A stretch of 64,000 nucleotides of DNA, taken from Alcanivoracaceae bacterium (GTDB taxonomy: Bacteria; Pseudomonadota; Gammaproteobacteria; Pseudomonadales; Alcanivoracaceae). Shown here one piece after another: positions 1 to 64,000 of the stretch. The notes below the pieces were generated by a model. It searched no databases. It had not been told where the DNA came from and worked only from the letters and a program-made list of their open reading frames with translations. The DNA lies in contig PAJO01000021.1 in assembly GCA_002706085.1 (NCBI GenBank), forward strand, positions 1 to 64,000, read 5' to 3'. Position 1 is the stretch's first letter; each line of letters begins with the position of its first letter. Made by a program: the position numbers and the translations under genes.

Positions 1-308
1 GCTGCGCCTTGCCTCTAGGAAAGGGAACCACCCTTACCGTCGAGTCAAGACACAACAGCTGCACGCTCCAGGTCACGCTGAGCATGCAAGGAGTTATTCA
101 GAGGCTCCCTAGGCCCCGGTGCCGTTAATGTGGGCTTTATCAGCACGCAACCTGACGTTACCTGACCCTGCCTGCAGGCCGCGCCCGCTTTCTTGAGCGC
201 CAGCGCGGCCCGGCTTTTCGGCAATGGCAACCTCCGGGGATACTGGCATAGTAACGGCCCCGATTTTCTGCCCCCGCCCACCGGCACGGGCAGCCCCAAG
301 GAGGAACC
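1..308. other. Leading non-coding stretch, no supported gene
   Basis: No convincing gene lies here. Open frames in this stretch overlap the real downstream genes out of frame. Frame 1 closes with a TAG at about position 16, which could be the tail of a gene starting outside the window. The 17-mer ATTCAGAGGCTCCCTAG at about 97-113 recurs just after the tRNA terminator at about 8083-8099. An AAGGAGG ribosome-binding site for the next gene lies at the right end. Confidence 0.4.
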
Positions 309-527
309 ATGTCTGATTCCATCAGTACCTTGAAAGCCAAGGGCCTGCCCGCCGAGGCACTGGCCTTTATCGAGTCCCTGCCCGCCGACCAGGCGGAGCA
401 ACTGGCCGCCAGCGTTCTGGCCGCCCTGCAAACCAAAGACGCCCGCGTAGAAAAGGCCATGAACAATGCCCTGAACGTGGTGCCCGGGCCGTTCCGTCGC
501 CCGGTGAAAAAAATGCTGTTCGGTTAA
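309..527 (+). CDS. Small helical protein of unknown function
   Basis: This 72-residue protein follows a strong AAGGAGG ribosome-binding site placed 5 bases before the ATG, so the start is well supported. The sequence is rich in Ala, Leu, Glu and Gln and should be mostly alpha-helical, with a basic, proline-containing C-terminal end (about residues 59-72). There is no signal peptide or membrane segment. It lies 18 bases upstream of the next plus-strand gene and is probably co-transcribed with it. I do not recognise the family. A role beside its equally helical neighbour is an inference from position only. Confidence 0.65.
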   Translation: MSDSISTLKAKGLPAEALAFIESLPADQAEQLAASVLAALQTKDARVEKAMNNALNVVPGPFRRPVKKMLFG

Positions 528-545
528 GCCCTGGAGAGACGTCAC

Positions 546-1700
546 ATGCATATTGAAACCCGGGCAGAACTGCTCAAGCTCAGCCGCCTTCTTGAAAGTG
601 ACGAAGGCAGCCTCGATTTTCTCGACGGCCAGAATCTTGATCAGCTGGCCCAGTTCCGCAACACCGTTTCCAGCTTCTTCTACGCCCAGCACCAGGACAG
701 CTACCAGCGTCTGGCCGGCATCAGCAAACTGGTACCGACCGGCGCCAGCGCCAAGCTTGCCACCACGGTGCTGGGGTCCGTACTGGCCGCGGGTATAGCC
801 TCAGAGCTGCCAGCGGAACGCGCCATCAAGCTTTCCGACAAACTGCCCGATGACTTCCTCGCCAAGCTCTGCATTCACCTGGAGCCCTCCCAGTCACGCG
901 ATCTGCTTGCCGCCATGCCCGACAAGATCGTGGCGCGGGTCGCGCAGACCCTGCTGGCCATGGGGGAACACATCACCCTGGCCCGCTTCGTGGCAGTGAT
1001 CAAACCCTCCGCCCTGCAAGCCATCACCGCCACCGTCAACGACGGCGAAGCCATGGTGAAGATTGCGCTCTATCTGGAAGACAAGAGCAAGCTGGATACC
1101 CTGCTTGGGCTGCTCAGCGAAGCGCAGCAACGGGCCACCCTGCAAGCGGCCACCGACCAGCAGCTGTGGCCAGCCGTACTCTCACTGAATGGCTATCTGA
1201 ACACCGAATTGCGGGGCCGGATGGGCAACATGGTCGCCGAACAGGGCGAAACCGTGCTCAACCAAATTCTCGATGTGGCCAGTGAGCAAGCCCTGTGGAC
1301 CAACCTGCTACAGGCCGTGAATGCCATGGACAACTCGCATCAGCAGGTGGTGGTAAACCTGGCCAAACTGCAGGAAGCAAAGGTGATGGAGAGCCTGGTA
1401 GGCACCGTTGCCGCAGAAGGCAGCTGGGACGAGTTCCTCACTCTGATCCCGTTGCTGGACCAGGCCCATCTGACCCCGGCGCTGGATGTACTGGTCGAGC
1501 ATCAGCCAGCAGCGCTGGCCAACGCCCTGGAACACGCCCATGACAGCCATTTGTTGGGTTTCTTCGGGCATCTGCCGGACAGTGATGTCGCTCGCCTGGC
1601 ACAGGCGATTCAAGGCCACGCCGCCAGTCAATGGCAGGCGTTTGCCGAGCGCAACAGTGATGCCCATGAAATCGAGGTCCTGAAAGCGCAGATCGGCTGA
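546..1700 (+). CDS. Helical repeat-like protein of unknown function
   Basis: A 384-residue soluble protein with a GGAGAG ribosome-binding site 5-6 bases before its ATG. It is almost entirely predicted helix, with repeated Leu/Ala-rich segments of about 35-40 residues, which suggests an alpha-solenoid-like fold. No catalytic motif, signal peptide or membrane helix is visible. It is the second gene of a two-gene unit with the 72-residue protein and ends just before a long hairpin shared with the convergent cytochrome gene. I do not recognise the family and make no functional claim. Confidence 0.65.
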   Translation: MHIETRAELLKLSRLLESDEGSLDFLDGQNLDQLAQFRNTVSSFFYAQHQDSYQRLAGISKLVPTGASAKLATTVLGSVLAAGIASELPAERAIKLSDKLPDDFLAKLCIHLEPSQSRDLLAAMPDKIVARVAQTLLAMGEHITLARFVAVIKPSALQAITATVNDGEAMVKIALYLEDKSKLDTLLGLLSEAQQRATLQAATDQQLWPAVLSLNGYLNTELRGRMGNMVAEQGETVLNQILDVASEQALWTNLLQAVNAMDNSHQQVVVNLAKLQEAKVMESLVGTVAAEGSWDEFLTLIPLLDQAHLTPALDVLVEHQPAALANALEHAHDSHLLGFFGHLPDSDVARLAQAIQGHAASQWQAFAERNSDAHEIEVLKAQIG

Positions 1701-1731
1701 TCTGCGCACGACCATCAAGGTCCCCGAACCA

Positions 1732-1788
1732 CCGCTCCCGCCCACACAGATACACGGCAGTAATGCCGCACTGTCTGGGCGGAAGCGG
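1732..1788. terminator. Long hairpin between convergent genes, probable bidirectional terminator
   Basis: CCGCT and CCGCCCA on the left pair with TGGGCGG and AGCGG on the right, with one unpaired base between the two stem sections. An inner GGCA/TGCC stem sits in the loop. The hairpin fills the gap between convergent genes ending at 1700 (+) and 1808 (-). No clear T-run follows on the plus strand, so the termination role is inferred mainly from position and stem strength. Confidence 0.55.
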
Positions 1789-1807
1789 AAACTTAACCAG
1801 GAAAACG

Positions 1808-2158
1808 TTATTTGGCGCCGCTGAGCTGCAGCATGTGAATCACGGCGTTGCGGACTTCTTCGTCGCTGCAATCAAAGCAATTGCCGCGGGGAGGCATGGC
1901 GTTAACGCCGTTGATGGCTTCCTGCACCAGGGTCTCAAACCCTTCTTCTTCCACTTCGTGGGACCAGTACAGGCGGTTTTCCTTGCCGACCATGGGCGCA
2001 CCGGCAATACCACTGCCGTGGCAGGTCACACAAAATTGCCGATACAACAACGCCCCGCTGCGCGGCTCTGCCTGGGTGGCAGCAGCGGCAGTCGGGGCGT
2101 CACTGTCGGAGCAGGCTGCCAGTAACAATACTGGCAGCAGTGCGAACAGACGTTTCAA
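1808..2158 (-). CDS. c5-type cytochrome lipoprotein
   Basis: A 116-residue exported monohaem cytochrome c. The N-terminus is a lipoprotein signal with a lipobox ending in AAC (Cys at about residue 16), so the mature protein should be lipid-anchored facing the periplasm. The haem-binding motif CVTCH lies at about residues 43-47 and the methionine-ligand region reads NAMPPRG. A further Cys pair (NCFDCSDEE) matches the disulfide of cytochrome c5-type proteins. It lies 2 bases downstream of a second cytochrome of the same family, which looks like a tandem duplication. Role: periplasmic electron carrier; the redox partner is unknown. Confidence 0.85.
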   Translation of the reverse strand: MKRLFALLPVLLLAACSDSDAPTAAAATQAEPRSGALLYRQFCVTCHGSGIAGAPMVGKENRLYWSHEVEEEGFETLVQEAINGVNAMPPRGNCFDCSDEEVRNAVIHMLQLSGAK

Positions 2159-2160
2159 CG

Positions 2161-2628
2161 TTACTTGCTCTTCTCGACCATGAATTCCACGGCCGCCTTG
2201 ATCTCGTCGTCAGAGCAGGTCATGCACATGCCCTTGGGCGGCATGGCATTCAAACCCTCGATGGCGTGCTTGACCAGGGTCGCTTCGCCTTGGGCAATAC
2301 GCGATGCCCAGGCACCCGCATCACCGGTTTTCGGTGCACCCGCCACGCCAGCGCCATGACAGGCGTTACAGGAGGCGTTGTAGACTTCTTCACCGGAGCG
2401 CGGGCCACTGGCCACTTCTTCACCGGCAGCCGCCGCAGTGCCGCATTCTTCGCCTTCTACACACACAGAACCTACCGGCTTGATACGCTCGGCAGTGGCA
2501 CGATCGCTGAATACAGAGCGCTCACCCAGCGGGTAAGGGGAGATTTCCTTGGTGCTCTTGGCAGCCACATTGCCGGCGGCGAACAGGGCGGCAACCAGTA
2601 CCAGGCTGGCGGTCAGCATCTTTTTCAC
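2161..2628 (-). CDS. Periplasmic c5-type cytochrome
   Basis: A 155-residue secreted monohaem cytochrome c. Residues 1-23 form a Sec signal peptide ending in NVAA. The haem motif is CNACH, followed by the methionine-ligand region NAMPPKG and the c5-type Cys pair CMTCSDDE. An unusual segment of about 50 residues lies between the signal peptide and the haem domain and carries another Cys pair (CVEGEEC). The start appears to be GTG, with AGAGGTG as ribosome-binding site, though an ATG three codons later is possible. It is probably co-transcribed with the downstream lipoprotein cytochrome. The exact respiratory role cannot be read from the sequence. Confidence 0.85.
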   Translation of the reverse strand: MKKMLTASLVLVAALFAAGNVAAKSTKEISPYPLGERSVFSDRATAERIKPVGSVCVEGEECGTAAAAGEEVASGPRSGEEVYNASCNACHGAGVAGAPKTGDAGAWASRIAQGEATLVKHAIEGLNAMPPKGMCMTCSDDEIKAAVEFMVEKSK

Positions 2629-2758
2629 GATTACACCTCTATTGTTCTGTGAGTCGCCGCAGTAAGCGCTACGGCTGCGGTTGGCGATTATACCCGCTCA
2701 AGCCGTAGGGACAAAACCGGATCTCATCCCCGGCGGCAATCCCGGTCAGCTCGCCGGA

Positions 2759-5347
2759 TTACAGCTCGACACGGGGCAGGCGCAGCAGGAAGCGACTCCC
2801 CTGATTCACCTGACTTTGCACCTGAATATCGCCGCCATGACGCTCGGTGACGACCTTCACGAAACGCAGCCCCATCCCGGCACCGCGAGTCCGGGCACCA
2901 CCACTGGTACTGGCACGACTGAAGCGCTGGAACAGCTGCGACTGGAATTCTTCAGGAATCCCCACCCCACGGTCACGGACCTCGCAACAGACCTCGTTGC
3001 CATCCGCAAACAGACGCACATCCACCGAGCTGCCTTCGTGGCTGTACTTGATTGCGTTGGTCAACAGGTTGACCACCAATCGCTCAAGCAATTCGTTATT
3101 GCCCAGCACCCAGACATCCTGCTCCGGGTCGTAATCGAAGCGCAGCGCGATGCCCCGCTGGTGCGCCTGAATTTGCACCAGGTCGATGGCACTTTCTACC
3201 ACGTCCAGCATGTCTTGTTCGTTAAGCTCCACGGTTTCTACCGCTTCCACCCGGGCCAACTGCAGGAACTGCTCGGCAATACTCAGGTTACGCTGGGCGT
3301 AGTGCTGCACGTTATCCAGAAACGCCGGCAGATCCGGGTTGCTGTCCTCTCGCATTTTTTCCGTCAGCGCCAATACCGAGACCATGGGTGAGCGCAGGTC
3401 ATGGGACAGGAAATCGAGCATCTCTGAACGCGCGCGCAGGGCCTGCTTGACCTCGGAAATATCCTTGAACGACAGGATCATCATGCGGCCGGGGTTGTCC
3501 CCGGCGTGCACCAGCAGCATATCAAGATACAGGTCAGCGCCCTGGCGGTTACGGCATTCCAGCTGGCTACGCCCCTCGGCCAGGGTCTGGCGTAACAGCA
3601 CATCCCAGCTGCGCTCACGCAGCTCCAGCTCACGGCCCAGATCGGTCACCAGTGACTGGCCGCTATCCAGCGTCCCCATGTCGATACCCAGCAACAACGC
3701 CGCCTGGGGGTTGGCGTAGACAATCACCCCACAGGCATCGGCGATGACCACCCCTTCACGGATTTGCGCCAGAGTGACCTGGAAGAAGCGGGTCAGCGCC
3801 TCCTGACGTTCTTCTTCGCGCTGCAGGCGCTCGATATGGTTTTCCAGCACCTCGTAGCGCGGCCCCGCCAACGGCTGATGCGAACGCACCCGCACCAGCA
3901 TGGCCCGCACCCAGTAATCGTAAGTATCGGCATCCAGCGCCTGCTTCCACACCACATCCAGCTCATAGCGCTTGCCTTCATGCCGGAAACGATACTGGCG
4001 CGCCAATGCCCCTTTCCAGCCCGAGGCCGGCAACCGGTCACCACCGCGCAAGGGCGCGTCGCCACCCTGCAGCCGCCAGGCTTTCACCGGCATCACCGTG
4101 TCCAGCATATTCGCCATCTGCTGAAGGGAAGAGGCACGGGTAAGACGCTGGTTCAGGTCGCTGTATCCCGACAACCGCTCCAGCGCGTTGCGCATGTAGG
4201 ACAGGGAATATTCCAGACGCCGCCAGGTCCACAACGGGTAGGCCATCAATGCCGCCACCATGGCCGGTGCCGGCGGGAACCACAGCCGCAGGGTAATCAG
4301 CAGCACCATGCTCACCAGCAGACACGCGCCCATGATTCCCGCCACCAGCGGGATCGACCAGCGCGGCAGCACGAACGGCAACAACAACGGCGCCAGTAAC
4401 GCCAGCAGCGCGCCCAGCACCAAGGCACTGGGCTTGCCCAGGTCACGGATCAGGCGGTCTTCACGCAACGCGTCCAGCAAATTGGCATTGATCTCTACCC
4501 CGGCCATCAACTCGCCACTGTTCCCCATGGGGGTGGGCAACATATCGCCCAGCCCCGCCGCCGTGGCGCCGATCAACACAATCTTGTCGCGGATCAGTTG
4601 CTCCGGAATCAGGTTTTCCAGCAACTCCACCGCAGAGACCTGCGGGTAGCTGTTGGGGCCATTCACGAAGGGGATGAGCCGATGGTAACGGCGCACATTG
4701 GCCAACCCGGAAAACTCTTCGCCCTTGTCGGCCGGGAACAACTGCTCGGAGAGCATGCCTTCCTGCACCAGCAGAGTCTGGGTGATGTGCGGCCACCAGG
4801 CCTGGCCAATGCCAGAACGCATGAACACCGAACGGGCCACACCATCGGCATCCAGCTCCAGATCCACATGCCCCAAGCCCGCCGCGGCGCGGGCAAACGG
4901 CGAGTACGGCAACACTTCAATCAACTGCCCCCCGGCACGCAACTGCTCCACATGCACAGGCAGGTAGACATGGCCATTGGCCGCCATGGCCTGCACCAGC
5001 GCCAGATCCGATTGAGGGTTGTTGCGGTCCGGCTCTGACAGGATCAAATCCATCAGCACCGCCCGGGCGCCCATCTCGGTCAGCCGGTTGATGATGTCAG
5101 CATGCACCTTGCGGTCCCAGGGCCATCGACCCACTTCGCGCAGGCTGTATTCGTCAATGCCGACAATCACCAGATCACTGGCGGGTTCATCCGGAAGGGT
5201 ATGCAGCAGGTTGTCGTAGATATAGCGGTCGACAAACGACAGGGCGCCACTAATGCTCAGCAGCACACTCAGTGCCGCCACCAGAAACAGCACCGACAGG
5301 TGCTCAGCGAGGTAGCGACGATGATCCGGGCTCAGGCGAACGCGCAT
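2759..5347 (-). CDS. CHASE2-PAS hybrid-free sensor histidine kinase
   Basis: An 862-residue membrane sensor kinase. An N-terminal membrane helix (about residues 15-38) is followed by a periplasmic CHASE2 domain, three closely spaced membrane helices (about 305-375), a PAS domain (about 525-625), a HisKA domain with phospho-acceptor His in DFLSHDLRSP near residue 650, and an HATPase domain with N-box NLLTNAIKYS and G-box RGAGMGL. There is no receiver domain. It is the last gene of a three-gene operon with a FecR/LysM protein (3 bases upstream) and an OmpR-type regulator, so it most likely phosphorylates that regulator. The stimulus is unknown. Confidence 0.9.
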   Translation of the reverse strand: MRVRLSPDHRRYLAEHLSVLFLVAALSVLLSISGALSFVDRYIYDNLLHTLPDEPASDLVIVGIDEYSLREVGRWPWDRKVHADIINRLTEMGARAVLMDLILSEPDRNNPQSDLALVQAMAANGHVYLPVHVEQLRAGGQLIEVLPYSPFARAAAGLGHVDLELDADGVARSVFMRSGIGQAWWPHITQTLLVQEGMLSEQLFPADKGEEFSGLANVRRYHRLIPFVNGPNSYPQVSAVELLENLIPEQLIRDKIVLIGATAAGLGDMLPTPMGNSGELMAGVEINANLLDALREDRLIRDLGKPSALVLGALLALLAPLLLPFVLPRWSIPLVAGIMGACLLVSMVLLITLRLWFPPAPAMVAALMAYPLWTWRRLEYSLSYMRNALERLSGYSDLNQRLTRASSLQQMANMLDTVMPVKAWRLQGGDAPLRGGDRLPASGWKGALARQYRFRHEGKRYELDVVWKQALDADTYDYWVRAMLVRVRSHQPLAGPRYEVLENHIERLQREEERQEALTRFFQVTLAQIREGVVIADACGVIVYANPQAALLLGIDMGTLDSGQSLVTDLGRELELRERSWDVLLRQTLAEGRSQLECRNRQGADLYLDMLLVHAGDNPGRMMILSFKDISEVKQALRARSEMLDFLSHDLRSPMVSVLALTEKMREDSNPDLPAFLDNVQHYAQRNLSIAEQFLQLARVEAVETVELNEQDMLDVVESAIDLVQIQAHQRGIALRFDYDPEQDVWVLGNNELLERLVVNLLTNAIKYSHEGSSVDVRLFADGNEVCCEVRDRGVGIPEEFQSQLFQRFSRASTSGGARTRGAGMGLRFVKVVTERHGGDIQVQSQVNQGSRFLLRLPRVEL

Positions 5348-5350
5348 GAA

Positions 5351-6460
5351 TTACAGGGCCAGCAGCACGGCGGCTGCCCCGACAAACACCCACAGATCCC
5401 AACGGCGCTTTTCTTCCGGCGGGGCAGGCGGCTCCGGTGGTGGAGGCGGTGGCGCCGGGGTCACCACGATATCGCGCCAGTTTTCATGCCCACGCAGGCC
5501 GTGGCCATCCACTGCACGCACCAGCAAACGGTACTCGCCCACTGGCAGGTCCTGCTGCCAGTGCCCGGTGTCCAGGCGCTGCAGGCCCAGCAAACGGTTG
5601 TCTGGCTGCTGGTACCACTCCACCCAGTAATGGTCAGCCTCTGCCTGGGTTGGCCAAACCGCCACCGCACCGGTATGGCTGACGGTCAGCTCAACGGTGG
5701 GGGCAGGCAGCAACGGCACCGGCGCCATGGGCGGCTCATCCACCTGGGCCAGGGTCGCAAAGCCCCCTTCCACTTCACGGGTGGTGCCGCGGGCGCCCAC
5801 ATCCACCTGACCGCTAATCACTTCGTTACGGGTGGTCTCGGCACCATCCACACCCAGGTAGTATTCGGTGCCGCGCACCGCCGCCACCGCGCCCGGGGTA
5901 TAGACCTCGAACGAGGCTTCATCACTGGTCAGCGGCGTCACACGGTTACGGATATTGCCGCGCTCCAGGCGCAGCTCAGTGCGCTCACCGGGCTGATCGA
6001 GAAAACGCCGGTAGCGGGTCACCACCAGCAGACTGGACGGCTTCAGCAACACATCGGACTGGTCGGCAAAATGAATGCGGGCACTGCCATCGGCCCCGGT
6101 TTCCAGGGCATCACCGAATTGCACCACGTCACCGCTACTGACAGGACGCGGGGTTCCGCCCGCGGCAGGGTACAGCATCACTTCCCCGGTGACGGCTTCC
6201 AGCCGCGCAGGGATAGGCTTTTCCTTGAGCCAGTCGATGGGTACTCGAAGGGTGTCGCCCGGGCGCAGGGCATGGGGGTCGGCAAGTTGGTTATGGCCTG
6301 CCAGCTCGCGCCAACAGGCGTCGGGTTGCTGGGCAAAACGCAAGCACACTTTCCAGAGAGAGTCGCCGGGGCGGAGTGTGTAGTGCCAGTCCTCACTGGC
6401 CTGCGCCGCCGGGGAGAGCCCCAGCCACAGCAGGGCGGCTATCCCCAACCAGACCCTCAT
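5351..6460 (-). CDS. Secreted LysM-FecR domain protein
   Basis: A 369-residue envelope protein. A signal peptide (about residues 1-21, ending in AQA) precedes a LysM domain (about 27-75), consistent with peptidoglycan binding. A FecR-like beta domain follows (about 88-195). A region of possible FN3-like or Ig-like beta structure ends in a proline-rich stretch and a C-terminal hydrophobic segment that may anchor it to the membrane. It lies between the response-regulator and CHASE2-kinase genes with very short spacing. This grouping suggests that it senses or relays an envelope signal for the kinase; that role is an inference. Confidence 0.82.
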   Translation of the reverse strand: MRVWLGIAALLWLGLSPAAQASEDWHYTLRPGDSLWKVCLRFAQQPDACWRELAGHNQLADPHALRPGDTLRVPIDWLKEKPIPARLEAVTGEVMLYPAAGGTPRPVSSGDVVQFGDALETGADGSARIHFADQSDVLLKPSSLLVVTRYRRFLDQPGERTELRLERGNIRNRVTPLTSDEASFEVYTPGAVAAVRGTEYYLGVDGAETTRNEVISGQVDVGARGTTREVEGGFATLAQVDEPPMAPVPLLPAPTVELTVSHTGAVAVWPTQAEADHYWVEWYQQPDNRLLGLQRLDTGHWQQDLPVGEYRLLVRAVDGHGLRGHENWRDIVVTPAPPPPPPEPPAPPEEKRRWDLWVFVGAAAVLLAL

Positions 6461-6481
6461 AGTGTGCTTCCTTGTAATGAC

Positions 6482-7195
6482 TTATTCTTCGACAGGCTCC
6501 AGACGGTAGCCGTGCTGATAAACCGTCTTGATACGATAACCACGCTCCGGACGAATATGAAGGCTGCGACGGATACGGCTGATATGCACATCCACGGTCC
6601 GTGACTCGATGGGAGTCATGATACCCCAGACCTTCTCCAACAGGTGGGCGCGGCTCATCAGCTTACCCACATTCTGGAACAGATAGCTGGCCAGCTCATA
6701 GTCCTTGTCGGTGAGTTTCACCGGGTCTTCATCCAGCAGAATCTGCCGGCGAGCACGATCTACCACCCAGGGCCCCACTGTCAGCGCCTTTTCTTCATCC
6801 ATTTCCGCTACCCCTGCCCGGCGCCCTAGGGCAGTAATCCGGGCCAGCAATTCCGCTTGCTTGGTCGGCTTCACCATGTAGTCATCTGCTCCCTGGGACA
6901 GCGCCCCGACAATGGACGACTCATCATCACGCTGGGTGGCAAACAGCACCGGCGTCTGGTTTCCGCTGGCGCGCACCTCTTCCAGCACGGCATAACCGTT
7001 CATGTCTGGCACTTCCCAATCGAGCACCAGAATATCGAAGGTGTCGCGGCGCAGCAGGGACATGAAATCCCGACCGTTGGCCAAATGAATACAGTTGTGC
7101 CCGGCCTCCTGCAGCCAGTGAGTCACCAGCTCGGCCTGGGCCATGTCATCTTCCAGATATGCAATGCGCACGGTTGTCTCCATTTGCCCATTCAC
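6482..7195 (-). CDS. OmpR-family response regulator
   Basis: A 237-residue two-domain regulator. The receiver domain (about residues 8-125) has the acidic pair LEDD, the phospho-acceptor Asp in VLDWEVPD and the conserved Lys in MVKPTKQAE. The C-terminal winged helix (about 140-235) contains the SRAHLLEKVWG and RTVDVHISRIRRSL signatures of the Trans_reg_C family. It is the first gene of the operon with the FecR/LysM protein and CHASE2 kinase, its likely partner. The start could be this ATG or an in-frame ATG four codons later; both have weak ribosome-binding sites. Confidence 0.9.
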   Translation of the reverse strand: MNGQMETTVRIAYLEDDMAQAELVTHWLQEAGHNCIHLANGRDFMSLLRRDTFDILVLDWEVPDMNGYAVLEEVRASGNQTPVLFATQRDDESSIVGALSQGADDYMVKPTKQAELLARITALGRRAGVAEMDEEKALTVGPWVVDRARRQILLDEDPVKLTDKDYELASYLFQNVGKLMSRAHLLEKVWGIMTPIESRTVDVHISRIRRSLHIRPERGYRIKTVYQHGYRLEPVEE

Positions 7196-7368
7196 CTGTC
7201 GCTTCGCGCTTCCTTTCTGAGCGCTAACGCCGGTAAAGGCTACAGGGTTATCAAAGAGTTAGCGGGAAAAGATTGTAAAATGCCGCCATCAATAAAGCGA
7301 TACCTCAACCGGTTTCCCTCTCCTTATTCCGCTACGCTGCGAGCCGTTTCACAGGGGCAACAAAAGCG

Positions 7369-7698
7369 CTACGCCGATCGCGCCGTCAACTTCAGCCCCA
7401 CCACACCCACGATAATCAGGCCCATGAACAACAGGCGCGATAGTTGGGCAGGGTCCTTGAACCAGACAATGCCAATCACGGTAATGCCCACGGCACCCAA
7501 CCCTGTCCATACTGCATATGCCGTGCCCACCGGAATACCGCGCATGGCATAGGACAGCATCAACATATTCAGCCCGGTAAGCACCAGCGAGGTGCCGATG
7601 GACGCCACGCCGGGGTTCATCTGAATCCACTTGAGACTCAGCGCCCAAGCAATTTCCACAATCACTGCCAGCAGCAGTACCACCCAATACATATTCAT
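7369..7698 (-). CDS. SMR exporter of the SugE/Gdx type
   Basis: A 109-residue four-helix small multidrug resistance protein in the inner membrane. The conserved membrane Glu lies in helix 1 (VIVEIAWA), and helix 3 has the GTAYAVWTGLGAVG signature, which resembles guanidinium exporters (Gdx/SugE) more than EmrE-type drug pumps. The ATG was chosen because GGAG lies 6 bases before it; a longer frame upstream has no such site. It stands alone. The upstream leader contains a 6-bp hairpin but nothing I can recognise as a guanidine riboswitch. Expected activity: proton-coupled guanidinium export by an antiparallel dimer. Confidence 0.82.
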   Translation of the reverse strand: MNMYWVVLLLAVIVEIAWALSLKWIQMNPGVASIGTSLVLTGLNMLMLSYAMRGIPVGTAYAVWTGLGAVGITVIGIVWFKDPAQLSRLLFMGLIIVGVVGLKLTARSA

Positions 7699-7800
7699 TG
7701 GCTTCTCCAGCGCAAAACCGGGCTCAGCAACGAACCAGAACCGCCGGAAACCCGAAAGAGGCAGCCTGAGAAGACATTGCACCAGATGGGTGCAGCGCGA

Positions 7801-7806
7801 ATTATA
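7801..7806 (-). promoter_or_regulatory. Candidate -10 box for the SMR exporter gene
   Basis: A perfect TATAAT on the minus strand lies about 100 bases upstream of the exporter ATG. No good -35 box is present at 17 bases. A TGCACC/GGTGCA hairpin with a 5-base loop (7778-7794) would lie at the very start of the transcript. Confidence 0.4.
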
Positions 7807-7945
7807 GCCAACCCGCCGGGCAATGCACCCCATCCATGGACGCCACCGCCACAACCGGCTATCATTCGCGCCCGTTGGATCCCCCAAGTTCCAGCTGCAC
7901 GGCCCGGGTAACAGGATGCTACCCCTGCCCGTGCAACCCTAATTT

Positions 7946-7951
7946 CATAAT
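7946..7951 (+). promoter_or_regulatory. Candidate -10 box for tRNA-Arg
   Basis: CATAAT lies 7 bases before the first base of the tRNA, the expected spacing for initiation just upstream of the mature 5' end. The -35 region is weak. Confidence 0.4.
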
Positions 7952-7958
7952 GTGTTTT

Positions 7959-8035
7959 GCGCCCGTAGCTCAGCTGGATAGAGCGTTGCCCTCCGGAGGC
8001 AAAGGTCAGAGGTTCGAATCCTCTCGGGCGTGCCA
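7959..8035 (+). tRNA. tRNA-Arg (anticodon CCG)
   Basis: A 77-base cloverleaf with acceptor strand GCGCCCG pairing with CGGGCGT, D-arm AGCTCAGCTGGATAGAGC, anticodon stem TTGCC/GGCAA around the loop CTCCGGA (anticodon CCG), T-arm AGAGGTTCGAATCCTCT and an encoded 3' CCA. It is followed at 15 bases by a strong intrinsic terminator. No integrase gene or island edge was seen next to it. Confidence 0.97.
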
Positions 8036-8049
8036 TATCCCCAAAGAAA

Positions 8050-8079
8050 GGGGCCTCCTGTACGGGAGGCCCCTTTTTT
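8050..8079 (+). terminator. Intrinsic terminator of tRNA-Arg
   Basis: GGGGCCTCC (8050-8058) pairs perfectly with GGAGGCCCC (8065-8073) around a 6-base loop and is followed by six T residues. Confidence 0.92.
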
Positions 8080-8095
8080 GTGATTCAGAGGCTCC

Positions 8096-8626
8096 CTAGC
8101 CCGCTTCTGCCAACCTTACCGCCTGCCTTCTCTGCGCGTCGTTCAGCCCACGAAACTCACGGGCAATATTGAACACACGGGTAAATGCCGCCACATCACA
8201 CAGGCTCGCATCCACAGTACGACCCTGATACTCCACAAACCAGGCCAATACCTCTGCCAGGTGCCACAGAGCGGCCTTGCCTTCGTGCAACGGTAACGGG
8301 AAGGTCTCTTGATTCTGGTTGATCAGTTTGAGCATATATTGGCGGCTAAATTCAAACAGGCCCGCCACCTCCGAAACCCCAACCCAATCAGGCCCCACCT
8401 CAACCAACCGCAGTTCTGGCAAGGCATGACCAACATCACGCAGCGCACTGTTCACCGCGCGTTGTGCAGAGCTGGCATTGCGATGAAAGGCCAGCGCCAA
8501 TCGCCCTTTTTGCCCCACACCCGGCAGGGCGTCATCGCAGCCCCCTTCAAACAGGCGGTGCTCAATCATCTCAAGAGTCAAACCGGCAGGCACAGCGTAT
8601 TTCAGCTCAAATTCATATTCCTGCAT
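8096..8626 (-). CDS. Antitoxin-like protein with a MerR/AlpA-type helix-turn-helix
   Basis: A 176-residue soluble protein. The central part (about residues 84-125, containing VSEVAGLFEFSRQYMLKLI) looks like an excisionase/MerR-type helix-turn-helix with a following Trp-containing wing. The N-terminal 75 residues are unrecognised. It begins 3 bases after the frame end of the small ORF at 8630-8880, forming a two-gene unit with an upstream palindrome. That layout is typical of autoregulated toxin-antitoxin operons, and this would be the DNA-binding partner. The toxin-antitoxin reading is inferred; the partner gene appears broken. Confidence 0.55.
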   Translation of the reverse strand: MQEYEFELKYAVPAGLTLEMIEHRLFEGGCDDALPGVGQKGRLALAFHRNASSAQRAVNSALRDVGHALPELRLVEVGPDWVGVSEVAGLFEFSRQYMLKLINQNQETFPLPLHEGKAALWHLAEVLAWFVEYQGRTVDASLCDVAAFTRVFNIAREFRGLNDAQRRQAVRLAEAG

Positions 8627-8629
8627 TGT

Positions 8630-8880
8630 TCAGTTTACCTCCGCTTCACCGCGGCAATTATCCACTACTCGGCGAATTTGCCTGGCGAAATTCCCCGGGC
8701 TTTCGGGGTGCTCCAGATACTGATCACACAAAACTCACCGCAGCGGCATTGGCGATTATTGAAAGGACAATAGAGGCGGCCCCAAGCATGACCGGTGGCT
8801 TTCTCGATACGCCACCCCATGGATTCTGCATACGCCAGCGCCGCCTCTACCTCTTTTTTGCTGTGCCGGTCCCTCGACAT
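8630..8880 (-). pseudogene. Frameshifted small Cys-rich protein, possible toxin partner
   Basis: The frame opens at 8880 with a basic N-terminus followed by GHAWGRLYCP and a cysteine cluster (CRCGEFC), then IWSTPK. It then runs into a premature stop at about residue 72. Adding one base in the run GCCCGGGG restores a frame continuing as NFARQIRRVVDNC and ending at 8630, 3 bases before the next gene's ATG. The restored product would be about 82 residues. I read this as a one-base deletion in a homopolymer, either real decay or a sequencing error. A toxin role is inferred from the gene pair and operator only. Confidence 0.5.
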
Positions 8881-8902
8881 TCAGCCTCTCCACTCGTCAG
8901 AC

Positions 8903-8945
8903 AATAACCAAAAAAGGTTGTCAACTGACAACCTTTTTGGTTATT
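8903..8945. promoter_or_regulatory. Near-perfect 43-bp palindrome upstream of the small gene pair
   Basis: The core GGTTGTCAACTGACAACC is a perfect inverted repeat with a 2-base centre. It extends outwards through A6/T5 tracts to AATAACC / GGTTATT, with a single-base length difference between the arms. It lies 22 bases upstream of the start at 8880, so it could be an autoregulatory operator. The A-tract / stem / T-tract layout could also act as a bidirectional terminator. Confidence 0.6.
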
Positions 8946-9048
8946 CAAGGCAGAGAAGCGGGCTAACCTGTGTCAGCCGCAATGTCCGTCAGCCAGAAGC
9001 GGCAGCGCTTGTAGCAAAATAGCGCATCACCACAGACGACACCTCCCG

Positions 9049-9375
9049 CTACTTGGTCACCCACTGGCCACCGGGGGTTTTGACGTAATGGCCTTCGGCC
9101 GTTTTCTCGATGGCTTTCTGCCCGGCCAGGCGCGCCACTTGATCGAGGGTAATGCCATTCTGGCGGGCAATCCGCTCATAAGCATCGCGACGCTTGGCGT
9201 TGATATCAGAGACCAGCTCCACCGCCTGAGGGGTCGCCTTGACCACACCCAGATACCCGTCCGGCTGCTCCCCCCCCAGACCCTGCCCTTTGGCACCGTC
9301 CAGATCCAGGGCATAGGCGGCCATGCTGGCCAGCAGCGCGATCATCGCAATCAGCATTTTCACTGTCTTCATCAT
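9049..9375 (-). CDS. ydbL: YdbL-family periplasmic protein (DUF1318)
   Basis: A protein of about 108 residues with a signal peptide (about 1-22, ending AAYA) and a DUF1318-type mature domain (DGYLGVVKATPQAVELVSDINAKR, then GITLDQVARLAGQKA). It is the third gene of the ydbH-ynbE-ydbL set, with 5 bases between it and ynbE. YdbL is described as a periplasmic chaperone-like partner for the YdbH-YnbE bridge. TAGGAG lies just before tandem GTG/ATG/ATG codons; the first or second ATG is the likely start. Confidence 0.88.
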   Translation of the reverse strand: MMKTVKMLIAMIALLASMAAYALDLDGAKGQGLGGEQPDGYLGVVKATPQAVELVSDINAKRRDAYERIARQNGITLDQVARLAGQKAIEKTAEGHYVKTPGGQWVTK

Positions 9376-9380
9376 CACTC

Positions 9381-9572
9381 CTAGAACAAGTCGCTGTCGT
9401 CGCCAAACAATTGATCAATATCCTTTTCCACCTTCAGGCGGATCTCATGATCAATCTTGACGTTGAGGTTGATGGTGATCGGCTCTTCCGGGGCCTTGAG
9501 GGCCACGGTGGGCGTGCAGGCGGCCAATAGACAACAGGCCATCACCACACCCAACGAGAGTAGTCGCATCAT
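9381..9572 (-). CDS. ynbE: YnbE-family outer-membrane lipoprotein
   Basis: A 63-residue lipoprotein: a signal with lipobox LLAAC (Cys at about residue 19), then a short mature part with the family pattern PEEPITINLNVKIDHEIRLKVEKDIDQLF. YnbE is known as the outer-membrane partner that joins the C-terminal end of YdbH by beta-strand pairing to form a continuous lipid conduit. The start ATG overlaps the ydbH stop by 4 bases, so the two are translationally coupled. Confidence 0.9.
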   Translation of the reverse strand: MMRLLSLGVVMACCLLAACTPTVALKAPEEPITINLNVKIDHEIRLKVEKDIDQLFGDDSDLF

Positions 9573-12181
9573 TGCTTCTCCGTGCGCAGTTGTTGGGTAA
9601 TTTCCTCCCCGATGCGCAGACTGCGCAGCAAGGCCAGAAGATTCTCCCGGTGGGTGTAGTTAAACACCACCGGCAGGTTTTTTCTCTCCGGATTCACGCC
9701 CTTGAGGGTCATTTGCGCATCCAGCCAGCCCTCTCGGTCCATGGTCATGCGCGCCTGAAAATCCGGAATCTGCAAATGGCTGATGCTGTCCAACGCCAGC
9801 TGCACCGCCTGATTGGACTGGGCCATGGCCTGCACACTCTGCGAGGGCGGCACACGCAGCATCAAGGGCCCTTCATTGGCCAACCGCCCCTGCTCCACCA
9901 CCAGAAAGTCCTCGCCCAGCTGCAAGGGCACATAGCCACCGATGCGCCCCGCCAGGCTGACCGTCGGACTGGCCTGCAGGGCCGCCACCTGTTGCAGGTC
10001 AATCTGGCTGATCACCACCGGCTGCACCTGATTCGATGGCCAATCCAGTGCCGGCGCCACCAGCGACCCGCCCAGCACATCAGCCCTGACATCGCGGAAA
10101 TACCAGCGGGACAGATTTCCCTCCAGCGCGAACGTCAGGTTGGTGATGGGCGTACCGACGTCCAGCGTCTGCACTGTCACCGGCCCGCGACTTGCCAGCC
10201 AGGGCGCGCCGTCCTCGTAGCCCACGGCCAGAAGCCCGTCGAGCCCGCGACCTTCCACACTGCCCCAGGCCACCTCGCCATCGGCCAGCGCCAGCTCCCC
10301 CTCTACACTGACGCCCTGTTGCCACTGCCAACGGCCGTCGCCCTGGAACCGCCCTGCCGTCGGTGTCATGCCCAGGCCCTGCCCCATGGCGGGCACCAAA
10401 GCGCCATTCAGCTGCAGAGAGCCACTGGCACCGCCGCCCTCCAGGGTCCCGTCCACACTCAACGCAGTCTTCCAGTCGTCGATGGTGAAATGCGCCTGGC
10501 CCTGATCCCCTTTTAGAGTCGCTTCGCCCTTAACGCGCGGTAACTGCCAGCGTGCCGCTGCCAACCCGTCGGCCCGCACCTGAAGCGCCCCCCTCATACC
10601 TTGCTCATCGATCACCAGCCCCTGACAGGTGCTCACCGTCACTGGCCGCAGCAGCGTCTGGCCAACCAGCCCCTGATCGATACGCAACTGAGCACCGGGC
10701 TGCACATGCAAGGCGTTACCTTGCCACCGCCAGGGCACGCGGGCCTCCAGCTTGCCACCATGATCCAAGGCCACCACCCGGGATTGCCCGGACAGCGAGC
10801 CCTGCCAGCCCGTCTCGCCACGGGCAAACTGCAGCGCCGCCTGCACGGGATAGCCGTGCCACTGGCCCTTCGCCGTCGCGGTTCCCTGCTCCGGCACCAA
10901 CGGCATCCCCTCTACGGGCAACGACACGTTCAGCTGATCCTCCCCTTGGGCAATCGTCAGCCGCAGGGGCTTCCCGGCCAGCCACCGCGGTGTCGCCTCA
11001 CCCTCCCACTGGCCCGTCACCTGATACCCGTTCCAGCGGCCTTGTAACGCCAACGCCCCCGCCCAGAGCCAATCCGCTCCCTGCCATCGCAACTGGCTCG
11101 CTTTCGTTTGCAACTGCAAGCCCTGATAGCTCACCTGAAGCGGCAGCACGGCCTCGCCGTTGAGGGCCATCGGAATCGACAGGGCAGCGGGCAGCGTGAC
11201 CGAGATCCCGTCGGGCAGGGTTAACGTGGTGGGGGGCAGTGTCAGCATTCGATCCTGCCAGACAAACGCCAACCGGCCATCCAGTGCCGGCCCCGACAAG
11301 GTCAGCGCACCCTGCCCGGTCGCCGCTTGCCGGGCATCGGAACGGGCCTGCAGGCGAGCCTCACCGTGCGGGGTCGTCATACGAAGATCGGCGTCCATGG
11401 CGGTCAGTGTCGCGCCCTCGCCCTGCAGCACGCTGGGGTGACCGCCTTCCAGCCACCACCCGGGCATCAACGGTAGTGGCTCACTCAACGCCGCGCGCAG
11501 TCGCCAGCCCTCCCCGACAAAGTCGCCGTCCAGCGATACATTGGCAGAGGCCTCATCCTCAACCCGTCCGACATCGGACAGCATCACCGACAACTGTCCC
11601 CGCGGTGTGCCCTGCCAGGTTCCCGACCCCTGCCATTGCCAACGGCCACGCACCTGCGCAAGCCATTCGCCCAACTGACCGTCCCCCGAGGCCCGCCACA
11701 ACCCGTCCTGCTGGCCATAAGAGGCCTGTATACAGCTTTGGAGACTGCACACCCCCAGCTGCCACTGCTGGTGCCGCTGCCGCACGGACAACGCCAGCGT
11801 GGGCAGCGGCCACTCACTGACAGCGGGCAGATCCAGCTGGTGAACCGTCACATCAAACGGCGGCGTCCAGGGCAGCCCATCAGGAAAGCCCTGCGCCGTT
11901 ATCGCATCGGATGCCTGCTCATCCGGGCACGCCCTGCCTTGCAAGGTAGACAGCCGCACCCGCAGCGGCCAAAGCCCGTCGAGCCGCAGGTTCTCGCCCT
12001 GCCACTGCACACAGTCCTGTGGCTGCCAGCGCCATTGCGACACCAGCAACCCTTGCTGCCAGCTCAGCCCACTGACCCGCAGCCCCATGGCATACAACGC
12101 CAACGCCCCCGCCAGTGCCAACACCATCAGCACGACCAGCACGCCAGACACTAACTGCAACACCCTGCGCTTCATTCTCAT
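9569..12181 (-). CDS. ydbH: YdbH-family AsmA-like inter-membrane lipid transporter
   Basis: An 870-residue protein with one N-terminal membrane helix (about residues 7-30) and a long beta-rich periplasmic body, ending in the conserved C-terminal region with the NLPVVFNYTHRENLLALLRSL segment. The length matches YdbH (about 880 residues in E. coli). AsmA-like proteins YhdP, TamB and YdbH move phospholipids between inner and outer membrane. Gene order ydbH-ynbE-ydbL with overlapping ends matches the enterobacterial arrangement. The gene is divergent from the Wadjet operon, with about 145 bases between them. Confidence 0.9.
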   Translation of the reverse strand: MRMKRRVLQLVSGVLVVLMVLALAGALALYAMGLRVSGLSWQQGLLVSQWRWQPQDCVQWQGENLRLDGLWPLRVRLSTLQGRACPDEQASDAITAQGFPDGLPWTPPFDVTVHQLDLPAVSEWPLPTLALSVRQRHQQWQLGVCSLQSCIQASYGQQDGLWRASGDGQLGEWLAQVRGRWQWQGSGTWQGTPRGQLSVMLSDVGRVEDEASANVSLDGDFVGEGWRLRAALSEPLPLMPGWWLEGGHPSVLQGEGATLTAMDADLRMTTPHGEARLQARSDARQAATGQGALTLSGPALDGRLAFVWQDRMLTLPPTTLTLPDGISVTLPAALSIPMALNGEAVLPLQVSYQGLQLQTKASQLRWQGADWLWAGALALQGRWNGYQVTGQWEGEATPRWLAGKPLRLTIAQGEDQLNVSLPVEGMPLVPEQGTATAKGQWHGYPVQAALQFARGETGWQGSLSGQSRVVALDHGGKLEARVPWRWQGNALHVQPGAQLRIDQGLVGQTLLRPVTVSTCQGLVIDEQGMRGALQVRADGLAAARWQLPRVKGEATLKGDQGQAHFTIDDWKTALSVDGTLEGGGASGSLQLNGALVPAMGQGLGMTPTAGRFQGDGRWQWQQGVSVEGELALADGEVAWGSVEGRGLDGLLAVGYEDGAPWLASRGPVTVQTLDVGTPITNLTFALEGNLSRWYFRDVRADVLGGSLVAPALDWPSNQVQPVVISQIDLQQVAALQASPTVSLAGRIGGYVPLQLGEDFLVVEQGRLANEGPLMLRVPPSQSVQAMAQSNQAVQLALDSISHLQIPDFQARMTMDREGWLDAQMTLKGVNPERKNLPVVFNYTHRENLLALLRSLRIGEEITQQLRTEKQ

Positions 12182-12326
12182 GGCCGAAGAATACCTTACG
12201 CCATCGCCCTCATGTCACTCCCGGGCAACTCCCTCTTGGAGCCCCCTCGCCAACCTGATTAAATGGCCCATTGCACAGCCTTCTGTGCTCCATCACGTCA
12301 CCCAAAGACGCCACAATAAGCGAGCC

Positions 12327-13781
12327 ATGTTTTTCAGCGACGAGCGCGCCCAATTCTTCAAGCCCCTCACCGGCAAGTACCGCGAACAGGTAGTCGAATG
12401 CCTGCGCCTGCTGCACGAGCGGCTGTACAGCGCCAAGGCGGACTACGGCGAATCACTCAAGCGCGATCAGGTGCTGGATGTGTTCAGCGAAGCCCTGGAA
12501 CGAGCGCCGCTGCTGGACGGCGACGAAGACGGCGGCCGCTTTCGCAACAACCGCGAACAGGCCGGCTGGATTCTCAACCTGCTGGTGGAACATGGCTGGC
12601 TGAAGCGGGACAAGGACGAAGCCTCCTTCCAGTCCACCTACCCGTTCAGCCGCACCGGCCGCCTGTTCACCCAGACCCTGGCGGAAGTGGACGGGCGCAG
12701 CGTGCGCACCCGCCACCGCAACACCCGCAACACCCTCAATGCCCTGGCCGCCTTCGTGGATCGCGGCGAAGTCTACGATCTGCTCGATGCCCACGAACAT
12801 TCCGAGCGCATCATCGCCGACTTCACCGACATCATCGCCGAGCTGGAAGAACGCAAACGGGAACTGGTGAAAGAAGTGGAAGCACAGCAACTGGTGCAGC
12901 AGGCCAGCGACCAGTTCTTCGACTTCATGGAAAAACGCTTCCAGCCGGACGTGGCGATTCGCATGTCCGCCGACAGCGTCGAAAAGCACCGCGACCGCAT
13001 TCAGAACACCATCGAACAGATCAAGCGCAAACCGAAAACCTGGAAGGCCAACGCCGAAAAGGAACTGCGCCGCCTGGCCCCGGACCTGATCGTCAGCCAG
13101 GACGCCTCCGTGCTGTTCCAGCTACTGGACAGCATCGAGACGCGCATGCGCAACGCCTCGGAAATCATGCTGCCGGCCCTGCGCCGCACCCTGCAGGGTT
13201 TCACCCGCCGCGCCGACATCATCATTCGCCAGCTCAGCTACCTGCACAGCCAGAAGCACAACGACATCGTCGGCCTGTGCAAGGAACTCTCCGAGCTGGA
13301 TGAAGCCACTTACAACCAACGACTGCAGCAAGCCGGCGATGCCCTCGCCAGCCTGCACCTGGGCTTTATCGATCCCGCCCAGGTGCGCCTGCGCGAACAG
13401 CGCAGGCAGCGGGTAGTGCACAGCCGCATGGTGGAACTGGACGACCCGGACGCCGACACCCTGCGCGAGCTGGCCACCCAGCAACTGCTGGAAAAGGCCT
13501 TCAACATCAATGGTGGCGCCCTGCGCGATTACCTGCGCGATGCCCTCGGCGCCAGCCGCCGCATCGACAACCGCGACCTGCCCATCAACACCGCCCGCGA
13601 CCTGCTGGCCCTGAGCCACGTGATCGAACTGGGCAGCGCCGACCACGCCGCCAACGGCTTCCGCCTGCGCATTACCCCCACCGACCCCATCACCGACGAA
13701 CACTACTTCGTGCGTCGTGATGGTTTCCTGCTGGAACTGGAGCACGATGAGCCAAGCACCGCTACAACACGCCCTGAGTGA
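12327..13781 (+). CDS. jetA: Wadjet subunit JetA (kleisin-like)
   Basis: A 484-residue protein chosen to start at the ATG beginning MFFSDERAQFFKPLTGKYRE; an open frame extends 80 codons upstream but that stretch lacks a plausible start signal. Size, winged-helix-like ends and long central helices fit JetA, the kleisin-like (MukF/MksF-like) subunit of the Wadjet SMC complex. The complex detects small circular DNA such as plasmids by loop extrusion and cleaves it. It is the first gene of jetA-jetB-jetC-jetD and overlaps jetB by about 35 bases. The family call rests on operon structure and overall similarity rather than a short motif. Confidence 0.88.
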   Translation: MFFSDERAQFFKPLTGKYREQVVECLRLLHERLYSAKADYGESLKRDQVLDVFSEALERAPLLDGDEDGGRFRNNREQAGWILNLLVEHGWLKRDKDEASFQSTYPFSRTGRLFTQTLAEVDGRSVRTRHRNTRNTLNALAAFVDRGEVYDLLDAHEHSERIIADFTDIIAELEERKRELVKEVEAQQLVQQASDQFFDFMEKRFQPDVAIRMSADSVEKHRDRIQNTIEQIKRKPKTWKANAEKELRRLAPDLIVSQDASVLFQLLDSIETRMRNASEIMLPALRRTLQGFTRRADIIIRQLSYLHSQKHNDIVGLCKELSELDEATYNQRLQQAGDALASLHLGFIDPAQVRLREQRRQRVVHSRMVELDDPDADTLRELATQQLLEKAFNINGGALRDYLRDALGASRRIDNRDLPINTARDLLALSHVIELGSADHAANGFRLRITPTDPITDEHYFVRRDGFLLELEHDEPSTATTRPE

Positions 13782-14445
13782 AGCCCTCAACGCCCGTGGC
13801 GTCACTCAAGCGCAATTCTCGGAACTGATGATCCGCCTGCTGGATCACGGCGTGCTGTGCCGCAGTGAAAGCAAAAAGGAAGCGGAACTCTACGATCGCT
13901 ATCTGCAGATTCCCGAACTGGTGGAAGACTACCTGAGCGTGCTGCACATCCGCCTGCATCACGAGCGCCGCTTCACCTCCCTGCGCCTGTTCCCGCCGGG
14001 TGCTGAAATCCCCGGCGAAGCGGACAGCGAAGACGGTTTCAACAGCGGCCTGCGCAACCGTCTCAGCCAGCAGGAAGTGGCCCTGATCCTGGTACTGCGC
14101 GCCGAATACGACAAATCCCTGCGCGACGGCCAGATCGACGAACACGGCCAGGCCACCCTGCCCCTGGAAGCCATCAACCTGGCCAGCAAGAACCTGCTCG
14201 GCCGCCCGCTCCCGGAAGGCCGCACCGAACGCGACGCCCTGTTCCGCCGCATGCGCCAACTGCGCCTGATCCGCAGCGACGGCGACAACAGCCTGGAAGA
14301 CAACGAAGCCTGGCTCACCATCCGCCCGGACATCACCAGCCTGGTCACCGACACTGTGCTCTCGCAACTGCTAGGCGACGACAACAAACCCGCCAGCAAC
14401 GACGACGCCGAAGAACCCTCAGAAAAAGACGAGGGCGAACAATGA
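13747..14445 (+). CDS. jetB: Wadjet subunit JetB (kite-like, DUF4194)
   Basis: A 232-residue protein of the MukE/MksE-like (kite) class that binds the JetA kleisin. Family-like stretches include VEDYLSVLHIRLHHERRFTSLRLFP (about residues 60-84) and SQQEVALILVLRAEYDK (about 106-122). The start at the ATG after CTGGAG lies inside the end of jetA, so translation is coupled. The last 25 residues are acidic and low in complexity. Unlike jetA-jetB and jetC-jetD, the gap to jetC is long (418 bases) and filled with REP palindromes. Confidence 0.88.
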   Translation: MSQAPLQHALSEALNARGVTQAQFSELMIRLLDHGVLCRSESKKEAELYDRYLQIPELVEDYLSVLHIRLHHERRFTSLRLFPPGAEIPGEADSEDGFNSGLRNRLSQQEVALILVLRAEYDKSLRDGQIDEHGQATLPLEAINLASKNLLGRPLPEGRTERDALFRRMRQLRLIRSDGDNSLEDNEAWLTIRPDITSLVTDTVLSQLLGDDNKPASNDDAEEPSEKDEGEQ

Positions 14446-14479
14446 TCACCCCCAACGCCCCTACAAACACAACCAACAC

Positions 14480-14842
14480 CCCACCGTGGGAGCGGTGGTT
14501 CCACCGCGAAACTCCAGCCGTTCCCTGTGGGAGCCTGCCTGCAGGCGATCTTTACCCCAACACCTCCCGTAGGAGCGTCGCTCGCGGCGCGATCCCCAAC
14601 GCCAAAAATCGCGCCGCCAGCGACGCTCCTACAAGAAAAACGACCACCTGTGCGAGTTCTCCGAACCTTGGAGGAGCCACCTGTGGGAGCTTGCCTGCAA
14701 GCGATTCTCACCCCCATCGCCAGCAGGCTAGCTCCCACACAAAACCAAACAACCCAACAACGCACCCCACACTCATTCTGACTGTGGGAGCTTGCTTGCA
14801 AGCGAATAACGCCCAATTCGCGTGCAAGCACGCTCCCACAAA
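14480..14842. repeat. REP/BIME array between jetB and jetC
   Basis: At least six palindromic units lie here: a GTGGGAGCGG unit at about 14484, a GTGGGAGCCTGCCTGCAGGC unit at about 14527, a GTAGGAGCGTCGCTCGCGGC unit at about 14569 with its inverted partner at about 14606-14634, a GTGGGAGCTTGCCTGCAAGC unit at about 14683 with an inverted partner at about 14715-14740, and GTGGGAGCTTGCTTGCAAGC at about 14784 with an inverted partner at about 14818-14840. Each can form a hairpin. The array could uncouple jetAB from jetCD expression by affecting mRNA stability; that is an inference. Confidence 0.9.
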
Positions 14843-14863
14843 AAACCGCAAACAGGTCCACCC

Positions 14864-17800
14864 ATGTATTTAAAACGCTCCATCACCGTGAACTGGGGCA
14901 ACCTGCCCCCTGGCGAACTGGAATACGGCCCGGTGAACCTGTTCTCCGGCGGCAACGGCTCCGGCAAGACCACCGCCGCCGACGCCCTGCAAACCCTGAT
15001 GACCGCCGCCCACGACAACCTGTTCAACTACAACCCGGGGCAGGACGAAACCACCCAGCGCGGCCGTGGCGGCAAACAGGTGCGTACCCTGGCCTCCTAC
15101 GTGCTCGGCTGTGACGACAGCGCCTACGCCCGCCCCTACGACAGCGATGGCTACATCGCCGGCGTCTTCCACCCCACCAAAGGCGAAACCGCCGAACCCT
15201 TCACCGCCGTCATCGGCGTGCGCGCCCACCTGGACAAGGCCGGCAGCACCAGCCAGGCCCGGCAGCAGGAATTGCTGCTGATGATCGTCCCCGGCGAGAT
15301 GCTCTGCGAATCGCACTTCGTTCATGAATCTGGCGGTGCAAAACATGCCGTGCCGATCACCCACATCGCCAACCAGCTGCGCCAGCAGTTCGGCAAAAAG
15401 AACGTGGAAACCTACGACAAGAAGGGCCAGTACCTGGCGCGCCTGTACGGCGCCCTGCGCGGTAAACGCGATGCGGTCTCCCAACAGGAAGCCAAGAACG
15501 CCGCCCGCACCTTCGCCCGTTTCATGGCCTACAAACCGGTGGAATCCATCAACCAGTTTGTCGCCAGCGAAGTGCTCGAACCCCACGACATGGGCGACAC
15601 CCTGCGCCGCATCCGCGACCTCATGCGCACCGTCCACGGCATGGCCGAAGAAGCCGAACAACTGCAGCAGAACGTGAACCTGCTCGCTCAGGCACAAACC
15701 CATACCGACACCTATCTGGACACCTGGCTGGAACGCACCACCCAGGCCTACGGCGCCGCAGCACAACAATTCCAGCGCAACCAGAAACAGTATCTGGAAA
15801 AGAAAGAAGAACAGAACAGCCTGCGCCAGCAACAGGAAGGCAACCGCGAAGAAGCCGAACAGGTACAGCAACGCCTCGACCAGGCCCACGCGGAACTGGT
15901 GGAACTGCAGGCGCGCATCCTCGGCATCCCAGCCCTGCGCGACAAACAGCAACTGGAAAAGCAGCTGGCCGACCTGACCCAACAACTCCAGCAAGGCGCT
16001 CGTCCGCTCCTTGAACAAGATCAGCAACGCAACAAAAACCTGGAAGCCCTGCGCAACATCCAGAGTCTGCTGGCCCGCCACAGCATCGAACTGGAACTGC
16101 CCAGCTTCGCCAGCAAACACTGGCGCAGCACCAGCAAGGCGCTGCTCGCCGAACAGAGCAACGCCCTGCCGGACCTGAACCAGATGCTGGCGCGGGACTG
16201 GATCGACCTGTCCCCGCTGGAAGACGGCCTCACCCGGGTTCGCAGCGAACAGCAGCTGCACAACCAGCTCGCCGAGCAACTGCACAGCGAACGGGAAGAC
16301 AAACCCGGCCAGGAAGCGCTCTCCGTCGCCCAACGGCTGGACCGCATCGTCAGCAAGCGCGGCCAGGCCCTGGAAAACCTCGACCAGCAACAAAAGAAAA
16401 TCGAACAACAGATCCGCAACCTGGAATCCAAGCGGGTGAACTACCCGCAGGATGTGGAGATCGCCATCCAGGCCATCAAACAGGAATGCCCGCAGGCAGA
16501 ACCGCGCGTGTTGTGCGATCACGTGGAAGTGCAGGACCCGGACTGGCAGATGGCCATCGAAGGCTATATCGGCGGTGCCCGCTTCGGCATTCTGGTGGAA
16601 CCCGACCATGAAGCCGAAGCCATCCGCATCGTCCGCCGCCTCAGCGGCAAACAACGCAACCGCGCCCGCGTGATTCAGGGCGAACAGGCCCGCCGCGATG
16701 CGGAGCGTGTGCAGCTGCCAGACGACTCCCTGTTCCACGCCCTGCGCTTCAGCCACCGCACCGCCGAGCACTACCTTAAAGCCTCCTACGGCAGCGTGGT
16801 GTGTGTGGAAGACGCCGAGGCTTTACGTTCCACCCGCCGCGGCATCACCGCCGATGGCCTCGGCTCCGGCGGTTACGCCATGTTCCGCTGCGACCTGCCG
16901 GACAGCGATCTGGTATTCGGCGAAGCTGCCCGCGAACGTAACCTGCACGCTCAGCGCAACGCACTCATGGAGCTGCAGGAAAACTACCAGCGCGCCGCCG
17001 ACGATTATCAGGCCGTGCGCCAGCTGCACACCCAGGTCAAAACCTTCCAGCCCCTGCACTGGGTCAACGCCGCCACCCAGTTGCTCGATGCCCAGCGCCA
17101 GCTACAGGAAACCGAAAAGGCACTGGCCACCCTGGACCTCAGCGATCACGAAGAGCTGGAAGCAAAGCAGCAGCAGGCCAAGGCTCTGCATCAGGAACTG
17201 GAAGCCAAACAAAAGCAGCTCACCGAAGACAACGGCAAGCTCAGCGAAAAACTCAGCGCCTGCAGCAAGACCATCACCACCCTGGCCGACCAGAGCGAAC
17301 GCTTTCAGGAAGCCCAGGAAGAAGCCGAAGCCAACCTGCACGGCTGCACAAAATACTGGCCGGGCCTGGATGTGGAACCGCGCATCGCCGCCATGGATGA
17401 ACGCCTGCAAAACGCCCACGGCGACATCGACTTTATCGCCGAAGAAGCCGTGCTCACCGAGCAGCTCACCAAAACCGCCGTGGCGCTGGAGAAAACTCTC
17501 AACCAATACAACCAGCAGGCCCAACCCGCCGACCAGATCCTGGCAGACAGCGCAGATGCCCTGCACAGCGCGCCGTTCTTCGGCCACGTACAAAGCCTGC
17601 ACCAGCAACTGGACAACCTGCACAACCGCCTGCGTAATAACGTGCTGCTGGAAAAGCAGGAAAAACTCACCAGCCTGCGCGACACCTTCAACACCACCTT
17701 CGTCAGCGACCTGTGCAGCCAGATCCATCAGGCCATCAACGATGGCGAGCGTATTCTCAAAAGTTTGAACAGCGAACTGGAACACCACCAGTTCGGCGCC

Positions 17801-18517
17801 GACCGCGAGCGCTTTGAATTCGATTGGCAGTGGATACCGGAATACAAGGAATACTGGAACTTCTTCAAGGAAGTCATCGACATTCCCAACCTGGGCGACG
17901 GCACCAGCCTGTTCGACACGCCCCTGTCCGCCAAGGCCGAAGCGGTACGCGATCGCCTGCTCAACCTGCTGCTGGACGGCGACGAACAGCAGGCCCTGCG
18001 CGAACTGGAACGCATCAGCGACTACCGCCGCTACCGCCAGTACGACATCCTCAAACACCCGCAGGGCAAACAGCCCATCAGCCTCAGTCAGTACGGCACA
18101 GGCTCCGGCGGGCAACTGGAAACCCCGGCCTACATCATCCGCGCCGCCGCCATCACCAGCGCCTTCCGCTTCAACGAAGGCGACAGCCACCTGCGCATGG
18201 TCATCGTCGACGAAGCCTTCATGCACATGGACGAAAGCCGCTCCAAGAGCGTCATCAACTACCTCACCAACACACTCGGGCTACAACTCATCTTCATCAT
18301 GCCCACCAGCAAAGCCGGCCCCTTCCTGGACCTGATCAGCAACCAGTTCGTATTCAGCAAAGTCCCCAGCCCAATGGCCGTGGGCGAACTCAACACCCGC
18401 GTACTGGTAGACAGACAACAACTCAACCAGGAACGCATCAGCGAACTGTGGGAGCAACACAGAAGAGTGATTCGCCAGCAGGGGGCGCTGGACTTTATGG
18501 ATGAGATCAGCCCATGA
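14864..18517 (+). CDS. jetC: Wadjet SMC-like ATPase JetC
   Basis: A 1217-residue SMC/MukB-like ATPase, the loop-extruding motor of Wadjet. Walker A GGNGSGKT is at residues 29-36 and the ABC signature region GTGSGGQLETPAYIIRA is near the C-terminal head. Walker B is LRMVIVDEAFMHMDE. Two long coiled-coil arms (about residues 280-520 and 700-1000) flank a central hinge-like region. The start is the ATG opening MYLKRSITVNWGN, which places Walker A at the expected position. The end overlaps jetD by 4 bases (ATGA). Both ATPase head motifs are intact, so the subunit looks functional. Confidence 0.93.
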   Translation: MYLKRSITVNWGNLPPGELEYGPVNLFSGGNGSGKTTAADALQTLMTAAHDNLFNYNPGQDETTQRGRGGKQVRTLASYVLGCDDSAYARPYDSDGYIAGVFHPTKGETAEPFTAVIGVRAHLDKAGSTSQARQQELLLMIVPGEMLCESHFVHESGGAKHAVPITHIANQLRQQFGKKNVETYDKKGQYLARLYGALRGKRDAVSQQEAKNAARTFARFMAYKPVESINQFVASEVLEPHDMGDTLRRIRDLMRTVHGMAEEAEQLQQNVNLLAQAQTHTDTYLDTWLERTTQAYGAAAQQFQRNQKQYLEKKEEQNSLRQQQEGNREEAEQVQQRLDQAHAELVELQARILGIPALRDKQQLEKQLADLTQQLQQGARPLLEQDQQRNKNLEALRNIQSLLARHSIELELPSFASKHWRSTSKALLAEQSNALPDLNQMLARDWIDLSPLEDGLTRVRSEQQLHNQLAEQLHSEREDKPGQEALSVAQRLDRIVSKRGQALENLDQQQKKIEQQIRNLESKRVNYPQDVEIAIQAIKQECPQAEPRVLCDHVEVQDPDWQMAIEGYIGGARFGILVEPDHEAEAIRIVRRLSGKQRNRARVIQGEQARRDAERVQLPDDSLFHALRFSHRTAEHYLKASYGSVVCVEDAEALRSTRRGITADGLGSGGYAMFRCDLPDSDLVFGEAARERNLHAQRNALMELQENYQRAADDYQAVRQLHTQVKTFQPLHWVNAATQLLDAQRQLQETEKALATLDLSDHEELEAKQQQAKALHQELEAKQKQLTEDNGKLSEKLSACSKTITTLADQSERFQEAQEEAEANLHGCTKYWPGLDVEPRIAAMDERLQNAHGDIDFIAEEAVLTEQLTKTAVALEKTLNQYNQQAQPADQILADSADALHSAPFFGHVQSLHQQLDNLHNRLRNNVLLEKQEKLTSLRDTFNTTFVSDLCSQIHQAINDGERILKSLNSELEHHQFGADRERFEFDWQWIPEYKEYWNFFKEVIDIPNLGDGTSLFDTPLSAKAEAVRDRLLNLLLDGDEQQALRELERISDYRRYRQYDILKHPQGKQPISLSQYGTGSGGQLETPAYIIRAAAITSAFRFNEGDSHLRMVIVDEAFMHMDESRSKSVINYLTNTLGLQLIFIMPTSKAGPFLDLISNQFVFSKVPSPMAVGELNTRVLVDRQQLNQERISELWEQHRRVIRQQGALDFMDEISP

Positions 18518-19641
18518 CCACGCCCATCTGGCTCAAGGACGAGCCCTGGCTGGCCAAGTGGTTGGGCTGGTTTCTGGACAAGCTGGAGAATCGTGATGGC
18601 GAGCCATCGACACGCGCCATCACCCGCCGCATCAAAAAGAGCACACTGCCGGCCCTCTACGACTTCAACGAAGACACCCAGGGCCGCTGGCAACTGCTGC
18701 AACACATCGCCCGCGACCATGGCATCTTCGAGATCCGCCTGGACAACAAACGCAGCGCTTTTCAGGAGCCCTACGAAAACGCCCAGTGCCGCCTGAACCC
18801 GGCCTGCGAACCGCTATTAAGAGAGTGGCTGAACCGCCCCAAACAAGACCCAGTGGTACAGGCATGGCTACAGGCCATCAACGAACACACCGCTACCTTC
18901 CAAGACAACGGCGAAGCCCTGCTGAATCAAAAGCCACAAATCCCCGGCCTCACCCCGGCAGAGATCGTCAGTGTCTTCGCCAACATCGGGCCATACCTGA
19001 ACCAAAACCTGACTCTCAGAGAAATCGCCGCCCGCTGTTTCAACGGCGACTCAAAGGCGCTGGATAACCGCTTCGAGCTACTGCTCAAACTCTACGGCGA
19101 CAACGCCAACGGCATCCAACCCCGACCACTGCTACTCACCGCCTGGGCGCCACCCGGCTTCAGCAAACTACTCATCGTCGAAAATCAGGACAGCTTCCTG
19201 CGCCTGGTCGAAAACCCACCCAAAGACTACGCCCTACTCTACAGCGGCGGCTTCCGCGCCAGCGCCACCCGCCTGAGCAGCGAACACACCCGCTTCGCCT
19301 TCCTCCCCGGCAGCGAACCGGAGCAGTTCAAAGCGCTTTTTATAAATATAGGGCTAGATGAACAAACGGAATGCTACTTCTGGGGCGACCTGGACTTCGC
19401 AGGCATGGGAATCCTGAAAGCACTAAGAAACAGCCTGCCCAACCTGCAAGCCTGGCAACCGGGCTACCAACCCATGCTGGAGTTACTGAACAACGGCGGC
19501 GGCCACACCCCACAACAAACCGGCAAAACCGCCCAAACCGACCCCGGCACCACCGGCTGCCCCTACACCGACACCACCCTGCTCCCCGCACTAAGACAAA
19601 CCCACACCGCCCTCGACCAGGAAGCCATCCACATCCCGTAG
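18514..19641 (+). CDS. jetD: Wadjet nuclease subunit JetD
   Basis: A 375-residue protein, close to the usual JetD size. JetD is the topoisomerase-VI-A-like subunit with a TOPRIM domain that cleaves the captured plasmid. The TOPRIM acidic residues are visible as the Glu of IVENQDSFLRL (about residue 227) and the DxD of FWGDLDFAGMGIL (about residue 290). The N-terminal half should hold the winged-helix DNA-binding part. The ATG overlaps the jetC stop. A REP array begins directly at the 3' end, and the last 45 residues (HTPQQTGKTAQTDPG onward) are low in complexity. Confidence 0.9.
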   Translation: MTTPIWLKDEPWLAKWLGWFLDKLENRDGEPSTRAITRRIKKSTLPALYDFNEDTQGRWQLLQHIARDHGIFEIRLDNKRSAFQEPYENAQCRLNPACEPLLREWLNRPKQDPVVQAWLQAINEHTATFQDNGEALLNQKPQIPGLTPAEIVSVFANIGPYLNQNLTLREIAARCFNGDSKALDNRFELLLKLYGDNANGIQPRPLLLTAWAPPGFSKLLIVENQDSFLRLVENPPKDYALLYSGGFRASATRLSSEHTRFAFLPGSEPEQFKALFINIGLDEQTECYFWGDLDFAGMGILKALRNSLPNLQAWQPGYQPMLELLNNGGGHTPQQTGKTAQTDPGTTGCPYTDTTLLPALRQTHTALDQEAIHIP

Positions 19642-19895
19642 GGCGGAAATTGGCGTGAGCCAATCTCCACCAACTGTAGGAGCCCCTCTCGAGGGACGAA
19701 CCGGCCAGCTACGACAACGCTTCCGTAGGAGCGTCGCTCGCGGCGCGATCCGAGCCCCAGCGAGGCCAAAACCCATCGCGCTGGAGCACCACCACCACGG
19801 TAAACCCACACACCATCGCCAGCAGGCTAGCTCCTACGGCGCAAACCCCTTCGGCCCTCCTGTAGGAGCGCATCTTGAGGCGCGAACCGTGCGAA
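19638..19895. repeat. REP/BIME array after jetD
   Basis: A TAGGGCGGAAATTGGCGTGA unit at about 19640 (same family as the inverted pair at 56818-56898) is followed by four GTAGGAGC-type units at about 19676, 19723, 19814 (inverted) and 19861. The rest of the stretch up to 20009 holds no gene I can support. Confidence 0.85.
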
Positions 19896-20009
19896 TCACG
19901 GAACCGACCGCAGGGCGATCAGGCCTCTGCAGCCCCTGCGAGGCCAACCCCGTCGCGGCGGAACCACCGCACCCACATCACACCCAAGGCCCTGCCCCAG
20001 CTTCAAGAT

Positions 20010-21230
20010 CTACTTCGCCGGAAACAACCCCGGCATCCATCGCTCAGCCAACCTTGCCGGGAACGCTATCTTCAACGGTGCCCGGGTACTGGCAGAAGTC
20101 ACCACACCTGCCTCCTGCAACGCAGAAACAATACGGCGCGCCTGCCGGTCACCCTTGCCAACGATTCCTGGCACCTCTGCACGCGGCAGTTCGCCACGAT
20201 AGAGAATGGCATCCAGCACATTGCCGGCATGTTGAGGAAGAACATCCATCCTGATTTCCTCCTCCACCCACAGCCGTATCCGCTCGCGAAGGCGGCCCGG
20301 CTGCACCAGCTCCTCCATAAAGCGAACCTGATCAATACAGGATTCCAGGAAAAACGCAGAGAACTCCGCCATCGCCCTCTCGCTACGGGCCCCACGGCCA
20401 TCCGTTACCCCCTGGCGCGGCTGATCACAGGCCATCAGATGGGCTTTGTAGCGCTCATTTTGCCTCGCCAACCCCCGCGCCACAGACCACAGCCCCCCCG
20501 TATCCATGGATTGCCTGAGCATCGCATAGGAAAAGAGACGAACCACCCGCCCATTACCATCCATAAAAGGGTGAATCCAAAGCAGCCGATGATGCGCGAC
20601 AGCGGCCGACACAATGGCCTCATGGTTACCCAGATTGCCGTAGGCCTCTTCAAACCGCCCCAGAAACCGTGGCACCGCACCGGAACTAATCGCCACATGT
20701 TTGCCTACCCGCACATCCCGTGTTCGCAGCGCCCCAGGCTCCACGCGATACTGCTCTCCCGAACCCGGGTCTTCCACCCAGCACAGCTCTTCCGGCAACA
20801 ACTCATAGAAGCGCCGATGAATCTCACAAATGCCTTCAGCCGTCATCACACGACCATCCAGCCCACCCTCATCAATCCACCGCTGCACCGCCACGTGCGC
20901 CAGCGCTTCCTGCTGCAAATCTCGCGCTTTCTTGTCGTCGCTATAATCGCCATGCAGAGCCCGCTCAATATCAACGGGATGCGTGTTGTGCCCTTCAATC
21001 AGATTGGAGTAATAGCAGTTCATCGTCCGCACCAACTCCGACAGCGCCGAGACCACCCCAGCCGGCAGACTGTTCTTGAACCCGGTAGAGACAGTCCCAA
21101 GCAGGAATGCAGACTCGGACAGCAACTCACGGCGATCCGAGCCCGCCGCAAACCGCATGGGCTCCATGCTGGAGACACTCTCCCCTCTGTCCTCTGCGGC
21201 ACCATTCCGCGCCTTTATGTCCGATTCCAT
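20010..21230 (-). CDS. Fic-family AMP-transferase
   Basis: A 406-residue Fic protein. The catalytic loop HPFMDGNGRVVR (about residues 219-230) is a complete HxFx(D/E)GNGRxxR motif, so adenylylation of protein Ser/Thr/Tyr residues is expected. An N-terminal SNLIEG segment (about residues 74-79) matches the [S/T]xxxE[G/N] inhibitory helix, which makes this a self-inhibited class II Fic protein. The C-terminal third (about 310-400) resembles a winged helix, as in many chromosomal Fic proteins. It stands alone between REP arrays and next to Wadjet; a defence or toxin role is possible but not shown by the sequence. Confidence 0.9.
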   Translation of the reverse strand: MESDIKARNGAAEDRGESVSSMEPMRFAAGSDRRELLSESAFLLGTVSTGFKNSLPAGVVSALSELVRTMNCYYSNLIEGHNTHPVDIERALHGDYSDDKKARDLQQEALAHVAVQRWIDEGGLDGRVMTAEGICEIHRRFYELLPEELCWVEDPGSGEQYRVEPGALRTRDVRVGKHVAISSGAVPRFLGRFEEAYGNLGNHEAIVSAAVAHHRLLWIHPFMDGNGRVVRLFSYAMLRQSMDTGGLWSVARGLARQNERYKAHLMACDQPRQGVTDGRGARSERAMAEFSAFFLESCIDQVRFMEELVQPGRLRERIRLWVEEEIRMDVLPQHAGNVLDAILYRGELPRAEVPGIVGKGDRQARRIVSALQEAGVVTSASTRAPLKIAFPARLAERWMPGLFPAK

Positions 21231-21254
21231 GTCCGCCTGCCGAATTAATTTTTT

Positions 21255-21290
21255 ATAGGTATACCATAATGTTACGAAAACAATAAGGGA
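21255..21290 (-). promoter_or_regulatory. Candidate promoter of the fic gene with a small palindrome
   Basis: On the minus strand an AT-rich stretch carries an extended -10-like TGGTATACC, containing the perfect 8-bp palindrome GGTATACC (21258-21265), about 30 bases upstream of the fic start. An alternative -10 is TATAAA just downstream. The -35 region (TTTTCG / TTGTTT) is weak. Confidence 0.4.
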
Positions 21291-21355
21291 GGAATTGTTT
21301 CACTCATGACCGGTTTAAAGTCCGGTTCCTCAGAGGCCGCCAGTGCCCCCAGACT

Positions 21356-21545
21356 ACCGCAGGAGCGTCGCTCGCGGCGCGATCCCCAACGCTCAATATC
21401 GCGCCGCCAGCGACGCCCCTACAAAGACAACAAACATCCCACCGCGAAAGCCCAGCCTTTCCCTGTGGGAGCCTGCCTGCAGGCGATCTTTACCCCAACA
21501 CCACCCGTAGGAGCGTCGCTCGCGGCGCGATCCGAGCCCCAGCGA
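21356..21545. repeat. REP/BIME array before the PIN antitoxin remnant
   Basis: A GTCGCTCGCGGC unit at about 21366 is paired with an inverted copy at about 21400-21425. They are followed by GTGGGAGCCTGCCTGCAGGC at about 21464 and another GTAGGAGCGTCGCTCGCGGC unit at about 21508. The last two, with their spacer, are nearly identical to 14501-14594. This fills most of the gap between fic and the next gene. Confidence 0.88.
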
Positions 21546-21590
21546 GGCCAAACCCCATCCGCTCCCACAGTAAACCCGCACACCAACGTC

Positions 21591-21833
21591 ATGAGCCTGA
21601 TCCCGCATCATCAGGAAGTGAGCACCCAGGAAGCCGCCAACCTACTCAACGTCAGCCGCCCCTTCCTGGTCGGCTTACTGGAAAAGGGTGAAATCCCGTT
21701 TCGCAAGGTCGGCTCACACCGTCGCGTACTGCTTACCGATGTGCTGACCTACAAGGAAACTGACGCCCGAAAACGCAAGCAAGCGCAGGACGAATTGGCG
21801 AAGCTGTCTCAGGAAGAGGACATGGGGTACTAG
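21591..21833 (+). CDS. Excisionase-type HTH antitoxin of a PIN toxin pair
   Basis: An 80-residue protein with a MerR/excisionase helix-turn-helix (VSTQEAANLLNVSRPFLVGLLEKGEIPFRKVGSHRRVLLTDV read in segments, residues 10-50), followed by a charged helical tail. This architecture is the usual antitoxin of PIN-domain toxins, and the next frame, starting 6 bases later, encodes the start of a PIN domain. The start is the ATG beginning MSLIPHH; upstream sequence in the same frame is REP-derived. The antitoxin looks complete while its toxin is not. Confidence 0.75.
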   Translation: MSLIPHHQEVSTQEAANLLNVSRPFLVGLLEKGEIPFRKVGSHRRVLLTDVLTYKETDARKRKQAQDELAKLSQEEDMGY

Positions 21834-21838
21834 GCGTC

Positions 21839-22030
21839 GTGAGCAAATTCACTGTCATCCTCGACGCCTGCGTCCTCTACCCCGCACCATTGCGGGATAC
21901 GCTGATGCGCCCAACCCTGACAGACCTGTTCAAGGCACACTGGACCGATGACATTGGTAATACCCATGGGCAGGATCTGTCACAAGCACTTCCCCGGTGG
22001 AAGGCCTCATCATCAAATTGGTTTCATTGA
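21839..22030 (+). pseudogene. Truncated PIN-domain toxin
   Basis: A GTG-initiated frame opens with the PIN start VILDACVLYPAPLRDTLM, carrying the first catalytic Asp, and continues TDLFKAHWTDDI as in full PIN toxins. At about residue 39 (near position 21955) the sequence turns into unrelated residues that are the antisense of the neighbouring minus-strand gene. The remaining PIN acidic residues are absent, so it cannot be an active RNase. The break marks a deletion or insertion point. Confidence 0.75.
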
Positions 22031-22577
22031 AATCCAGATCCGCACTTTCCTTTAGGCATTGCTCACACATGAACACCATGGTTTCCGCAACCAAGGCGAG
22101 CGACACAGGCGTTTCACATTTTGGAATGGCAAGCCGAACACGCTCTAGCTCGTCTCTTTCAATGACGAGCGGGTCATCTACTTCGGCCAGATCAAGAACA
22201 GCCTTGATCCATGCCTTCACTTCACTCTCAAGCTCTGGAGACACGCTCAGCGGTACCAGCTTTTCAAACTCGGCAAGCCACAGGTCATCATAACCAGCCA
22301 TATCCCCATCGCCCTCCAGGCGTCCCCAGTCATTGAAACACTTCGGAACAGCCAGCCCCTCAGAGCCAGCTCGAATCACGAAGGCATGGGAGGCGCCATC
22401 AGAGGCCAGGCGGTAAATCGTGTCTCCAGCATCGTAAATTTCGGTGGTAGAGCCACAATCCATCAGCGGCTTGCCCGCCAACGGAAAGGCGGCCCTTGTC
22501 TTCTCCACAAACGCGCCATCCAGCACAAAGCCAGTGCCCATATTCACTCCAGAAGCGTCGACCAAAAGAGGAATCAT
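21930..22577 (-). CDS. Kinase-fold-like protein, apparently 3'-truncated
   Basis: A 215-residue protein I do not firmly recognise. A GDTIYRLASDGASHAFVIRA stretch, a long helical middle and a C-terminal DFNETNLMMRP followed by EVLVTDP resemble the HxxN...TDP catalytic and metal-binding loops of kinase/phosphotransferase-fold proteins found in phages and mobile elements. The canonical His is replaced (DFNETN), so activity is doubtful. The last 8-10 residues run into sequence antisense to the truncated PIN gene, so the natural C-terminus has probably been lost. It does not appear to belong to the operon on its right. Confidence 0.4.
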   Translation of the reverse strand: MIPLLVDASGVNMGTGFVLDGAFVEKTRAAFPLAGKPLMDCGSTTEIYDAGDTIYRLASDGASHAFVIRAGSEGLAVPKCFNDWGRLEGDGDMAGYDDLWLAEFEKLVPLSVSPELESEVKAWIKAVLDLAEVDDPLVIERDELERVRLAIPKCETPVSLALVAETMVFMCEQCLKESADLDFNETNLMMRPSTGEVLVTDPAHGYYQCHRSSVP

Positions 22578-22771
22578 AGACGCCTATCCCGTTGGTCTCC
22601 TTTACAAACTGTAATCTTCATGCTCTGCACCCATAAAGATCCTTGCAAAAGCTTGAACCGCTATACACACACCCTTTCGCCGGTGTAGCGTGACTTACTT
22701 AAGCAGTTTCTCAAAGGTCAGATCACGGTTATGGAGATCTGTATTACCCTGACAATTCTTCCATGGTAAAA

Positions 22772-22796
22772 CAGCCCCCCAAGCATCAAGAGGCTG
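22772..22796 (-). terminator. Weak candidate terminator after the DUF262 gene
   Basis: Just past the DUF262 stop the minus strand reads CAGCC, about 15 bases, GGCTG, then TTTT. The stem is only 5 bp with a long loop. The rest of 22578-22801 shows no gene. Confidence 0.35.
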
Positions 22797-22801
22797 GGAA
22801 A

Positions 22802-24748
22802 TCATTCTATCTCATCATTTCTCTCATACTCTTCTTTGATCTCCTGGTAGCCTAAAAACCCTTTCAAAGACCACCGAAATTCCGCAAACTCCTTAAGCGA
22901 TTCTTCACGAATATTGTTTAATTCTTGATAAATGTTCAAATAATAGTTTTTAGACTTTCTCTGAAAGATTTTATCAACCCTTTTTTTTGCCAGGAAATAG
23001 TCTTTCTTCACGTCTCTGATTTGTTGAAGTTCAGAAGGTGGCTCATTACCAACGCCGTCGATATAGCGAGGCAGCTTATCCTCTAAATCATCTTTATTCC
23101 CTTGAATATTCGTTCTCAGCTCAAGAAGCGCAAAATTCCCAAGCCTTTTCTTTTCTTTCTTTGCTTCACGACTACTGCCGATGCCTGACTTGTTATTTTC
23201 TACCGCCCAAAGATGCTCTACGGAATAAAAATCACCAGACTTTCCTTCACTGCGCTTCATCAGGATTTTATCGATGGGGATCGTTTTATTGGGACGAAGA
23301 TAAGCCTCATAGTTCATCAAAAAATACCGTATCCCTCCCCATTGGAAGAAATCTTTATTACCATCGGCATCCATGTCAAAACTCTCAAGAAACCGGGCGT
23401 CGTTAGCCACATCGTAGGCGAACCAAACGAGAAGATACTCAAGGATTGATTCATCAGAATCAAATTGTTTACTATCTATTTCTTCATATTCATTTGCGTA
23501 GTCTGCCAATGTCTCATCGTAATAATGCTTGGCATAGGCATAGATCTCAGCTTGGTGCGAATCGTTACGACTAATCACTCCCCAAGCCATGTACACACGA
23601 AAGTTAACCACCTCAATCAACCTCAGAAGATGGGCAAGCTTGGGGACATCATGCTCAAGCTTGCTCACCAACGCCAGAAACAGCGGCATTATGGATGCAT
23701 GCCTGACCTGAGCTCGCAATTGATCAAAAACAGGTATTAAAGCCTGATTAATTTCATCATGATCACGCCCATAAAGACGCGCATACCAAACCGAAGACTG
23801 GCAAATGAACTCCAGAATCTCATCAACCATTTTGATTGAATAGTCCCGCTGCTTTTTGTCACCCAATGCAGAATCAACATCAACTTTTCTCTTTATCATC
23901 TCATAGCCCTTCTGGCTATCAGACTTGCTTAGTCCCAACTTAGCAATCAATGCGTAGCGTAAAAAAGCCCCCTCATCACCTGACGAAGTCTTAGCCGCTC
24001 TGTTAAGATTTTTAATAATATCCGCCCACTTGGAATCAATTTTCTTCCTAAGAGTTTTAGCTCCGAGCTTTGAAGAGCAATAAATCAAGTAATTTTTTAC
24101 TTTCTCTAGCTCACTGAGAGACTTACCCCTATTATTGATCACCTCAAACATGATCCCGGTTTCTGCATCCTCCTTAGGCGCGTACACCATGAATCCAAGC
24201 TTATTCTCAATAACAGAGAGAATATCTGAAGCAGCAATACCATTGGCGCCACTTTCAGACAACCAACGCCGACAAGCCTGCCTTGCCTCAATAATTCTTT
24301 GATCTGCCTCAAGATACAATTTCTTATCCCTGGCCGGCCTGCCATTGATGATATGCTCGACGTAGAGATCATTGCTTTGAGAATTTAGCGAAAGGACTTG
24401 CACCTCACTTCCATAATCCCCTCTGGAGAAGTAAAGCCCCTTTATTCTCTCTCTCTCATTTTTATCCACATCCTCCATAACAACGGAAATAAGAATCGAC
24501 AAAGTTGTCAATCTCTGCTGACCATCCACTACATGGTAGACCACAGAATCATCCGGCCGACTTAAAACCAAAGTACCAGTAAAATGTGTCACGGATTGCT
24601 TATCTTTTATCAAATGACCGATATCTTCCAAGAGATCGTTTACCTGTTTCTTTTGCCATGAGTACCCCCTCTGATAATCAGGGACTCTAAAAAAGTTTTC
24701 ATTGAAAATAGTCGGCAAATCAACCAGCTCAAACCCAATCCCAGTCAC
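22802..24748 (-). CDS. DUF262/DUF1524 protein, GmrSD-like type IV restriction candidate
   Basis: A 648-residue protein. The N-terminal DUF262 domain has YQRGYSW (about residues 25-31) and the nucleotide-handling motif DGQQRLTT (about 74-81). The C-terminal part resembles DUF1524 (SVEHLW, later KKRLGNFALLELRTN), the HNH-like nuclease domain of GmrSD-type enzymes that cut modified DNA. The usual HxxP of DUF1524 appears as HLWA, so the nuclease may deviate. It is the last gene of the minus-strand train, 52 bases after the RelE-UvrD gene. It is clearly AT-richer than its upstream neighbours, suggesting separate acquisition. Confidence 0.78.
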   Translation of the reverse strand: MTGIGFELVDLPTIFNENFFRVPDYQRGYSWQKKQVNDLLEDIGHLIKDKQSVTHFTGTLVLSRPDDSVVYHVVDGQQRLTTLSILISVVMEDVDKNERERIKGLYFSRGDYGSEVQVLSLNSQSNDLYVEHIINGRPARDKKLYLEADQRIIEARQACRRWLSESGANGIAASDILSVIENKLGFMVYAPKEDAETGIMFEVINNRGKSLSELEKVKNYLIYCSSKLGAKTLRKKIDSKWADIIKNLNRAAKTSSGDEGAFLRYALIAKLGLSKSDSQKGYEMIKRKVDVDSALGDKKQRDYSIKMVDEILEFICQSSVWYARLYGRDHDEINQALIPVFDQLRAQVRHASIMPLFLALVSKLEHDVPKLAHLLRLIEVVNFRVYMAWGVISRNDSHQAEIYAYAKHYYDETLADYANEYEEIDSKQFDSDESILEYLLVWFAYDVANDARFLESFDMDADGNKDFFQWGGIRYFLMNYEAYLRPNKTIPIDKILMKRSEGKSGDFYSVEHLWAVENNKSGIGSSREAKKEKKRLGNFALLELRTNIQGNKDDLEDKLPRYIDGVGNEPPSELQQIRDVKKDYFLAKKRVDKIFQRKSKNYYLNIYQELNNIREESLKEFAEFRWSLKGFLGYQEIKEEYERNDEIE

Positions 24749-24800
24749 AACAAACTCCTTTTCGAATGTTTTTTATATATTTAAGAAAAAACCAAATTCG

Positions 24801-26918
24801 TCACATTTCGGAACCAAACCACTCACTCATCACCCCATACCCAAACACATACGCCAACTTCCTCGCCCTTGTCAGGCTCACATACACCAGCGCACGCTCC
24901 TCGTTTTCAAGCTGTCTTCGGGTAACCGCATCAGCAGCTGAATTGACCACGAAATCCAGGGGAACCACCCCCTTGTTGGCAGAAGTGAGAAAAACTGCAT
25001 CAAACTCCAGACCCTTGACCCTGTGCATGGTCGCCAGATTGATCGAACCTTCAGGAGTGCTTGAGCTTCGCCCGTCAAGGGTGTGACAAAGCTGGTTCTT
25101 GCCTTCAAGAGTAGCCTGCAAACTGGCGAGCTCTTTACGCGTACGAGCGATAACGCAACACGCCTCGGGAGCGAGACTGTGCTCCTTGATCGCGCCCAGA
25201 ATCGCGCCGACCTGCTGATCAATGGAATCAAAGCACTGAACCACCGGGGCAGGGCCATGCATCAAGGAGTGGTAGAAACGATGAGTGTCCTCCCCTCCAT
25301 CCAGATCATCCACTTCGACATTCTCGAGAATACTGACTGCCAATTTTCGTGTTTCATCGGTTGTGCGGTAATTCACTTTCAGCCTTGCACTCCGCCCCCG
25401 GATATCAATGCCACACTGCCCCAGAACCACCTTGTTCTTGCCATAAATCCGCTGATGACCATCACCAACGATGAAGATATCGTTTTCCCCTTTCGGCACT
25501 AACGCACGTAGCAACAGGAATGCCTGGGTGCCCATATCCTGGGCTTCATCGACAACCACAGAACAGATATTCGGGCGGAGCTCCGGGTTTGCCTCCAGCA
25601 ACTCGCGGGCATCGCGATAGGCATCATCCGTTTCCTTTAGGTGATTGCTGGCCAGAAGATGACGGAATCGCTCAAAAACAGGCCAGATCTCGATCCGCTG
25701 CTTGCGATTCAATCGAGTCCCCCGACCCAGGCGTGACGCTTTCTTGTACTCATCCACACTGGATATGGATTGTGGCTGTATCACCCTGGCCCATTCCTCC
25801 TGAAAGAAGGCCATACTCAGATCGATACCCGCTGGCTTTTCTGAATAAGCCTGGGTCCAGAGCTGCCTTTCCTGCCGGCTGTCCATCAGCAGCCCATAGT
25901 CATAGCCGCGCTTCTTCAGGAACCCCATCACCCAGGCATCCAGGTTCATGACCTCGATCCGCTCCAGCTCATCCTGGCTGCAAATCTTGTTCAGGTTCTG
26001 CTGAATATCCGTTGCCAGATTACGTGTAAAGGTGGTGAAGAGGATCTTCGAGCCTGCAGAGGCCACATGGTCTGCCAGCCATTTAGCCCTATGCATGGCG
26101 ACCACGGTTTTACCGGTACCCGCGCCGCCCAGCACCCGCACGGCACCATTCTTTTTTCCCTCAACCAGCCGCCGCTGGGCGGGATGAAGGAAGACACGCC
26201 ATTTCTCGATGGACTGATTCAATACCGTCTTGAGCTCTTCTTCATTATCAGCGACGGCAAAATGCGCCTGCGTTTCCGGGCGGGCCAATGCCGCGGTAAA
26301 GTCACTGGTATCCACCGTCTCTGGCGCCGCCGGAACCACTTCGTTATACGCTTCTTCAAAGCTGGCCCCCGCCATCAACAGGAACAGCCCTTCATAGGCA
26401 TCTTCTGGAAGCTGTTCGTTTACCTTGGCCGATTCCAGATGCGCCTCTATCTTCATTTCCCGCACCAATGGCAACGCATCCTCAGGGACACCAAGCTGCA
26501 ATAGCTGTCGGTCCCGAATGGCATCAAACAGGCCCGGTCGATCCGGCATTCCTTTCTCGACATCTGCTTGTTTGGCTGTGTTTTCCTCTGCCGTGTAGAC
26601 CTGCAAGGTCCCGGTATTGGGGTTGATTTCCACCTTTCGCTTGGATGCCCAGTTGTAGGCATCATCGTGATGATCCACATACAGCATCAGGTAGAGATCT
26701 TCCTTTTCTGCCGCTGCGAGGATAATACGTACATCCTGGTTAACCCTGATGGAACGCAGCTTGTCGTCCCTGAATGCCGCCAATTTTTCGTAATGCAGGC
26801 CGCTATGCCAGGGATCATTCTGAAACAGCATGACGGCCTTGTTGGCCTGGCTCTGTTCGTTCGGGGTCAACTTGATCAGGCTGTTAAAGTACTTATCGGA
26901 AAATGCAACGCTCGCCAT
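24801..26918 (-). CDS. RelE-like domain fused to a UvrD/Rep superfamily 1 helicase
   Basis: A 705-residue protein with a perfect AAGGAG site 6 bases before the chosen ATG. Residues 1 to about 95 (MASVAFSDKYFNSL, then RSIRVNQDVRIILAA and LYVDHHDDAYNWA) look like a RelE/ParE-type toxin fold. The rest is a UvrD-type helicase: Walker A GGAGTGKT (about residue 265), motif II VVVDEAQDMG, GDGHQRIYG, NYRTTDETRK, motif V MHRVKGLEFDAV and motif VI VSLTRARKLAYV. All core helicase motifs are present. It begins 10 bases after the DEAD/DUF1998 gene, so the two helicases are probably made together. Confidence 0.88.
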   Translation of the reverse strand: MASVAFSDKYFNSLIKLTPNEQSQANKAVMLFQNDPWHSGLHYEKLAAFRDDKLRSIRVNQDVRIILAAAEKEDLYLMLYVDHHDDAYNWASKRKVEINPNTGTLQVYTAEENTAKQADVEKGMPDRPGLFDAIRDRQLLQLGVPEDALPLVREMKIEAHLESAKVNEQLPEDAYEGLFLLMAGASFEEAYNEVVPAAPETVDTSDFTAALARPETQAHFAVADNEEELKTVLNQSIEKWRVFLHPAQRRLVEGKKNGAVRVLGGAGTGKTVVAMHRAKWLADHVASAGSKILFTTFTRNLATDIQQNLNKICSQDELERIEVMNLDAWVMGFLKKRGYDYGLLMDSRQERQLWTQAYSEKPAGIDLSMAFFQEEWARVIQPQSISSVDEYKKASRLGRGTRLNRKQRIEIWPVFERFRHLLASNHLKETDDAYRDARELLEANPELRPNICSVVVDEAQDMGTQAFLLLRALVPKGENDIFIVGDGHQRIYGKNKVVLGQCGIDIRGRSARLKVNYRTTDETRKLAVSILENVEVDDLDGGEDTHRFYHSLMHGPAPVVQCFDSIDQQVGAILGAIKEHSLAPEACCVIARTRKELASLQATLEGKNQLCHTLDGRSSSTPEGSINLATMHRVKGLEFDAVFLTSANKGVVPLDFVVNSAADAVTRRQLENEERALVYVSLTRARKLAYVFGYGVMSEWFGSEM

Positions 26919-26928
26919 CTCAAACTCC

Positions 26929-29900
26929 TTATGCCTGCTTGTTGATGGCAGCCACCAACGCATTGATTTCGGTGTAGACAGACCAACCATCGGCCTCAAG
27001 TTCTGGCTTCAACTCAACCTGGTCATCAAGCAGCAGCGCGATCCTGGCTTCTTCAAAAATCAGCTCTGCAATACCGATGACCTCACCCTCGCCATTCAGG
27101 ATATCGTCCCCCACCAAGGGGACTTCCGGCCAGACAACGGATACGCCGGCAAGCTGTTCAAGCACTTCTGGCTCCAGGTCTTCATACCATTCAGGTGAAG
27201 AAGGATCTTCTAATGAAGCCTCCTCAGGTTCCGGCCATAAAAGGCCAGCAGCAGAACCGTCGCTCTTTGACTTCGGCGTCCAAACATAGACAACAGGCAA
27301 AAACTGGATCCAGTTCAACAATGCCCATAGCCGCTGCCATTGATAGCGGGCCAGTTCATCGATGGATGCCCCACGGTGGTAACAAACACTCACCATCGCC
27401 TGATCCAGATCCACCCCGGTCAACAATTCCTTCCCGGCGACAAAGTCCAACGCCAAAACGGCATCGCTCTTGTCATCCTCGATCGAGACGGCACCCGCCA
27501 ACGCAATGGGGTCGGGTTTGCGGTCTGTGTAGGAGGCCGGGAGACCATGCAAACGATCAGCAATCTCCTGCCCGGTAGCCGGATTGGTTATTGCCCCTGC
27601 CGGCAGACACTGCAACACAAACAGCAAGGCCTGATTCGCAAGGGATACGGTATCCTGGCGGGCCAGGAAAACCATCAGCAACTCAAAGCTTGTTTTGCCC
27701 AAGTGCTCACCAAGGTGATCCTCCTTAGCAGCCTTGGCCAAGGCAGTGATGGCAGCATGGTTGCATTGCGGCGAAGTCATCCCGCTCGGCAATGGCACAT
27801 CGCAGGCCTTGTCTCCCATCACCTGATTCACGTCATACCAGTTGAGCGACCACACCACAAAACCGGCATGCATCAGGCTTTGCCGCTTCAGCAAATCCTC
27901 CTGAACCTTCCCGGCATGGTATTGATAGCCGTCGAGGAAAATGGCGACCGGCTTCAAGCCCCTGGCCGCAGGCCACAGCACGAAATCCGGCCTGCTGGAA
28001 AACTGGACGCCCTGTGCCATTCCCAGATCGACCTGAGGCTCAATTACATAAGCCCTCTCCCCAATAGTCAGCCGATAGCCATGCTTGCCATGCACCACAT
28101 CCTGATTGACGCGCACCTTCTGGCTGTCCACACATGACTGCCCCGAGAAGCGGGCAAGCGCTTCCGGAAAACGGGCTTCCAGCTCACTGTCCATCCAGGG
28201 GTTACCCGCCAGCGCGCTCAGGGATTGCTCACCCTCAACCCATTGATGCTGCCCCTCGACGATATCCTTGAGCATCTCCAGCGCCAGCGCCTTGCTGGTG
28301 CTCTCCATCCCATAGGCATTGCGATACTCAAGCAGGCAGCGGTAACAACCATCCATGGTGTTGTCATAGCAATCGCAGCCTGCCATCACCTCATAGGCCA
28401 TTTTGAAGACCGACTGCATGTTCTCCACATTGCTCAGCAATTCATGGAGATAACCGGTACCCCCCGGAACAGAGTCGTACAAGACCACGAAATAGCGACG
28501 CTCATCCGTTTCGCCAATGGGCTCGCTCTGTTGTGCCACCCGCAGATGATCAACCTTGCCACCGAATTTGCGCTTGAGCCCCAGTTGCAGCGCAGCCACA
28601 AAGGAGTTCACCTGCTCCTCGGTACCACCGGTAGAGAGACGAGGCAGCAGGATACGAAGCCCCTCGGAGGAAAAGTTCCTGTACAGGTAAAGACAGTTCT
28701 CGATCCCGGAGTCTTCCTTGCCGCCTGGCAGGGGCTTGGGCCCCTTGGAGAAACTGCAGCTCTTGAGATGCTCCGCTTGGGCTTTCCCAGACGCAGCCTT
28801 CTGGCTTTGCACGGACCCGCACTCACGGCACACCGGGAACCCGGTCCGCTGAAGCTGCTGACCTGCCACATCAAAATGCATTTCCTCACCCTGGCGGCGA
28901 CCGAAATTCACCTCCAGGAAGTTGGCGGAACGAATAAACTCGAAACCAAAGGGACGATCATCGTCATCCAGCACCCAGGTGATCTGGACATCCTCCGGTT
29001 TGAAATCAATCAGCATCTGCTTGTTGAAGAAGGCCGGCTCGCGATCATCCGAGTTGTCATCCAGCTGTGCATCCTTCGCATTGGTGAAGGCATACACCTG
29101 GGTCATCTTCAACATCTTGGTGCGGGCACTCTCGTCACCCCACTGGTGGGTATGACAGCGGGGACAACTCTTGTCCTGGAAACCGGAGCCAGGCACATCG
29201 GCTGGAGCGGAATAGTGACAACGGGGACAGAATCGCCAGTCCTGGATATTACGCCCCTTGGCGGTTTCTACCCGCGAGATTTTGACCTTGCGATTGCCGG
29301 CATAGAAAACGGATTCCGGTGCCAGCTCACTCAAGGCTGCCTGGGCCGGGCGCTGGTACTCGTACTCACGCTTGATGAACTCTTGCTGGACACCCTCACC
29401 CGCGCCGCCCTTCTCTGAGCGAAAAATCACAGAGTGCAGAGTCGTGCCCTCTTCAGGGAAGGCATAGTTGGGAAGCAACCCTTCATCGGTAAGAAAATTC
29501 AGAGTTTCCCGACGATTCAAGCGGATACGCATACTGCGATAACCCGCAGCCTCCCTCTCAAGCTCGGCAATCTCGGCCCGGGTGCTGTCATCCTGGGGGC
29601 GTTTTTTCAGCTTTTCGAGTAACTTGTCCAACTCCTTGATGGTAGCCGTCATTTGCTGACGTTCATCCGTCACCACCTTGAGCCGACCCACCACATACAG
29701 CTGCAAGTGATCATCCTTGTGCTCTGGGCCACCAAACAGATACTGACGAAGCAGCTCCAGCTCATCCCCTTCCAGCTCTGATGCCACATGCGCACTGAAG
29801 CCGTCCCAGATCTCCTGCATGTTGTGCTTCAGATAGTTCAGCAGGGTGTAGGGGAAACGGTCCTCCTGGGTTTTCTCCACCGCATCCAGCACCGGCTGCA

Positions 29901-32900
29901 TGGTCTTGGGTACCTGGTTGTCGCCTTTCGACTGGTGCGTCCAGCAGTCCATGGTATAAGCCAGCAGTTGACGGCGCAGCACATGGCGCGCCTTGAGAAA
30001 CACCGCAGGTGGTTCTACAGGGGTATCCAGCATTCGTCCCGGGTCGGCATAGAACACCAGGTCATGGGGGCGCCCGTTTGCCACAGTGAGCACGAAAGAG
30101 TTCCCGTCACGGCGCCCCCCCCGACCAACCCGTTGCAGGTAGTTGGCCTGCGCCGGAGGTACCGAGCACAACAACACACTGGAGAGATCACCAATATCGA
30201 TACCCATCTCCAGGGTTGGCGTAGCGGAAAGCAGGTTATATTCCCAGGGCTTTTCTCCCTTGATGAAACTCTTTTCCACCCGGTCTCGCTCGCCGGGCGC
30301 CAACAGCCCGGTATGCTCATGGGCAATCACGCGATGGATTTCTCCATGGCGATACAAATTGCGATAGAGCGACTCCCTTACAGGAACGCCGTGTTCATAG
30401 ACGAGCGAAGGGCTGGCCGCGCTGATCATTGGCAAGTTGATCCAGGCTTGCACCTGTTCGGCAGGCACATGCATTGGGCGATACCCCGGACACTCCACGC
30501 CATGAACATCCGTCGTCAGCGACAGACTCTCGGGATTAAGCATCCACACCCGAGCACCCCGCTCATTCAGCTCCTCAACCAGCAAGCCTGACTGACAAAG
30601 CGCCTCAAAGGCGGCAACCAGCACATGCTCCAACTGCTTGCGATCCACCAGGGAATCCGGATTCAGGCAATGCAGCCAGCGCTCATACCAGGTCTGAGTC
30701 CCCGAGTTCTGGGCCAGCAGTTCATAGCCTTCACCATTCTTAAGCGAAGGAAACTTCGGACGCGGGGAGCCCGGGCCGTAGTTGGGTACGAAACCAAGCA
30801 GATTCAGCATGTACGCCCTGCCCGCCTTCTCACGGTACAGACGCAGGTAGTCCATCCCAAATGCCCCCACGGAGACCAGGTGCTGAACCAAGCCGTGCAT
30901 GAACCTGGCTGCCGTCTCACCGCTGATGCGGTAGCCAAAGGTGTTATCCACAGTCTCGGCCCAGCTTTTGGCCACCTGGGCCACCGTCTCCTGTGGCCAC
31001 TGAATGGCCGCAATCCCCAGGCGATTCAGCGAACGCCCCACCTGGGAACGCCAGCCCAGATCTTCCAGCAACTGCCACAGCATCCGCTCACGGATCAGTT
31101 TGAGCAGCGGCGCCGGGTTACGTACTTCCCCGGTCAGCTCGAAATGCTCAAAATCCTTGAAGAAGCGTTTTTCCGGCGGCATGAATTCACGCAGGTATTT
31201 GTCAATCGACAACCGGCCATTACGGCCCTCGTACGCGAGCCAGTAGGCCTCGAACCGCTCGGGCAAAGACAACAGCGACAATGCCCCCGGCTCATCCTGC
31301 AGCAGCTGCGACAGGGCCATGCGTACATTGTTGTACCAGGTACGGGCGGCAAAAAAACCGGCCCGGTGGGTCGCATCCTGTACCGAGTCGCTAAATGTCA
31401 GCAGCTTGCGATCATCGTTGTCGCGGCTGCTGAATAACTGGTGAATGGCAACCGCACTCAGACTGGCAGCCCGGGCCCCGAATACCACGAGAGAAGAGCG
31501 GGCCGAACACCAGGGGCAATGCCGCTCATGGATGATGCGTTTTACATTGGCCTGTTGGGTTTCCTTGAGCATGTAAGGCTTGCTGACCCGCACCAGGGCA
31601 TCATTGCCCGCCTGGCAGCTCTTGCAGTCACCGGCATAATCCATTGCTGCCGTCTTGCCGCATTCCCGGCACACCTTGAAATGCTCAAGGTGAAAACCAC
31701 TCTGCGAAACGGCACCATCCTGCCAGGGCATCAGCAGGCTGGTTTCATGGTGGTTACTGAAGAATGAAGGGTAGATCTTGCCAAGATCTGTCTCGATCAT
31801 CTGGTCAGCAGGATGCCCGGCCTCCATCCGCGTCAGCCAGGCCGTGCCGTGACACTCCCGACACTGCACCAACGGCAGCCGGATATGCTGCTGATCCTTC
31901 GGCGGCTGGTCATCACCGAAGGACAGCAAAGGAAGAGCACCCGTTGCCGATGCATCCCCCTCTTCATCAGCCATTTCGGTATGGGAAGGCTCGCGCAGCG
32001 CGCCAACGATACGGCGCAACTCCCGGGACCAGAGCTGCAAGCGCAACTGCACAAAGGGCTGGCCGGTTTCCGCGCGGGCATGGGCCATCAGCGATAACAG
32101 GGCAATCAGGGCCTGCTCTGGCTGTTTGGCGAACTGGGGAGGAATCTGACCAGCAAGCCGCTGCACCAGATCAGAAAACGTGGGCGTCGGGCCAGACTTG
32201 AGCTGGCGCAACAGATTGGCCAGCTGGCCATGCTGCTTCAGCTCCCTGCCAAGGGCAATCCGGCCCGCCTTCTCCATCAGCGGGGCATCCGGCTCCTTGC
32301 TGAAATACAGGTCGTAGGCCTTGCCCAGGTATTGTTCGAGCCCTTGCTGCTGGGCTTCAATCAGAGCTTCCGGCCCAATTTCACGGTTAAGAATCAGAAA
32401 GCCGATATTGTCGAGGAAATCGGAATCCGACTTGCGCTGCTCAGCCACCACCGCATCGCGATTGAAACGGCTCGAGAAGATGTCTGAGGCATAGCCCAGC
32501 AGGGCATTGAGACTGTCTTCCCCGCCCAGGGTAGCCGAGGTACCCACACACAACAGTTTTTCTGGGCTCATGCCCAGGCGGGCACGCAGACGCCGGATCA
32601 GAAGAGAAAGATCGGTACCCTGAGCGCCATCAAAGGTATGCAGCTCGTCCACCACCAGATAGCGCAAGGTGTCAGGGCCATTGTGCGCCCACAACGTCTG
32701 ATCCTTGGGGCGCATCAGCAGATAGTCGAGCATCTTGTAGTTGGTCAGCAGAACATCCGGCGGGTTGCTGCGCAGGGTTTCCTTGTCGGTAATCACCTGA
32801 TCCTTACTCATGGCCTTGGAGCCCTGGCCATCGCCCCCCACAAACAGCCCCACCCGCAGGCCCTTCAAGGCCGCCTGCTCATGAATCACCTCGGCAAAAC

Positions 32901-33333
32901 GCTTGGCCTGGTCGCTGGCCAGTGCGTTCATCGGGTAAATCACAATGGCCTTGATGCCCTTGCCGTCTTCCCGCTGACAATGATCCAGGATGGGGTACAG
33001 GAAACACTCGGTCTTACCGGAGCCGGTGCCGGTGGCCACCAGCGTGTTGCCGCCCTTGCGATCCGACGCCAGTCGCTTCCAAGCCTGCTCCTGATGCGCA
33101 TAAGGAGGAAAGTCGGTATTGAAACCAGAGAAGAAATCCCGGCCACTGGTCCCGGAGAGGAAAGGCAGGCCCACCTGCACATAGGGCCCCTTGATAAAGG
33201 CTTCGCCACCCTGCTGCTCTTCCACCAGCCGCCGAAACTCCCCTTTGAACGGGGCCGTCTCGGTCTCGTAACCGGTAACGATGAACTCTTTCAGCGCCGC
33301 AGCGACTTCACTGGCCAACAAGCCGGGAATCAT
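26929..33333 (-). CDS. Giant DEAD/DEAH helicase with DUF1998 and C-terminal nuclease-like domain
   Basis: A 2134-residue protein, comparable to the DruE/DrmA-B class of defence helicases. Walker A TGTGSGKT is at 101-108, motif II DELH at 229-232 and SAT at 266-268. The second RecA domain has LSATPTLEMGIDIGDL and QRVGRGGRRDG. Several CxxC pairs suggest zinc-binding inserts. The DUF1998/MZB region (about 1530-1680) ends with the metal cluster CDCYDNTMDGCYRC. After it (about 1775-1840), RPDFVLWP, AIFLDGYQYH and then a GFVVWSLNWYDV strand resemble a Vsr/DUF559-type PD-(D/E)XK fold. The C-terminal 250 residues are unassigned. The gap to the HNH gene is 86 bases. Confidence 0.85.
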   Translation of the reverse strand: MIPGLLASEVAAALKEFIVTGYETETAPFKGEFRRLVEEQQGGEAFIKGPYVQVGLPFLSGTSGRDFFSGFNTDFPPYAHQEQAWKRLASDRKGGNTLVATGTGSGKTECFLYPILDHCQREDGKGIKAIVIYPMNALASDQAKRFAEVIHEQAALKGLRVGLFVGGDGQGSKAMSKDQVITDKETLRSNPPDVLLTNYKMLDYLLMRPKDQTLWAHNGPDTLRYLVVDELHTFDGAQGTDLSLLIRRLRARLGMSPEKLLCVGTSATLGGEDSLNALLGYASDIFSSRFNRDAVVAEQRKSDSDFLDNIGFLILNREIGPEALIEAQQQGLEQYLGKAYDLYFSKEPDAPLMEKAGRIALGRELKQHGQLANLLRQLKSGPTPTFSDLVQRLAGQIPPQFAKQPEQALIALLSLMAHARAETGQPFVQLRLQLWSRELRRIVGALREPSHTEMADEEGDASATGALPLLSFGDDQPPKDQQHIRLPLVQCRECHGTAWLTRMEAGHPADQMIETDLGKIYPSFFSNHHETSLLMPWQDGAVSQSGFHLEHFKVCRECGKTAAMDYAGDCKSCQAGNDALVRVSKPYMLKETQQANVKRIIHERHCPWCSARSSLVVFGARAASLSAVAIHQLFSSRDNDDRKLLTFSDSVQDATHRAGFFAARTWYNNVRMALSQLLQDEPGALSLLSLPERFEAYWLAYEGRNGRLSIDKYLREFMPPEKRFFKDFEHFELTGEVRNPAPLLKLIRERMLWQLLEDLGWRSQVGRSLNRLGIAAIQWPQETVAQVAKSWAETVDNTFGYRISGETAARFMHGLVQHLVSVGAFGMDYLRLYREKAGRAYMLNLLGFVPNYGPGSPRPKFPSLKNGEGYELLAQNSGTQTWYERWLHCLNPDSLVDRKQLEHVLVAAFEALCQSGLLVEELNERGARVWMLNPESLSLTTDVHGVECPGYRPMHVPAEQVQAWINLPMISAASPSLVYEHGVPVRESLYRNLYRHGEIHRVIAHEHTGLLAPGERDRVEKSFIKGEKPWEYNLLSATPTLEMGIDIGDLSSVLLCSVPPAQANYLQRVGRGGRRDGNSFVLTVANGRPHDLVFYADPGRMLDTPVEPPAVFLKARHVLRRQLLAYTMDCWTHQSKGDNQVPKTMQPVLDAVEKTQEDRFPYTLLNYLKHNMQEIWDGFSAHVASELEGDELELLRQYLFGGPEHKDDHLQLYVVGRLKVVTDERQQMTATIKELDKLLEKLKKRPQDDSTRAEIAELEREAAGYRSMRIRLNRRETLNFLTDEGLLPNYAFPEEGTTLHSVIFRSEKGGAGEGVQQEFIKREYEYQRPAQAALSELAPESVFYAGNRKVKISRVETAKGRNIQDWRFCPRCHYSAPADVPGSGFQDKSCPRCHTHQWGDESARTKMLKMTQVYAFTNAKDAQLDDNSDDREPAFFNKQMLIDFKPEDVQITWVLDDDDRPFGFEFIRSANFLEVNFGRRQGEEMHFDVAGQQLQRTGFPVCRECGSVQSQKAASGKAQAEHLKSCSFSKGPKPLPGGKEDSGIENCLYLYRNFSSEGLRILLPRLSTGGTEEQVNSFVAALQLGLKRKFGGKVDHLRVAQQSEPIGETDERRYFVVLYDSVPGGTGYLHELLSNVENMQSVFKMAYEVMAGCDCYDNTMDGCYRCLLEYRNAYGMESTSKALALEMLKDIVEGQHQWVEGEQSLSALAGNPWMDSELEARFPEALARFSGQSCVDSQKVRVNQDVVHGKHGYRLTIGERAYVIEPQVDLGMAQGVQFSSRPDFVLWPAARGLKPVAIFLDGYQYHAGKVQEDLLKRQSLMHAGFVVWSLNWYDVNQVMGDKACDVPLPSGMTSPQCNHAAITALAKAAKEDHLGEHLGKTSFELLMVFLARQDTVSLANQALLFVLQCLPAGAITNPATGQEIADRLHGLPASYTDRKPDPIALAGAVSIEDDKSDAVLALDFVAGKELLTGVDLDQAMVSVCYHRGASIDELARYQWQRLWALLNWIQFLPVVYVWTPKSKSDGSAAGLLWPEPEEASLEDPSSPEWYEDLEPEVLEQLAGVSVVWPEVPLVGDDILNGEGEVIGIAELIFEEARIALLLDDQVELKPELEADGWSVYTEINALVAAINKQA

Positions 33334-33419
33334 ATTCCACCTTTATTATCATCACATTCCTGGCCTGGCTCCCGCTTCCAGCAAGAGTCCACGCCTTTCT
33401 GCTACTCAACAGGGAAAGA

Positions 33420-34520
33420 CTACTGCTGCAATACCGTGGCAACCGTATCGCCACGCCACCCTGCCGCGGCAAGAATTTCAAGCTCCGCCTCATTATCCAC
33501 AATGGCATACTTCTGCCCGGGCCAGGATAACTGCGGAGTAATTACCACCTCACCCTTTCCGTTCTGGATATCACCAAACACTTCGGGAAGCGCACGCGCT
33601 GTGAGCATGATTTTTCGGGTGACACCGTCATAGGCGGTATCAATAAGCTCAAAAACCTCGTCCCACCCTGCAAGCGCAGCCAATAACCCCTGCTCGCGCC
33701 TCAGCCGCATAATGGTGTCCATGTCTGCACGAGAGACTGTCATCGAATCATGCATCGCCTGCTTGCGGTGGCAATCAATACACAAGGCCCGCAAGTTACT
33801 GGTCACATTGTTGTGCTTGTTGCCATCTTCATGGTGGCTGTGAAGCAGGTTTTTAGCGCTACCAAGGTTTACCAGGCATTCTTCGCATGTCCAGTTCTTG
33901 CTCGCCCTGAACGATCTTGAAATTTCAGCCCAATCCTCCGAATATGCACCCTTGCGGTTTGTGCCGCGCTTGGGCAAATAGCGAAACTTGGTACTGTACG
34001 TCTTGAAAAAGGCATCCAGAGTGAAGCCCTTGTAAATTGGCCCCCGAGTGGCGGGTGAAGACTGATAGCCCTGATAATTCAAATGACTGAGACAGTTCTT
34101 GCAGACTTTTAGCGCTGCCTCGCCCTCAACATAGCCGGAATAGGGATCCTGGCCGGAGACCTTGAACACCCCGCTAAGCTCATTGGTAATCACATAACGT
34201 TCAAATCGGCCTTTGCCGCGCATGTCATTCAGGGTACGGCAATCTGCTACATGGAATTTTCTTCCAACTTCCGGGTTATCAATGACATCCGACACCCTTC
34301 TTCCCTGATCAGGGATATACAGCAAAATCTGCCGCCCCTTGTAGGAAAGCAGCCCTCCCGTGGTTTCCAGATCTTCAAGATTGATCTCAATACCACGTTC
34401 CAACTGATCGTCAATCTCAAGATCCTGGGGATTCTCCATATCAAAGATGAAATCCCGCTCCTCTGCACCCATCTGCTTCACCGACTGCCAGAGAAGCCCA
34501 AAGTCCGTGCGGATCTTCAT
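33420..34520 (-). CDS. HNH endonuclease, ZorE-like candidate
   Basis: A 366-residue protein with an HNH nuclease at about residues 208-255: zinc Cys pair CEEC, catalytic LLHSHHEDGNKHNNVTSNL, and a second pair in LCIDCHRKQ. Both the His pair and the second-shell Asn are present. The gene begins inside the zorB stop (ATGA overlap), giving the order zorA-zorB-HNH. In type II Zorya the third gene, zorE, is an HNH nicking endonuclease, so that role is likely here. I rely on order and motif, not full-length comparison, so the ZorE name is tentative. Confidence 0.78.
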   Translation of the reverse strand: MKIRTDFGLLWQSVKQMGAEERDFIFDMENPQDLEIDDQLERGIEINLEDLETTGGLLSYKGRQILLYIPDQGRRVSDVIDNPEVGRKFHVADCRTLNDMRGKGRFERYVITNELSGVFKVSGQDPYSGYVEGEAALKVCKNCLSHLNYQGYQSSPATRGPIYKGFTLDAFFKTYSTKFRYLPKRGTNRKGAYSEDWAEISRSFRASKNWTCEECLVNLGSAKNLLHSHHEDGNKHNNVTSNLRALCIDCHRKQAMHDSMTVSRADMDTIMRLRREQGLLAALAGWDEVFELIDTAYDGVTRKIMLTARALPEVFGDIQNGKGEVVITPQLSWPGQKYAIVDNEAELEILAAAGWRGDTVATVLQQ

Positions 34521-35224
34521 TGCACGGTCTCCAGAATCTGCTTGATCTTGATTTCCGCGTTGGTAATTACCCGAAAGGTCACCCGTCGGCTGGCGCGGCC
34601 ATCCTCATTGCCTTGATCGTTCACAATCGGACGAGAGGAAGAGAAGCCTACCGCAGCCACATGAGCCTTGAGCCATTTCTGATAGGGGGCCACTTCGTCC
34701 AGGCCGTACACATACTCAAGCACATTACGGGTTCGCCCCTGGGAGAGCTGCATGTTCAGGAAGTAGGCATCCGAGGCACTGACGTGGCGATTCCAGACAC
34801 TGCTGGTATGGCCTTCAATGCGGACTTCATCAATTTCCTTGTTGAACCTGTCCAGCACCGTGATGTAACGAGGAAAAAAATCCGACAGCAGTTTTCGGTA
34901 ACGCCAGTTGATGGCCTCCTTTCCCTGCTCAAACAGGATATCTGGCGAATTGAAGGTAAAGGTGAGCGTATCCCGGTCAATATGGGCATTCCAGGTCTCA
35001 AGGTCCTTCTCAAACTCCCCGATGAGGGCATCATAGATGGCCACCTGCGTTTCCTGATAGGCCACCGCAATTTCCTTCACCTTGCGCTGCTCTTCCAGGG
35101 TGTTTCGCATCAGGGCAATGGCAATAAACAGGAACACCACCATCAGCCCCGCCATCAAATCCGATACAGATAGCCAATGGTGCTCTTCCTGTTCCGCAGC
35201 CCGGGTATTGAACAAGTCAGACAT
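34517..35224 (-). CDS. zorB: ZorB-like MotB/OmpA motor protein
   Basis: A 235-residue inner-membrane protein. One N-terminal membrane helix (about residues 24-42) is preceded by WLSVSDLMAGL, whose Asp matches the proton-binding Asp of MotB/ZorB. A linker with coiled coil is followed by an OmpA-like peptidoglycan-binding domain (about 105-230) with IEGHTSS, NMQLSQGRTRNVLEYV and GRASRRVTFRV. With ZorA it should form a proton-driven, cell-wall-anchored rotary complex that senses phage infection. Spacing to zorA is 10 bases. Confidence 0.85.
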   Translation of the reverse strand: MSDLFNTRAAEQEEHHWLSVSDLMAGLMVVFLFIAIALMRNTLEEQRKVKEIAVAYQETQVAIYDALIGEFEKDLETWNAHIDRDTLTFTFNSPDILFEQGKEAINWRYRKLLSDFFPRYITVLDRFNKEIDEVRIEGHTSSVWNRHVSASDAYFLNMQLSQGRTRNVLEYVYGLDEVAPYQKWLKAHVAAVGFSSSRPIVNDQGNEDGRASRRVTFRVITNAEIKIKQILETVQ

Positions 35225-35234
35225 GGTTCATACC

Positions 35235-36815
35235 TCAAGCATTGGTGATTGCGCGCATTTCACGGACCAGCTTCTGATAGTCCGCCGTGAACTGACCAGA
35301 AATTTGACCCAGCGCCCGGCCCATTTCCGACATCACGGTGCTGAGCTCTTTCTCCAATGAGGAGTCGATCATGCCGACCTGCTTTGTGACAGCATCCTTG
35401 GTATCCGACAGCGCATCCTCAACGGATTTACGCAGGCCAGCGAACACCCGTTGCGCCTCGTCGCTCTGCTTTTCTGCCATGCGTTCCAGATTGGCCTGGA
35501 ACTCCCGCTGGGCGTTACCCAGTTCGCTGGTCAGTTTCTGCCCCGCTTCCTTGAACTGCTTGCCGAGTTCCCCGTTCTGGGTGGTGATTTCCGCCATCAG
35601 GTTTCGGAAGTTGCTGTTCAGCTCGGTGACCAGATCGGAGAACTGCTGCTTCACTTCTTCACTGTTCTTGGCGATCACATCAGAACTAACCTGCAGTGAC
35701 TGATTGACGCGGGCACTGTTATCAACAAACTCCTGAGCCCCCTGCACGATGGCAGTCTGCAGCTTCTCACCGGCTTCCTGCATGCCACTGGAAATCTGCG
35801 TGGAGGCCTCCGTCACCCCCTTGAGGGTGGCGTCGATCTGCTCCTGAATCTGAGGCACCGCTTCTACAGCCTTGTCACGCATCTGGGCGAAGGATTCCAG
35901 ATGGCGGTCCAGCTCCTCAATCTGGTGCTGGTTTACCTCAAGCACATTGCGCAGTACCGCGAGGGATTCCGGGATTTTCTGGGTATCGCTGGCGATGGCA
36001 TTCACGGACGCTTCGGTCTGCCCAATGGCAGTCACACCCTGGGCATACTGCTCCACCATCTGGGCAATCTGCTCTTTGTACTTCTCCTGCCACTCCACCA
36101 GCTTGAAAACGGCCTCATTGAGCTGCTTGAAGTTCTCACCAAACTGCTCGGTCAGGTTATTGTTGAAATCCACAATTACCTGTTTCAGAGCCTCAATCAC
36201 TTGCTCCGTAGCCGACTTGGAGAGCATGTCGGCGAAGTCCTGCAGCTTGATCCACAATCGGGACTCGAATTCCTCAAAGGATTTCTGGTGCAGCTTGAAG
36301 TTGTCGTTGGTGTCAGAGCGGAGAAGCTTCATTTGCCCCGTGAGCGATGACTCGTCACCACTACCAATGGCTTCTTTCAGGGACACAATACCGTCACGCT
36401 GATCTTTCATGACGCCATACAACTCGGCGATACCGATACTGTCTTCATCGATGACCGAATCATCCTTCACGCTCAGCCAGCCAATGGTAATCAGCACCTT
36501 GTAAATCAGTGCCAGCAGCATACCCACCAGGCTAGTCAGGAAGGCGGTCTTCATCCCGGCAAGGAGCGATTCGATGCTGCCATCGATGTTTTTCACATCG
36601 AAGTCCAGCAACCCGGCCACAATACCGGTGAAGGTGCCCAGAATGCCCAGCGTGGTCAGCAGCGTGGGCGCATACTGGGTAAACCCGTGATGCTGGTTAC
36701 CCCGCTTCCACACGACAGCCATGCCAAAGACAACAACTAATACAGCGATGAAAATTTCGGTAAGCAACCCTGCCCCGATGGACGTAATTGCAAACTCAAT
36801 TGGAGAAGAAAACAT
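35235..36815 (-). CDS. zorA: ZorA-like MotA/ExbB motor protein with long coiled-coil tail
   Basis: A 526-residue protein. Membrane helices lie at about residues 14-36, 50-70 and 92-115, with GTFTGIVAGLL and SLLAGMKTAFLTSLVGMLLALI typical of MotA/TolQ/ExbB. After residue 130 it is a long coiled coil with many Gln/Glu-rich heptads, the cytoplasmic tail that distinguishes ZorA from MotA. The shorter tail than type I ZorA (about 730 residues) and the zorA-zorB-HNH order fit type II Zorya. It follows the patatin gene by 47 bases with a GAGG-type ribosome-binding site. Confidence 0.85.
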   Translation of the reverse strand: MFSSPIEFAITSIGAGLLTEIFIAVLVVVFGMAVVWKRGNQHHGFTQYAPTLLTTLGILGTFTGIVAGLLDFDVKNIDGSIESLLAGMKTAFLTSLVGMLLALIYKVLITIGWLSVKDDSVIDEDSIGIAELYGVMKDQRDGIVSLKEAIGSGDESSLTGQMKLLRSDTNDNFKLHQKSFEEFESRLWIKLQDFADMLSKSATEQVIEALKQVIVDFNNNLTEQFGENFKQLNEAVFKLVEWQEKYKEQIAQMVEQYAQGVTAIGQTEASVNAIASDTQKIPESLAVLRNVLEVNQHQIEELDRHLESFAQMRDKAVEAVPQIQEQIDATLKGVTEASTQISSGMQEAGEKLQTAIVQGAQEFVDNSARVNQSLQVSSDVIAKNSEEVKQQFSDLVTELNSNFRNLMAEITTQNGELGKQFKEAGQKLTSELGNAQREFQANLERMAEKQSDEAQRVFAGLRKSVEDALSDTKDAVTKQVGMIDSSLEKELSTVMSEMGRALGQISGQFTADYQKLVREMRAITNA

Positions 36816-36862
36816 GAAGCCCCACCCTCAAATAACGAAAACCAGACTCAACCCTATAGCAT

Positions 36863-37900
36863 CTACTTTTTAAGCCACTGCAAAGAATCCGCCATATTTG
36901 ATGCAGTTTTGACTAATTCAGCTTGTGATTTGTTACTCATACGGAAAGCAGCCAGACCATCAGCGACAGGTTCGATGCTTTCCTTGGCATCCTGATAGCC
37001 CTGTTCCATCCATTTAATAATGACGTCTTTCTCGAAAGTAAGCATATCGAGCAAGCCATTACGAGCTATCCCTCTCGGTCTTATTTCCAGGATTGTGCTA
37101 TCCGGAAACTTGTTACGATCCCAAAAGCTGCCATCTTGAAGGTGAGTAACAATTATATGGCTGCACTTCTCATGCTCAATCAAAGGCGTGATTGGTGTGT
37201 TCCCCTGAGCCTCACTGGCACCACCGAGCCCACCGTCATAATATTTCTTCCCGTCAATACGCTGCGCTTCATACGCCAGAGGGATTGCTGACGAAGCCAA
37301 TAGCGCTTTTCGTTTTTCATCTTCCGGCAGACTATTAATACGAACAAAACTTGATGATTTAGAATCCTTAATGTTTAGACCTGACTTAATAAACGCCATC
37401 AAATCTTTAATTGCTCCGTCACTCTCGTAAACCGAAACCCAGAACGGCAACCCCGAGTCTCTCTCTTCCAGTTTTGCATAGCGGTTTAAGATATCGACGC
37501 TGGGAGAGTTATCAAAAAAAACAGGATCGCCAATGTACTTGTGGTATTTATCAGGGAGGACATGCTCAAGATGTTTCGCGTTCATCGCAGCTGCCCTTCC
37601 CGCAGGGCCACCAAAACCTGCCAGACCGATCCGAATAATCAATGACAGGAAGGCCAGGCCATCCATTTTCAGCGGCGAATTATCGGACACTTCGTTCCAG
37701 ACTTTAGTGAGGGTTTTAGCAGCCTCGACTATATTATCCGAACTTGCCACGACTGACCCGTTCAGCGAACCGATGCTGGCACCGGCAATGGCGGCCGGCT
37801 GAATGCCTTGTTCAGCCAGATAGCGAACCACACCCGCCTGGTAGGCGCCCTTAGCACCGCCGCCAGACAGAACCAGACCCAACTTATTGGGTTGCGACAT
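36863..37900 (-). CDS. Patatin-like phospholipase
   Basis: A 345-residue lipid hydrolase. The oxyanion-hole motif SGGGAKGAYQ (about residues 11-20), nucleophile elbow GASIG (Ser at about 42) and catalytic Asp in YYDGGLGG (about residues 216-223) are all present, so it should be active. There is no signal peptide or membrane helix; it would act on the inner leaflet of the cytoplasmic membrane. A strong AGGAGG site precedes the ATG, which lies 17 bases inside the upstream RdcB-like gene. Its place between a dynamin pair and the Zorya motor suggests use as a membrane-damaging effector, by analogy with CapV-type patatins; this is an inference. Confidence 0.85.
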   Translation of the reverse strand: MSQPNKLGLVLSGGGAKGAYQAGVVRYLAEQGIQPAAIAGASIGSLNGSVVASSDNIVEAAKTLTKVWNEVSDNSPLKMDGLAFLSLIIRIGLAGFGGPAGRAAAMNAKHLEHVLPDKYHKYIGDPVFFDNSPSVDILNRYAKLEERDSGLPFWVSVYESDGAIKDLMAFIKSGLNIKDSKSSSFVRINSLPEDEKRKALLASSAIPLAYEAQRIDGKKYYDGGLGGASEAQGNTPITPLIEHEKCSHIIVTHLQDGSFWDRNKFPDSTILEIRPRGIARNGLLDMLTFEKDVIIKWMEQGYQDAKESIEPVADGLAAFRMSNKSQAELVKTASNMADSLQWLKK

Positions 37901-38810
37901 GCCGACCTCCTACTTCAAAAATCCGTGATAATTCGTCATAGATACTGATATTTGAGAACACAAACGGCATATCATTATCAGATTGAGGAGGCATATCGCT
38001 ATTCACAGCGAAAATAACCGGATCTAACAAGTTAGACTCCTGATCACTTACCAGGCAAAGCGCATCTTTCAGCAGCTGATCATCTGAGGACAACGTGGCA
38101 TAGAGAGACGCTCGATCAATCAATGCATTCGGTGACCGCCCTGTCAGATTAGACATGATATCGAGACAGTCATTTTTTAATTTTTTCATTACCGCGTCAG
38201 CAGTCTGCATGTGTTTGGCGTTACCCTCACCACTCTCTATCCACGATCCAAAATCACCATATTTAAGTCGTGTAAGAAGCATCCAAAGACTTTGCTCTGG
38301 CGAAAACACCCCTCCCTCTTTAGAAAAAATGCTTAACGCCAAGTCCTTTTCAGCCATCGCACTATTGTACAAATCGTGGTAATTCAGGCGCTGAGAAACC
38401 ATCTCTTCCATAGTTGCCACTGTTTCCGCCAGCTGATCCAGGCTAATCCGAATTTCGCCTACATCTTCCGACACGCCCTGCAGCCTCCCTGATATCAAGC
38501 TGACACCTTCCATGACATCGTTTAGAAAACTCTCATTTCTCGCCAGTCTTTTTTCGTTAGCAACAACATAGTCTTTGAGAAAGGACAAGCTTCCTTCGAT
38601 TCCTGAATCAATTCTCTCCTGACGCTTTGCCGTCGAGCCAGTCAAGCCATCGACGAACCTGGCCGTATACCCTTTCTCGATAACCTTGCGCTTTTCCCTC
38701 AAGTGATCAGAAATAACCTCGAACCCGTTTATAAAGTTAACGATGGCTTTTTCCTCCACATGGGGAAAATCCTCAACCAGTCGCTCCAAATCTGTATTTT
38801 CCGAAATCAT
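37884..38810 (-). CDS. RdcB/YjcZ-like partner of a dynamin-like protein
   Basis: A 308-residue soluble, mostly helical protein with coiled-coil tendency at about residues 60-145. No enzyme motif is visible. Its ATG overlaps the stop of the dynamin-like gene by 4 bases. In E. coli the dynamin-like crfC (rdcA, yjdA) is paired with yjcZ (rdcB), whose product has a similar size, and I assign this gene to that partner class mainly by order and size. It overlaps the patatin gene downstream. GC content is low compared with the methylase and helicase genes. Confidence 0.55.
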   Translation of the reverse strand: MISENTDLERLVEDFPHVEEKAIVNFINGFEVISDHLREKRKVIEKGYTARFVDGLTGSTAKRQERIDSGIEGSLSFLKDYVVANEKRLARNESFLNDVMEGVSLISGRLQGVSEDVGEIRISLDQLAETVATMEEMVSQRLNYHDLYNSAMAEKDLALSIFSKEGGVFSPEQSLWMLLTRLKYGDFGSWIESGEGNAKHMQTADAVMKKLKNDCLDIMSNLTGRSPNALIDRASLYATLSSDDQLLKDALCLVSDQESNLLDPVIFAVNSDMPPQSDNDMPFVFSNISIYDELSRIFEVGGRHVATQ

Positions 38811-41308
38811 AGCGATTCCTGATTCCCTGACACCATTGACTGAATACCCTGAGATGCAACAGAAATTCTCTTTATATGTGCGGAGTTACTGGCCTTTACC
38901 TCATTCATCATCAGCTTAATTTCAGAAATCACTTCCATGTTTTCCTCCTTGAGCTTTTTTGATTTATTTAGTCCCTCCTCGATTTCCTTGACGGAATCGA
39001 AAACACGAGAAAAAACATCATCAACTGCAGGAATGAATGCTTTGTTAAACTGGTCCTCAATCTGAGAGTCGACATCCTTATGAAATTGATCTGCGAGACG
39101 CTCAATACGTTCTATGTATTCGCCCATCTCAATTCTATATCTCACAATCTCCCTGGTTTCTTTTATCACCGTTTCTTCATAATCATCCCTATACCCAAAA
39201 CTCAAAACCTTTAGAGTCTTATGAACCCAACCCGATCTCCGATCTCTCCTAATCCTTTTACTTGGAACAGCCTCTTTGTCCTCATCCAGAGCATAATCGA
39301 CACCAGAAAATCCAACGCCATTATTTGACAAATCAATCGAAAAACTTTCAGCCATGCTGACGGTGAAGGAAAACCCCTTTATCTGCATCTCTTCTTCATA
39401 ACTTCTGCATATCTCTCCCAGCTCACCAAAAATATCATTTTCTATATCATCTCTTGTTTTATTTTCCATTTTATTGATGTACTCCTGAAACGAGTCAGCC
39501 ATCATGGAAAACATGGCAGCAACCACTTCATCCGCTTTATTGAGAAACTTATTGGCCGCCTCTTTATCCTCCCCAAAGTCCACAACACCAAACTCATTAT
39601 TCGCTCTACCACGAATCTCCATTCTAAGGTTTCTCAGATCGCTATTTATAATTTTCAATTCCCTCTGCGCCTTACGAGACCATAGAGAAGGGATGAACGC
39701 AGCCTTCCTCTCACCTTTCTTACTTCTCAGCTCTCCTTCCAGTTTCTCTAACAAGTCCTCTCTTTCTCTAAAAAATTCAGCACGCAGACTTTTTTTAACA
39801 TCAGCCACATGATCACTTAATGCAGATGAGGCATCTTCCCTGTACCCATACACATTTTTATTCTTAACATCTTCAAGTCTCACATAGGCCGACTCAACGG
39901 AATCACCAAGTCTCCTGGTTCTGTCAATACTTTCCTTAAGCGAAGCCATCTCCTGATCCAGCCCACCTCTCACAACCGTGGACAACCTATCCAACTTCCC
40001 TGCGTTGTCTTGAAGACGAGCCAATGCTGACCACAAACTATTCTCAGCAGCCATGGAGTAGGATTTCTCGAGCATATTACTTGTAAAAATGTCGTAACCT
40101 GATTTTCTTTTAAGGCGATCACATTTCTTTATTATCTGCTCATATTCCAGCTCCTCAATTTCATCTTCATCCAGCATTCCAAATGCCGCTTTGATGAAAT
40201 CCTTGTTCTGCTCATCTCGCACGAAGAGATTGAGATCAGTCTCTTGCTCGATCTGTTTTTTTACTTTTTCAACGATATAGGCATAGTGTGCTGAAACCGG
40301 AAACACCTCTTTCGCTGTAATGAAGTCATCGTCATCAAGACTGTCATTCAGCAATTTACTGGCAAGGTTTCTAGTCTGATCCTCATCAAGATCATTCTGT
40401 TTCTTCTCGTCAAACCTGTTTACTACTACAAATGAGCGATCCCTAAAGACATCCTTAATCCCTTTCAGTTGCCCTCTAATCTCGAAATCCTGCTCGGTAT
40501 TGAGCTGTGTATAGTTCATTACCAGAAGGACCATTGATGCGTTTTTTGCGATCTGCTCGGCAAGGACATGCTTCAGAACAGCGCTTTGCCCTGCTTCATT
40601 CGGACCCGGGGTGTCGAGCAACGCCAATGAACCTGAAGATATGCCCGCTGGCTTGTCAGCAAGACAACGAAACTCAATCTCTACCGTGGGAAGACGATCA
40701 ATATCAGAGAATTCTTCAATATACCGATCCACATCTATCTCAAAGCCGTCACTTCCGGCGAGACGAAATGCATCATTGATCAGTAGCAATGCCTGTTGGA
40801 CGTTTTCCTTCCCAGCGTAACGATCACAAATTTCGTTCAGGCCACTTTTTACGTTGAATAAGGCGGTATTGATTTTCGAATTATCATCTTCACCACTGTC
40901 AACCAAGCTAATTTTCGATCTCACCTCATCGACCAGTGCCTTTAGAGAGGCTACATTGTGCAACGTCATCACCGGTTCTTTCTGGCCAGGCTTGTGCCGA
41001 ATCAGCGTAGGAAGCGTGGTCATGCCCAATAGCCTGTGCGGCAGGACTTCTTCACCAATTAGCGCGTTGATAGTCGTCGACTTCCCCGCCTTCATGGTGC
41101 CGATGACTGCAATCGTCGACTCTAGTGCTTTCACCTTCTTTCTGTCGTTATCAAGAATTGATATCTGTCTTTCAAGTTCTGCAGGAGAAAGTGAGTCACC
41201 ATCATCCCCATGCCCCCAAATCGCCTTCTCATTCTTCAGGCGCCCCATCAAAGCCTGTTGCTTTTCGATTAGTGCATTAATTTCATCTTGCAGTGCCAGT
41301 AGTATCAT
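38807..41308 (-). CDS. CrfC/RdcA-like dynamin-family GTPase
   Basis: An 833-residue dynamin-like GTPase. The stretch VIGTMKAGKSTTINALIGEE (G1 at about residues 70-78) and, in two parts, LPTLIRHKPGQKEPV and LLDTPGPNEAGQ (G2/G3 region) are very close to E. coli CrfC. VNRFDEK provides the G4 motif. Long helical stalk regions follow; no obvious membrane helix is seen. The ATG at 41308 with an AAGGA site is preferred over an upstream TTG at 41341. Bacterial dynamins bind and remodel membranes, and CrfC also links to the sliding clamp and cyclic-di-GMP control. The low GC suggests a different origin from the methylase upstream. Confidence 0.85.
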   Translation of the reverse strand: MILLALQDEINALIEKQQALMGRLKNEKAIWGHGDDGDSLSPAELERQISILDNDRKKVKALESTIAVIGTMKAGKSTTINALIGEEVLPHRLLGMTTLPTLIRHKPGQKEPVMTLHNVASLKALVDEVRSKISLVDSGEDDNSKINTALFNVKSGLNEICDRYAGKENVQQALLLINDAFRLAGSDGFEIDVDRYIEEFSDIDRLPTVEIEFRCLADKPAGISSGSLALLDTPGPNEAGQSAVLKHVLAEQIAKNASMVLLVMNYTQLNTEQDFEIRGQLKGIKDVFRDRSFVVVNRFDEKKQNDLDEDQTRNLASKLLNDSLDDDDFITAKEVFPVSAHYAYIVEKVKKQIEQETDLNLFVRDEQNKDFIKAAFGMLDEDEIEELEYEQIIKKCDRLKRKSGYDIFTSNMLEKSYSMAAENSLWSALARLQDNAGKLDRLSTVVRGGLDQEMASLKESIDRTRRLGDSVESAYVRLEDVKNKNVYGYREDASSALSDHVADVKKSLRAEFFREREDLLEKLEGELRSKKGERKAAFIPSLWSRKAQRELKIINSDLRNLRMEIRGRANNEFGVVDFGEDKEAANKFLNKADEVVAAMFSMMADSFQEYINKMENKTRDDIENDIFGELGEICRSYEEEMQIKGFSFTVSMAESFSIDLSNNGVGFSGVDYALDEDKEAVPSKRIRRDRRSGWVHKTLKVLSFGYRDDYEETVIKETREIVRYRIEMGEYIERIERLADQFHKDVDSQIEDQFNKAFIPAVDDVFSRVFDSVKEIEEGLNKSKKLKEENMEVISEIKLMMNEVKASNSAHIKRISVASQGIQSMVSGNQESL

Positions 41309-41389
41309 TTTTCTTCCTTGTGCTTTATCTCTGGTTGCCAATTATTAGCCATGAACTATCTTTTTTTGATTACAGGTTAACTTTGATGA

Positions 41390-44300
41390 TCAACTCTCAT
41401 TATTAGAAAATATCTCCCAGGCCATGCGGTAATCCTCTTCCCGATCCGGTTTGAAGAAGGGGGCGTGGTATTGGATGGTGCGTTCGGTGGGGCCGCCGGG
41501 GAGGGTGTCATCCATGCAGGTTTTGGTGACGGTGCCTTCGGTGAGGTGCTGGATGTCTTCCCAGCCCAGGGCGATGCCGGTTTCGGTGCGATCGGGGGTG
41601 TGGAGGGCGTAGTGGGTGCCTTCCTTGAGTTCCTTGTTGCTGGCCTTGCGGGGCAGTCCGACGCCGACCAGGCCCTTGCTGGGGGTGAAGACGATGCGGC
41701 CGGTCTGGTCGTACCAGGTTTCGGCTTCGTACTGGCGCATGACCGGGAACTGCACCCGGTAGATAGTGAGCAGTTCTTCCAGGGTGAGACCCAGGGCCTG
41801 GGCGACCAGGACGTCGATTTCTACCAGGGCCTGACGGCGGGCATAGTCGGTGCGCAGGGCGTTGTTTCTTTGCCATTCCGGGGAGAGGTTGGCGAAGAAA
41901 TCCTGCGGCAGGGGAGCGATGGATTCGCGGGTGGCCCAGTGTTGTTGGCGGAAGCTTTCTTGCCAGTTGGATTGCCAAAGCTCGGCGTATTGGTTTGTGA
42001 TGCTCACCAACGCCATTGAACGAACATGAAGTGCATCACGCACCCGTCCATCGGTTAATACCGGCAGCTGGTTAATCAAGGACGTGTTGGCATGCCCCAT
42101 ACCCGTACTTTTCACTCGATAATCCAGAACCACTGATAGCGTCATACTGAAGTAATCCAGCATGGTTTTTTCAGATTTAAATGCCGAACATAGGCAGGTG
42201 TTAATGTGTGCCGCACCTTTTGGGATTACCGTTGTAATCAGGGTCCTCTCTGAGGATGGACCGATCATTTCCCTGTTTACCAACCGATAATAATCCGTCA
42301 CCAATCGTTCCCGGTGTTCACCCTCTTCTACCCAGGGCACACGGGGGGTTCGGTCGCGGTAGGTGGTGGATTCGCAGGCGGGGACGTAGTTTGTGCGTGG
42401 CAGGTAGTCGTCCGGCAGGGTTTGCAGGTCGAGGATATCGTAGTGGCTATTTTGAGTGCACTCTACTCGCGGGGTTTTGTAGAACGGGCTACCCACGAAG
42501 AAATGGGGGCCGGAAAGCACCCATTGCTCAGATTCCGCTGAAAATTGCGTATCTCGCTTAATCGTTCCGTCCCGCTGAGCGTAGGTTTCATCAAACATTA
42601 CTGTTGAGAAATACTGGCTTTTTAGATCACCCAAACGACGAGGGTACGCGGCGAACTTTTCCAGTACGTTGGTGAGCTGTCGTGCATGCAAGGCCGGCAG
42701 GCGGGCTTCCAGGGCATCGGTTCCGGCTTCGTCGTAGAGCTGGGCGAACAGAGCTAGTTCGTGCTGGCCTATTTCGATGATGCGGTCACGGTGGCCGTTG
42801 GTGTTCCATAGCACTTTACTACCGCCTGCTTCTTCGCTGCTCTCATACTTAATACCCGGCACTTCTCCTTTTCCATTGTGAGCAAAAGATTCATCAATGG
42901 TTTTTGGCAGAAACACGTTAGACATCGATGTGAATTCCGGCACGTCGAATATTGGTCCATAGACATTGATGCCAAACCTTGTTTGATCATGTACCTCAGC
43001 AAAGAGAAAGAATGCATTCGCAAACTGAAAGTGTCCGCGCAACCGCCGATACACCTCCCGCCGGAATCCCCCACCTTTGGGATCATCGTAGATACCTTCG
43101 GGATGTAAAAATCCGCTCACTCCCTGCCCGTTAACATTTACCCAGGCCCGTGGCAGGAAGCACTTATATAAATTGGTCTGCACGCCTTTTAGCTGTGGGT
43201 AGTTCTGTGTGCCATTTAAAAATGCTTGCGAGCCCTCCGCTTCCGCCAGCTCCGCAAACCAGGCTTGCTCCAGCTCCGGACTACGCTCAAAGGCAGCTTC
43301 CCGCTCATCGGTCAACTGCTTGGCGCTGAGCTTATGCAGCACAAACGCCGGGTTGTAATCCCCCAGCACCCCACCTTCCTGCCATTCCACCTTGCGCCAG
43401 GGCGGGTTCCCCAGGGTGATGTCGAAGCCGCCACGGTTGGCAAACAAATCCGAGAACGCCAGTTCCCAGTGGAAGAAACGGTAGTGTTCGCCCAACTCGT
43501 TGGCCATTTTCAGGGTGGCGAAGACCGGGTTCCTGAACAGCTTTTCCAGGTTGAGTTCGCCCCGGGGGGTGCTGACGGCCTGGGCGGCGCGGGTTTCTTC
43601 GCGCAGAGTTTGCTGGGGGGCTTCCGATGCGAAAAGGTCTTCTACCGGTTTTTCAAACAGCCCCGCTTCCTGCTGTGATGGGGCAGCATTGTCTTCTCCC
43701 TCTGGCATCAGGCTTTCCTGTTCGGCGGCGAACTGGAAGGTGCCGGCGCTGTTGAGGATGGTGTTGAGGTCGAACAGCCATTTCTGGCGGTCGGGCAGGG
43801 CATCCACCTTGTCCAGTGGCCAGAACCAGAGGGCGCACCAGTAGTCCATGGCCAGCTTAAGACGGCGATAGGGGGAGGCAATGCGGGCATGGGTATTGAA
43901 GATACCGGTGGTTCGGATGTCGTCTTTTTCGCGGGTGCTGGTGTGGTGTTCCTGCACCTGTTCCTGGCCCCAGAGGGGGTAGGTGTCTTCGGTGCGTTTT
44001 CTGTCCTGGGTGAGCATCTGGGTGTGCTCGCGCCAGAGGCGGTCTACGGCGGCGCTGAGGTCCTGGAGGATGCGGATTTCGCTGTCGTCCAGGGGGGCGC
44101 AGAAGTCCTTTTTCCAGGCTTTGATTGTTTTGAAGGCATCCGGGCGCAGTTGTTTGGCGACCTTGTCGTTGTAGCCGACCATGCCGGGGTCGGGGAGGAG
44201 GAAGTGGTAGATTTCGTTTTCTTTTCTTGGGCCGGAGTCTTTTTTATTCGGCTCGCCTTCGGCATTGCCGGGGTTCGCTTGCAGGCAAGCTCCTACAGCA

Positions 44301-46495
44301 GCATCTGAATTAAGGGACTCTGGTGAGAGACGTCTTGGGGCGTTGTTGTACCAGAGGCCTTCTTTGGGTTGTTTCTTGAGGGCGATGGTGGGGTAGACCT
44401 CGCGGCGGGCGCCGATGAGGCTGTTGCCGGTGAACAGCTGGTAGCCGAACCAGGGCACGGTGTGGCCGCCGCTGAGGGCGTTGAGCCAGAGGGAGACTTC
44501 GGCCAGCTCTACGGCGATGGGGTTGAGATCGACGCCGTAGACATTGTGATCGGCGATGTGCATTTTGACCCGCTGGAGTTCCTGCTGGTAATCCTCGTGG
44601 GGGATGCGCCGTCCGAGCTCCTGCTGTTTGCGGGTGAGGTAGGCTTCGCTGAGCTGGTTGACGGCTTCGTTCAAGAAGGCGGCGCTGCCCATAGCCGGCT
44701 CGCAGACGGTGAGGTTGAGGATGTCGTCGGCGGTGACGTCGTCTGTCAGCCGTTCCTTGAGGGTGTATTTCACCAGGCTCTTGGTGAGCACTTCCGGGGT
44801 GTAGTAACTGGCGGACTTTTCCCGGTCGCGCCCGGCCATACGGTAGATGAACTTGCCTTTGGGGTGCAGGCGCAGGCTCTTGCGGCCTTCGCTGTCCCTG
44901 TCGTAGACCCGTTCCTGGTCGTCGAACTCGTCCAGTTGTTCGCGGGTGACGAAGTAACCGGTGTCCAGCTCGTCGGGGTTGATGTTGTTGCCCTTGGGGG
45001 CGACTTCGTAGAGGTCTTCGGTGGCGAAGAAGCCACGGTAGCTGAGCAGGGCTTCGTACACGGCACCGAGCTGGTTAATGCCGAGCTGGGTGTAGCTGAC
45101 GCGGGCACGGCGCTTTTTCCCCTTCTGTTTTCGGGTGAGCGACATGCTCTCAATGACCTGCTGCAGGGTGACGTTGCTGAACACCACCTTGTTGAGCAGG
45201 GGCGTTTTGGCCGGGTCGAACAGGTGGCTGTCGAGGCCCTGCAGGGTGAAGGCGTTGCCGGTGCTTTCGTGGTACTGGTCGACCTGGCGGCTGATCTGGT
45301 GGCCGTTGTAGATGAGGCCGAACATGCGTTGCAGGCTGTCGTGGAAGTAGCGGCCCTGCTGGCTGGCTTCGGTGGTGAGGCGCACCATTTCCAGGTCGCG
45401 CAGGCTGTCGAGGCTGTAACCCTGACGCCAGGTGTCGTCATCCGGCAGGTAGCCCAGCTCCGGGCGGGCTTCGATGTAGAACAGGAACAGGATGCGGTAC
45501 ATGTAACGCAGGCATTCCCGGGAGAGCTGGCCGGCATCGAGGGCGTTGCTGCCGGTGTAGATGCCTTCCTTGCGGTCGCGGGCCTGTTCGATGAGCTGGC
45601 TGGCCGCTTCGTTGCCGAGCAGTTCGATGGCCTGGCGCAGGGCGTACTTCAGGTCGTCGGAGACGGCGAAGGCGTGTTTGTGGCTGTTTTCGTCGAGGCT
45701 GTCGAGGCGGCTCTGGCCTTCGCGGGGGGCCAGGCTGTCGCGGTGCAGCAATACAGCGGTGGCCTTGATGGTCTTGTCGTCGCGGCGACCGAGGATCTCT
45801 TCCCAGTCGAAGCGCAGCATGCGGTTCTGGGACCATTTGTAGCGGTCGATGAGGATGCCCTGACGGTCGCTGATAAGCAGCACCCAGCGGGGCGGGTTTT
45901 CATGGTGCGGATTCTGGCGGAAGACGGCCTCGTTGAGGATGCTGTACCAGTCGCTGCCCTTGAGTTTGTCGTGATGGGGGCCGGCGCCGACGAACTGGCT
46001 TTTGTGCAGGGTGAGGGAGAGCGGGTCTTCGCCTTCGTTGTGTTGATCCAGGGCGCCAAGCACCCAGAGCTGATCGCCCAGGGCAGCCAGCACGGGGAGT
46101 TCCGTGTTGGCGGCAATGGTGCGGTTTTCCGGCTGGTAGGGGATGCCGAGTACGGTGAGCAAGAATTCAAAGAATTCCCGCTGCAGGGCGATGCGCTGTT
46201 CGACGGTGCGCTCACTCTTGAGTTTGTGGCGCAGGGCAAAGTAATCCTGGTTCAGGTTGCGCAGGGACCGGTGGGGGCTGCTGAAGGCAAAGCCGCCGGC
46301 GGCCTCGTTGATGGTTTTGCCTGCGGCTTCGGCTTTTTCGCGCTGGGCCTGGCGGGCGGCATCTTCTTCGCTGTCCCAGGCCTTGATGGTATCGGCAAAG
46401 TCACCCTGAAACACTTCGGCCAGGTAGTGGGCACTGAAGAATTCGTTGTCGTTGGTGAGGCCGATAAAAGTGGCGGCGCTGTCTTGTACTGCCAT
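41390..46495 (-). CDS. Giant Eco57I-type DNA adenine methylase (possible restriction-methylation fusion)
   Basis: A 1701-residue protein. SAM motif I CEPAMGSAAFL is near residue 602, followed by VYGVDLNPIAVELAEVSLWL. The catalytic motif IV NPPW (GNPPWRKVEW) is near residue 1030, giving N6-adenine methylase chemistry. The gap of about 430 residues between these motifs is unusually long and holds low-complexity linkers plus a REP-derived insert. The N-terminal 550 residues are unassigned; the C-terminal 600 should hold target recognition. Patches of lower GC at about 42.0-42.3 and 42.8-43.2 kb fall there. It follows the 967-aa SNF2 gene by 27 bases, as in DISARM-like methylase/helicase pairs, but neither class name is proven. 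Confidence 0.82.
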   Translation of the reverse strand: MAVQDSAATFIGLTNDNEFFSAHYLAEVFQGDFADTIKAWDSEEDAARQAQREKAEAAGKTINEAAGGFAFSSPHRSLRNLNQDYFALRHKLKSERTVEQRIALQREFFEFLLTVLGIPYQPENRTIAANTELPVLAALGDQLWVLGALDQHNEGEDPLSLTLHKSQFVGAGPHHDKLKGSDWYSILNEAVFRQNPHHENPPRWVLLISDRQGILIDRYKWSQNRMLRFDWEEILGRRDDKTIKATAVLLHRDSLAPREGQSRLDSLDENSHKHAFAVSDDLKYALRQAIELLGNEAASQLIEQARDRKEGIYTGSNALDAGQLSRECLRYMYRILFLFYIEARPELGYLPDDDTWRQGYSLDSLRDLEMVRLTTEASQQGRYFHDSLQRMFGLIYNGHQISRQVDQYHESTGNAFTLQGLDSHLFDPAKTPLLNKVVFSNVTLQQVIESMSLTRKQKGKKRRARVSYTQLGINQLGAVYEALLSYRGFFATEDLYEVAPKGNNINPDELDTGYFVTREQLDEFDDQERVYDRDSEGRKSLRLHPKGKFIYRMAGRDREKSASYYTPEVLTKSLVKYTLKERLTDDVTADDILNLTVCEPAMGSAAFLNEAVNQLSEAYLTRKQQELGRRIPHEDYQQELQRVKMHIADHNVYGVDLNPIAVELAEVSLWLNALSGGHTVPWFGYQLFTGNSLIGARREVYPTIALKKQPKEGLWYNNAPRRLSPESLNSDAAVGACLQANPGNAEGEPNKKDSGPRKENEIYHFLLPDPGMVGYNDKVAKQLRPDAFKTIKAWKKDFCAPLDDSEIRILQDLSAAVDRLWREHTQMLTQDRKRTEDTYPLWGQEQVQEHHTSTREKDDIRTTGIFNTHARIASPYRRLKLAMDYWCALWFWPLDKVDALPDRQKWLFDLNTILNSAGTFQFAAEQESLMPEGEDNAAPSQQEAGLFEKPVEDLFASEAPQQTLREETRAAQAVSTPRGELNLEKLFRNPVFATLKMANELGEHYRFFHWELAFSDLFANRGGFDITLGNPPWRKVEWQEGGVLGDYNPAFVLHKLSAKQLTDEREAAFERSPELEQAWFAELAEAEGSQAFLNGTQNYPQLKGVQTNLYKCFLPRAWVNVNGQGVSGFLHPEGIYDDPKGGGFRREVYRRLRGHFQFANAFFLFAEVHDQTRFGINVYGPIFDVPEFTSMSNVFLPKTIDESFAHNGKGEVPGIKYESSEEAGGSKVLWNTNGHRDRIIEIGQHELALFAQLYDEAGTDALEARLPALHARQLTNVLEKFAAYPRRLGDLKSQYFSTVMFDETYAQRDGTIKRDTQFSAESEQWVLSGPHFFVGSPFYKTPRVECTQNSHYDILDLQTLPDDYLPRTNYVPACESTTYRDRTPRVPWVEEGEHRERLVTDYYRLVNREMIGPSSERTLITTVIPKGAAHINTCLCSAFKSEKTMLDYFSMTLSVVLDYRVKSTGMGHANTSLINQLPVLTDGRVRDALHVRSMALVSITNQYAELWQSNWQESFRQQHWATRESIAPLPQDFFANLSPEWQRNNALRTDYARRQALVEIDVLVAQALGLTLEELLTIYRVQFPVMRQYEAETWYDQTGRIVFTPSKGLVGVGLPRKASNKELKEGTHYALHTPDRTETGIALGWEDIQHLTEGTVTKTCMDDTLPGGPTERTIQYHAPFFKPDREEDYRMAWEIFSNNES
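44271..44298 (-). repeat. REP element read in frame inside the methylase gene
   Basis: On the minus strand CTGTAGGAGCTTGCCTGCAA and the following GCGAACCCC match the REP units between jetB and jetC. Here the element is translated as VGACLQANP, and the long frame continues through it. It lies in the low-complexity linker between SAM motif I and NPPW, where an insert would be tolerated. Confidence 0.85.
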
Positions 46496-46522
46496 GGGGC
46501 GTTGTCCTGTTTAACCTGTTCG

Positions 46523-49426
46523 TTAGCCGTGGGCGCGGGTGAAGGCGGCAATGATCTGGATGTAGGGCACCGGCTCGATGGTGAGGGTGTCGCTGACCCA
46601 GGTCTGGTAATCATTGAAGATCCGGTCAATGCGGCTGGTGCGCTCTTCCCTTCTGGCGGCCTTGAAGTGCTCTGCCTGCTGGGAGCCCTGCAGTTGTAGC
46701 TCCAGCTGGGTGAGCTGGCGATCCTTGAGGGCAGCCAGTTCGGCCAGTTTTTCATCCAGTTGCGGCTGGGTGGCTTCGGTAAAGGCCTGCTGGCGTTGCT
46801 GCATTTCCCTGCGGGCGGCCTGAATGACCGGCTGGCGCAGGGCTTGCAGTGCTTCGAGGTTTACCGGCTGGGCGCGGTTGGGCAGTTTGCTGTCCAGTTG
46901 CAGGGCCTGTAGCCAGTCACGGGCGGGCAGCACTTCTGTAACGGCTCCGCCCTGGCAGCGAATGGCGAACCATTCCCAGATGACCGGGTGGGCCTTGCGG
47001 TTGGGGATCAGTCCGCTGACCAGGAAGACGCTTTCCTCCGGCTGGAGCTGCTGTTTGACGGCTTCGGTATCGGGCAGGGCCAGCACCGGGGCGCTGTGGC
47101 GCGCCACCTGGGCGAGCAGTTTGTCCTGCAGCCACTGGATGGCCGGGTGCTGGGGCCAGAGGTAGTGGAGCTTGGGCCAGGCGTTTTCGTCCTGGCGGCT
47201 GCGGCGGATTTCCTGCTCGAAACGGGGCTTGTCGGCGGTGAGCACCAGGGTGCCGTTGTCCGGGCTGATTTCCGGGGGCAGGAAGCGGAAGCGGTAGTCG
47301 AGATCATCCGGGGGCGTGAGGGTGAGCGTCTGGCGTTCGTTATTGACGCTGACGCTGACCTGGTTGCGCTCGCGGTTGATGGCTTCCAGGGCCTGACGGG
47401 CGAATTCGTAATCGTTGGGGAAGAGGCTGAAGTCTTCTACGGTGTGCTGCTCTGCCTGCTCCGGGGTTTTCGGCTGGCTGGCTTCCGGGTTGAGGAACAG
47501 GGACAGCAGATCATCTCCTTCGTTGCTGTCTTCCGGCTGGTAGTGCTGATCGAAGTCGTCCGCGTTCATGCCTTCGGCCATGGCCTCTTCGGTGAGCCTT
47601 TCTTCCTGCTCACTGTCGTGGACCTTCATGAAGGTAGCCGGGTCGCCGATGTTCTTGTAGGCCTGCTCGTCTTTTTCCTTGAGGATTTCCAGAATGCGCA
47701 GATCCCCTTTGACCGTGGGATTATCGCTCTGGTTGATCAGGTAGGTGATGATCGGGGTCTGTTCCTGACCATAGCGGTCTACCCGGCCGTTACGCTGCTG
47801 GAACACCATGAGGGACCAGGGCAGGTCGAAGTGGACCAGGCGGTGAGACAGGTAGTGCAGGTTGATACCTTCCGAGGCCACATCGGAACAGAGCAGCACG
47901 CGCAGTTTCGATTCGGGCTTGCCGAATTCTTCCACGATACTCTGCTGCTCCACGTCGCTCATGCCGCCGTGGAGGATCTGCACCGAATCCGCCTTGAGCT
48001 TCATGTCACCGGCCAGCTGGTCGTTTAGCCATTTGAGGGTTTCGATGCGCTCACTGAAGATGACCAGGCGATCTTCGCTGTCGGTTTTCTTCCAGCCGTA
48101 GTCTTTGCTTTTCAGCAGCTTGACCAGGGACTGGTATTTGCTGAAGGCCGCCGGGGTGACATTGCGCAGGGCCAGCAGCAGGGATTTCAGACTCTGGATT
48201 TCGTGCTGTTCGTCTTCGCTGACCTGGGCTTTTTTCTGCAGTTTGGCGATGCGCTGCTGCACGGAAATGTCCGCCGCTGCCGGCGAGCTGAAGATGGCTT
48301 TCTGCAGGCCGATGCGGACCAGCTGGCCGTTCTTGGTCTGGCTGTGTTCGCCCCGGTAGGTAAAGGGCACATCCAGCAGGGCCTGGTAGGCGGCTTCCTC
48401 TTCCGGGGAAGCGTTCATGTGGATGTCCTTGACCACGCGCTCCTTGAATTCCTGCTGCACCTGATCGCGAATATCTTTCTTGAAGCGGCGAATCACCAGC
48501 CCCTTGTCGCTGAAGTCTTCGCGGGCGTAGTCATCCGGATCGCTGATGGCGGTGGGATCAAGCATGTTCATCAGGCTGGCGAAGGATTTTGCCTTGCCGT
48601 CATGGGGGGTGGCCGACAGCATGATGAGCGTGTCTGAACGGCCCGCCAGCAACTGTGCCAGGCGGGCGCGCTGGGAGCTGCTGCCCCGCTCTGCCACGTT
48701 GTGGCATTCGTCGATGACGATGATGTCCCAGTAGGCCTGCTCCAGGTGGCGGCGGTATTCGTTGTCCTGCTTGAGGGTGTCGATGGAGATAATCGACTTG
48801 TCGTAATAGTAGAAGGGGTTGTGGTTGCCGGGGATGTTGTTACGCACCCGCTGCAGGCCCTGGGAGTCGAGCCGGGTGAGCGGGATGGTGAAGCGGTTCC
48901 ACATTTCCTTCTGGAACTGGGTCATCATGCTTTTCAAGGTGAGCACAAGGATACGCCTGCCCCGGCCACGGCGCATGAGTTCGGTCATCAGGATGCCCGC
49001 TTCCAGGGTTTTCCCCAGGCCGACGGCATCGGCAATGAGAATACGCTGGCGGGGCTGGTTCAGTGCCTGGAGGGCAGGATCAAGCTGGTAGGCCACCGGG
49101 TCCATGGCGGCCTTGTGGCCAAGATGGATGCGCTGATCCGCCGGGGTTATCTGGCGCAGCTGGGCTTCGATGAACAGGCGGCTTTTCTCAAAGCCGGGGC
49201 TCATGTCCTGCTCGAAACGGGTTTCGGCTGGGTCCAGTACCTGAATCGCCTCGGCCTCTTCCTCCAGCCGGCTGAGAAAACGCGCACTCTTGCCGTTAAC
49301 CAGCTCGGACAGGCCATCCACGGTGAGGATATAGCCGCCATCGTCGCTGGGATCCGCACGGCGAACGATCCACTCGCAATCGCGGATGACGACGCGGGCG
49401 CCGGGGGCGTAGAGGGTACTGCTCAT
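46523..49426 (-). CDS. SNF2/RapA-type helicase (967 aa)
   Basis: A 967-residue superfamily 2 translocase. Walker A ADAVGLGKTLEAGIL is near residue 135, motif II VIDECHNVAERG (DECH) near 238, and LSATPHDGKAKSF follows. The C-terminal RecA domain has SDVASEGINLHYLSHRLVHF and QQRNGRVDRYGQ (about 546). An acidic linker and a helical C-terminus of about 300 residues follow. It is encoded 27 bases before the giant methylase and 48 bases after a second SNF2 gene, so it likely supplies DNA translocation for the methylase module, as DrmD does in DISARM. The specific name is not assigned. Confidence 0.85.
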   Translation of the reverse strand: MSSTLYAPGARVVIRDCEWIVRRADPSDDGGYILTVDGLSELVNGKSARFLSRLEEEAEAIQVLDPAETRFEQDMSPGFEKSRLFIEAQLRQITPADQRIHLGHKAAMDPVAYQLDPALQALNQPRQRILIADAVGLGKTLEAGILMTELMRRGRGRRILVLTLKSMMTQFQKEMWNRFTIPLTRLDSQGLQRVRNNIPGNHNPFYYYDKSIISIDTLKQDNEYRRHLEQAYWDIIVIDECHNVAERGSSSQRARLAQLLAGRSDTLIMLSATPHDGKAKSFASLMNMLDPTAISDPDDYAREDFSDKGLVIRRFKKDIRDQVQQEFKERVVKDIHMNASPEEEAAYQALLDVPFTYRGEHSQTKNGQLVRIGLQKAIFSSPAAADISVQQRIAKLQKKAQVSEDEQHEIQSLKSLLLALRNVTPAAFSKYQSLVKLLKSKDYGWKKTDSEDRLVIFSERIETLKWLNDQLAGDMKLKADSVQILHGGMSDVEQQSIVEEFGKPESKLRVLLCSDVASEGINLHYLSHRLVHFDLPWSLMVFQQRNGRVDRYGQEQTPIITYLINQSDNPTVKGDLRILEILKEKDEQAYKNIGDPATFMKVHDSEQEERLTEEAMAEGMNADDFDQHYQPEDSNEGDDLLSLFLNPEASQPKTPEQAEQHTVEDFSLFPNDYEFARQALEAINRERNQVSVSVNNERQTLTLTPPDDLDYRFRFLPPEISPDNGTLVLTADKPRFEQEIRRSRQDENAWPKLHYLWPQHPAIQWLQDKLLAQVARHSAPVLALPDTEAVKQQLQPEESVFLVSGLIPNRKAHPVIWEWFAIRCQGGAVTEVLPARDWLQALQLDSKLPNRAQPVNLEALQALRQPVIQAARREMQQRQQAFTEATQPQLDEKLAELAALKDRQLTQLELQLQGSQQAEHFKAARREERTSRIDRIFNDYQTWVSDTLTIEPVPYIQIIAAFTRAHG

Positions 49427-49474
49427 GGGTTGTTGTCCTGTGCTATCGCATGCAAATTCTGGTTTTTCATCTTC

Positions 49475-52303
49475 TTACTCCGCCCCTTGCGGCTTACCCT
49501 TCCAGCCCGCCGTTAGCCACTGCATCTGGTCTGGCAGCAGGGTCTGAGAGCATTGCTCAGCAAGGTATTTTTCGACGCAGGCGTTGGCCAGCTTGAGGGC
49601 TGCCTTTCGCTGTTCCTTGTCTGTGTCGACCTGCTGTGACGGTGAGCATGGCTGCATCAGCCACTGGCTGATCCAGGGCGGATTGAGGGTAGCTGCGCCG
49701 TTATCCAGTGCCACCATGGCCAGCTCCTGACGGGCGCGCCGACCACGATCATTCTGCCAGCGGGCCACGGCAACAATGATGGATTCTGACTGGTAGCCGG
49801 CACCCATTACTGAAGTGCCGCCAAAATCATACTTGCGCGCCTGCTTGATGAGGTTTTTGAAAAGCCAGTTATCCATGTTCATGGGTAACAGATCTGGCTT
49901 TTTGGCAGCCAGCGTTCGATCAAAGGTCAGCCCGAAGCGGCTGCGTGAAACGCCCATGGATTGCATGGCCGCTTCGCCGAGCCTGATCTGCCAAATGAGT
50001 CCGTTGTGGGTTTTTTCCAGAATCTCGAATCCGGCAATACTTGCCATGCCCTCTATGAAGGCCTGCAGGTGATCCAGGGTGATGACCAACTCTCCCGAGA
50101 CCTCTTTGCTGTCCAGATTCACCGCATACTTGAACAAATCATGCTGTTCTGCCGCGGCATTTTTTGCGCGATCCAGCGCTTCGTTAATGCGCTCACTGGT
50201 TCGCTCCATCTTATCACTGGCGGCTTGTGCCAATACTTCTTCAATATCGACCAGATCCGCCAGCTCACCCAAAACGTCCTCTTTGATAGCATCGTTGAAT
50301 TCATGCTTTTGGACACTTGCCATATCCTGGGCCACGGCTTCCAGGCGGTCATAGAGAATACTGAGCACCTGCTCGTCCGCACTGTCGGACTGATGGACAT
50401 TGAAGACCACGACCCGCTTCTTTTGGCCATAGCGATAAAGCCGCCCTACACGCTGAACCAGCCGCATGGGGTTCCAGGGCAGATCGTAGTTCACCATGAT
50501 GTGGCAACGATGCTGAAGGTTGATGCCTTCGCCGCCCGCCTCGGTGGACACGAGGAACTGGGCACCGTCCTCTTCTTCAAAGGTGGCAATAGCTTCCCGC
50601 CGCTCTTGCATGTCCATGCCACCATGGATAAGAACACAGCTACCGGGACCAAAGCGATCATCCAGTGCCGCTTTGACCCATTGCTGGGTACTCCGATACT
50701 CGGTGAAAACGAGGATTTTTTCCCGGGGGTTTTCCTTGATAACGATTTCCACCAGGCCATTCATAAAGGCGTGGCGCTTGGCGTCATTTGCCTCCAGGTC
50801 TGCAGCCTTTTCGATCAACTCTGCAAGGATTTTTTCCTCACCAGGAAAGAAGGGTGATGCCTCCGTCTTCCGGGTCGCCGCTTCTTCCTGCTCCCCCTGA
50901 TAACGCTCGTCATCATAGGGACGATCCATACTCGCCTCTTCCCCCTTCAGGCGCTCAAGCCGTCTTACCAGAGCAGCGTGAATGGCCGCCACGCTGGATG
51001 CAGCCAGCTTGCGATAGACCGTCATTACAAAGCCGATGGCTCGGCCTGTGTTATTTCCACTCTTCTCCTGCGCCGCATAGCCTTTGCGAAGATAAGCACG
51101 AAGTTCTTTATCAAACTCCACGGCATCTTCCGAAAGCGGAACATCAATCTGGCGTACGGTTTTTCCATGAAACAGGAAATTGCCGTCCATATCAGTTACA
51201 TCTGCCTTGTAATTGCGGATGATCATGTCGCCGATAATTTCGGGGTTAATCTTCAGGGTGCGGATTTCGCTTTTTCTTTCCGGGGCCAGAAGTTCCAGCA
51301 AGGCTCCAAAGCTGTCCTGCTTGCCTTGATGAGGAGTGGCGGTCAATAGCAACACATTCTTTGAGCGTTGCCGCAATTTCTGGAGCATGCTGTAGCGCTG
51401 ACTGGCATCGAGCCTGTTGCCATACTCCCGACGACTGAGTCGGTGAGCTTCGTCAACGATGATCAGATCCCAGTTATCAGCCTGCAAGAGTGTCTCGAGG
51501 TGCTCATCCTGCTTTAGGCGATCCATGGAGCCTATAACATGGTCTTCCTTTTTCCAGTCCCGGGGATCGTGAATCTGGAATTCATCGCCGTAAATTCTGA
51601 AACGCTCGAAACCGAATTTTCCGTACAGCTCTTCTTTCCACTGGCGTGTGAGGCCTGCCGGGGTGATGATGAGGACGCGCTCAGCCTCCCCTTTTGCCAT
51701 AGCCGCATGAAGCAGCAGCCCCACCTCAATGGTCTTACCCAGGCCCACGTCATCGGCAATCAGCCAGTTGTAATGACCTGACCCAATGATGTGATGCACC
51801 AAGTGAATCTGGTGTGGCAGCGGATCTACATCAAAGGTCGCCAGGGCCCCTGTGTTTTCGTTCCATAGCTGGATAGCCCAGGAAAGCAGGCGAAGACGCT
51901 GGCGCTCTTCATCACCGGCTACGTTGAACTTCCCCAGGGTAAAGCCATGCAAGGCACCACGGACTTGTCTTAATCGCTGCCAGGGCAGCCAGACTCGGTG
52001 GTTGTTTTCCTGAAATTCGACCAGCAGCTGGGTATGTCCGGCCACTTCCCGGGTCGTACAAACAACACCTGTGCCAAGTGAATCCTGGGTCGCCCTCACA
52101 GGCCGGTGCTCGACCTCTGCCCCACGCATGAAACCCGAGACAAGATCGCCCTCAGGATGCATGACATCCGCCTTTCGCTGCACCCAGAACACCTTGACTC
52201 TTGCCGGCACGTCTGCAGACACTTTCTTGACGACACCAATGTCCCTGACATCCTGACTATCCTTATGGCGGACAATTGCTCCTTCCACTACCGGGATTAC
52301 CAT
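49475..52303 (-). CDS. SNF2/RapA-type helicase (942 aa)
   Basis: A 942-residue superfamily 2 translocase distinct from its neighbour. Walker A ADDVGLGKTIEVGLL is near residue 184, motif II VDEAHRLSRREYG near 282, TATPHQGKQDSF next, and the second domain has STEAGGEGINLQHRCHIMVN and QRVGRLYRYGQKKRV (about 618). The N-terminal 120 residues are beta-rich and unassigned. Its ATG lies 7 bases inside the acidic TPR-like gene, so translation is coupled. Two SNF2 translocases in tandem beside one methylase is unusual; they are diverged enough that a recent duplication is unlikely. Confidence 0.85.
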   Translation of the reverse strand: MVIPVVEGAIVRHKDSQDVRDIGVVKKVSADVPARVKVFWVQRKADVMHPEGDLVSGFMRGAEVEHRPVRATQDSLGTGVVCTTREVAGHTQLLVEFQENNHRVWLPWQRLRQVRGALHGFTLGKFNVAGDEERQRLRLLSWAIQLWNENTGALATFDVDPLPHQIHLVHHIIGSGHYNWLIADDVGLGKTIEVGLLLHAAMAKGEAERVLIITPAGLTRQWKEELYGKFGFERFRIYGDEFQIHDPRDWKKEDHVIGSMDRLKQDEHLETLLQADNWDLIIVDEAHRLSRREYGNRLDASQRYSMLQKLRQRSKNVLLLTATPHQGKQDSFGALLELLAPERKSEIRTLKINPEIIGDMIIRNYKADVTDMDGNFLFHGKTVRQIDVPLSEDAVEFDKELRAYLRKGYAAQEKSGNNTGRAIGFVMTVYRKLAASSVAAIHAALVRRLERLKGEEASMDRPYDDERYQGEQEEAATRKTEASPFFPGEEKILAELIEKAADLEANDAKRHAFMNGLVEIVIKENPREKILVFTEYRSTQQWVKAALDDRFGPGSCVLIHGGMDMQERREAIATFEEEDGAQFLVSTEAGGEGINLQHRCHIMVNYDLPWNPMRLVQRVGRLYRYGQKKRVVVFNVHQSDSADEQVLSILYDRLEAVAQDMASVQKHEFNDAIKEDVLGELADLVDIEEVLAQAASDKMERTSERINEALDRAKNAAAEQHDLFKYAVNLDSKEVSGELVITLDHLQAFIEGMASIAGFEILEKTHNGLIWQIRLGEAAMQSMGVSRSRFGLTFDRTLAAKKPDLLPMNMDNWLFKNLIKQARKYDFGGTSVMGAGYQSESIIVAVARWQNDRGRRARQELAMVALDNGAATLNPPWISQWLMQPCSPSQQVDTDKEQRKAALKLANACVEKYLAEQCSQTLLPDQMQWLTAGWKGKPQGAE

Positions 52304-53685
52304 TGGCTGTCCTCTGACTCTCGATAGATGTTGAAATTAAAGGGCTCTGGTCTGTGCCATTGCTCCCATCCATCGTCGTCTTGCTCAAAAAATTCGTATT
52401 CGATATAGGCCGGCGGCGGCTGCCCACAGCACAGGGCCATGTCTTCCATATGGTCGAGAATATGCTGCAGGTAATACGAGAAGATCGGGAATGCAGCGAT
52501 CTTTTCAGCAGATGCATTCCAGTCCTGGAAGCAGTCTTCGACAAAAAGCAGCACCTCGGCCGCATCGTCCGCCTTGAGTGCTCTGGTGAGATCCAGCGCC
52601 AGGCGCCAGGATATATTGGGCCAGCCATCTTCCGCTTCCTGCTTCCGGTAGGTTCGGTTATACCCTCCGGAACCCCATATTTTTCTCAGCTCATGCAGTA
52701 CGTGCAGCTCTGCAGGAGTTACCTGTTTTTTGACCAGCAGTTCCCGCAAGGCAGACTGGGTCTTGCCGTGGCTACGGTGATGCGCAAGCACATCCACCAG
52801 GATTCCCATATCTTTCTTCAGCCACTCACCTTCAACGGCAAGCCCTGCTGCGATGCCTTCCGCTTTTTCCCTGTGCGTCAGGCGCTCGGGGAGCTCTTCA
52901 GGCTCATCATCCTGGCCCAGATCTTCCGGGTCCAATTCGATATAGAAACTTTCGAGGTCGTCATCACCTTCTTCGTCCGCCTCTTCAAACAGATCGACGA
53001 TGCCCTCGCCAAACTCCTCATCGTCCGCCAGTGTGATGGCCTCTTCATCTTCCAGGTCATCCACAACTGCAATGTCAGCGGGCTCTTCAGCTTCAAAATC
53101 AGGGATGTCAGCCAGCTCATCGACCGCATCCAGCACCTCATCATCTTCAATATTCCCGATGAGATCCTCAGCAGGTTGACCACTTTCTACCGCCTTGAAC
53201 GGTTCGCTTTCCTCTGCATCCCCCTCAGGCTCTGCCAATGTCGCTTCTGGCAACTCACTGTCTATGAAGGGTGAGATGTCTTCCAGAATGTCAGCAACTT
53301 CTGGCTCCTCTGTAGATTCACTGCTGAATACTTGCGAACCCTGTCCTTGCTGCCGGGAGTCGTCATCATTGGCGGCCTGTGGCTGAACGACCGGGACGCC
53401 ATACTCGTAATCCAGTTCCAGAGCGGGCTCTTCTTCAGAGGAGCTCACCAGGTAAGCCGCATCCTCCTCATCAAAATCAGCAGCAACCTCGTGGTGTTGC
53501 AAGGAGTAACGCAGCCAATAAGCGGCTTTTTCAGGCTGTTTAAGACCCCGGTAAAGACGGCCAAGGGCTGCTGCAACCCTCATGTCCCGTGGCTGGGCAG
53601 CCATATGGGCTTCCAGCAACTCTGCAGCCTGTTCAAGACTGCCACCCCTGAACAGGGTTTGGGCACGCAACAGCACCTCCATCAT
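52297..53685 (-). CDS. Acidic protein with N-terminal TPR-like segment
   Basis: A protein of about 463 residues. The start is the ATG in TAATG overlapping the HEPN stop by one base; the open frame extends 12 codons further upstream without support. The first 80 residues (LFRGGSLEQAAELLEAHMAAQPRDMRVAAALGRLYRG read in parts) look like two tetratricopeptide units. Residues of about 85-275 are extremely rich in Asp and Glu and probably disordered. The C-terminal 190 residues are a folded helical domain I do not recognise. The acidic stretch could mimic DNA or shield a partner's DNA-binding surface; that is speculation. Coupled to the SNF2 gene by a 7-base overlap. Confidence 0.7.
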   Translation of the reverse strand: MMEVLLRAQTLFRGGSLEQAAELLEAHMAAQPRDMRVAAALGRLYRGLKQPEKAAYWLRYSLQHHEVAADFDEEDAAYLVSSSEEEPALELDYEYGVPVVQPQAANDDDSRQQGQGSQVFSSESTEEPEVADILEDISPFIDSELPEATLAEPEGDAEESEPFKAVESGQPAEDLIGNIEDDEVLDAVDELADIPDFEAEEPADIAVVDDLEDEEAITLADDEEFGEGIVDLFEEADEEGDDDLESFYIELDPEDLGQDDEPEELPERLTHREKAEGIAAGLAVEGEWLKKDMGILVDVLAHHRSHGKTQSALRELLVKKQVTPAELHVLHELRKIWGSGGYNRTYRKQEAEDGWPNISWRLALDLTRALKADDAAEVLLFVEDCFQDWNASAEKIAAFPIFSYYLQHILDHMEDMALCCGQPPPAYIEYEFFEQDDDGWEQWHRPEPFNFNIYRESEDSQW

Positions 53686-54341
53686 TAACTCCGAACCACC
53701 GGGTAGCTCGCTTCCCCCCACAGGGTGTTCGGGCTATCCATCATGATCTCGATTACTGCCGGCACCAGTTCACCCATGATGTTCACACAGTCCCGAATCT
53801 GGTCGCGGTTGACGCGGCTATCCCAGGTGGCGCCGCCGTGGATAAGCTGGTTGCGCAGGGTGTAGATGCGGCTGAGGACGATGGCCAGCAGGCGCGGGGT
53901 GTCCTGTTTGGCCAGGGCATCGTTGGCGGCTTTTTTGGCCGCGTCAAAGCTGTGCTTCCACTGGTCTTCGGTTTTCTGGCCTTTTTGGTAATCCCAGAAG
54001 CAGGAGAAGACGTAGGGATTGTCCAGCAGCACCCGAATAGCGTTGGGGTAGGCTGTCCAGACCAGATCATTGAGGCGTGCGCCGGTATCCAAATCATGGA
54101 GCTTCTTCAGGAACGCATTGAAGGTGCGCTGTTCGCTGAGGCCTTCGCGATCATCGATGTCGGTGGCGTAGGCGGCGTTGAAGGCGATCCACAGGAAGAT
54201 GAAGCGGCTATCCGGGTCGGCTTCCTGTTCGGCGCGATTCAGCCAGCTGAGGGCACGGTGGACGCGCAGGCCCAGGTTGTCGGGGTAGTTATCCCGTTCC
54301 TGGCGCTGACGGTTCTTGAGTGTGTTGTGGTCGATCCCCAT
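53685..54341 (-). CDS. HEPN-domain protein, candidate RNase
   Basis: A 218-residue mostly helical protein. The stretch LSRIYTLRNQLIHGGATWDSRVNR contains RNQLIH (read in two parts here), fitting the Rx4-6H motif of HEPN RNases, and the N-terminal helix has FLWIAFNAAYATD typical of Apea-like HEPN proteins. It heads the long minus-strand train and shares a 1-base TAATG junction with the acidic TPR-like gene, whose product could be its partner or inhibitor. HEPN proteins in defence loci usually cleave RNA to stop growth; that activity is inferred from the motif. A 19-bp near-palindrome lies 20 bases upstream of the ATG. Confidence 0.72.
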   Translation of the reverse strand: MGIDHNTLKNRQRQERDNYPDNLGLRVHRALSWLNRAEQEADPDSRFIFLWIAFNAAYATDIDDREGLSEQRTFNAFLKKLHDLDTGARLNDLVWTAYPNAIRVLLDNPYVFSCFWDYQKGQKTEDQWKHSFDAAKKAANDALAKQDTPRLLAIVLSRIYTLRNQLIHGGATWDSRVNRDQIRDCVNIMGELVPAVIEIMMDSPNTLWGEASYPVVRS

Positions 54342-54361
54342 TTTTCTTCCTTTCCCCTGAG

Positions 54362-54380
54362 TGGCATCAAAATGATGTCA
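54362..54380. promoter_or_regulatory. Operator-like near-palindrome upstream of the HEPN gene
   Basis: TGGCATCA-AAA-TGATGTCA has 8-base arms with one mismatch. It is 20 bases upstream of the first gene of the long minus-strand train. Its CATCA / TGATG half-sites are also seen, with wider spacing, at 59139-59160. Confidence 0.45.
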
Positions 54381-54496
54381 CTTGCCTTCCTGGCTAAGCA
54401 GTGAAGCCTGTTCATTGTTTTTGTGGACAGTATCACATTCCGGTGCGAGGTCTAGCATTTGGTGGTACTTTTTCATGAGCGGGTCCGTCAGGTTTG

Positions 54497-54558
54497 GGGA
54501 TCGCCTGCAGGCGGGCTCCTACGGGAGGGTGGTTCGCACCTCGAGAGGTGCTCCTACC
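54497..54558. repeat. REP pair (BIME) in the gap before the HEPN gene
   Basis: Two GTAGGAGC-type units on the minus strand, CCTGCAGGC-cored at about 54498-54523 and CCTCTCGAGG-cored at about 54531-54558, start 2-3 bases after the stop of the HExxH gene. The remaining gap up to 54341 contains no gene. Confidence 0.8.
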
Positions 54559-54560
54559 TG

Positions 54561-55004
54561 TCAGGGCCCTGTCTCGAACTGGCGGGCGTCCTGTTCCAGT
54601 GGGGCCTGGTGGTAGCCGAAGATCATGACCTGTTCGAGGTACACATCCATGAAGGCGCCGATGGAGCCGAGCACTTCGTATTGGTGGACGTGGCGGAATT
54701 CGTGGCTGTAGAGCCGGGCGGACTGGCAGCCTTTGACGATGTAGATGGCATGGCCCAGCGTGAGCCCCATGACCTGGCCGCTGAGCATGCCGACGCTCTT
54801 TGCCAGGCTGTAGACCACCGGGTCTTCCTGGAAGGGGATCTCGTCCACCAGCAGGATGCGGATGCGCTCGGGCTCCGCCACGCCAACGCTTCGGGCCATT
54901 TCCATGCCTTCTTCGTTGAGCTCGGTGCCGTGCTCCTGAATATGGTCATGGTGCTTTTTGGCCCACAGTACGACTAGCGGGAGATAGGTGCGCAGGTCTT
55001 TCAT
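54561..55004 (-). CDS. HExxH metallopeptidase-like protein
   Basis: A 147-residue single-domain protein with ARLYSHEFRHVHQYE at about residues 97-111: HEFRH is a complete HExxH zinc motif. The downstream APLEQDAR (about 134-141) supplies a Glu that could be the third zinc ligand, as in DUF4157-like minimal peptidases. There is no signal peptide. The start is the ATG 6 bases after GGGAG, which lies just past the stop of the zinc-ribbon gene. In this block it could process a partner protein after infection; substrate and role are unknown. Confidence 0.6.
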   Translation of the reverse strand: MKDLRTYLPLVVLWAKKHHDHIQEHGTELNEEGMEMARSVGVAEPERIRILLVDEIPFQEDPVVYSLAKSVGMLSGQVMGLTLGHAIYIVKGCQSARLYSHEFRHVHQYEVLGSIGAFMDVYLEQVMIFGYHQAPLEQDARQFETGP

Positions 55005-55015
55005 GTTCACTCCCA

Positions 55016-55384
55016 CTAGCGGCCGCTCTGGCTGATCAGGACTTGCGCTTCGCGCACCAGCTCCGGTTCCGCGCGACCAAACAGCAGCTCGCAGGCGGTA
55101 AAGGGGTCGGAGGTGGTTTTGCCGGTGCGGTAAAGATCCAGCAGTACACCGGGGCTGACCATTTCCAGCGGGATGACTTCGGCGACGTGCTCTGCCATAT
55201 CCGTCCAGCAGCTGCGGCAGTAGACCAGAATACGCCCTGCACCCTGTCCGCCATCATAGGGGATGGTCACCAGGCTCAGGCCTTTGCCAGGATCGCTTGC
55301 GTCCGCGCCACCGCAGCGTGAGCAGCTGGCCTCAGTTTTCATCATGGTGTTTTCAGAGTGTTGTGACATTCCTTCCATCCCCAT
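55016..55384 (-). CDS. Zinc-ribbon protein of unknown function
   Basis: A protein of about 122 residues (117 if the later ATG at 55369 is used). Two Cys pairs, CSRCGG and, about 35 residues later, YCRSCW, should form one zinc ribbon in the N-terminal half. The C-terminal half is helical and unassigned. It ends within a few bases of the HExxH gene, implying a shared transcript and possibly a shared complex. I do not recognise the family. Confidence 0.6.
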   Translation of the reverse strand: MGMEGMSQHSENTMMKTEASCSRCGGADASDPGKGLSLVTIPYDGGQGAGRILVYCRSCWTDMAEHVAEVIPLEMVSPGVLLDLYRTGKTTSDPFTACELLFGRAEPELVREAQVLISQSGR

Positions 55385-55491
55385 CGCAATCCTTGCAGTG
55401 ATCACAGTATGTTTTTAGTGTGGTCATGCCAATACTGGCTACACAAACATGTCGCATTACGGCATATGTCGTGTTTTCAATCAGGTGCAGT

Positions 55492-55908
55492 TCATTTATG
55501 CCCCACCCATGGCCCTTCGATAACGACGGGGTCTGGGTCTATAACCAGCGGCGGCGCCCATTCGACGCCCTTCCATTTTTCCGCATCGGGGTCAAAGGGG
55601 TTTGCGGGATCCAACCGCGGCCGCTTGGTGTTATAGACAAAGAACGGAGTTCTTTCATTCATGAGACGACCGAAAAGCGCGGAGGCTTCTGCGGTGCACA
55701 CCCGGTACTGTTCGTTGAAGATCAGCTCATCACCATCGACTGGTGATTCTTCCCAGAATATCCACCAGTCATATTTGTAATGTGCGGGTACGGGATGAAC
55801 ATTGTTGCCATACATCCACCAACATATCGCCACATCACTCATCTCGCGGTATCTCTCGATATCAGAGAACCGAATCATCCGACGCGGAGAATGTTGACCA
55901 CTCTTCAT
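55492..55908 (-). CDS. Tryptophan-rich protein of unknown function
   Basis: A 138-residue protein starting at an ATG 7 bases after AAGGGG and 22 bases downstream of the PP2C stop. The region CWWMYGNNVHPVPAHYKYDW and the next residues WIFWEESPVDGDEL are rich in aromatic residues, and the C-terminal part is rich in Pro, Asp and Trp. It has no membrane helix or signal peptide and no enzyme motif I can name. Position suggests a function linked to the phosphatase. It may be a small recognition or immunity-type domain, but that is a guess. Confidence 0.6.
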   Translation of the reverse strand: MKSGQHSPRRMIRFSDIERYREMSDVAICWWMYGNNVHPVPAHYKYDWWIFWEESPVDGDELIFNEQYRVCTAEASALFGRLMNERTPFFVYNTKRPRLDPANPFDPDAEKWKGVEWAPPLVIDPDPVVIEGPWVGHK

Positions 55909-55930
55909 ATTCAGCCCCTTCAATTTCCAT

Positions 55931-56689
55931 TCAACTCCGCCTCCGGGCAAACAGTATCGACAGGTTATCCGGCACCCCCGCTTCAATGACGGCCTGACGC
56001 CAGCTCCGGACCTGCTCTGCGGCTGTTCGCTCTGGACGATACAATTCCCGGATAGCGGCATCGCCGATGGCATCATGCAGCCCATCGCTGCAAAGCAGCA
56101 GGCCTGCGCCTTTCTCCAGGGCGGCTTCCTCATAATGGAGGGCGAAGCCGTATTCTTCGCTGTCGGCGGTCAGGCAATGCGCCAGGCCCTGATAGATCTG
56201 TGCGTAGGCGACATCGTCATCTGCACGGACTTCACCCGTTGCGATCAAGGCATTCAGAATGGTGTGGTCATAGCTGAGCTGCCGACATGAACCATCCGCG
56301 CTGAAAAGGTAGGCGCGGCTATCTCCTACGTTGACGATCTCGCAGCCGCTTTCTGTCACACGGGCGGCAACCAGGGTAGTTGCCGAGCCATGGGTGTTGC
56401 CACCAGCATAGCGCGCTGCCAGCTGTGCCTGGATGTCACGCACTTGTCTGCCTGTGAGCCGCTGCTGATGGTCGTGGCGTGACAGGGCTTCGACCACAAA
56501 ACGGCTGGCCCGCGCAGGCCGGTTGCTGGCCGCCACGCCGTCGGCCACAGCCAGAAGCACGGGAGCACTTTCCTCATGACTGGACACGCGGGCATTGCGT
56601 GACTGCAGAATGGAATTGCCCGTCCAGATGGCGTCTTGTTGCTGACGACCAGCTCCGCCGCTGTGCTGCGTGTAGGCGATCTCAAACAT
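55931..56689 (-). CDS. PP2C-type Ser/Thr protein phosphatase
   Basis: A 252-residue PPM/PP2C phosphatase. Metal-binding Asp residues are visible in QQQDAIW, LLAVADGVAASNRP, LLLCSDGLHDAIG and PDNLSILFARR; GSATTLVAARV and VNVGDSRAYLF are the usual core strands. The start is the ATG beginning MFEIAYTQHSGG; upstream codons are low-complexity basic sequence. No kinase gene is adjacent, which is unusual for a defence-linked phosphatase, unless one of the unrecognised proteins is a kinase. The gene follows a REP pair and is 335 bases from the AAA+ gene upstream. Confidence 0.88.
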   Translation of the reverse strand: MFEIAYTQHSGGAGRQQQDAIWTGNSILQSRNARVSSHEESAPVLLAVADGVAASNRPARASRFVVEALSRHDHQQRLTGRQVRDIQAQLAARYAGGNTHGSATTLVAARVTESGCEIVNVGDSRAYLFSADGSCRQLSYDHTILNALIATGEVRADDDVAYAQIYQGLAHCLTADSEEYGFALHYEEAALEKGAGLLLCSDGLHDAIGDAAIRELYRPERTAAEQVRSWRQAVIEAGVPDNLSILFARRRS

Positions 56690-56817
56690 CCGGTTGCTCT
56701 CTCCCTTCTTGCCCCTCTTTTCCCTCTCTCCCTGTTCCCCACATCCCCGGCCTGCCCCGAATGGCACGGACTTAACCGGCGACAATCGGCATTTCCAACT
56801 GGACAGCACGGTTTTCG

Positions 56818-56898
56818 TAGGGCGGAAATCGGCGTGAGCCGATCTCCGCCGTTGCCTGGAACGTTGGCGGAGATGGGCTCACGCCCATTTCCGCCCTA
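56818..56898. repeat. Inverted REP pair (BIME) between the AAA+ and PP2C genes
   Basis: TAGGGCGGAAATCGGCGTGA continues to GATCTCCGCC and is mirrored by GGCGGAGATGGGCTCACGCC continuing to CATTTCCGCCCTA. Each arm forms its own hairpin and the two can pair with each other. The same family occurs once at 19640. The rest of the 56690-57024 gap holds a 7-bp CCCTTCT/AGAAGGG hairpin at 56979-56998 and no gene. Confidence 0.85.
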
Positions 56899-57024
56899 CA
56901 TGGGTAGCTTGCCGGCAAAGGGAGCCCCAACTGTATGCAGCTGCACTTTACGCTTAAGCAAGCGCTATTCCGGTCCGCCCCTTCTCTTTGAAGAAGGGTA
57001 ATGACCGAGTGCTGCTGGCATGTC

Positions 57025-59127
57025 TCAGTGCAATGACGCCATAAAGCCGATGGGCTGGGATGGTTGCTGTTTGTAGCTGAGGCAATCGCGCAACATCGCC
57101 ACCAGGCCGGCGGCGTCCGGCGGGTTTCGCAGAACACGGATACGGCGGTAGATGGCGGCGAAGTCTCCGGGGGTGAGCATGGCCATCCCCTCCAGCATGG
57201 TTCCAAGCACCTTCTCATCGGGCAGCGGGATCTGGTAGGCAGCGGCCAGATCCTTGAACAGCAACAGCACGCCCTGCGGATCCAGACAGTCGAACCGCAC
57301 CACAAAGTCGAAGCGACGCATAGCGGCCTCATCGACCCGATCCAGCAGGTTAGTGGTGGCCACGAAGAGGCCCTGAAAATTTTCCAGCGAGGCGAGGAAC
57401 TGGTTGACGTGGGAGACCTCCCAGCTGTGTTGCGCTCCCTGTCGGCTACCCATGAAGCTGTCGGCTTCGTCGATCAGCAATACCGCCCCTTCCCGCTCGG
57501 CCTGGGCAAAGGCTCGAGCGATTTGCTTTTCTGTTTCTCCTACATACTTGTCCACCAGGTCAGAGGCCTGACGGATCATCAGCGGGCGCTGGATGCGCTC
57601 CGCCAGCTCTCTGGCCCAGGCTGTCTTGCCAGTACCGGGCGCGCCATGCAGGCAGAATCGCACCGGCACCTCCGGGTTGATCTGATCAATCAAGCTGGCT
57701 ACGTCTTCAGACGCGCGCAGGCACTCACCACGCCAGGGCAGACCTTGGTGGGTTTGCACTTTAAGACGCTCTGACACGCCCATGGCCTCGAAGCGGGCAT
57801 TGAGGTTGTGGGTGACCAGCTTTTCCGTGTCGTGCTTGCCGTCGGCTGCCAAACTGGCGAACTGCAGGCTGCCATGCAGAATGGCGGGCGACAGGCTTTC
57901 CAGCTTGATGGCCTGGCTGAGAAACGCCTCGGACACCGATTCCCCCGCCATGGCTTGCCGCACCAGGCGCTCGCGCTGGGATGGCCCGGGGCTGTCCATG
58001 TGCACCACATGGGTAAAGCGGCGCAGGAAGGCCGGATCCATGTCCACCCGGTTGGAAATCCAGATAGTGGGGCGCGGGTTGTTTTCCAGCACCCGGGTCA
58101 TGCTGGATTTTTCCGTCTGCCGGCGTGATGGCATAAAGAAAAACGACTGGCCGTCACAGAGGCAGTCTTCTGCTTCGTCGAATACCACCAGGGTTTTGGG
58201 GTCATGGGCGATGGCGCGCTGACAGCCACTGTAGCGGCCCATTCTTCCCCGCACACTCAGCGCATCGCCGTCGCGATCATCCTCCGGGACAAAGGCCAGG
58301 TTCAGGCCCAGAGACTGGCCAATCACCTTGGCCAGCTCGCTCTTGCCGGTGCCAGGAGGGCCATAGAACAGCACATTGATGCCTTTCAATGAATCCTGAA
58401 TAGCACGCGAAAGCAGGCGGGATAGCATGGCGATTTCATCCTGCAGCTCCACATAATCATCCAGGTCGAGGCTGGATGCCTCTGACTCACGGTAGAACAG
58501 GCTCACCAGGTTCGCGTCGGTGGCATCTGGCACCTGCAGGCTTTCATTGAGTTCATCCTCAACCTCAATCATGCAGGTCAGGTCCTTGCCACGAAAACCT
58601 GAGGTCAGGTTGAGCGTGAGCAATCGCGTGGTCCGCAACACACCCGCTGGCTTCAACGCACTCTGCACTTCGTGCTCTGGGACATCGATGATTTGAGCCA
58701 GCACGCCGGACAGCTGGCGCATGGAATAACCCTTGACCAGACTACAGGCCTGATAGAGCAAATCACTGGATTCCATATAGCAGGTGAATACCAGCAGCCG
58801 AAGTTCCGCCTCCGTCAGCGACAGACGCCCACCCAGCGTTACTACGTTGCGATACAGATCATCCGTCGCCAGGAGAGAGTCAATTCGATGCTCGCTGATA
58901 ATTCTTTCCAAGGCCTGCGGAGGACGACGCAAACGCGCCTCCCGGGAGGGAAGAAAGCCAAGCAGATCGAGAATCTCGTCGTTCTCAAACCGCTTGTCAT
59001 GGCGACACCAGCCCGCCCGCCATGCTGAAGAGAAGAAAAGCACCCGCGCAATCCAGTGACGAATCAGCGCGCTATTACTCATTGCACCCGCTGCCGCTAC
59101 AGAAACGTTATCCAGTTTGAAGTGCAT
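57025..59127 (-). CDS. Tandem AAA+ ATPase (CDC48-like architecture)
   Basis: A 700-residue protein with two AAA+ modules. The first has Walker A GPPGTGKS (about residue 257) and Walker B LVVFDEAEDC. The second has Walker A GAPGTGKT (about 495), pore-loop-like DLVDKYVGETEKQI, Walker B VLLIDEADSF and ATTNLLDRVDEAAMRRFDFV with the arginine finger. The N-terminal 220 residues are helical and unassigned, perhaps a substrate adaptor. A GGGAG site precedes the start. It probably unfolds or remodels a partner. It diverges from a plus-strand pair across a palindrome-rich 114-base control region. Confidence 0.87.
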   Translation of the reverse strand: MHFKLDNVSVAAAGAMSNSALIRHWIARVLFFSSAWRAGWCRHDKRFENDEILDLLGFLPSREARLRRPPQALERIISEHRIDSLLATDDLYRNVVTLGGRLSLTEAELRLLVFTCYMESSDLLYQACSLVKGYSMRQLSGVLAQIIDVPEHEVQSALKPAGVLRTTRLLTLNLTSGFRGKDLTCMIEVEDELNESLQVPDATDANLVSLFYRESEASSLDLDDYVELQDEIAMLSRLLSRAIQDSLKGINVLFYGPPGTGKSELAKVIGQSLGLNLAFVPEDDRDGDALSVRGRMGRYSGCQRAIAHDPKTLVVFDEAEDCLCDGQSFFFMPSRRQTEKSSMTRVLENNPRPTIWISNRVDMDPAFLRRFTHVVHMDSPGPSQRERLVRQAMAGESVSEAFLSQAIKLESLSPAILHGSLQFASLAADGKHDTEKLVTHNLNARFEAMGVSERLKVQTHQGLPWRGECLRASEDVASLIDQINPEVPVRFCLHGAPGTGKTAWARELAERIQRPLMIRQASDLVDKYVGETEKQIARAFAQAEREGAVLLIDEADSFMGSRQGAQHSWEVSHVNQFLASLENFQGLFVATTNLLDRVDEAAMRRFDFVVRFDCLDPQGVLLLFKDLAAAYQIPLPDEKVLGTMLEGMAMLTPGDFAAIYRRIRVLRNPPDAAGLVAMLRDCLSYKQQPSQPIGFMASLH

Positions 59128-59138
59128 CCCTTTCTCCC

Positions 59139-59160
59139 CACATCACGAAATTTTGATGTG
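59139..59160. promoter_or_regulatory. Inverted repeat in the AAA+/plus-pair control region
   Basis: CACATCA and TGATGTG are perfect 7-base arms separated by 8 AT-rich bases, 12 bases upstream of the AAA+ start. Half-sites resemble those at 54362-54380. Confidence 0.45.
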
Positions 59161-59178
59161 CCTATTATGGAGTGCGAT

Positions 59179-59197
59179 CGCGACAATTATTGTCGCG
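59179..59197. promoter_or_regulatory. 19-bp perfect palindrome, likely operator of a divergent promoter
   Basis: CGCGACAATTATTGTCGCG is perfectly symmetrical about one central base. It lies about midway between the divergent AAA+ start (59127) and the GTG start of the plus-strand gene (59242). A dimeric regulator could control both directions; the WYL protein encoded at 62-63 kb is the only obvious candidate in the window. Confidence 0.6.
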
Positions 59198-59241
59198 CAC
59201 AGGATCACAATGAAGACATCCGGAAATATCAGGGGCGAAAA

Positions 59242-59847
59242 GTGGGAAACGAACAAGCCATACAGGCTCTTCAACAAGGCAAGGGGCTCATCACCGAGAT
59301 ATGCGACAACGCCATCAAGGCTGCTGTGAGCCTTGAGCAGGATTACGACGGACACGCACCGCCATGGAATGACGACTATTGTCCCTTTGACTTCTGTGTG
59401 GACATGGACGAATTAAAGGAAAAAGTGCTCCTCCACAGTGATCGCTTTATCGCGCTTTCCCGCTGGATTAACGCTCATGACTTTAATCCCCTGGATGAGA
59501 TTTCGGCCATCAGGCATGAAGAATCAGGCCTTCCCGAACATGAGCAAAGCAGCCCTCTCTACTTGCTTGCCATTGAGTCCAGAAACCCTTGGGTGATTGT
59601 GGATGATGCCAGTCCTGAAATTGACCATCATCTCCATTCAAGGGCCATTACTTTTCTGGAAAAACTGATTCTTCAACACAATCCAGAGCCGCCAGGTTCA
59701 ACCCAGGACAGTGATTCTGTTGTAGCTTCTATACCAGAACACATTTCTTCCCTGACTGCTCTGGTCGATTATCCATTTTCCTGCCTGATCGCTGCATTGC
59801 GGCCAATATCCAGCCGGATTGATTCCAGAAAGGAAGAAAGGCTATGA
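59242..59847 (+). CDS. Protein of unknown function, first gene of plus-strand pair
   Basis: A 201-residue soluble protein. The frame is open from 59056, but the GTG at 59242 with AGGGGC 5 bases before it is the best start, because it leaves the palindromes outside the coding region. The N-terminal 80 residues include DYDGHAPPWNDDYCPFDFCV; the rest is mixed alpha/beta with a helical C-terminus. I see no catalytic motif, signal or membrane helix and do not recognise the family. It overlaps the next gene by 4 bases. The two run opposite to the surrounding genes. Confidence 0.6.
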   Translation: MGNEQAIQALQQGKGLITEICDNAIKAAVSLEQDYDGHAPPWNDDYCPFDFCVDMDELKEKVLLHSDRFIALSRWINAHDFNPLDEISAIRHEESGLPEHEQSSPLYLLAIESRNPWVIVDDASPEIDHHLHSRAITFLEKLILQHNPEPPGSTQDSDSVVASIPEHISSLTALVDYPFSCLIAALRPISSRIDSRKEERL

Positions 59848-60437
59848 GATCAGCGCTACAGGACACCGGGGGCCGCACGGACTCACCGGCCTCCATTCTG
59901 ATTTTTCTCGGTAATGACCTGCTTAGCCCTCTGAGCGCCATTGATCTCAGTAACACAGCCTCGTACCTGTTAACCCATGCCGATCTACTCCCATCGATCC
60001 CGGGGCTAACCCCCATCACAGTGACTGATCCCCGGCAACTGGCCAGCAAGCTGGAAACCGAGACGACAATCCATAACTCCTTATCAGGAAAGACCGTTTT
60101 CCTGATTATTGATACAGCGTCCATCGAGGGTGTCAGACTGGGGGAACACTGCCACAATGTGCTCGATATTATTGGGTTAACGGTGAACATCACGCTTCTA
60201 CTTCCCTTCCGGTTTGAAAGGGAGATTTCGTTTCAGGACAGTAGCCACCTTGTGAACATGCTGATCAAGCGAAAAATGACACCCACCTTCATTGCGTACC
60301 CGGCACCCCCTATCGTTTCAAAAGGGCAAGAGCGCTACTTTCGACACTGCCGGGACAGCCTGGTGATAGAGCATATCAACACACTGATTACGCTCAGCAG
60401 GAAGGTTGAGACAGGTGATGCTCCTCCCACTCCTTGA
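59844..60437 (+). CDS. Protein of unknown function, second gene of plus-strand pair
   Basis: A 197-residue protein starting at ATGA, coupled to the previous gene. The pattern of alternating hydrophobic strands (ILIFLGNDLL, KTVFLIIDTASIEG, TVNITLLLPFRFE, TPTFIAYPAPP) suggests an alpha/beta Rossmann-like fold, possibly a vWA-like or receiver-like domain, without a clear metal motif. It has no signal peptide. Its 3' end overlaps the convergent 346-aa gene by 44 bases. The function is unknown. Confidence 0.55.
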   Translation: MRSALQDTGGRTDSPASILIFLGNDLLSPLSAIDLSNTASYLLTHADLLPSIPGLTPITVTDPRQLASKLETETTIHNSLSGKTVFLIIDTASIEGVRLGEHCHNVLDIIGLTVNITLLLPFRFEREISFQDSSHLVNMLIKRKMTPTFIAYPAPPIVSKGQERYFRHCRDSLVIEHINTLITLSRKVETGDAPPTP

Positions 60438-61434
60438 GCCATCGCCATATGGCTTTGCGCATTCTCGAGTATTTCAGGTCGAGGCACTGCTTGTTACCCA
60501 AACCTCCCTCCACGCCAATCAGTTCTGGAGCCGCCATGATATCGAAAGGGTACTTGGCCAGCGACAAAGCTGCCCCCTGCTGCCGGTAAACTCCGGAATA
60601 CGGATTGGGAAGACCAACGACACTCCAGACTGAGACGCAAGAGAATTCACTAAGGAAACGCAGGCTGTTCCCTGTATCAGAACCGCCAAACTCATCCATA
60701 TCCCAAACGATGAGTACATGTCGCCCCCTGATACAGGACCAGATCTCTCCCCAGGCGGACATCCCCTTTTCAGGTTCATAAAGTAAGGTTTCAAAACTGA
60801 CGGAAGGCAGGTTTTTACACAGCCGTTTGCGCGTGATGTTGCTGCAGGCAAACACCAGCAGGGGCGGCGCTAAATGAACAGGGTCTTCTGGTGGGCTATC
60901 AGTGAGATCATTCAGTATCTTGTGGGATAACCAGAACGCTTCGATTGTGGGCTTCTGTAGATCAGGCAATTCATCATAATCTGGTGCTGACCAGCACTGC
61001 CGCTTCAGTTTTTTCTGAATAAAATCCAGCAGTTCTTCATATCGCATCTTGCTCTGGCGACCAGCCCCTATTGGCGGTTTTAGAACGCAGAAAAGGGAGT
61101 CGGGGGGCAACAGCCACGGGAAACTCATCAACGCCTCCAGCACCACCCTGGACTCCCTGGAAGCCTCACAAATCACCCGGGTTCGGCTCGGGTGATAACG
61201 CCAGGGAAGGCAGGATTTGCGAATTTTCTCAAGCACGCGGGGAAGGAAAGGACCAGGCCGAGGCGCGCCAGCAACCTGACTGCCATTGGGCAACAGAGGA
61301 TCAATGCAGAGTTGCGCGTCCGCCATATCGCCCTGCCCCAGGTAGACCGGTGCCTCGATGTTAAACGCCTTGCGGAAAAGCAACTGCGCCTTACTTGTGG
61401 CCTCCCGGGCTCGGGAGCCGATAATTAGTATCAT
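60394..61434 (-). CDS. Protein of unknown function downstream of a start-codon hairpin
   Basis: A 346-residue protein. The ATG at 61434 is chosen for its strong GGAGG site 6 bases upstream. The alpha/beta pattern includes MILIIGSRAREATSK at the start and RHVLIVWDMDEFGGSDTGNS near residue 255, where the Asp-x-Asp might bind metal or nucleotide. The C-terminal 35 residues are basic and Trp-rich. I do not recognise the family. The ribosome-binding site and start codon lie inside a perfect 13-bp hairpin, so translation is probably controlled. Confidence 0.6.
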   Translation of the reverse strand: MILIIGSRAREATSKAQLLFRKAFNIEAPVYLGQGDMADAQLCIDPLLPNGSQVAGAPRPGPFLPRVLEKIRKSCLPWRYHPSRTRVICEASRESRVVLEALMSFPWLLPPDSLFCVLKPPIGAGRQSKMRYEELLDFIQKKLKRQCWSAPDYDELPDLQKPTIEAFWLSHKILNDLTDSPPEDPVHLAPPLLVFACSNITRKRLCKNLPSVSFETLLYEPEKGMSAWGEIWSCIRGRHVLIVWDMDEFGGSDTGNSLRFLSEFSCVSVWSVVGLPNPYSGVYRQQGAALSLAKYPFDIMAAPELIGVEGGLGNKQCLDLKYSRMRKAIWRWLKEWEEHHLSQPSC

Positions 61435-61464
61435 GGCTATCCTCCTTGCTTGGAGGATAGCCAT
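61433..61464 (-). promoter_or_regulatory. Perfect 13-bp hairpin covering ribosome-binding site and start codon
   Basis: On the minus strand ATGGCTATCCTCC pairs with GGAGGATAGCCAT around the loop AAGCAA. The 3' arm contains the Shine-Dalgarno GGAGG and the first two bases of the ATG of the 346-aa gene. No T-run follows, so this is not an ordinary terminator. The 5' arm is 12 bases past the upstream gene's stop, close enough for ribosomes finishing that gene to open it. Confidence 0.8.
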
Positions 61465-61476
61465 TGGTCCGACAGT

Positions 61477-62022
61477 TTATGTCGCTATTTTATGCAGCAG
61501 CGAAGTAGAAAGCCCCAACTTAGATGCATAAAAATTCATCGGAATGACATCAAAACCACTTTCTCGCCAAGCCTTTTCATAACTAACAGGCTGTTTGCAA
61601 AGCAGATTTACCTGTTTCCAATTACTGGGGATCTTTCCCTTGTTATTATTCATACCAAGGATCATCAGGGAATAGAATTCAATGCCCCTCAACGAATGCT
61701 CTTTATCTGATTTTTGAAGAAAGCTTTGATAATCAGACTGCGGTTTCGATTCCTGCTCCTTTTGTGATTCAAATCCCGCCCCCATCTCTATCACCGCAGC
61801 AGGATTACTTCCCTCATAGATCAGAATGTCCGATCTTCCTTGACCTTCAACATGAACATGACAACCCGATTTACTGATCTCATATGCAATCTCAAATTGG
61901 AAATATTTCTCAAACCCACCCTGAGAAATCACAAAATCCATCTTTTTCCGATCTTTGAACAGCCTTACCAATACATCATTTACAGAATTTTCGATAATCT
62001 TCCGGTACTTATTATTAGTCAT
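61477..62022 (-). CDS. Possible PD-(D/E)XK-like nuclease-fold protein
   Basis: A protein of about 181 residues (start at 62022 or 62031, both overlapping the end of the WYL gene). Around residues 55-85 it reads FQFEIAYEISKSGCHVHVEG, then RSDILIYEGSNPAAVIEMG. This resembles the PD-(D/E)XK core: a helix Glu, Asp before the strand turn, then Glu-x-Lys, but the Lys position holds Met, so catalysis is uncertain. AT-rich compared with neighbours. Coupling to the WYL gene suggests co-regulation. Low certainty about the fold. Confidence 0.5.
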   Translation of the reverse strand: MTNNKYRKIIENSVNDVLVRLFKDRKKMDFVISQGGFEKYFQFEIAYEISKSGCHVHVEGQGRSDILIYEGSNPAAVIEMGAGFESQKEQESKPQSDYQSFLQKSDKEHSLRGIEFYSLMILGMNNNKGKIPSNWKQVNLLCKQPVSYEKAWRESGFDVIPMNFYASKLGLSTSLLHKIAT

Positions 62023-63022
62023 ATTTTTCAATCCCTTTTAGTAACTCACTCTTCACTTCATTCCTCAACTTGACCGGTTTCACCACCTCAACATTGGCTC
62101 CAAAACCCAAAATCCACCACTTCAGCTCCTCGGTGTTCTGCACCTCCACGCGCAACTCGGTTACACCTGGCTCAACCTCCTTCAAGGTCTGGGTATCGTT
62201 GACCGGGGTTTCGTAGAGATGATCTGCCGCACGCCCATACAAACGCATCACCAGTTTGATGACATTTCCGTAGGGAAGATTCATGTTGCCGTCTTTGAGG
62301 TAGGCCTCCAGATCAAAGTCAGAAGCTCGCTCCACTTCATCATCCAGCACACTCACTTTGCTCAAGCGATGCAGGGCAAGATGGCGGTAGTCCTCGTAGT
62401 TCCAGAAACGCACGATCAGATAGCGCACGGCGCCACGATCTACCAGCGCATAGGGGTGCACGCGGCTGGGTTCTGATTTGCCCTTGTACCAGATGTCCAT
62501 CTGCCGGTTGCGATACAGAGCATCGTAGACCTGGTCGGCTATGCCGGTGGGCACTCTGGCCGGTTCCAGGTGAAAGCCTCTGGGCACATAGGCGACCTTG
62601 TCCGACCAGTAGCGCTTGCCCATGGGGCGATGCCGTTCAAACCATCTTTTCGCTTCACTGAAGACTGGATCCAGCTTTGCCAGCACATCCCTGGCCATCA
62701 GTGGCATCAGGTAGCGGTGCACCAGATCCCAGGTGGCGGCCATCTGGGCGTCCATGCCGGGAATGGAAAGGTTTTGTTTCTGCGCCACAGACCAGCCATA
62801 GGGCGTGGACTGGTCATCACAATGGATCAGCGCGCCAAAGGCATCAGATTCCGACAGTTCCTTGAGATAACGCTCGATGGAACGACGGGAAATTTCATGG
62901 CCCTCACTGGTCAAACGCTGATGCAGCTCATGACTGGTGGTTTTCTGTGGCGACCTGGGCAACGCCTGCAACAACGCAATGATGCGATAGGTCTTGGTAT
63001 CAATGCTGGCGCCTGCAGCCAT
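62015..63022 (-). CDS. WYL-domain transcriptional regulator
   Basis: A 335-residue regulator. The ATG at 63022 is preceded by GGGAG at 6 bases; an upstream ATG in the same frame lacks a site. An N-terminal winged helix (TYRIIALLQALPR, then SRRSIERYLKELSES, about residues 8-60) is followed by a WYL domain (about 145-220, with RQMDIWYKGKSEPSRVHPYA and LIVRFWNYEDYRHLALHRL, each read separately) and a C-terminal WCX extension (to 325). BrxR and CapW, which repress defence operons until infection, share this architecture. It heads the minus-strand block. Confidence 0.88.
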   Translation of the reverse strand: MAAGASIDTKTYRIIALLQALPRSPQKTTSHELHQRLTSEGHEISRRSIERYLKELSESDAFGALIHCDDQSTPYGWSVAQKQNLSIPGMDAQMAATWDLVHRYLMPLMARDVLAKLDPVFSEAKRWFERHRPMGKRYWSDKVAYVPRGFHLEPARVPTGIADQVYDALYRNRQMDIWYKGKSEPSRVHPYALVDRGAVRYLIVRFWNYEDYRHLALHRLSKVSVLDDEVERASDFDLEAYLKDGNMNLPYGNVIKLVMRLYGRAADHLYETPVNDTQTLKEVEPGVTELRVEVQNTEELKWWILGFGANVEVVKPVKLRNEVKSELLKGIEKYD

Positions 63023-63147
63023 TCCTTGCTCCCTTGTTATGATTTTTATTCTGCGTCTCATTACGACAGAAACTGACGCCCCAAGCAAGATACTGGCTAT
63101 ACCCGGCAGGAACCCGGGAATCAGACCAACAAACAGGAGTTTGCATT
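63023..63147. promoter_or_regulatory. Divergent intergenic region of the WYL gene and a membrane-protein gene
   Basis: This AT-richer stretch should carry promoters in both directions. On the minus strand an imperfect inverted repeat with TTCTG / CAGAA ends lies about 40 bases upstream of the WYL start, a possible autoregulatory site. On the plus strand CTATACCC is a weak -10 candidate. An AACAGGAG ribosome-binding site precedes 63148. Confidence 0.35.
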
Positions 63148-63870
63148 ATGGGGAACAAGTTTTTCCGGATTGTGGGTGTTACCAGTTATATCCTGGCTGC
63201 CTTGGCACTGGCAGTGGCCATTTTCGCCACGATCGCCAGCGGTAGCGCCTGGCTGACCGGTGTCGACGAAGAGATACAGCAGCCAGAAATCGGCATGAAG
63301 GGCTATCGAGAATACGTTAACCCCGAGATTGATAATGACGAGCCAGCAGGACTCGGCGAGATGGACAGGAAGAACCGTGAGGAGGAAAATAGCGCCATTC
63401 AGGAGAAGATCAATAACCTGGCTGTGCTAATCAATAAGTATGCACGATTGACCAGCCAGGGAAGCGCCAACAAGGAAGGATTGGATAACTGGCTTCGTTC
63501 CCAGGCTGGCAGCCTCCCTCACCCGGATTATTTGAGATTTCTAGATGGCATTATCGAAAGCTTTGATTCTGATCTGGTCAAACCCGCAGAAAATGAAGAC
63601 TCTTCACTGCTCGTCACAAATATCCCCGGGCTGGAGAACGCCGACACCACCCATATTAACTGGGACAAGTATCTGGAATGGTTTACCTGGGAGTACATGT
63701 CACGCTACCAAAGCGAACTGACTCGTATCGAGCAGGAAAGGGTGGAGCAGGCACAGGCCAAGGCAGGATCACTGGTCACCCTGATCATCGCCGGCTGCGC
63801 CTTTGCCATATTTGTGTTTGCAACGGTAATACTTCTGCTGGTGAGAATTGAGAGCAATACGCGCAAATAA
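63148..63870 (+). CDS. Membrane protein of unknown function with two terminal helices
   Basis: A 240-residue protein with an N-terminal membrane helix (about residues 10-32) and a C-terminal one (about 207-233). The charged segment of about 170 residues between them is helical and includes REEENSAIQEKINNLAVLIN. This hairpin-like layout would leave both ends on the same side of the inner membrane. I do not recognise the family. It is divergent from the WYL gene and ends at an intrinsic terminator, so it is a single-gene unit at the island's right side. Confidence 0.65.
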   Translation: MGNKFFRIVGVTSYILAALALAVAIFATIASGSAWLTGVDEEIQQPEIGMKGYREYVNPEIDNDEPAGLGEMDRKNREEENSAIQEKINNLAVLINKYARLTSQGSANKEGLDNWLRSQAGSLPHPDYLRFLDGIIESFDSDLVKPAENEDSSLLVTNIPGLENADTTHINWDKYLEWFTWEYMSRYQSELTRIEQERVEQAQAKAGSLVTLIIAGCAFAIFVFATVILLLVRIESNTRK

Positions 63871-63880
63871 CCGATTTAAC

Positions 63881-63911
63881 GCCCGCCAGACATTGGCGGG
63901 CAAGCCTTTTT
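63881..63911 (+). terminator. Intrinsic terminator after the membrane-protein gene
   Basis: GCCCGCC (63881-63887) pairs with GGCGGGC (63895-63901) around a 7-base loop, followed after a few bases by five T residues. The last 89 bases of the window contain no supported gene. Confidence 0.8.
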
Positions 63912-64000
63912 ATGCCAACACAATATTCAAGCTATCACTCTCCCCAAAATCCGGTACAAGTACTTTCCAAAGATCCTACAAAGCTCCAATTTCTTACTAG

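Follow-up and report, generated by a model that had tools for sequence, protein, structure and literature searches.

A GTAG-type REP unit read in frame in the linker of a DNA methylase from a defence island

Rickettsia palindromic elements (RPEs) are palindromic repeats that are read in frame within protein genes. The main text of the 2013 survey by Di Nocera et al. (BMC Genomics 14:522; PMC3733652) cites them as earlier intragenic cases, files RPE-4 and RPE-6 of R. conorii under the CGTC superfamily, and reports intragenic REPs of the GTAG type in several species, some of them gammaproteobacteria (Xanthomonas, Thioalkalivibrio). As described there, a REP of the GTAG-1 superfamily bears an unpaired GTAG-type tag with the bases GW at one end, and Table 1 of that paper sets the limits at a stem of 5-13 bp, a loop of 2-20 nt and a 3-nt tail. 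The same text places different REPs at about one recB site in two Xanthomonas species, cautions that many of the REPs found at gene starts could in fact be extragenic, and treats intragenic REPs as possibly neutral in flexible linkers or loops, with some speculation on effects in repair genes. For Pseudomonas fluorescens SBW25, the work on REPINs and RAYTs (PMC3116915) counts the commonest 16-mers at 1,067 places, 14 of which overlap genes.

Here we describe a REP unit within a large DNA methylase gene, found in the window, which is the whole stretch of 64,000 nucleotides that was analysed and to which positions refer unless a contig or locus is named. Our preferred explanation, to which we assign a probability of about 0.87, is that a single GTAG-1-type REP of the host was inserted into a disordered-linker stretch of the methylase, that the reading frame was kept and that the insert was tolerated. 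A repeat that is normally extragenic would thus have turned into protein sequence without wrecking the gene. The case is a clean one because relatives free of the insert have shorter linkers, a relative of the same genus has the insert, and 15 other genomes with a homologue are free of the REP. The general picture is unchanged, in-frame REPs having been surveyed in 2013, and the initial annotation overstated matters in calling cases beyond Rickettsia less noted in REP-rich gammaproteobacteria, given the intragenic GTAG REPs that PMC3733652 reports.

The methylase gene and the REP unit within it

The features of the gene are as follows:

41390-46495, minus strand: type IIG / DrmMI-like DNA methylase gene with the REP in frame, from the open reading frame and its translation (1701 codons)
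44213-44326, minus strand: whole variable linker of 38 codons (SPESLNSDAAVGACLQANPGNAEGEPNKKDSGPRKENE), from the protein alignment; net gain of 60 bp against 18 codons
44275-44296, minus strand: REP core GTAGGAGCTTGCCTGCAAGCGA, read as VGACLQA; exact member of a 72-copy family
44250-44273, minus strand: tail CCCCGGCAATGCCGAAGGCGAGCC, the 24 nt after the REP; not repeated in the genome

The gene is a single, uninterrupted open frame. Its product matches the PADLOC profiles REase_MTase_IIG (E 4.5e-264) and DrmMI (E 6.3e-57) and the Pfam family Eco57I (E 3.1e-11), with a weak match to N6_Mtase; together with the amino-methylase motifs I and IV (NPPW), these family profiles predict a methylase of the type IIG / DrmMI-like group. 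A sequence search found no relatives of the methylase with a solved structure. The gene belongs to a defence island at 33420-52303 that also holds zorE, zorB and zorA (type II), a patatin phospholipase, a YjcZ-like protein, a dynamin-like GTPase and two SNF2 helicases, and the same window carries a Wadjet system, jetABCD, at 12087-19641 (PADLOC), with jetB at 13717-14445 and jetC at 14822-18517.

From 44296 downwards, the minus-strand codons GTA GGA GCT TGC CTG CAA GCG AAC CCC encode VGACLQANP in the frame of the methylase. The codons, with the exact match to the repeat family, bear out the initial annotation, which had this peptide encoded through a REP unit on the minus strand of the 1701-codon frame. 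Its placing of the unit in a linker between SAM motif I and NPPW is likewise correct (motif I, EPAMGS, at residue 599; the REP at 734-740; NPPW at 1030), as is its statement that the unit matches those between jetB and jetC, where copies begin at 14527, 14683 and 14784. The element had been drawn from 44250 to 44310; a REP is indeed present in that interval, but the REP proper takes up only about 24 bp, and the tail at 44250-44273 finds no match other than itself in the genome with up to 3 mismatches.

The core is laid out as a GTAG tag, the bases GA, a 6-bp stem (GCTTGC/GCAAGC) with a 2-nt loop (CT), and a 3-nt tail (GAA). GTAG GA directly precedes the stem, as in GTAG-1 REPs (many sister copies have GTGG instead), and the lengths of stem, loop and tail fall within the GTAG-1 limits of Table 1 in PMC3733652. 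With the GTAG tag, the core holds one stop codon, in one of the six frames, and with the GTGG tag it holds none; an in-frame outcome for the GTAG-tagged core thus mainly needs a length divisible by three. The methylase copy has no inverted partner within 110 bp and is hence not a REPIN, in which two inverted REPs form one unit. A degenerate inverted second REP in the 3' flank was considered and rejected, as 1197 of 2000 shuffles scored equally high.

The REP family of the host genome and its candidate mobiliser

With up to 3 mismatches, GTAGGAGCTTGCCTGCAAGCGA has 72 matches in the 3.78-Mb host genome (37 forward and 35 reverse, the methylase copy included), and the reversed control pattern has 0. 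Five copies are exact, that of the methylase among them. When all 72 copies are stacked, the conserved part runs over positions of about -2 to +22 (~24 bp), with little conservation outside it, and inverted partners (up to 6 mismatches) are present at 39 of the 72. The family extends, at up to 2 mismatches, to 16 of the 17 genomes of the genus set, which includes that of the host. Six sister copies lie in the window:

14527-14548, plus strand: sister REP copy between jetB and jetC, extragenic; 3 mismatches to GTAGGAGCTTGCCTGCAAGCGA
14683-14704, plus strand: sister REP copy between jetB and jetC, extragenic; 1 mismatch
14784-14805, plus strand: sister REP copy between jetB and jetC, extragenic; 2 mismatches
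19816-19837, minus strand: sister REP copy; 3 mismatches
21465-21486, plus strand: sister REP copy; 3 mismatches
54501-54522, minus strand: sister REP copy; 3 mismatches

A clear coding signal on both sides was found for only one of the 72 copies, that in the methylase, and overlaps with gene starts are possible besides. The family is accordingly dispersed in many copies and mostly extragenic, as GTAG-1 REPs are, a division into intragenic and extragenic that was made for the 72 copies of the host genome alone, those of G012 (a second genome of the genus, described below) and of the other genus genomes having been counted. For G012 the count is 227 copies at up to 2 mismatches. One other ORF above the threshold spans a pair of REPs (L111); it was rejected as an intragenic case by eye, the pair sitting between two plus-strand reading frames, with a gene start and a gene end on the other strand around it. 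For ten long ORFs that span other REP copies, Pfam gave nothing at E up to 0.01. The genus also contains longer repeats that start with the tag, GTAGGAACCGGAG...AACAGCCGMAGGCTGGCCCGAAGGGTGAGC... (L138-L144), and a search of L138, L139, L141 and L145 against Rfam gave no match at the gathering score.

Matches to PF01797 were obtained at seven places in the host genome. One of these RAYT-type matches, at G000:C54:37908-38135, is flanked by REP dimers at 37631/37676 and 38333/38379, so that the host does possess a RAYT-type gene with this REP on either side; the gene and its two dimers together span G000:C54:37631-38400 (L096:3432-4201). The ORF of this match includes VVMPDHFHWLM, which we take to be the HUH-type motif of RAYTs. 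Judged from this arrangement, the PF01797 gene between the dimers is the likely mobiliser of the REP family, and a REP-associated tyrosine transposase (RAYT) of this kind would have mobilised the copy now in the methylase.

Linker comparison, selection and predicted structure

The set of homologous genes numbers 86, the window gene and 85 further loci, taken from a collection that included 80 of 369 relatives; a single genome accounts for both L151 and L152. Two loci without a motif I ORF (L063, L090) were dropped, L009 and L011-L013 were not entered, and plasmid homologues were left out (274 records, all below 60% identity). Linker length could be parsed in 41 of the 86 genes, including values for L047 and L068 that look like anchor artefacts and a long one for L083 that is unlike the others.

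Alignment of the 16 close homologues gives 13 rows, all distinct, with a linker of 18 residues and no REP. The remaining three are those of L023 (22 residues, no REP), L017 (32 residues, with another REP) and L010 (44 residues, with the REP of the window type and 6 extra codons that hold a second CTGTAGGA). A fourteenth row of 18 residues, L147, is identical to L024 and contributes no new sequence. Against these 18 codons the window linker is longer by 60 bases, about 24 of which belong to the REP; the other 36 are neither repeated nor explained by it. In the 15 other genomes that bear a homologue, most of them drafts or MAGs for which no completeness is given, GTRGGAGCTTGCYTGCAAGCGA has no match with up to one mismatch, and the peptide VGACLQA is absent from the methylase in each of them.

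The initial annotation had proposed that an insert-free linker in relatives would prove a recent insertion, and that the same peptide in homologues from REP-free genomes would make it ancestral protein sequence. The first is what the alignment contains, and the second was encountered in none of the 15 genomes. That the peptide is ancestral and resembles a REP by chance is scarcely credible: no point in its favour was found, and against it stand the exact match of 22 nt to a family of 72 copies with a control of 0, the shorter, peptide-free linkers of 13 distinct close homologues, and the absence of the REP type from the 15 homologue genomes. The exact REP, the shorter linkers and the genomes without this REP type together show that the peptide derives from the REP, and on this comparison of sequences the insertion is fairly recent. 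One GTAG-1-type unit of the host, with its flank, would have entered the disordered-linker stretch of this defence-island gene after the split from the insert-free relatives and before the window gene parted from that of G012, adding 60 bp (20 codons) to the linker and leaving the frame as it was.

G012, a one-contig assembly, is the only other of the 17 genus genomes that matches most of the gene, and the REP that it shares with the window (locus L010) was found there independently, at the same position of the methylase. Its gene, at G012:C1:3795735-3800905 (L010, L013), is broken by one TGA and one TAG; the window copy is intact. These two stops are the one point in favour of a faulty gene or assembly, a pseudogene or chimaera in which the REP is not truly translated. 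We consider this very improbable, since the window gene stays open through all 1701 codons, since its codon usage to either side of the REP is that of coding sequence (scores of 0.23 and 0.29, the mean of the gene being 0.27), and since a REP at the same position recurs independently in a genome of a single contig.

The window gene and L010 are sisters in the tree (support 100/100), which suggests that the insert is older than the divergence of the two. Nucleotide identity between G012 and the window is nonetheless a mosaic along the gene, from 0.98 down to 0.68, a pattern that may reflect exchange of the segment between lineages and not inheritance. Possible, if doubtful, is a wider form of this idea, in which the methylase gene was acquired from a donor in the REP-rich genus with the REP already in place, or the segment came by gene conversion. 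Besides the mosaic, the patchy occurrence of the gene speaks for it: a long homologue is present in 2 of the 17 genus genomes, and among 390 genomes sampled from the order only 6, the host's own included, have a match at E up to 1e-100. Yet the REP is of a type found in 16 of the 17 genus genomes, which would put the insertion in the genus or in a close REP-bearing one in any case; such a history alters where the REP entered the gene, not what entered it.

The methylase gene is under purifying selection. Over codons 0-1099, a range that leaves out the codons past 1099 where identity falls, dN/dS between the window gene and L010 is 0.10 (0.08 without the two linkers), and because the L010 gene is now broken this low value bears only on past selection and on the window copy. 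If the insert predates the split of the two, selection maintained the protein once the insert was in place. A fragment of 600 residues (541-1140) was modelled with AlphaFold from 46 rows, with a mean pLDDT of 81 and a pTM of 0.84. Two internal segments fall below a pLDDT of 50, fragment residues 195-209 (protein residues 735-749) and 381-423 (the second linker). The first of these coincides with the REP peptide (fragment residues 194-200), and a low pLDDT is in part what one expects at a place that few rows of the alignment fill. The model, of low confidence at this point, would make the REP-coded stretch a disordered, flexible linker.

The initial annotation had called the element domesticated. 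Genuine domestication would mean that the REP codons, or a hairpin in the mRNA, are selected for an effect on the methylase (linker length, contact with a partner) or on translation. The insert is indeed found in two diverged genes, and the sole change in the core between the window and L010, CTG to TTG, is synonymous and lies in the loop, leaving the stem intact; at this divergence, however, few changes are to be expected over 24 bases. The linker has 18 residues and no REP in 13 distinct close homologues, the REP stretch is modelled with low confidence, and the dN/dS of 0.18 for the first linker is based on just 5 changed codons. Domestication is thus unlikely, and the evidence (dN/dS of about 0.1, low pLDDT) fits tolerance in a disordered loop instead. 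On the single-insertion reading that we prefer, the insert is probably tolerated and neutral, given the model, and would have persisted through a loop tolerant of changes in length, neutrality and a working protein both being our inference. The REP insert would then mark one loop of this family of large methylases as permissive.

Repeats in related linkers and comparison with described systems

In L017, an Oceanospirillaceae MAG, a different GTAG REP, GTAGGAGCGACGCCCCCGTCGCGA, occupies the same linker and frame as the REP of the window, near codon 759 of its ORF (L017:4582-6360). With up to 3 mismatches this type has 14 matches in its own genome, the place in the gene counted, and none in the genomes of the window, G012 or L014; the L017 genome, in turn, has no match to the window REP type with up to one mismatch. 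Two insertions in one linker, one in the window/G012 lineage and one in L017, would be the simplest reading, and their independence rests mainly on the difference in REP type because the tree does not fix the place of L017.

The second linker of L010 and of L014 (a Marinobacter MAG) contains an identical in-frame stretch of 49 bp (with QAQRRTAEGWPEGRA). This stretch is flanked by arms resembling CCCTCTCC and is absent from the window at residues of about 925-960. Copies of it at 2-3 mismatches occur in 5 of the 17 genus genomes, G012 included; the L014 genome has it in the gene only, and six other homologue genomes that were tested have no copy.

Across the 86 genes, only the window, L010 and L017 combine a GTAG tag and GGAGC with a perfect stem of 6 bp and a tail of GA. 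Searching for hairpins with stems of at least 7 bp, a cut-off above the 6-bp stem of the methylase REP, gave 2 matches against 1 in the reversed control, and with 6-bp stems there were 12 matches in the 86 genes against 16 in the reversed controls, no excess overall. Variable linkers were rejected as hot spots for palindromes, with no excess of inverted repeats of at least 9 bp (2 in 6,894 low-occupancy codons against 52 in 131,964 others). In L079 (Thauera propionica), an in-frame GTAG-like palindrome at about codon 915, in another linker, was not counted as a REP because, with up to 2 mismatches, it matches its genome at a single place, that of the gene, and one match is likewise obtained with the reversed control.

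It is tempting, though rather unlikely on balance, to regard the disordered loops of this methylase family as landing sites tolerant of repeats, in which one and the same linker took up host-specific REPs on at least two independent occasions, and L010 and L014 carry another repeat in their second disordered loop. Were this so, linkers of defence methylases would vary recurrently through the insertion of repeats.

Set beside the described systems, the methylase REP is a good example of a phenomenon already described in other bacteria. Among the records listed in a literature search of titles and the starts of abstracts, none reports a REP in such a methylase. The main text of PMC3733652 contains no occurrence of methylase, methyltransferase or restriction; its supplementary list of target ORFs (Additional file 3) lies outside both searches. 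Akin to the RPEs, the unit is a palindromic repeat in frame inside a protein gene; the tags differ, CGTC there and GTAG here, and the present family has one clear intragenic case among its 72 copies. The REPINs and RAYTs of Pseudomonas, as presented in PMC3116915, find their counterpart in the inverted partners at 39 of the 72 copies and in the RAYT-type gene between REP dimers, whereas the methylase copy is a singlet that lies inside a gene and has no inverted partner. Closest are the intragenic GTAG REPs described in the main text of PMC3733652: there, as here, a GTAG-tagged REP resident in the host lies in a long ORF and encodes extra residues, the difference being that the present case is a single REP in a DNA methylase of a phage-defence island.
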